DNA of 20,446 nucleotides, taken from positions 1 through 20,446 of IMG/VR virus record IMGVR_UViG_3300025133_003772, one strand, 5' to 3'. Source of the DNA: a virus. The notes below the pieces were generated by a model that was not told the origin of the DNA, did no database searches, and saw only the letters and a list, made by a program, of their open reading frames with translations. The position numbers and the translations under genes are program-made. Below are positions 1-20,446 of the stretch, piece by piece (within the stretch, counting starts at the first letter, position 1; each line of letters starts with the position of its first letter).

Positions 1-2417
1 GAAGATGTCATAGCATCGCTGTATTTTAAATTAACATAATGAGTAGAGCCATCAGGATCTTTTAATTGCACAAATGGTTCCTTTCTCAATGTTTCTAATG
101 TTGCAACATCTGTAGCTAAAACCCCTGAATTTCTTACCCTTCTTAGCTGTAAAGAACGTCTATCTGACATTTTAATTACTGCTGTCCATCTCCTATAATC
201 AATAGGGTTCCATGCTGCGTGAAATACTATTGAGTTAATACGAGGTGAAACTGACATTTCATCTGTAGTAAATACAAGTTTAAATCTAATACGATCAAAA
301 TTTACTAAAGCTGAACTAAATGTACCTGCTACAGTTTGCCCTGTAGATGTAAACTTTCCATCGCTTCCCCACGTATTCCACCCTATATTATCATTATCGC
401 TATCATCATCTGTCTTATAATAAAGGGTTACATAAGTAGCAGAGTCGAGGTTCGTACCTGTCATAGTAACTTTAATTGCTGATTTATTAACATCAGGATA
501 GTTAAAGTTAACATAAGGTGTATAAAAATTACCCGTTAAGGCATGCTCAGATACTGAGTTAAGCGATGGGTTTTCATTTCTAATTGGCATTCTAATCCTG
601 AATGATCTTGGTTCGTAGTTATTGTTACTATCACTTGAATCATCATTTACCAAAGAACCTAAAACAAATAAGCTCATTCTGTCACTACCTTTAAACTTAC
701 CCATGGCATCAACCGATGAAACATCAAAGTTAGCTATAGTATGAGGCACATCTTCAGTAGGTGCGCCTGGTTCTTCTTGTTGTGTACGAACAGACAGTAG
801 CTTTACTGTCCTAGATACGTTGGCTCCTGCAAAAGAGAACGGAAAAGTGTAAGGGAAACCTGAACTCTCTGATGCTAAATCATCTGCTAGTGCGACAAAC
901 AGATTATTTCTATCTTGTGTAAGTGCAGTTACACGCCCTCCAAATCCTCTAAAGGCAGGAGCCTTAAATATATACGATAAATCTGACCAAACGTAAGCGC
1001 CATCATAATTACCTACGTCAATTCTAAAGAACGATTGATCTCCACCTGCGGCGAATATTGCACCTGCTCTACCTTGTGCTGCCTTAAAGTTTGAATCATC
1101 TGGAAACATATTAGCTTCTGGTTGTAAATCTAAAAACTTATTAGCAGACCTAGAATACTGGAACAATCCATCTTCTCTGCCCACATACAACTTATCATTT
1201 GCTGAGAATAAATTAGTTATATCTCTATTAGAATCACCACATTCTATCTCTGTTCCCCAGTTAGCTGTATCACTTGGATCTGTGCTTATAGAGATTTTAT
1301 TAGTTCGATTTTTAAATAATGCCCAGTCTCCTGATGCGTTTCTTGCTCTTTGGAAATAAGTTACCAGCCTATTATTGCCTGAATTAGTAGAAGGATTAGA
1401 CCAGGTAGTTCCGTCTGTGCTTCTTAAATAGTTAGCAGATGTGCCTCTGGCTGCGTATAATGCACCTTGAAAGCTAATTAAGTCTGTCACAGCATAGGCC
1501 GCATCGTAATAAACAACATTCCATAATTCATTTGTGTCGTCCCATTTATATATTGCTCTACCACAAGCTGCATAAATATTGTCGCTAAATTCTTGTGGTT
1601 CACTCCAGGCAGCTCCTCCTTCAGGGAAAACTGCCAGGTCATCAAGTGCAAAAACGTCACCATTTGCGGATAATGTAATTCTTACCTTTAAGCTAGATGC
1701 GCTTCCATCAACGGTTCTTGATGTTACAGAGCCTGTATAATCACTTGTACCAGTAACAGCAGTTGCAGACGTAGTTCCTGCAGAATCTATAATTTGAAGG
1801 GTTGCATTACCTGATCCAGAAATTCTTTTTAAATACGCATGTGCAAACACTTTTTTGCTTTGAAATAAGGTAGGAGAATTTATTGTTTGCTCTATATACC
1901 CATCATCAGCCGTTGCAGTAATTGTAGCTCCTCTATTTCCTGTTCTTACATACGTTGAAGATGAAGCTAGTGTGGCATTTGAAGTTGTATATTGTGATAC
2001 AGAATAAGAACTATCACTTGATAGATTTTCAAATCTTCCATTTCTAATTAATATATCTGACTCATCTACTAAATAGCCAAGACACAATTCATTCTTAAAC
2101 ATAGCTAGCACTCCATCAGAATATCCATACCTTGCTCTTGCTCTGTTTGATTCAGTAGCAGTTCCGAACCTAGATATATTAGAAGCACCAAACCCTCTGT
2201 GCCAAGAGTCTTGATCTAATACAAGACCAATGTCTGGGGATTGTTGCTGATAGTTAGCTGAGTCGGTCGCCTGTCTTGGAGGAGCTGGCGACACATGGTC
2301 AATTCTCCATCCTCCTGGCACATTAGGAGCGTCTCTAAATAACTTTAAACCTATCTGGCTAGTTGAACCATCGGTTTTGCTTAATACAATATCAGAGCTA
2401 TAAGGCGAATTAGCCAT
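1..2417 (-). CDS. Large tail protein, carbohydrate-binding-like and beta-propeller-like, 3' end outside window
   Basis: The frame is open from an ATG at 2417 to the left edge: 805 codons with no stop, so the C-terminus is missing. The ATG shares one base with the upstream gene's stop (TAATG), which supports the start and suggests translational coupling. Residues about 125 to 264 look like a jelly-roll module of the CBM4/9 type: they open with NGRFENL, contain TTSNATLA and close with FALDDLAVF. Residues about 275 to 520 contain repeated short beta motifs (DNIYAACGRAIYKWD, GALYAARGTSANYLRSTDG, DKLYVGREDGLFQYS, GAIFAAGGDQSFFRID) that read like blades of a beta-propeller. The rest is beta-rich with a Dit-like stretch (SPRINSIVFHAAWNP). 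I infer a tail or host-contact protein that may bind surface glycans. Domain calls are by eye; the exact family is not recognised. Confidence 0.8.
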   Translation of the reverse strand, partial: MANSPYSSDIVLSKTDGSTSQIGLKLFRDAPNVPGGWRIDHVSPAPPRQATDSANYQQQSPDIGLVLDQDSWHRGFGASNISRFGTATESNRARARYGYSDGVLAMFKNELCLGYLVDESDILIRNGRFENLSSDSSYSVSQYTTSNATLASSSTYVRTGNRGATITATADDGYIEQTINSPTLFQSKKVFAHAYLKRISGSGNATLQIIDSAGTTSATAVTGTSDYTGSVTSRTVDGSASSLKVRITLSANGDVFALDDLAVFPEGGAAWSEPQEFSDNIYAACGRAIYKWDDTNELWNVVYYDAAYAVTDLISFQGALYAARGTSANYLRSTDGTTWSNPSTNSGNNRLVTYFQRARNASGDWALFKNRTNKISISTDPSDTANWGTEIECGDSNRDITNLFSANDKLYVGREDGLFQYSRSANKFLDLQPEANMFPDDSNFKAAQGRAGAIFAAGGDQSFFRIDVGNYDGAYVWSDLSYIFKAPAFRGFGGRVTALTQDRNNLFVALADDLASESSGFPYTFPFSFAGANVSRTVKLLSVRTQQEEPGAPTEDVPHTIANFDVSSVDAMGKFKGSDRMSLFVLGSLVNDDSSDSNNNYEPRSFRIRMPIRNENPSLNSVSEHALTGNFYTPYVNFNYPDVNKSAIKVTMTGTNLDSATYVTLYYKTDDDSDNDNIGWNTWGSDGKFTSTGQTVAGTFSSALVNFDRIRFKLVFTTDEMSVSPRINSIVFHAAWNPIDYRRWTAVIKMSDRRSLQLRRVRNSGVLATDVATLETLRKEPFVQLKDPDGSTHYVNLKYSDAMTS

Positions 2418-3727
2418 TAAACAACTCCTTTATATAAAGCTATAGGTGCCATTGCGCCATGATTCTGAGCGACAAGATTAGCAAAATGCGTGTATCTACG
2501 TTGCGCAGCATTTAAATCTGATACATCTAATTGGTCTATATCTTGCTGGAACCACAATGTAGCTGCCACGTTATATAAATATCTAGCCTGTCTTTCATCT
2601 ATTTCCATAGTATCTGAACCAGACGATACAGAAGATAAATGCCCCATACCTCTTACAAGAATATTTCTATCACTTGTTGCGCCTTGTATTAAGGTTATGT
2701 CATCACCTTCTTCTCTCCATGTATTGATCCTTGCGCCAAGAAGCTGTGGTATATTTGCTGGTCCTGCTGTAACAATTAACTGGTCTGCGTAAAATACAAA
2801 GGCAGTACCACTTGTTGCAGATAGTCCAACCTTAATACTTGTACTAACTCCATCTGCTACTAAGGTATGTGTTAATCGTTCCCATCCATTACCTGAATGT
2901 GTGTCACTACTAGAAGATACACTTGCACTATCTAGTTGAATAGCAGCTGAAACTCTAGATGCAGTCTTAGAGTAAACCCATATTCCTATATTGATTTCTT
3001 CGCCAACATAGTTTGTTCCTGATGGAACTGTCATTAATATTGTTGCTGTACTACTTGCAGAGACAGTGCATTTTCCTGACTGAGAGCCTTCAAATACAAC
3101 CCAGTTATCTGGGGTAGTTGTGTCTGCTTCAGCAGCCAATGTAATATTTGAGGTTGTCCAATCATCTCCTATGGTAGAACTTTCAAAGTCACAGTTAAGT
3201 GTATTTACAATATTATTTGCAAAAGTTTTTGCTTCAAGTCTGTTCTCTACATATAGTTGCCTTACAAAGTTATAAGGTATGCTAGATGGTCTAGGGTATC
3301 TTAAAATATCATCTGCTCCAGTTAAAGCTCTATCCAATACTTCTTTGTATAGTCGTGGAAATGATTGCAACCTTGCATCATTTAAAGTATCTCTTAGTTG
3401 GTCAGGATCATATCTGTAAAGCTCAAAAGTAGCGTTTGTACTACTATCATTGGTCAAATCAGTACCTGATATAGTAATTGTGCCAGAACTTGCTGTATAG
3501 TCCGTTACACGCCTTACAGTGTCATCATTGTTAGCACTTGTAATTTTAATAAAGGTGTCATTTAGTGCATCATCATTAGTAAAGCCAGAGTCTTTAAGTT
3601 CTGTAGAAATTACTACAGTTAATGATCCTGTTGCACCAATAGCAGTTGTAGTAGTAAATGAACCTATAAAGGCACCAATAGTTCTGCCGAATGCTGGAAG
3701 CATAGTATTTAATGTAGTTGTTGCCAT
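2417..3727 (-). CDS. Connector/tail protein with an inserted carbohydrate-binding-like domain
   Basis: 436 residues; the start overlaps the upstream stop by one base (TAATG). A beta-rich N-terminus (1 to 105) leads into a helical segment (108 to 175), then a jelly-roll-like module at about 178 to 321 opening with CDFESSTIGDDW and ending VFYADQLIVTAG. A second helical part follows (375 to 425, with aromatic-rich LYNVAATLWFQQDI). Helices on both sides of a beta insertion suggest an adaptor or tail-tube-adjacent protein into which a sugar-binding-like module has been inserted. The module shares TTSNxTLA with the next gene's module, so the two are probably related. The position between small capsid-type genes and the large tail protein fits a head-to-tail connector or tail component. 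The role is inferred; the virion location is likely but not shown by sequence alone. Confidence 0.75.
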   Translation of the reverse strand: MATTTLNTMLPAFGRTIGAFIGSFTTTTAIGATGSLTVVISTELKDSGFTNDDALNDTFIKITSANNDDTVRRVTDYTASSGTITISGTDLTNDSSTNATFELYRYDPDQLRDTLNDARLQSFPRLYKEVLDRALTGADDILRYPRPSSIPYNFVRQLYVENRLEAKTFANNIVNTLNCDFESSTIGDDWTTSNITLAAEADTTTPDNWVVFEGSQSGKCTVSASSTATILMTVPSGTNYVGEEINIGIWVYSKTASRVSAAIQLDSASVSSSSDTHSGNGWERLTHTLVADGVSTSIKVGLSATSGTAFVFYADQLIVTAGPANIPQLLGARINTWREEGDDITLIQGATSDRNILVRGMGHLSSVSSGSDTMEIDERQARYLYNVAATLWFQQDIDQLDVSDLNAAQRRYTHFANLVAQNHGAMAPIALYKGVV

Positions 3728-4191
3728 TATAAAGGTACCTCTGTTGTTTTGCCTGTTTGAACATCAACTCTGATTTTAAGCGGTCTACTTAAACCGTTCT
3801 TGTCTGTTTTCATAAACAGGAACTCTTGAGCAATAACTTGCCCTGTTGCGGGGTCTTGTATATTAAAACTTTGAATTACTGGCATTCTTCCTTGCATCTT
3901 TGCATACGCCATTTTAAGTTCGTTTTCTTCTACAGTTGAACCAGTATCTTCTGACCTATGTTTTCTTACTTCTTCATAAGCCTTTTGTCCTGCCTTAGTA
4001 TCGTCAGAGTGTTTGGTTGCTAAATCACCTGCCATTTGGGCGTGCGACTCTACATCACCATATCCAATCTTACCCTCTGGAATTACCATTTTCATCTTCT
4101 TGCCTTTTTTAGTGACAGTATGTTCTGAAACTGATATCTCAGGTTCTTCTTTAAATATGTTGTTTACGTTGGCTTTAGTATATTTACCCAT
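3727..4191 (-). CDS. Unknown phage protein, 154 residues
   Basis: I do not recognise a family. The N-terminal half is charged and probably helical (VTKKGKKMKMVIPEGK, then an Asp/Lys/Glu-rich helix around residues 50 to 95). The C-terminal third is beta-like and ends in short strands (QEFLFMKTDKNG, LKIRVDVQTGKTTEVPL). No signal peptide or membrane segment is visible. The start is preceded by only a weak purine run (TAGGC), and the gene begins eight bases after its neighbour's stop. The end overlaps the next ATG by one base. Its place in the late operon, between two small virion-type genes and the connector-like gene, suggests an accessory head or joining protein, which is inference. Confidence 0.7.
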   Translation of the reverse strand: MGKYTKANVNNIFKEEPEISVSEHTVTKKGKKMKMVIPEGKIGYGDVESHAQMAGDLATKHSDDTKAGQKAYEEVRKHRSEDTGSTVEENELKMAYAKMQGRMPVIQSFNIQDPATGQVIAQEFLFMKTDKNGLSRPLKIRVDVQTGKTTEVPL

Positions 4192-4198
4192 AAGCCTA

Positions 4199-4504
4199 TT
4201 ACGCTGCTGTATTTATAATAACGCCATGTATGCCAGTGTTTGCAGTTCCGTAAGATACGTTAATAACTGCATCTGTGCTTGTAGCCTCAACCATTTTAAT
4301 ATTATTTAGTGTGTCGCTGCCGTATATAGTGAAAGCATCACCTGCGCTAACTAATACACCCACAGCAGTTGCTGGGTCTGTACCGTCTAGTCTGTACCTT
4401 ATTGCTGCTGTTTCAACTTTTACTTGTGCAAAGTTCACATCATTAGGTACTGTTAGTGACCTAACTGTAGCATCGACTGCTAATTTTTCATGTCCAAATG
4501 CCAT
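4199..4504 (-). CDS. Small beta-rich virion-type protein, 101 residues
   Basis: The start has a clear AAGGAG site six bases upstream, which overlaps the stop of the 32-residue gene before it. The protein is nearly all beta strand. Its centre, AIRYRLDGTDPATAVGVLVS followed by AGDAFTIYG and a later VINVSYG, matches a pattern I associate with small phage proteins encoded near capsid genes: a short beta sandwich around RyrlDGtdPtatvG. These are usually left as hypothetical or called head-associated or decoration proteins. There is no membrane segment. Downstream of the major capsid gene, a decoration or head-completion role is plausible, but the sequence does not decide between them. Confidence 0.75.
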   Translation of the reverse strand: MAFGHEKLAVDATVRSLTVPNDVNFAQVKVETAAIRYRLDGTDPATAVGVLVSAGDAFTIYGSDTLNNIKMVEATSTDAVINVSYGTANTGIHGVIINTAA

Positions 4505-4512
4505 GTTTCTCC

Positions 4513-4611
4513 TTATTCAGATTTTTCAGTAGTTTCTTCTACTTTTTTTTCTTCTTTTTTCTTAGAAGATTTTTTCTTAGGTTCTTCTTTTTCAAACGTA
4601 AATTCTGCCAT
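4513..4611 (-). CDS. 32-residue Lys/Glu-rich microprotein
   Basis: A short frame fills the gap between the 114- and 101-residue genes: MAEFTFEKEEPKKKSSKKK, then further Glu/Lys, ending TTEKSE and TAA. It has a good ribosome site (AGGAG, five bases before ATG), and its stop lies against the AAGGAG site of the next gene, so it sits where a translated gene should be. Nearly every residue after position 6 is charged or small, so it should be disordered or a lone charged helix. No function is recognised. It could be a small virion accessory or scaffold-like peptide, or a translated leader that couples the next gene. The A/G-rich base run could produce such a frame by chance, but the ribosome site and spacing argue for translation. 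Confidence 0.6.
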   Translation of the reverse strand: MAEFTFEKEEPKKKSSKKKEEKKVEETTEKSE

Positions 4612-4624
4612 ATTGCTCCTATTC

Positions 4625-4646
4625 TGGGGGAGCCGAAGCTCCCCCA
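4625..4646 (-). promoter_or_regulatory. UUCG tetraloop hairpin between two late genes
   Basis: A perfect 9-base-pair stem (TGGGGGAGC with GCTCCCCCA) closes a four-base loop. On the leftward transcript the loop reads C(UUCG)G, the well-known extra-stable tetraloop. It lies after the 114-residue gene's stop and 14 bases before the 32-residue gene's ATG. No T-run follows on either strand, so it is not a standard intrinsic terminator. An RNA end-protecting or processing hairpin, or an attenuator that lowers expression of the genes downstream, is more likely. Confidence 0.8.
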
Positions 4647-4663
4647 ATATAAACTAATTAATT

Positions 4664-5008
4664 TTAGTTAAGTCCAGATGTTGAAGACACCCATTGTCCT
4701 CCAACGAATCTAAACCATCCACCAGCGTTCTGGTCAAGAACACCGATAGCATTGTCAGAGTTGTTTCCATCTCTGACGGTTATCCCTTCGTCTGCATCAG
4801 CCTCGTTTTGTATGTATACTTCAGCGAAACCAGTTGTTACACCAGTCTCAGAACTATCAACAAAAACAAGGTCCAAATTTCTAGCACTACCACCTGGATC
4901 AACAACTTGTAACTTATCACTAGCTGCAGTGATAGTTAAATCAGCGTTTCCAGACATGGTAGTAGTAGTAGAGTTAACACTTTCGTATTGTCTAGTACCT
5001 ACAGTCAT
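4664..5008 (-). CDS. Beta-rich small virion-type protein, 114 residues
   Basis: The start is backed by a GGAG site that overlaps the preceding gene's stop region. The protein is beta-rich and polar, with a Ser/Thr-rich N-terminus (QYESVNSTTTTMSGNADLTI), a central VVDPGGSARNLDLVFVDS, and a C-terminal GWFRFVGGQWVSSTSGLN. Such short repetitive beta proteins next to a capsid gene are often head fibres, decoration or spike-like proteins, and the GGWFRFVGGQW ending suggests a surface-exposed fold. I do not recognise a specific family. The stable UUCG hairpin directly after this gene could raise its mRNA level relative to genes downstream. Confidence 0.7.
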   Translation of the reverse strand: MTVGTRQYESVNSTTTTMSGNADLTITAASDKLQVVDPGGSARNLDLVFVDSSETGVTTGFAEVYIQNEADADEGITVRDGNNSDNAIGVLDQNAGGWFRFVGGQWVSSTSGLN

Positions 5009-5012
5009 TGTT

Positions 5013-5396
5013 TTATTCTCCTATTTTAGGTAGTTTTATTTTTTCAGGTTTATTTGGTTTCTCCGTTTCCATCTTGGGGAGCTGCTCTTTTGATTGCGAT
5101 CTCTGAGGTGCTTCAACCTTTGCAGGGAGCTTCATCAGTCCGCCTTTCTCAAGATACCCAACGATGCTTTCTGGAAACATTCGGGCTTTGGTTTTGTCCA
5201 TCCTAACAACTTCACCGTTAAGTGATTTTGCAGGCAGGTATATGTAAGCCATAGTAGGATCATCAGACCACTCAGGTTCAGGAAGATCAGTAAGTTTATT
5301 ATCCTCAAGATGTTTCTCAAGAATAACATTCCACCTATTCTCAAACTTAAGTTCTTTTACAATGGTTTCCCATCGTTCTGTTAATTCAGTAGTCAT
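5013..5396 (-). CDS. Unknown protein with charged C-terminal tail, 127 residues
   Basis: The ATG overlaps the upstream gene's stop in an ATGA junction, a sign of coupled translation. The N-terminal half is probably helical and acidic (ERWETIVKELKFENRWNVIL). The middle has DDPTMAYIYLPAKSL and a Lys/Arg-rich segment with ESIVGYLEKGGLMKLPAK. The last 35 residues are low-complexity Lys/Pro/Gln/Glu (QRSQSKEQLPKMETEKPNKP), likely disordered. No known domain is visible. It forms a coupled pair with the 107-residue gene just after the capsid gene, so a head-completion, connector or capsid-associated role is possible but unproven. Confidence 0.65.
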   Translation of the reverse strand: MTTELTERWETIVKELKFENRWNVILEKHLEDNKLTDLPEPEWSDDPTMAYIYLPAKSLNGEVVRMDKTKARMFPESIVGYLEKGGLMKLPAKVEAPQRSQSKEQLPKMETEKPNKPEKIKLPKIGE

Positions 5397-5716
5397 TTCT
5401 TTCTACCTCTCCTACCTCGTCTTCGTTTCCCAGCTTTAACTTGACTGATAGGAGCAACCCTTTCAGTCTTGCTGGAAGACGGAGAACCAATAATTTCTTG
5501 TTTAGTTTTGACGAATGCTGGTATGTATTCGCCAGAGAAGACTAATTCTTTACCCTCCAACTTGGACTCCCTTTTTATCTTTGATAAATAATGACCAACC
5601 CTATCCGATTTTACTCGGAAAGGATCGCCACTTGTTGCATCATAGATAGTTGTATACAAGTGATCTTCATTGCTGTCGATCATCTTTGTAAAGTAATCCT
5701 GTTGTTGAGTAGTCAT
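5393..5716 (-). CDS. Unknown protein with strongly basic tail, 107 residues
   Basis: It follows the major capsid gene with a GGAG ribosome site ahead of the ATG and overlaps the next gene by four bases (ATGA). Residues 1 to 75 are a mixed alpha/beta segment (YTTIYDATSGDPFRVKSDRV, KLEGKELVFSGEYIPAFVK). The last 15 residues are a dense Lys/Arg tail (AGKRRRGRRGRKK) expected to bind nucleic acid or an acidic partner. The family is not recognised. Immediately downstream of the capsid gene, it could be a head-interior, DNA-contacting protein or a capsid accessory. That is inference from position and charge. Confidence 0.7.
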   Translation of the reverse strand: MTTQQQDYFTKMIDSNEDHLYTTIYDATSGDPFRVKSDRVGHYLSKIKRESKLEGKELVFSGEYIPAFVKTKQEIIGSPSSSKTERVAPISQVKAGKRRRGRRGRKK

Positions 5717-5724
5717 CTAATCTC

Positions 5725-6624
5725 CTACAGTGCGTCTGATGCACCGAGCATTTCAACACCCCAAGGATCAGCTACTTCAGCTTCTCCCCATTCACCAACC
5801 ATAACCATCTCAGTACCTCTTAATGAAGCATCTCTTTCTTCTTCAGCTTCCATTTCATGAGCCATAGCCAAAGCTAAAGCCTGTGGAACGAAAATTGCAC
5901 CCTTAGAGTCACCAGAACCATCTCTTGTCAATACACCTGATTGGAATATTGGAACACCAAATGCTTTCTCATTTCCTCTAAAGTAGTTTTGTACCACTTC
6001 GGCAGTTATACCTTCTGGAATTGGCTGTGCAGCCATACCAGTTGATCCACCACCTTGGATACCAGTTACTTCTTGTACGAACGCCCTGATCTGCTCTGGG
6101 TGGAATACACCACTAGCAGTTCCTGGAGCCATACCATAAGAAGCGTTGTTATCAGTTTTTAAGTAAGACACAGCTCCTGCAACGTGGTAGTAAGTAAGGA
6201 AACTTCCTGCTGATCCGATTGAGTTTGAAAACCCATCGAACAGAGTTGTAAGATCACTTTCTAGTAATCTTCCTAAAGCTCCACCTTGTACTTCTCCAAC
6301 GTGCGAAAGTATGTCTTCGTTATTTTGTCTAGCTAATCTATCAGAAACAAAAGTCATGATACCGTGTTCAGAAGCAGTAATGCTAGAAACAGTAACTGAA
6401 AGTTGTTGCGGAACAGCGATATCTATACCTTCTGTAAGTGCAGCAGCATCGTTTCTACCCCATACTGGAATGTTAACTTGCTTTGCGCCTTGAGGAATAT
6501 CATATCTTGCTACCAACTGGTTTGTAGGACCAGCAGGCTCTATGTTTGCTATTGCTGAAGCAATAACAATATTAGACATATCTGACAGCGATGAGCTTGA
6601 CGATAATGTCAATCCACTTGCCAT
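5725..6624 (-). CDS. Major capsid protein (HK97-fold type, likely)
   Basis: 299 residues, about the usual size for a compact HK97-fold coat protein without a large delta domain. It has a strong AGGAG ribosome site and lies directly after the scaffold gene, the classic arrangement. The N-terminus is Ser-rich. ARYDIPQGAKQVNIPVWG and ALTEGIDIAVPQQLSVTVSS read like the N-arm and E-loop of coat proteins. TASEHGIMTFVSDRLARQNN and GALGRLLESDLTTLFDGFS match the spine helix region, and AKGAIFVPQ-like text (SKGAIFVPQALALAMAHEME) the late P-domain strand. It should assemble the icosahedral head with the scaffold and portal. No cleavage site is evident. Confidence comes from position plus the overall pattern. 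Confidence 0.87.
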   Translation of the reverse strand: MASGLTLSSSSSLSDMSNIVIASAIANIEPAGPTNQLVARYDIPQGAKQVNIPVWGRNDAAALTEGIDIAVPQQLSVTVSSITASEHGIMTFVSDRLARQNNEDILSHVGEVQGGALGRLLESDLTTLFDGFSNSIGSAGSFLTYYHVAGAVSYLKTDNNASYGMAPGTASGVFHPEQIRAFVQEVTGIQGGGSTGMAAQPIPEGITAEVVQNYFRGNEKAFGVPIFQSGVLTRDGSGDSKGAIFVPQALALAMAHEMEAEEERDASLRGTEMVMVGEWGEAEVADPWGVEMLGASDAL

Positions 6625-6643
6625 TGTATTTATCTCCTAATTT

Positions 6644-7447
6644 TTAAAGGCTCGAAAAGCCTTTATTCTTAATTTCTTTTTTTGCTGCACGATACTGTGT
6701 AGCATCAATTTGACCACTAGCCATCATTTGAGATAAATCAGAAATAGTTGTAACCCTAGATCCAGGACCTTTTGGCGCACCAGAAGTAGTAGGTGGCACC
6801 GTTGGCGCAGGCGTTTCCTGAGCTGGTTCAGAAGCTGGAGCAGATTGTTTAGGTGTTTTTAAACCTTGAATGTTTCTATTTGCCAGTGAAACTAATTCAC
6901 CTGGTGTCATATTTGCATTCCAACCTTGCCATATTCTTTCATCAAACTCAGTTATATCAAGATTATTATCTTTGATTAACTGTTTAGTAGTGTCAGCTAA
7001 TATCCTCTGCGCTTCAGTAGGTCCCTCTACCTTTTCGGGTTCAGGAACTTCGGCAGTTTTATTTTGCTGTAACTTACTTTTATAGTATTCAACCTGCTGT
7101 TCAGGATCAAGTTGTTCTACTTGCGCCTGTTCAACTTTTTCAGTCCAATCAATCACAGGTTTTAACTGTTGATTTATCATATCTTGTAACTCTTTTTGCG
7201 AATTTGCAGTATGATTTGCAAACTTTCCTTGGAAAGAATTTAATGCTTTTTCCGCAGCATCGGCTGCGGCTTTAGCAGTTACTTCTGCAATTTTATCCGC
7301 TGAGAGAGTTTCAGGTTCTGATGTCTTTTCTTCCTCTGGTTGCCCTTGAGCTTCCACTGGTGTCTTTGCAGCATCATTAATTTTTTCAGCTATTTGCTGT
7401 TCTGCCGTAACAGTTTCTTCTGAAGCCTTAACTTCGTTATCATCCAT
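6644..7447 (-). CDS. Capsid scaffold protein
   Basis: 267 residues with the hallmarks of an internal scaffold: an acidic, disordered N-terminus rich in Glu, Ala and Gln; a long helical, coiled-coil-prone centre (DKIAEVTAKAAADAAEKALN, KELQDMINQQLKP, QVEYYKSKLQQNK); a Pro/Ala/Thr linker (APASEPAQETPAPTVPPTT); and a small basic C-terminal helix (YRAAKKEIKNKGFSSL) of the kind that contacts coat protein. It stands directly upstream of the major capsid gene, 19 bases apart, as scaffolds usually do. There is no protease motif, so it is probably not a scaffold-protease fusion. Its stop codon lies inside a hairpin (6645 to 6665). Confidence 0.85.
   Translation of the reverse strand: MDDNEVKASEETVTAEQQIAEKINDAAKTPVEAQGQPEEEKTSEPETLSADKIAEVTAKAAADAAEKALNSFQGKFANHTANSQKELQDMINQQLKPVIDWTEKVEQAQVEQLDPEQQVEYYKSKLQQNKTAEVPEPEKVEGPTEAQRILADTTKQLIKDNNLDITEFDERIWQGWNANMTPGELVSLANRNIQGLKTPKQSAPASEPAQETPAPTVPPTTSGAPKGPGSRVTTISDLSQMMASGQIDATQYRAAKKEIKNKGFSSL
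6645..6665 (-). promoter_or_regulatory. Hairpin over the scaffold stop codon
   Basis: An 8-base-pair stem (TAAAGGCT with AGCCTTTA) and a five-base loop cover the last codons and stop of the scaffold gene, just before the capsid gene's ribosome site. There is no T-run on the leftward strand, so it is not a terminator. It may create a processed 5' end for capsid mRNA or tune expression of capsid relative to scaffold. It may also be chance in AT-rich DNA. Confidence 0.45.
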
Positions 7448-7507
7448 AGTTGCCTTAACTCCTATTTCTATTTACGCAATACTATGCGCTTTTTAACAAG
7501 ATAACAT

Positions 7508-10500
7508 TTACGGGTTAGTAAAGTCAACAGGTCCTGTATCGTAATTTGAAAGCTCAATAGGTTGCGACCGCAACCAGAAATATTCTTCACCAATATTATT
7601 GGGGTGTTTTAATTTTCCAGCGTAACCCCATCTAAACAAGAAAGCATCTAAGCCAGGATTGCCTTCTCTAAGATATTTTTTAGTGGCACTTATCTTATTA
7701 TTTATTTCTTTAAGATCAGGGTTTTCTGCTAAAATTAATTGTTCTGTGCTAGTAGCTCGTATATATTCTGTTCTTAGTTTCTGTGCGTATTCTGGGAATG
7801 GCATATCTTCTATAACTGCTTGTTCAGACGCATCCCAATAAAACTGATACTTATTTCTAGCATTGTAATATTCTGAAATTATTGGTGGCAAATTCTGACC
7901 TATCTTTAGCCTTTCCTCTACGTATGCAAATATGTCTGATCCCCATTTAACTTTAAAATCTTCTATTGCTTCATCTCTAGCCAACCAGTCATATCCGCCT
8001 GGCTTATCCCAATTTTCATTACTAATGATATCTGTTAAGAAAGCTCTGTATGCCACATCCTCTGGTTGTGTATCATCTGAAAACTTCTGAGCCATTTGTG
8101 TAAAGTATGTATTTACATCTTCAAGGTCTTTACCTTCTTCTGTTCTTTTATTTAGAATGTCATAAGCTATTCTTTTATTATTATTAGCAGTCTTTAAAAT
8201 CACTGATCTTAGTTCTCTTGTCGTAAAGAATTGTTCTTCTTGCATTAGAGATATACCTTCTCTTAATTCATTATCATACTCTTGTTGTATTACTTCTTGT
8301 TGGTCGTAATATACTTCAAGTTGATCCATTACTTTATTGTCGCCTTCAGCAACAACCTTCTTTACATCTTCGTTAAGCCTAGTAAGGTTTTCTGATTCAG
8401 CTTCTAGATTTTTCTTTTGAACTTGGTTTAACTCTTTCCATTGCTTACCATGTTTTTCCCATGCAAGCTCATCTCTAAAGTCCATTCTTCTTTCCCATAT
8501 AGATAAAGGTCTTACTCTCATACCTCCCATTTCAAAAGGCGCTCCAGTAAGTTTTTCGCTCGTATTATTATAAGCATCATCAAGTAACGCTCCTTCAATC
8601 GAAAATGGTAGTGGTGCCTTACCTATATGCTTTAACAGATCTATGTTAGATTCAAATGGTCTACCCAAGTAATCTTTACCAGTCCATATCTCATAACCTA
8701 AGCCAGTAATAGGAGAAGTCCTGCCTCTTAGATATTGGAATATAGGATTATTCTGTTGTTCTTCTAATATATCTTCATCAGTCAACATATTGTCACCCAG
8801 TTTAGTTGCAGCTCTAGCGAAGCTCATCCAAAAAGAACCAAGACCGATTCTATTTCCGTTTATTTCAACTGTCATAAATTTACTTGATCGCGGATCTAAT
8901 TCTGGTTCCTGACCTAGAGCTAGCGAAGAAGCAATGTAAGTACCCATACCAAATCCAGCTAACCCTAATAAAGATTTTCTAGCTTCTGCTCCCTGTACTC
9001 CACCTCTAAACGCATCTGCCATTAATGAAAAGCTAGCTCTTGTATATCTTGGTGAGAAAAATACGAATGCTCTTTCTACTGCAGACTGACTTCTTGGGAT
9101 ACCAGCTGCTATAGGATCTAATGCACCTGTTGCTTTATTCAAGAAAGAAGTTAATCCTTGTAATGCTTCTGCTTTATTATCAGCATTTCTATATACAGAA
9201 TTACGCAAATATTGGTAACCTTTAATTTTTAATACATCCCCAGAGTGTATAAAGGATCTTTCAAATCTATCTAATAATCCACTCACTTTCTTACCTACAA
9301 CAGGCGCTTTATCTAGTAACCTTTGCGCAGTAGGTACACCAGCATATACATCTGTAGCATACTTAGATAGTTGTCCACCGTTTAATACATACTCATCTAA
9401 GAGTTTAATAGTATTACCAGCTTCATCTAATACTGTTATTTCTGATAACTCTTTAATAAATCTTTCTGTAGACTCTTTAGAAAAAAATGCCTCGAACCCA
9501 TTTGTTGTTGCTTTACCCCACACTTTAAATAAAGACGGATTAACTACAGCTCTGCCTAGCATAGGCAATCCTTGAAGCAACATAAAACCAAAGTCAAAAC
9601 CAGTCTTACCTACTCTTATAACATCACCTATAGCACCTGCCGATTTAGCTAATGCTGTAAATTGCGTATCATCTGCTAGCCCAGTCATTGATCTCCATCT
9701 GGCTGCCGTTTTTTCTGCATTCTTTCCTGTAAAGAAGAATTGATTAAACTTAGCTGGCAATCCTGATTGCCCTTCTTTAGCAAATACTCTTGAACCATTT
9801 GAAGCAAAATCTGCATCTAAATTTTTCTTAGCTAATAATATTTTTTCAAAATCTGTGGGGTTTTCTTTTGCTATCTTAGCTAAATACCCATAGCCATTTT
9901 TATCTAATGCAGCAATATCTGCTTGGCTAATAACTTTTTTTCCAGCTCGTCTTCCAAGCCTGCCTGACTTATCCGCTGCTTGCTCCACACCTTTTGCTGC
10001 TTTTGATAAAATAACATTAACCTTATTCATGGCACCTATTTCATTCGTAGTACTCGCTTTCCATTTAACATCTCCAATATTTTTGGCTGCAAGTCCTTGG
10101 ATATCTGTTTGCATTTTTGAGTTATTCATATATCTCATAGCATTTTCGCCATATATTTGGAATGCTTCATCAGGATCACTTATGTATTTAATTCTTTTGT
10201 TGACAATCGCATCTATCATTTCGTCTTCTAGTTCCTCTGTGAATGTTCTCTTTCCAAGTTCACCTGGTGGAGTTAATCGCTTACCCCCACCTTTTGCAAC
10301 TATATCGTTAGCATTTTCTATTATTTTTAAAACTTTACTTGCTACGAAACCACCCTTGATTAAATCAATACCTGGGCTATATTTAACTAAGTCATTACCG
10401 TATGATTCAAAACCTTGTAAAAATTTACCTGCGGCTCTTAGCTGGTCATCTGTTAAATTTGCATTTAAAAGTTTTTCGCCTTTAAATTTAAAGTTTCTAA

Positions 10501-11554
10501 TTGTATCGAGACCTTTTTTTGTAGCCAATAAATCTAGCCATCTAGTTTCACCTACACCTGGCTCCAATACAAATTGAATCCCCCCACCTTTTGTTGTTAA
10601 TTGTTGTTTAACTTTTTTTGTTGTCATAAATCGTGCTAAATCATCAAAAGTGTTTAAGTTAGGCTGATTAGTTGGAATATTAAAAAGAGTTCCTAGCCCT
10701 CTAGAAAAATGCCTACCATTTAAAAATTCGTCTGGGTGTTCTATCAATCCATCTTCAGTAATTTTAAATGCTTGTTTAACTCCTGTTACCTTTGCAGTAT
10801 TAGCCGTTGCAACACCAGAAATCTTACTTTCGATATCTAGGTTTTTTAAGAGTATTCTGTTTGCTGGTATATGAGGGTCAAGTAATCCTGCCTTCCCTTT
10901 AGCAATTCCAAATGCCCATTTCAAAGGACCTGCATGTCTTGCAATTTTATTTGTTCTGCTTTTTTCTAATATTTTAAGTGGGGCATCGCTAGATTTAATT
11001 ATTTCCTCAAACCCTATCATTCCCAAAGGCCTAGGCTCTGGACCAACTGTTTTACCTGCTGCCTTTAAAGCGTCTTTACCTTTAAATGCAACCTTAGCTC
11101 CTTTTGCGGCTAAACCAAATGGAATGTATGTAAGAGGATCAGCTACTATTTCAAGTGGTAGCGATGCATATAATGGCAAATCTTTTTCAAGATACGCTTT
11201 ACGAGACGATTTTAGGAAGTCTCCCAAATCATCTTCTGGTGTAGCATCTTGTATTTCCCTTCTTCTTTTACGTGAATCACTATCAAATGCTTGGAATGCA
11301 AGACCTGCGCCTACCTCACCAGGGTATGCAAGTTTTTTAGCTGTTTTCATAAGACCTGCACCAACTTTTGACCAATACGAAGGATTGCCTAGAGGACCTT
11401 CTGGTGTATTAAGCTGGCTAGCTTGAGCAACTAGATTGCTGTCTGCTGGCTCAATCTTTTCTTCTTCTTGATTAGCAATGGTCATTGCTTCATCAGCTAG
11501 TCTTCTATTTCGTCTAGCTTTAACTAATCTCATAAGCTCTGGGTTAATTGGCAT
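7508..11554 (-). CDS. Giant putative internal/ejection virion protein, 1348 residues
   Basis: The ATG overlaps the previous stop by one base (TAATG). The N-terminus is Arg/Lys/Glu-rich. Around residues 120 to 160 it carries a hydrophobic amphipathic stretch (LPLYASLPLEIVADPLTYIP) followed by Ala/Gly/Lys. Further hydrophobic, Gly-rich segments lie near residues 650 to 675 (FGFMLLQGLPMLGRAVV) and 860 to 885 (LLGLAGFGMGTYIASSLALG), preceded by ERAFVFFSPRYTRASFSLMA. The C-terminal 350 residues are charged and helical. A very long helical protein with several membrane-active-looking segments is what one expects of proteins ejected at infection to carry DNA across the envelope. No lysozyme or other enzyme motif is apparent. 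The position between portal and scaffold is unusual. The function is inferred. Confidence 0.75.
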   Translation of the reverse strand: MPINPELMRLVKARRNRRLADEAMTIANQEEEKIEPADSNLVAQASQLNTPEGPLGNPSYWSKVGAGLMKTAKKLAYPGEVGAGLAFQAFDSDSRKRRREIQDATPEDDLGDFLKSSRKAYLEKDLPLYASLPLEIVADPLTYIPFGLAAKGAKVAFKGKDALKAAGKTVGPEPRPLGMIGFEEIIKSSDAPLKILEKSRTNKIARHAGPLKWAFGIAKGKAGLLDPHIPANRILLKNLDIESKISGVATANTAKVTGVKQAFKITEDGLIEHPDEFLNGRHFSRGLGTLFNIPTNQPNLNTFDDLARFMTTKKVKQQLTTKGGGIQFVLEPGVGETRWLDLLATKKGLDTIRNFKFKGEKLLNANLTDDQLRAAGKFLQGFESYGNDLVKYSPGIDLIKGGFVASKVLKIIENANDIVAKGGGKRLTPPGELGKRTFTEELEDEMIDAIVNKRIKYISDPDEAFQIYGENAMRYMNNSKMQTDIQGLAAKNIGDVKWKASTTNEIGAMNKVNVILSKAAKGVEQAADKSGRLGRRAGKKVISQADIAALDKNGYGYLAKIAKENPTDFEKILLAKKNLDADFASNGSRVFAKEGQSGLPAKFNQFFFTGKNAEKTAARWRSMTGLADDTQFTALAKSAGAIGDVIRVGKTGFDFGFMLLQGLPMLGRAVVNPSLFKVWGKATTNGFEAFFSKESTERFIKELSEITVLDEAGNTIKLLDEYVLNGGQLSKYATDVYAGVPTAQRLLDKAPVVGKKVSGLLDRFERSFIHSGDVLKIKGYQYLRNSVYRNADNKAEALQGLTSFLNKATGALDPIAAGIPRSQSAVERAFVFFSPRYTRASFSLMADAFRGGVQGAEARKSLLGLAGFGMGTYIASSLALGQEPELDPRSSKFMTVEINGNRIGLGSFWMSFARAATKLGDNMLTDEDILEEQQNNPIFQYLRGRTSPITGLGYEIWTGKDYLGRPFESNIDLLKHIGKAPLPFSIEGALLDDAYNNTSEKLTGAPFEMGGMRVRPLSIWERRMDFRDELAWEKHGKQWKELNQVQKKNLEAESENLTRLNEDVKKVVAEGDNKVMDQLEVYYDQQEVIQQEYDNELREGISLMQEEQFFTTRELRSVILKTANNNKRIAYDILNKRTEEGKDLEDVNTYFTQMAQKFSDDTQPEDVAYRAFLTDIISNENWDKPGGYDWLARDEAIEDFKVKWGSDIFAYVEERLKIGQNLPPIISEYYNARNKYQFYWDASEQAVIEDMPFPEYAQKLRTEYIRATSTEQLILAENPDLKEINNKISATKKYLREGNPGLDAFLFRWGYAGKLKHPNNIGEEYFWLRSQPIELSNYDTGPVDFTNP

Positions 11555-14520
11555 TATGACCTACCCAAAACTGATGATGTGCCTCCAACTCCGTATAGTG
11601 CTTGTCTTTGACCTAATGGAGTAAAGTCTAATAAATCTTCTTGTACTTCTTCTGGTGTCTTTCCAAATACTGCTGCTGATCCAAGTGCTTGCTGCTGTTG
11701 TATAGGTGTAAGCTGATTAAATCCAGCTTCACTTAAATTAGGATTATATTCTTGAATTAATGGCAAACCTGTTGTCATACCTGTTGCAGGATTTACCACA
11801 GCATTCCCACTAAATGGCACAGCGTTATCTCTTGTAATTGGGACACCATCTGCATAACCAATTATATTTGTAGGATCTAGGTTAACATTTGGCACAGTTT
11901 CCTGTGGCAGTATACCTGAATCTCCAGATTGTCCTGGTGGCAAAGGAGTACCTGCCTGAGCTTGCGCTCCTGTTCCTGCGCCTAATAATGGTGATGTAGG
12001 ATATGCTGGAATACCTGGAACAGATTGTTCAGTTCTTCTAAGTTCCTGTTGTAATTGCAATAATGGTCCACCACCAGCTTGCACAATAGCAGCTAACTGT
12101 GTTGGGTTCTGATATATATTAGATATTTGATTTAAGATTGCAGATCTTCTTTGATTCTGCGCATCTAAAGCACCATATCTAGATGCAACCAAATCAGGCA
12201 AGTTCTGTGATTGTATCCTAAGAAGTTCTTGTTGGTTCTGATTATTTAATAATTCTTCAGGATTTAAACCTCTTTGGAATACTTCCTCACCTTTTTCATC
12301 TTGAGTATAATAACCACCAAGCAATCCACCAGATTGTCTTAGTGCTTCTTGCGTAAGTTCTTGTTTACCTAATGGTGTTAGTTCCTGAACAAGTTTTGAA
12401 AGACCATCTGCGCCTTGTTTAAGTTGTGCAGTTAATCTTCCACCTGAGCTGGCTACATTTCTCAAACCTACTTCTAGGTTTTCATATTCTTCTGATGATA
12501 ATGTTGATGCTGGTCCTAATAAGCCACCAGAAGCATTAATCTGAGATTGTATAATTCTATCAATAGATTCTTGTGAACCTGTAATTTGCTTAATCTTATT
12601 GCCATATAATTCTAGAGTAGCACTTATAGCAGGATTAGTTTCAAACCTTCTTTTAGTTTCTACTTGTCTTATAGGTGGATCGCCTTCACGTTCACCTGGA
12701 ACTATAGTTACAACTTCTTCAACAACCTCAACAAATAGATTTGATGGATCTAAGAAATCAACAGGAAATCCTGGCAGTACAGTCAATCTGTCTAGTAGCA
12801 TCTGGTCGCCTTTTGAGTCTCTTGGAATAGCAAAGCCTTCTGCCCCCAAGAAATCAGATAAAGCATCACCTGGATAATTAATTACAGGATTAACGGAAAT
12901 AATATTTCCACCTATTCCTGTATCTGTTGTAGTTTGATCTAATGTTTGTCCTAGACCTCCTGGACCTCCTGGAAGCTGTTCTCCTGTTGCATAATCAAAT
13001 GAAGGATCAAATGTTCCTAATCCTCCTCCTCCAGCATCTTCTCCACCACCTGCACCAGCTGCTGGATCTTCAGTAATCGTTGGATCTTCAGTAATCTTTG
13101 GATCTGGACCTTCTGGTGATCCTTTTGTTGGTGGAGGACCTCCTGTCGCAGTAGGATCAAACTCTCCTGATCTAAAGTCATATATAATTCTTTTATCTCT
13201 AGGCCCATCAATATTTGTTGTAGGAGTTATTGATCTACCATTAGCGTTAAGTACAGACTCAAACCAATCAGGAACATCAACTTCTACAGAAGTTGCATCT
13301 CTCATCCATGCTTCTTCTAGTTCATCTTTCATGGCTCCCTCTTTAACCTGAAAGAATAAAATATCATTAGGATCTAAAGTTAATACGCCTTTATTAGCGT
13401 TCCATGCTTCTTCAGTAATAGGCAGTTCAAATTGTTCTGCATCTTGAAGATTATCTGCACCATCAGCATTTACTATAAACCATGCACTTGATGTTTCAGT
13501 TTTACCTGTTCTTTTTTTGTTTTTATCTATAAAATATTGAGTATATTCATACTGTCTTAATAATGTTCCATCTGGAGATGTCTTACTATCTACTAATTTT
13601 CGTACCCAATCACCACCACCTGAAACCTTGTCTACAATAGGATCTTTTACAGGATTATTATTACTTAAATAACCAGCTTTTTCTTTTTCTATTCTTTCTT
13701 CTTCTAGTCTTTTAGCTTCTGCTTCTCTTTCCATTCTTTCTATTCTTGCTATTCTTTCTTCTTCAGCTTGTTTCGCAGCAGCGCTCTCAAAGCCTTGTAT
13801 AGATCCACCACTTTCATCAGTCATAAAATCGAATTGCCCTCCAGTAAGAGTCAAAGGAGTTCTTCCAGGTCTAGTATCTATTGTGTCAGGTCTTGAAAAT
13901 TCAGGATTCCATGCATAAGGGTCAGGTGCTGTACCTGCGCCAGAAGCTAATGGATTAGTTGGATCATAAGTATTAGCAGGTCCTCCAGGACTCATTCCTT
14001 GAGTAAACCCACCTGTTGCTAATGCTGCATCTATATTAAATGGAGTGTTTCCAGCAGATGTTGTTCCTCTGCTGTCAGCCATTCCAGGTGTTCCTGCTCC
14101 ATAACCTGTATTAACATCTCCGTAAAATGTTTGACCATTTGCTCCTTCGGAACTCGCCAACTGCATAGTAGGTGCAACTGCTGGTGGCAAATTAGTTCCA
14201 GATTGAAGCAAAGGAGATGTTCCTCCTTCTAGCATAGTTGGAAAATTAGGATTACTTAGATTTATAGTTCTTCCGCCTACATTAGTTGTTCCTGATTTTT
14301 TGTCAAAATTATTTTGAACTTCTGGAACATACCTATCCAATCCTTTGCCAGCATCTGGTAAAGTTATTTGGATAGCACCACTTTCAGAAAGTTCATCGTT
14401 TATTATTCTTTGAGCATCAGCTTCAAGTTGTAGGTAAGTCCTGCCTTGTCTATCTTGAACTTCTACTTGCTGTTCATAAGGCCTTCCGTCTTCACCTATT
14501 ATGTAATATCTAAATATCAT
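11554..14520 (-). CDS. Giant low-complexity virion-type protein, 988 residues
   Basis: I recognise no family. The first 60 residues look folded (FRYYIIGEDGRPYEQQVEVQ, LQLEADAQRIINDELSES). Residues about 70 to 240 are Gly/Pro/Asn/Thr-rich and likely disordered. About 245 to 285 is a charged coiled-coil-like helix (AKQAEEERIARIERMEREAE). About 290 to 450 is again folded in appearance with many aromatics. A Gly/Pro/Asp-rich stretch follows, including a duplicated ITEDP from an 18-base near-repeat around 13065 to 13105, then a Gln-rich C-terminal part (NNQNQQELLRIQSQN). It starts two bases after the 60-residue gene with no clear ribosome site, so coupled translation is likely. Its tight link to the 1348-residue gene suggests both act in the virion, perhaps inside the head or at the portal. 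The role is unproven. Confidence 0.72.
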   Translation of the reverse strand: MIFRYYIIGEDGRPYEQQVEVQDRQGRTYLQLEADAQRIINDELSESGAIQITLPDAGKGLDRYVPEVQNNFDKKSGTTNVGGRTINLSNPNFPTMLEGGTSPLLQSGTNLPPAVAPTMQLASSEGANGQTFYGDVNTGYGAGTPGMADSRGTTSAGNTPFNIDAALATGGFTQGMSPGGPANTYDPTNPLASGAGTAPDPYAWNPEFSRPDTIDTRPGRTPLTLTGGQFDFMTDESGGSIQGFESAAAKQAEEERIARIERMEREAEAKRLEEERIEKEKAGYLSNNNPVKDPIVDKVSGGGDWVRKLVDSKTSPDGTLLRQYEYTQYFIDKNKKRTGKTETSSAWFIVNADGADNLQDAEQFELPITEEAWNANKGVLTLDPNDILFFQVKEGAMKDELEEAWMRDATSVEVDVPDWFESVLNANGRSITPTTNIDGPRDKRIIYDFRSGEFDPTATGGPPPTKGSPEGPDPKITEDPTITEDPAAGAGGGEDAGGGGLGTFDPSFDYATGEQLPGGPGGLGQTLDQTTTDTGIGGNIISVNPVINYPGDALSDFLGAEGFAIPRDSKGDQMLLDRLTVLPGFPVDFLDPSNLFVEVVEEVVTIVPGEREGDPPIRQVETKRRFETNPAISATLELYGNKIKQITGSQESIDRIIQSQINASGGLLGPASTLSSEEYENLEVGLRNVASSGGRLTAQLKQGADGLSKLVQELTPLGKQELTQEALRQSGGLLGGYYTQDEKGEEVFQRGLNPEELLNNQNQQELLRIQSQNLPDLVASRYGALDAQNQRRSAILNQISNIYQNPTQLAAIVQAGGGPLLQLQQELRRTEQSVPGIPAYPTSPLLGAGTGAQAQAGTPLPPGQSGDSGILPQETVPNVNLDPTNIIGYADGVPITRDNAVPFSGNAVVNPATGMTTGLPLIQEYNPNLSEAGFNQLTPIQQQQALGSAAVFGKTPEEVQEDLLDFTPLGQRQALYGVGGTSSVLGRS

Positions 14521-14522
14521 AT

Positions 14523-14705
14523 CTATACGTTAAATGGGTTGCTAAACTTTGGCAACCTTGGTTTTCGTTGTTTTGGTTGTTTTGGATCTTCTGGTTTATT
14601 TAAGTCTTTTAAACTTGCAGATGCCTCTTTGAAAAAAGTATCAATGATTGTATCAAATTCTCCAAAAGCTAAATCTATTGCGCTGTTTTTCTTTGCCTTT
14701 GCCAT
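14523..14705 (-). CDS. Small basic protein following the portal gene, 60 residues
   Basis: The start overlaps the portal stop by one base, with a GGGGAG ribosome site inside the portal's last codons, so the reading frame is very likely used. The N-terminal two thirds are an amphipathic helix (AIDLAFGEFDTIIDTFFKEA) and the rest is a Lys/Pro/Arg tail (PKQPKQRKPRLPKFSNPFNV). No known domain is visible. A small helical protein between portal and a giant virion protein could be a portal-associated plug, chaperone or adaptor for the giant proteins. This is speculation from position only. Confidence 0.7.
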   Translation of the reverse strand: MAKAKKNSAIDLAFGEFDTIIDTFFKEASASLKDLNKPEDPKQPKQRKPRLPKFSNPFNV

Positions 14706-16636
14706 TATCTCCCCATACCTGGCGGTAAGTCCCTACCTGGAACTCTCCTGTTGCCAGTTCTTGGCCCTGCTATTTGTCTTCCGACAAGTTCCTGCTCTCT
14801 AAGAGAACCTGGAACAACAGGTCTAGTTGATTGTTCTACTCTGCCAGCTTCTGTAGCTGGGCTTCTTGCTGGTTGGTTACCAGTAGAAAAATTACCTGCA
14901 TTAGGTAATTGCGTTTCACCTTGCGTATTTAGTATATTTTGGGCTATCTGTTCTGCTTCTTGGCCTGTAGCTGTACCTGTAGCTTCTACTATCTGTTGCA
15001 ACAATGGTATCCTTCTTGCAGCTTCACCTTGCAATACTTGCTGTACCTGTTCACTCTTTAAGAAACCTTCAGCTAATAGTTTTGATCTAACTTCAAGTGC
15101 ATTAGATACACCTGCTTTTCTAAGTGCTGAGTCTTGGTCTATAAATCCTGTTCTCCACAAGTTGTTATACAAGTTAAGTTTTCTCTCCTGTTCTTCAGGA
15201 GAAGTAGGGGTTAACTGAACAATATTCATATAGTGACCTCTAATATCATTAGGTCTTACTATTGCATCAAGTGGTCCTGTTTCTGTTTTACCAAATACAG
15301 TTACCTTATCTTGAATTACATTTTCAATAATGTGCAACATAATTGTATTTCTATCTTGCAGTCCACGTTGCGCTGCCTCTACGTATGCACCAAAGTTAAG
15401 TGATGCTATACCTGCCAATACAGCAGTATGATATCCGCTAGCCGCACCTGTTGGTCTTTGACCTCTAGATACAGCAGGAGCAGTATTATTTTCAATAGCT
15501 CCTTGCATCATTTGTTGCGCAATAATAATTGAGTTTGGCGGATCAGGAGTTTCAGATTGTGATATCTGTACGTTTGCAGGCAAGAAGTTTTTAGCTCCAG
15601 GAGTTTCTTCATACTGCTCCATTACTTGTTCAGTAATACCTGGTGGTCCACTAAAGTCTCTAGTCGGCCATGCAGCATTACCAACAATGTCTAGATACTG
15701 AGAAGCTAATCTACTTTCTGCTCTAAGCATATCGAAGTTACCATGCAAGATGCCTCTGTATAATGTAGATGGTTCGTTTCCATCTGTCATTAAACCTGTA
15801 TGAGGCCAGTACATAGTAAAGGGCAAGGTCTTGTAGCCGTGTCGCTTAGGCTCTAATGCAAACTTACCCTCTGCCATGTAACACACTTGCGAGTGAGTCC
15901 AGGTTTCCACAAACTCTACCGTTCCTTCTGCTGGTCCGTCCCAAGACGGGAAATGTGCCTTAACCCAAGATGCTTCTATTTCGTAGAAGTGCATAACCCA
16001 TCTTGGATCCTGTATGTTGTTTGTATCCCAAACCATCATTTTAGGATTTATACAGTTAGATGTTATAGGCCAGTTAATATTTCTTCTGTCTAATACATCT
16101 TGTAATTGCTGTTGATACGAAGATATATCTCCTTCTTCTTCAGTTGGAGGTTCTGGGAAATCGTCCCATCTGTTTGCTGCAAATTCCGTTTTCTCAAACG
16201 CAATCCCATACAAAGCCATGTGTTTTGCAGTCTCTCTACGAGTTGGTGAGAACTGCTCAAGCATATGATTCGCACCCCTGAGAAACTTCTCAAGCAGTTC
16301 TGCTCTTGCGCCACCTTTTGGTCCTGGAGGAGGGACAGATATGTCTAAAAATTGTGGGGTAACATGCGCAACAAGAGTATTAATTGTTGAGTGTGCTGTT
16401 CCTAGTCTTACTTGCGATCCAGTTTCAGGGACATCAAAATCAAAGTTGGATAAATAAAAATCTTCTGCTTCTTCACAATTTTCATAAAACTCTTGGAACT
16501 CTTTTCGTTTTGCATCTAATGTTCCTTCTACCCACTCCAAAGATAATAAAGGTTCATCTAATGGGTTTGCGCTCTCTCTGTTTATTTCTTCTTGTGGATC
16601 AAAGCCTCCCGATCCACTTGAATAATTCATTGTCAT
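14705..16636 (-). CDS. Portal protein
   Basis: 643 residues, within the range for podovirus-type portals. It directly follows the large terminase gene (4-base gap), the common order. The sequence shows portal-like helical wing and stem text: DAKRKEFQEFYENCEEAEDF near the N-terminus; a DISVPPPG segment followed by helices around HMALYGIAFEKTEF; a strand-rich clip/wing with MMVWDTNNIQDPRWVMHFYE; then RGILHGNFDMLRAESRLASQ and RGQRPTGAASGYHTAVL. The Gln/Gly/Arg-rich C-terminus (QPARSPATEAGRVEQSTRP) is likely disordered. It should form the dodecameric ring at one head vertex through which DNA enters and leaves. The start at MTMN is preceded by AAGGA at the end of the terminase gene; the second ATG two codons on is also possible. 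Confidence 0.88.
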   Translation of the reverse strand: MTMNYSSGSGGFDPQEEINRESANPLDEPLLSLEWVEGTLDAKRKEFQEFYENCEEAEDFYLSNFDFDVPETGSQVRLGTAHSTINTLVAHVTPQFLDISVPPPGPKGGARAELLEKFLRGANHMLEQFSPTRRETAKHMALYGIAFEKTEFAANRWDDFPEPPTEEEGDISSYQQQLQDVLDRRNINWPITSNCINPKMMVWDTNNIQDPRWVMHFYEIEASWVKAHFPSWDGPAEGTVEFVETWTHSQVCYMAEGKFALEPKRHGYKTLPFTMYWPHTGLMTDGNEPSTLYRGILHGNFDMLRAESRLASQYLDIVGNAAWPTRDFSGPPGITEQVMEQYEETPGAKNFLPANVQISQSETPDPPNSIIIAQQMMQGAIENNTAPAVSRGQRPTGAASGYHTAVLAGIASLNFGAYVEAAQRGLQDRNTIMLHIIENVIQDKVTVFGKTETGPLDAIVRPNDIRGHYMNIVQLTPTSPEEQERKLNLYNNLWRTGFIDQDSALRKAGVSNALEVRSKLLAEGFLKSEQVQQVLQGEAARRIPLLQQIVEATGTATGQEAEQIAQNILNTQGETQLPNAGNFSTGNQPARSPATEAGRVEQSTRPVVPGSLREQELVGRQIAGPRTGNRRVPGRDLPPGMGR

Positions 16637-16640
16637 AGAT

Positions 16641-18137
16641 TTATCCTTGTTCAGCTAATTCTTTTCTCATCTGTCTCCAGCGAATTAGCCTACCACCCTT
16701 TTCTTTATAATTTTTATTGATGGGTTTTATGCCACTTTTTGACTGAGGCATTTTAAATTGATCTCCTGTTTCAACAGCAGGATCACATGCCATTAATGCT
16801 AAACATTCAGCATCAACCCAGTCATCATTCGCACCAGATACAGTGTAGAAAGAATGTCCTCTATTAGACGTTTCCCTATGAGCAATGTCTTCTAACTGAC
16901 TTATTAGTTTAACCCAACTCTGTGGAAATGCAACAGTCTCTTTTTCTAATGAGATTGCGTAATCTAAAAACAGTTGGTACTTTTTTCCAGGAGTAAAGTT
17001 ATATCCAATGACAGGAATAGATTGCTCCATAAGCTCTCGATATAAAACGTCTTCACCAAATTTACCACCAAGTCCTGTAGAGTCCATATATACTTCTTCT
17101 ACTTTCCATTTTTCTGCGGCTGACTTAATTGTTTCTACCTGTAAAGACCAATCTGTTTTGATTAATTCTATCTGTGCAACAGAATGTCTAGATACTCTAT
17201 CTTTAATTATCATAACTGTAGGATCATTAGTTCTACCTAAGTCAAGACCTGCAACATAGTGTCTACCATCTTCTGGTCCCACCATTTCAAATGTGCCTTT
17301 AGAGTATGCTGCTGTTATATTCCTGAAGAAATTACCTGCGCCTTCAGGTTGCTTTGCCATATAAAACCGATCCCAGATGCCCTCAGTAAGTGCTGCTTTT
17401 TCTTCTTGTATTTCTAATCTGTCATCTTCTGTAAGGTAGGGGTTGTCAAAAGTGGAAGCATGAAAGGCTTGTCGCCTATCAGAAGGGTTTTCTTTTGCTA
17501 TCTTGTAGTTCCTAGCAAACCAATGCTGGGTACTATCAGGGGGTACACCCTCAACAATCGCCCTACCCAATCTTCCAGGTGAGTTAAGTGTAGGCCTTAC
17601 CTTATTCCAGGCTGCCTCTTTAATATCCTGGCTTTCCGCCATGTGTAGAAAATCTAATCCTACAGTTTGTAGACCTTCTGGATTATCTGCTGACTTAAGT
17701 TCCCAAAATACTGATTGTCTCCATCTATTAGGTAGCCACTGCCCATTCTCATCTTTTAAGTCTAGCCATACATGCAAGTCATCTTGTTTAAATCCACCAC
17801 CACGTCCGCCACCTTGTGCTTTGGTTCTTGTCTTACGTACTATGTGCTTGGGTATAAAGGCTTGCATTTCGTTCCATACCTGCATCATTTGCGCACGTGT
17901 AGGAGCTACTGTCCATATATGAATAGGGGGTATAAGACCTGCTTGTTCAGCAGTTAACTTTTCTTTTTTACCTGGGAACTGTACTGGCTGAATACTTGCC
18001 TGTCTAATTACGTGTAATACTTCCTGTAAAGCAGATCGAGTTTTACCAGCTCGTCTTCCTGCCTGTACAAATTTAATTTTAGCTTTTGATTCGTGCATTT
18101 CCTTTTGCCAAGGATATGCTTCATAAAAGTTTGCCAT
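16641..18137 (-). CDS. terL: Terminase large subunit (packaging ATPase and nuclease)
   Basis: 498 residues, a typical length. The N-terminal ATPase domain has Walker A at 27 to 33 (GRRAGKT) and a Walker B-like VGLDFLHMAE ending at Glu168. The C-terminal RNase H-like nuclease shows the expected acidic triad: Asp299 in VAGLDLGRTNDP, Asp352 in VYMDSTGLGG, and Asp438/439 with Asp442 in ANDDWVDAE. It pumps DNA through the portal and cuts concatemers. The first 17 bases overlap the end of the small zinc-knuckle gene. The ribosome site is weak (AGAG in an A-run), so translation may depend on coupling to that gene. All key residues are present and nothing looks broken. Confidence 0.96.
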   Translation of the reverse strand: MANFYEAYPWQKEMHESKAKIKFVQAGRRAGKTRSALQEVLHVIRQASIQPVQFPGKKEKLTAEQAGLIPPIHIWTVAPTRAQMMQVWNEMQAFIPKHIVRKTRTKAQGGGRGGGFKQDDLHVWLDLKDENGQWLPNRWRQSVFWELKSADNPEGLQTVGLDFLHMAESQDIKEAAWNKVRPTLNSPGRLGRAIVEGVPPDSTQHWFARNYKIAKENPSDRRQAFHASTFDNPYLTEDDRLEIQEEKAALTEGIWDRFYMAKQPEGAGNFFRNITAAYSKGTFEMVGPEDGRHYVAGLDLGRTNDPTVMIIKDRVSRHSVAQIELIKTDWSLQVETIKSAAEKWKVEEVYMDSTGLGGKFGEDVLYRELMEQSIPVIGYNFTPGKKYQLFLDYAISLEKETVAFPQSWVKLISQLEDIAHRETSNRGHSFYTVSGANDDWVDAECLALMACDPAVETGDQFKMPQSKSGIKPINKNYKEKGGRLIRWRQMRKELAEQG

Positions 18138-18246
18138 CTATTTTCTCTTTTTTTTTTCGTTTAATATAATAGTAGTGATGCTGTTTACATAAACCGTTTG
18201 CCCATAGCCGTTGCTTACAACCTAGGTCTTGCCTGCCACATATCAT
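18121..18246 (-). CDS. 41-residue zinc-knuckle protein between the terminase genes
   Basis: This frame starts in an ATGA junction with the small terminase stop (ATG at 18246, TGA at 18243 to 18245) and ends 17 bases inside the large terminase gene, so it bridges the two. Its N-terminus holds Cys3, Cys10, Cys20 and His23/His24, in the order C-x6-C-x9-C-x2-H-H-Y, with the characteristic NGLCKQHHYYY. This matches the small phage zinc motif C..C.....GLCxxHYxR seen at the start of some HNH-type endonucleases and stand-alone microproteins. A Lys/Arg tail follows (IKRKKKEKIDGKLL). No HNH catalytic part is present. HNH proteins near terminase genes aid packaging in some phages; a DNA-binding or terminase cofactor role here is inference. 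It bridges two otherwise unlinked genes, which argues that it is real. Confidence 0.68.
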   Translation of the reverse strand: MICGRQDLGCKQRLWANGLCKQHHYYYIKRKKKEKIDGKLL

Positions 18247-18812
18247 GATAAGTCAGGCAGTCCATCTGCCGAAAAGTCAGCTTCTGGTGCAGGACCATTG
18301 TCTTGCACAATACCTGGCTGCTTTTGTCCTTCCATAAAATACTTAATCTCAGGTCTACTATTTATAGGCTCCATAAACTCTAAGTATCCTTGTGCCATCA
18401 TCTTCAGGGCGAAGTTCACGCCAGCACTTCCCTGTGCTTTTGCTTTTTCTAAGTGCATAAAACTAATTACAGCAGACTCATGCGCATATACAGTATCTAG
18501 ATGTGACTTCTTTATATAGGTCTTTTTAGAACTAGGGAATATAGGGTACTGACCAGTGTCACGATAGTCCTGTAGTCTCTTACTAAAGGACGGAGTCCTT
18601 TCGATTTTTTTTTCGACATCTTCCACACTCCACCCGAACTCATTACACATCTCTTGCAGTCCGTCTGTGCTAGAACCAAACACTGGTAACAAGATATATA
18701 CTTGTTTTAATTGCCTAGTCCACAACTTCCACTCAGGAATAGCCTTTAAAACCCTTCGTTCTATCTCGGATACCCCAGTGCTGCTTTTAGCTAACATATT
18801 GTTTAACGCCAT
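18243..18812 (-). CDS. terS: Terminase small subunit (putative)
   Basis: 189 residues, first gene of the leftward late block, just upstream of the large terminase; that is the standard place for the DNA-recognition subunit. A helix-rich N-terminal half includes DGLQEMCNEFGWSVEDVEKK followed by RTPSFSKRLQDYRDTGQYPI, which could be a helix-turn-helix-type DNA-binding segment. The middle (AVISFMHLEKAKAQGSAGVN) looks like an oligomerising helix and the acidic, Pro/Asp-rich tail (PAPEADFSADGLPDLS) could contact the large subunit. No family signature is certain, so the assignment rests mainly on position and size. The ribosome site is a strong GGAGGG only a few bases before ATG, with a leftward promoter at 18841 to 18869. 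Confidence 0.72.
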   Translation of the reverse strand: MALNNMLAKSSTGVSEIERRVLKAIPEWKLWTRQLKQVYILLPVFGSSTDGLQEMCNEFGWSVEDVEKKIERTPSFSKRLQDYRDTGQYPIFPSSKKTYIKKSHLDTVYAHESAVISFMHLEKAKAQGSAGVNFALKMMAQGYLEFMEPINSRPEIKYFMEGQKQPGIVQDNGPAPEADFSADGLPDLS

Positions 18813-18820
18813 AACCCTCC

Positions 18821-18850
18821 TTGACGTAATAATTTAGATAAGTATATAAT
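18821..18850 (+). promoter_or_regulatory. Rightward sigma70-like promoter interlocked with late promoter
   Basis: TTGACG (18821 to 18826), an 18-base spacer and a perfect TATAAT (18845 to 18850) give eleven of twelve consensus bases. Transcription would start near 18857 and enter the 59-codon frame at 18885. The -10 box shares bases with the leftward promoter's -10, so both cannot be open at once. Confidence 0.65.
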
Positions 18851-18869
18851 TTTTTTACGGCAAATGTAA
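18841..18869 (-). promoter_or_regulatory. Leftward late promoter ahead of the terminase genes
   Basis: On the minus strand TTACAT (18864 to 18869), an exact 17-base spacer and TATACT (18841 to 18846) lie just upstream of the small terminase gene, giving a start near 18834 and a 5' leader of about 20 bases that contains the GGAGGG ribosome site. The -35 is four of six and the -10 five of six, so activity may need an activator. No other good candidate heads the late operon. Confidence 0.55.
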
Positions 18870-18884
18870 CCGCACAGTAACAGA

Positions 18885-19064
18885 ATGGGTAACCAGGTCA
18901 CCAAAAAAAAGACCAAAACCCATAGAGTTACTCCCACTGGGGGTCAAGCGATGCTCCAGGACAGAAAGAGTGGTGAGGGACGGCACACCGATACTCCAAT
19001 GACAGGGAAGTTAGCGATATTTGCAAGAGGCATTACCAACAACGCACACTACAGCGTCCTATAA
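18885..19064 (+). CDS. Candidate 59-residue protein on the rightward transcript
   Basis: An uninterrupted frame of 59 codons begins with ATG 28 bases after the predicted start of the rightward promoter and ends TAA at 19062. It starts MGNQVTKKKTKTHRVTPTGG, runs through a polar, basic middle (DRKSGEGRHTDTPMTGK) and ends IFARGITNNAHYSVL. No membrane segment or known family is seen. No Shine-Dalgarno sequence precedes the ATG, unlike nearly all other genes here, and the base composition is richer in G and C than its neighbours, so it may be foreign, leaderless-like, or simply open by chance inside a structured or regulatory RNA. An internal ATG at codon 23 also lacks a ribosome site. The well-placed promoter is the main support. 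Confidence 0.33.
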   Translation: MGNQVTKKKTKTHRVTPTGGQAMLQDRKSGEGRHTDTPMTGKLAIFARGITNNAHYSVL

Positions 19065-19167
19065 GGGGCGGCCTGTATCTAAAAAACACTCCCCCTTCTA
19101 ACAACTACCCCCACACCACCGTATACGATCTCAGCGCTCTGGGTACCACATATATATAATACAATAA

Positions 19168-19184
19168 GCCGACGGTCGATCGGC
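19168..19184. repeat. Inverted repeat GCCGA-N7-TCGGC
   Basis: A 5-base-pair inverted repeat with a seven-base loop containing one of the CGATC sites. It is a possible operator half-site pair or short hairpin. It is too short to be sure of by itself, but it belongs to the cluster of symmetric elements between 19126 and 19320. Confidence 0.4.
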
Positions 19185-19209
19185 GCACACTTTCCGAACC
19201 TCGCCTATA

Positions 19210-19241
19210 ACTAAGGCACGATCGTGCAGGCGGGACTTAGT
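19210..19241. repeat. Nested inverted repeat around a 12-base palindrome
   Basis: ACTAAG at 19210 pairs with CTTAGT at 19236, and between them sits the perfect palindrome GCACGATCGTGC (19216 to 19227), itself centred on a GATC. This nested symmetry could form a branched RNA or DNA structure or be a dimer binding site. No T-run follows, so it is not a terminator. Confidence 0.55.
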
Positions 19242-19270
19242 ACACTCATCAGATACCCTACTCCGATCAG

Positions 19271-19320
19271 GTTCAACGATAGCACGGTTACAGTTCAAAC
19301 CTAACCTTGCCTAGGTTCAA
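19271..19320 (+). repeat. Three GTTCAA boxes with 22-base spacing
   Basis: GTTCAA begins at 19271, 19293 and 19315, exactly 22 bases apart, so the boxes lie on nearly the same DNA face (about two turns). The first and third extend to AGGTTCAA. Further GTTCAA copies occur at 19430, 19687 and 19936. The phased triplet looks like iterons or a regulator's binding array just upstream of the rightward gene. Confidence 0.55.
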
Positions 19321-19325
19321 TAATG
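19298..19325 (+). promoter_or_regulatory. AACCTA/TAGGTT inverted repeat with AATAAT box, first copy
   Basis: AACCTA (19298 to 19303) and TAGGTT (19312 to 19317) form an inverted repeat with an 8-base loop, followed by CAATAATG. The string TAGGTkCAATAATG recurs at 19474 to 19487 inside the strong promoter. This copy lacks a good -35 box, so it may be an operator or a weak promoter dependent on an activator. Confidence 0.45.
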
Positions 19326-19457
19326 AACATATTCACAACCTAAACAATGCACGAGAAAAACCGCAAAAATAGCTTGAAATTCTCCCTCATTTCTCTAGGC
19401 GTATTTTGCTTGTCCTACCTAGATTTTAAGTTCAAATGGCTATTTCTTTGCTCAATG

Positions 19458-19486
19458 TTGACAACCTTTGATTTAGGTGCAATAAT
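19458..19486 (+). promoter_or_regulatory. Near-consensus promoter for the rightward gene
   Basis: TTGACA (perfect -35, 19458 to 19463), exactly 17 bases, then AATAAT (five of six, 19481 to 19486). The start would fall near 19493, about 50 bases before the ATG at 19545. The spacer holds ACCT-N7-AGGT, an inverted repeat that a repressor could use to block the promoter. Confidence 0.75.
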
Positions 19487-19544
19487 GGTACTCATAACGG
19501 TTAGCTTTCCTCCGTTTAGGGAAGCAAGGTCAAAGGAGACCCAA

Positions 19545-20099
19545 ATGACTACATCAAACATAATCAATCCAACAATCCTAGATGCGATCAAGGCTAAATA
19601 CCTCGAAAGCTCAAGGAAAAAAGGTAACGAAAATCAGGCGTTACGATCAATCTTAGGTGCAAAGGGGATTGCAGTTGAAACTGAAGGTTCAAAATTGCAG
19701 GATAGGAAAACCTTAGTTTCCCTCATACCTGCAACTGAACTGAAGGACGTAGCAAAGCTATTCCAAGATGCTACAAACCAACCTGTTTTTGCCCAACTTG
19801 CTAAAGCAATTGAACCTGAAGTTAAGATTGTTGAGCCTGCAAAACCTAAAGCGCCTAAAGCTAAAGCGCCTAAAGCTAAGAAAGCTAAAATGCCTTTATT
19901 CGTAGAGGACGATTTCGACTTTACGAATGGGTTAGGTTCAAAGCAACCTACGCAAGCTGAATTAGTTGAGCAACCTACACAATCGGAGATTGATGAGGAA
20001 GCTACGCTTGAAGGCATGATTATTGAGCAACGCTTTGTGATGATTGAGACTAAGCTTGATAAGCTTGTAGAATTTTTGAAAGAGCAAGCTAAAAGCTAA
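19545..20099 (+). CDS. Unrecognised 184-residue protein, only strong rightward gene
   Basis: I chose the ATG at 19545 because AAGGAG lies seven to eight bases upstream and a near-consensus promoter sits just before it. A longer frame from 19347 would put that promoter inside the gene. Residues 1 to 90 look folded and helical (TILDAIKAKYLESSRKKGNE, LKDVAKLFQDATNQPVFAQL). Residues 95 to 115 are a Lys/Ala/Pro linker with a duplicated KAPKA, resembling histone-like or DNA-binding tails. Residues 117 to 155 are acidic (FVEDDFDF). The end is a coiled-coil-like helix (MIETKLDKLVEFLKEQAKS). It stands alone between a control region and a terminator, so a regulator or DNA-associated early protein is plausible. 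No family is recognised. Confidence 0.8.
   Translation: MTTSNIINPTILDAIKAKYLESSRKKGNENQALRSILGAKGIAVETEGSKLQDRKTLVSLIPATELKDVAKLFQDATNQPVFAQLAKAIEPEVKIVEPAKPKAPKAKAPKAKKAKMPLFVEDDFDFTNGLGSKQPTQAELVEQPTQSEIDEEATLEGMIIEQRFVMIETKLDKLVEFLKEQAKS
19848..19877 (+). repeat. 15-base tandem repeat coding KAPKA twice
   Basis: AAAGCGCCTAAAGCT occurs twice back to back in the linker of the 184-residue protein. It is a recent-looking in-frame duplication that lengthens the Lys/Ala/Pro linker by five residues. Confidence 0.85.
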
Positions 20100-20113
20100 C
20101 TAGCCTAAAATTT

Positions 20114-20150
20114 TCCCCTCCTGCTTAATTGTGGGAGGGGATTTTTTTTT
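20114..20150 (+). terminator. Strong intrinsic terminator of the rightward gene
   Basis: An 8-base-pair GC-rich stem (TCCCCTCC with GGAGGGGA), a 12-base loop and then nine T residues, beginning 15 bases after the stop codon. In the other direction only AAAATTTT follows the stem, so it mainly stops rightward transcription. Confidence 0.92.
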
Positions 20151-20351
20151 GCCTTTTTTTAAGCTAATCCTCCCTAGGCTAATTTAGCCTTCCAAATTTT
20201 CCCCTAATTGCGCCTTCTAAAGCGCCTTAAACGTCCATATAAGCGTTTTTAGGTGCTTTGTGGTACTTTGATACCCTTTGATAAAAAAGTCTCCTCTAAG
20301 CGCTTTATTTTGCAATCCTGATTTTTGGATTGAAATTGAATTACATGCCTT
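20151..20351. other. Non-coding stretch with short repeats
   Basis: I see no convincing gene here. It contains a small hairpin (AGGCTA, three bases, TAGCCT at 20176 to 20190), two GCGCCTT words near 20209 and 20222, a direct pair CTTTGATA (20266 and 20276, 10 bases apart), the palindrome AAGCGCTT near 20298, and an AATCC/GGATT pairing around 20325. The words GCCT and AGGC recur, foreshadowing the tandem repeats that follow. Confidence 0.5.
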
Positions 20352-20407
20352 GCCTGTATGCCTGTACGCCTACATGCCTACATGCCTACATGCCTACATG
20401 CCTACAC
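20352..20407 (+). repeat. 8-base tandem repeat, seven units of GCCTACAT type
   Basis: Seven head-to-tail 8-base units: GCCTGTAT, GCCTGTAC, four identical GCCTACAT, then GCCTACAC. The outer units have diverged while the centre is uniform, as expected from slippage or unequal exchange. The period is not a multiple of three and no gene spans it. Confidence 0.93.
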
Positions 20408-20415
20408 GCTTGAGC

Positions 20416-20439
20416 GCCTGCCTGCCTGCCTGCCTGCCT
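20416..20439 (+). repeat. 4-base tandem repeat (GCCT)6
   Basis: Six perfect GCCT units directly after the 8-base array; GCCT is also the first half of the 8-base unit, so the two arrays are probably related. The array ends seven bases before the window edge. Confidence 0.92.
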
Positions 20440-20446
20440 GCACGCT

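Follow-up and report, generated by a model that had tools for sequence, protein, structure and literature searches.

The window, a 20,446-nucleotide stretch of DNA from a marine phage (IMG/VR record IMGVR_UViG_3300025133_003772), contains a 41-codon microgene on the minus strand at positions 18121–18246, between the large terminase gene (TerL) and a putative small terminase gene (TerS). Its translation is MICGRQDLGCKQRLWANGLCKQHHYYYIKRKKKEKIDGKLL. Judged from its translation, its homologues and the substitutions among them, this is a genuine protein gene under purifying selection, and its product adds a stand-alone member to a widespread kind of phage zinc knuckle, found here at an unusual place. 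We favor the view that it encodes an accessory microprotein, basic and with a Cys3His zinc knuckle, whose translation is coupled to that of its neighbors and which probably binds nucleic acid and is optional for the phage.

The microgene is tightly packed between its neighbors. Its start codon shares an ATGA stop/start junction, at bases 18243–18246, with the upstream 189-residue gene (18243–18812, minus strand), and its end overlaps the start of TerL (16641–18137, minus strand) by 17 bases (18121–18137). The same four-base overlap was found in all homologous loci. The overlap with the following gene varies in length, from 8 bases in L002 and L004 to about 35 in L082, where the next gene encodes an SSB; overlaps at both ends are present in all members. 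The deduced protein carries the motif C3-x6-C10-x9-C20-x2-H23-H24-Y. A sequence-only reading had proposed this hidden gene, and the frame and its position, the two overlaps and the motif are as it described; the gene is real, and automated annotation could miss it. An open frame of 41 codons alone is nothing unusual in the window, in which 97 ORFs of at least 35 residues were listed, and its six frames contain the loose motif C-x4..14-C-x9-C-x2-H once, with 0.19 expected. The microgene stands beyond chance because 12 other contigs carry the same frame at this junction, with invariant ligands and purifying selection acting in frame.

Scanning IMG/VR with the window TerL yielded 80 relatives, ten of which have a 41–47-codon ORF with the same motif and the same four-base junction between both genes. 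The contigs of L011 and L012, whose gene order is TerS, knuckle, SSB, TerL, came from a further scan that used the microprotein alignment. The family comprises 13 contigs in total, namely the window and 12 other IMG/VR contigs, and the ATGA junction is kept in all 12. A profile search of 25 whole records found the microgene in nine of them, as a single copy in each. No match to the 41- and 49-residue proteins was obtained by tblastn against 50,697 annotated phages, and screening 84,980 genomes of bacteria and archaea with the family alignment gave 24 pattern hits, none of them confirmed. The window protein had no match in Pfam or NCBIfam, and a PDB sequence search returned only QacR constructs, matched through a terminal His run at E-values no better than 2.6.

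Selection on the peptide was estimated by Nei–Gojobori counts on the part of the microgene outside the overlaps with TerS and TerL. The dN/dS ratio of close pairs was 0.06 (window and L082), 0.17 (L004 and L007) and 0.26 (L013 and L063); more distant pairs, in which synonymous sites are saturated, carry little information. In the pooled counts there were 24 synonymous differences over 51 sites against 27 nonsynonymous differences over 243 (Fisher p = 3e-8), and no comparable synonymous excess was seen in the remaining two frames. These values bear on the idea that the ORF serves only as a translational relay coupling TerS to TerL, the peptide itself being irrelevant. The overlaps kept at both ends in all members would fit such a relay, but the amino-acid sequence is under selection, and relatives lacking the ORF couple TerS directly to TerL, through a short overlap or across an 18-base gap, which makes this explanation very improbable.

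The four putative zinc ligands, Cys3 (codon at 18238–18240), Cys10 (18217–18219), Cys20 (18187–18189, within a GLC sequence) and His23 (18178–18180), all on the minus strand, are invariant in the nine aligned homologues, as is His24. The complete set of invariant positions in the nine members is M1, C3, C10, G18, L19, C20, H23, H24, Y26 and K29. Conservation of the ligands and of the ATGA junction, the check proposed by the sequence-only reading, is thus confirmed. The spacing C-x9-C-x2-H is fixed, and the loop between C3 and C10 has 6, 11 or 14 residues depending on the member. From the four invariant ligands we infer that the protein binds zinc. All members are net basic, with a pI of 9.7–10.2. 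In a low-confidence AlphaFold model of the 41-mer (pLDDT 67) a helix is predicted at residues 21–37, behind the knuckle, and the model had no match in the PDB; because of this weak model and the missing match, we make no structural claim.

Decay of an HNH endonuclease of the homing type, with loss of its nuclease part, could also have left such a knuckle. Phage HNH proteins often bear the knuckle unit, and homing-type HNH genes insert between essential genes. A remnant of this kind would hardly be expected to be clearly under purifying selection, to keep its ligands invariant and to overlap both neighbors cleanly across several divergent lineages, and no HNH residues are left downstream, where TerL or the SSB gene starts. 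The window protein shows neither the HNH catalytic motif nor a match to PF13392 or PF01844. We therefore give decay of this kind very little credence.

The identity of TerL is secure (Pfam Terminase_6C, 5.8e-06; phrog_2, 2.2e-30). The 189-residue upstream gene had no significant Pfam or PHROG match, a PDB sequence search gave no match of worth, and its AlphaFold model (pLDDT 63) no significant fold match; because of this, the label of small terminase refers only to its position and conserved pairing with TerL. Among its fold matches phBC6A51 (2ao9) appeared together with a viral relative, at non-significant E-values of 0.55–8.3. Elsewhere in the window, ten large or medium genes at 3–14520 (minus strand) had no PHROG match at E 0.01, TerL being the only one recognized among the genes scanned, which indicates a lineage poorly covered by databases. 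A 250-residue ORF on the opposite strand (19347–20099, plus) contains a Lys/Ala/Pro-rich repeat (KPKAPKAKAPKAKKAK) and has no Pfam match, and the record ends in short tandem repeats of the CCTACATG and CCTG types (20341–20446).

The microgene is optional among close relatives. It is absent from L001 and L003 (TerL 92% and 90% identical to that of the window), both of which are probably partial records, from L006 (84%) and from the outgroup L108, as well as from a sister clade with 75–76% TerL identity and from all more distant loci. A gene essential for packaging would be present wherever the terminase pair is, and these four relatives, L001, L003, L006 and L108, do not have it. Because both terminases are conserved in relatives lacking it, the microgene cannot be an essential packaging factor. 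The sequence-only reading had named ligands that vary freely, or a broken frame, beside conserved terminases as what would refute its proposal, and the outcome is divided: the ligands do not vary where the gene is present, but the terminases are conserved where it is missing.

On the TerL tree the presence and absence of the microgene requires four changes. The nearest relatives of the window are L001 and L003, both without it, and L006 adjoins the gene-bearing L004 and L005 with almost no branch length, its TerL being nearly identical to that of L004. Most of the gene content of the L006 record is common to two gene-bearing records, and a profile search of its 37,154 bases found no second copy of the microgene. 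A simple deletion from an L004-type locus was considered and is unsupported, the 18-base spacer in L006 being a different sequence. Near both ends of the L006 record (G004; 785–1537 and 36318–37052) lie diverged homologues of one gene, L182 and L183, each closest to a different relative. The knuckle subtypes defined by the loop of 6, 11 or 14 residues disagree with the TerL tree, and the knuckles nearest to that of the window are those of L011 and L012 (66% and 61% identity), though L002 is nearer by TerL. The distribution of subtypes suggests that the knuckle gene has been exchanged between lineages, although its length does not allow a tree to be built from it.

The place occupied by the microgene also accepts unrelated genes. 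In L011 and L012 an SSB gene (PF00436, 1.1e-35; L011 4623–4997) lies between the knuckle and TerL, and in L037 a C5-cytosine methyltransferase (3404–4225; PF00145, 2.2e-68) lies between TerS and TerL. In L018 (3538–3735) and L023 (1769–1966) the slot holds a 65-residue protein with two Cys pairs (CVLC and CFNC), which has no family match and relatives only in these two contigs. In L078 a Dam-type methyltransferase (187–678) directly precedes TerL; TerS is not visible there. The TerS–TerL junction is thus a cargo slot, and the proteins that it takes probably act on DNA.

The microgene could also be a small moron-type gene, involved in anti-defense, host takeover or transcription control, for which the junction would be a tolerated insertion slot and late expression a consequence of that alone. 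The four changes on the TerL tree, the discordant subtypes and the unrelated genes accepted by the slot (SSB, C5-methyltransferase and the 65-residue Cys-pair protein) all agree with this explanation. No named host-takeover protein was matched beyond a chance-level PHROG hit, and late expression beside the terminases would be odd for an early anti-defense protein. We regard a moron-type gene as a real but lesser possibility.

The distribution of HNH genes gives the best argument for a role in packaging. A match to HNH_3 was found in all six sister-clade records examined (L017, L018, L019, L020, L023 and L024), the only mapped case being a small gene just upstream of TerS (L018 2668–2922), and the knuckle-clade records examined have no HNH_3 gene. 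PF01844 is absent from all 25 records searched, and both PF13392 and PF01844 from the window record and the knuckle-clade records examined. Such a complementary pattern could mean that the knuckle replaces an HNH protein as a minimal packaging cofactor, binding TerL or TerS at the packaging site and aiding cleavage or the handling of DNA ends. The location of the microgene between two terminase genes, overlapping at both ends, agrees with this, and in the unrelated phage L149 a stand-alone knuckle immediately precedes a probable TerS–TerL pair. The HNH protein GP74 of HK97 stimulates cos cleavage (PMC9410871), which makes the packaging idea reasonable. The complementary pattern is weakened because L001, L003 and L006 carry neither gene: they keep both terminases with no knuckle and no detectable HNH gene in their records, and the TerL of L006 is nearly identical to that of the knuckle-bearing L004. 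Moreover, the motif differs from the zinc site of the terminase-linked HNH protein of GVE2, and knuckle genes in general lie mostly away from terminases. The minimal packaging or DNA-end factor proposed by the sequence-only reading is thus unsupported, and we consider such a cofactor unlikely. Even less probable is the more specific proposal that a nuclease-free knuckle of about 41 residues has become the minimal terminase accessory of one marine phage lineage, replacing the HNH packaging cofactor and being exchanged as a module. A packaging role is a possible, unproven minority option, and it cannot be an essential one.

The interpretation that we prefer, an accessory and optional nucleic-acid-binding microprotein, would work as follows. 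Cys3, Cys10, Cys20 and His23 would hold one zinc ion, with a Lys-rich helix behind the knuckle, according to the weak model. The overlaps suggest that ribosomes ending TerS reinitiate at the ATGA junction, make the microprotein and move on to TerL or whichever gene comes next; by this termination–reinitiation the microprotein would be made together with the terminase proteins. Such a small basic zinc unit is most likely best suited to bind nucleic acid or a protein bound to it, for example the terminase complex. The other cargo of the slot that acts on DNA, the SSB of L011 and L012 and the C5-methyltransferase of L037, counts in favor of nucleic acid; counting against it, Cys3His knuckles of this size can bind protein instead. 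Expression alongside the terminase genes would make the packaging complex, or late DNA in replication, its natural site of action. The microprotein may thus be an accessory DNA-handling factor, useful under some conditions and dispensable. The family illustrates that a very short phage gene overlapping its neighbors can be genuine, under selection and open to exchange. Should the protein prove to contact the terminase or the DNA being packaged, it would count as a very small accessory of packaging, and it would offer a simple way to learn what the widespread phage zinc knuckle does alone.

Among the closest known systems are HNH packaging cofactors. The genes of HK97 GP74 and GVE2 HNHE are, like the microgene, small and located beside terminase genes (PMC9410871, PMC5304195). 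The GVE2 protein, which has been studied structurally, coordinates zinc through Cys76, Cys79, Cys114 and Cys117, a [CxxC]2 arrangement within the nuclease fold (PMC5304195). The microgene product differs from both in having neither HNH residues nor the beta-beta-alpha metal fold, and in its ligands, which are of the form C-x6..14-C-x9-C-x2-H instead of the [CxxC]2 of GVE2.

A resemblance is also found with PHROG 5351. Three homologues matched phrog_5351, with E-values of 0.053, 0.0071 and 0.0048, weakly but repeatedly and always with an alignment starting at its position 53. The profile comparison with HNH zinc motifs suggested by the sequence-only reading thus yielded this link in three homologues, but no HNH match. 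A comparison set was assembled by searching phages with a DNA pattern coding for C-x9-GLC-x2-HY and reading the ORFs obtained. The unit C-x4-C-x9-GLC-x2-HY was found on HNH endonucleases and in small proteins standing alone, as tandem repeats, at the end of the L158 protein (DnaA-like by eye) and in large proteins whose start resembles a terminase (L140, L142 and L143). A phrog_5351 match occurs in 37 of 39 knuckle-bearing phage records, mostly at the knuckle unit; the 14 control genomes gave no match. An hhalign probability of 94.8 against the knuckle set was disregarded as circular, the set having been picked by the same motif. Since the unit is spread over many unrelated phage proteins, the "HNH endonuclease" label of PHROG 5351 seems to describe a frequent fusion partner, and the knuckle taken alone is no indication of a packaging HNH protein. 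Of the earlier claim that the microgene encodes the zinc motif of phage HNH proteins deprived of its nuclease, the related unit and the absent nuclease part stand; the unit is not specific to packaging HNH proteins. Pfam DUF5763 (PF19067) is touched by two of seven homologues, with a best, non-significant E-value of 0.076, and the window protein is unmatched.

Excluding motif copies inside terminase-like frames, a knuckle gene lies directly beside a terminase gene in two of the 42 motif records, L149 and L138; as TerL was detected in only 16 of the 42, we make no claim of enrichment beside terminases. In L149 the gene encodes a 68-residue protein (2597–2800, minus strand), and in L138, another unrelated phage, a knuckle–HNH–sigma-like fusion (2495–3343) overlaps the start of TerL. 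The stand-alone knuckles of L149 (68 residues), L155 (75), L132 (84) and L161 (126) are nuclease-free, like the microgene product; they are longer than 41 residues and have a C-x4-C loop, their sequence relation to it being seen in the motif only. Compared with PHROG 5351 proteins, whose unit has a first loop of four residues and ends in HY, the microgene family has loops of 6, 11 or 14 residues and HH(Y), and consists of a single unit in 41–49 residues with no fused nuclease, whereas the C-x9-GLC-x2-H spacing is identical and a basic tail follows.
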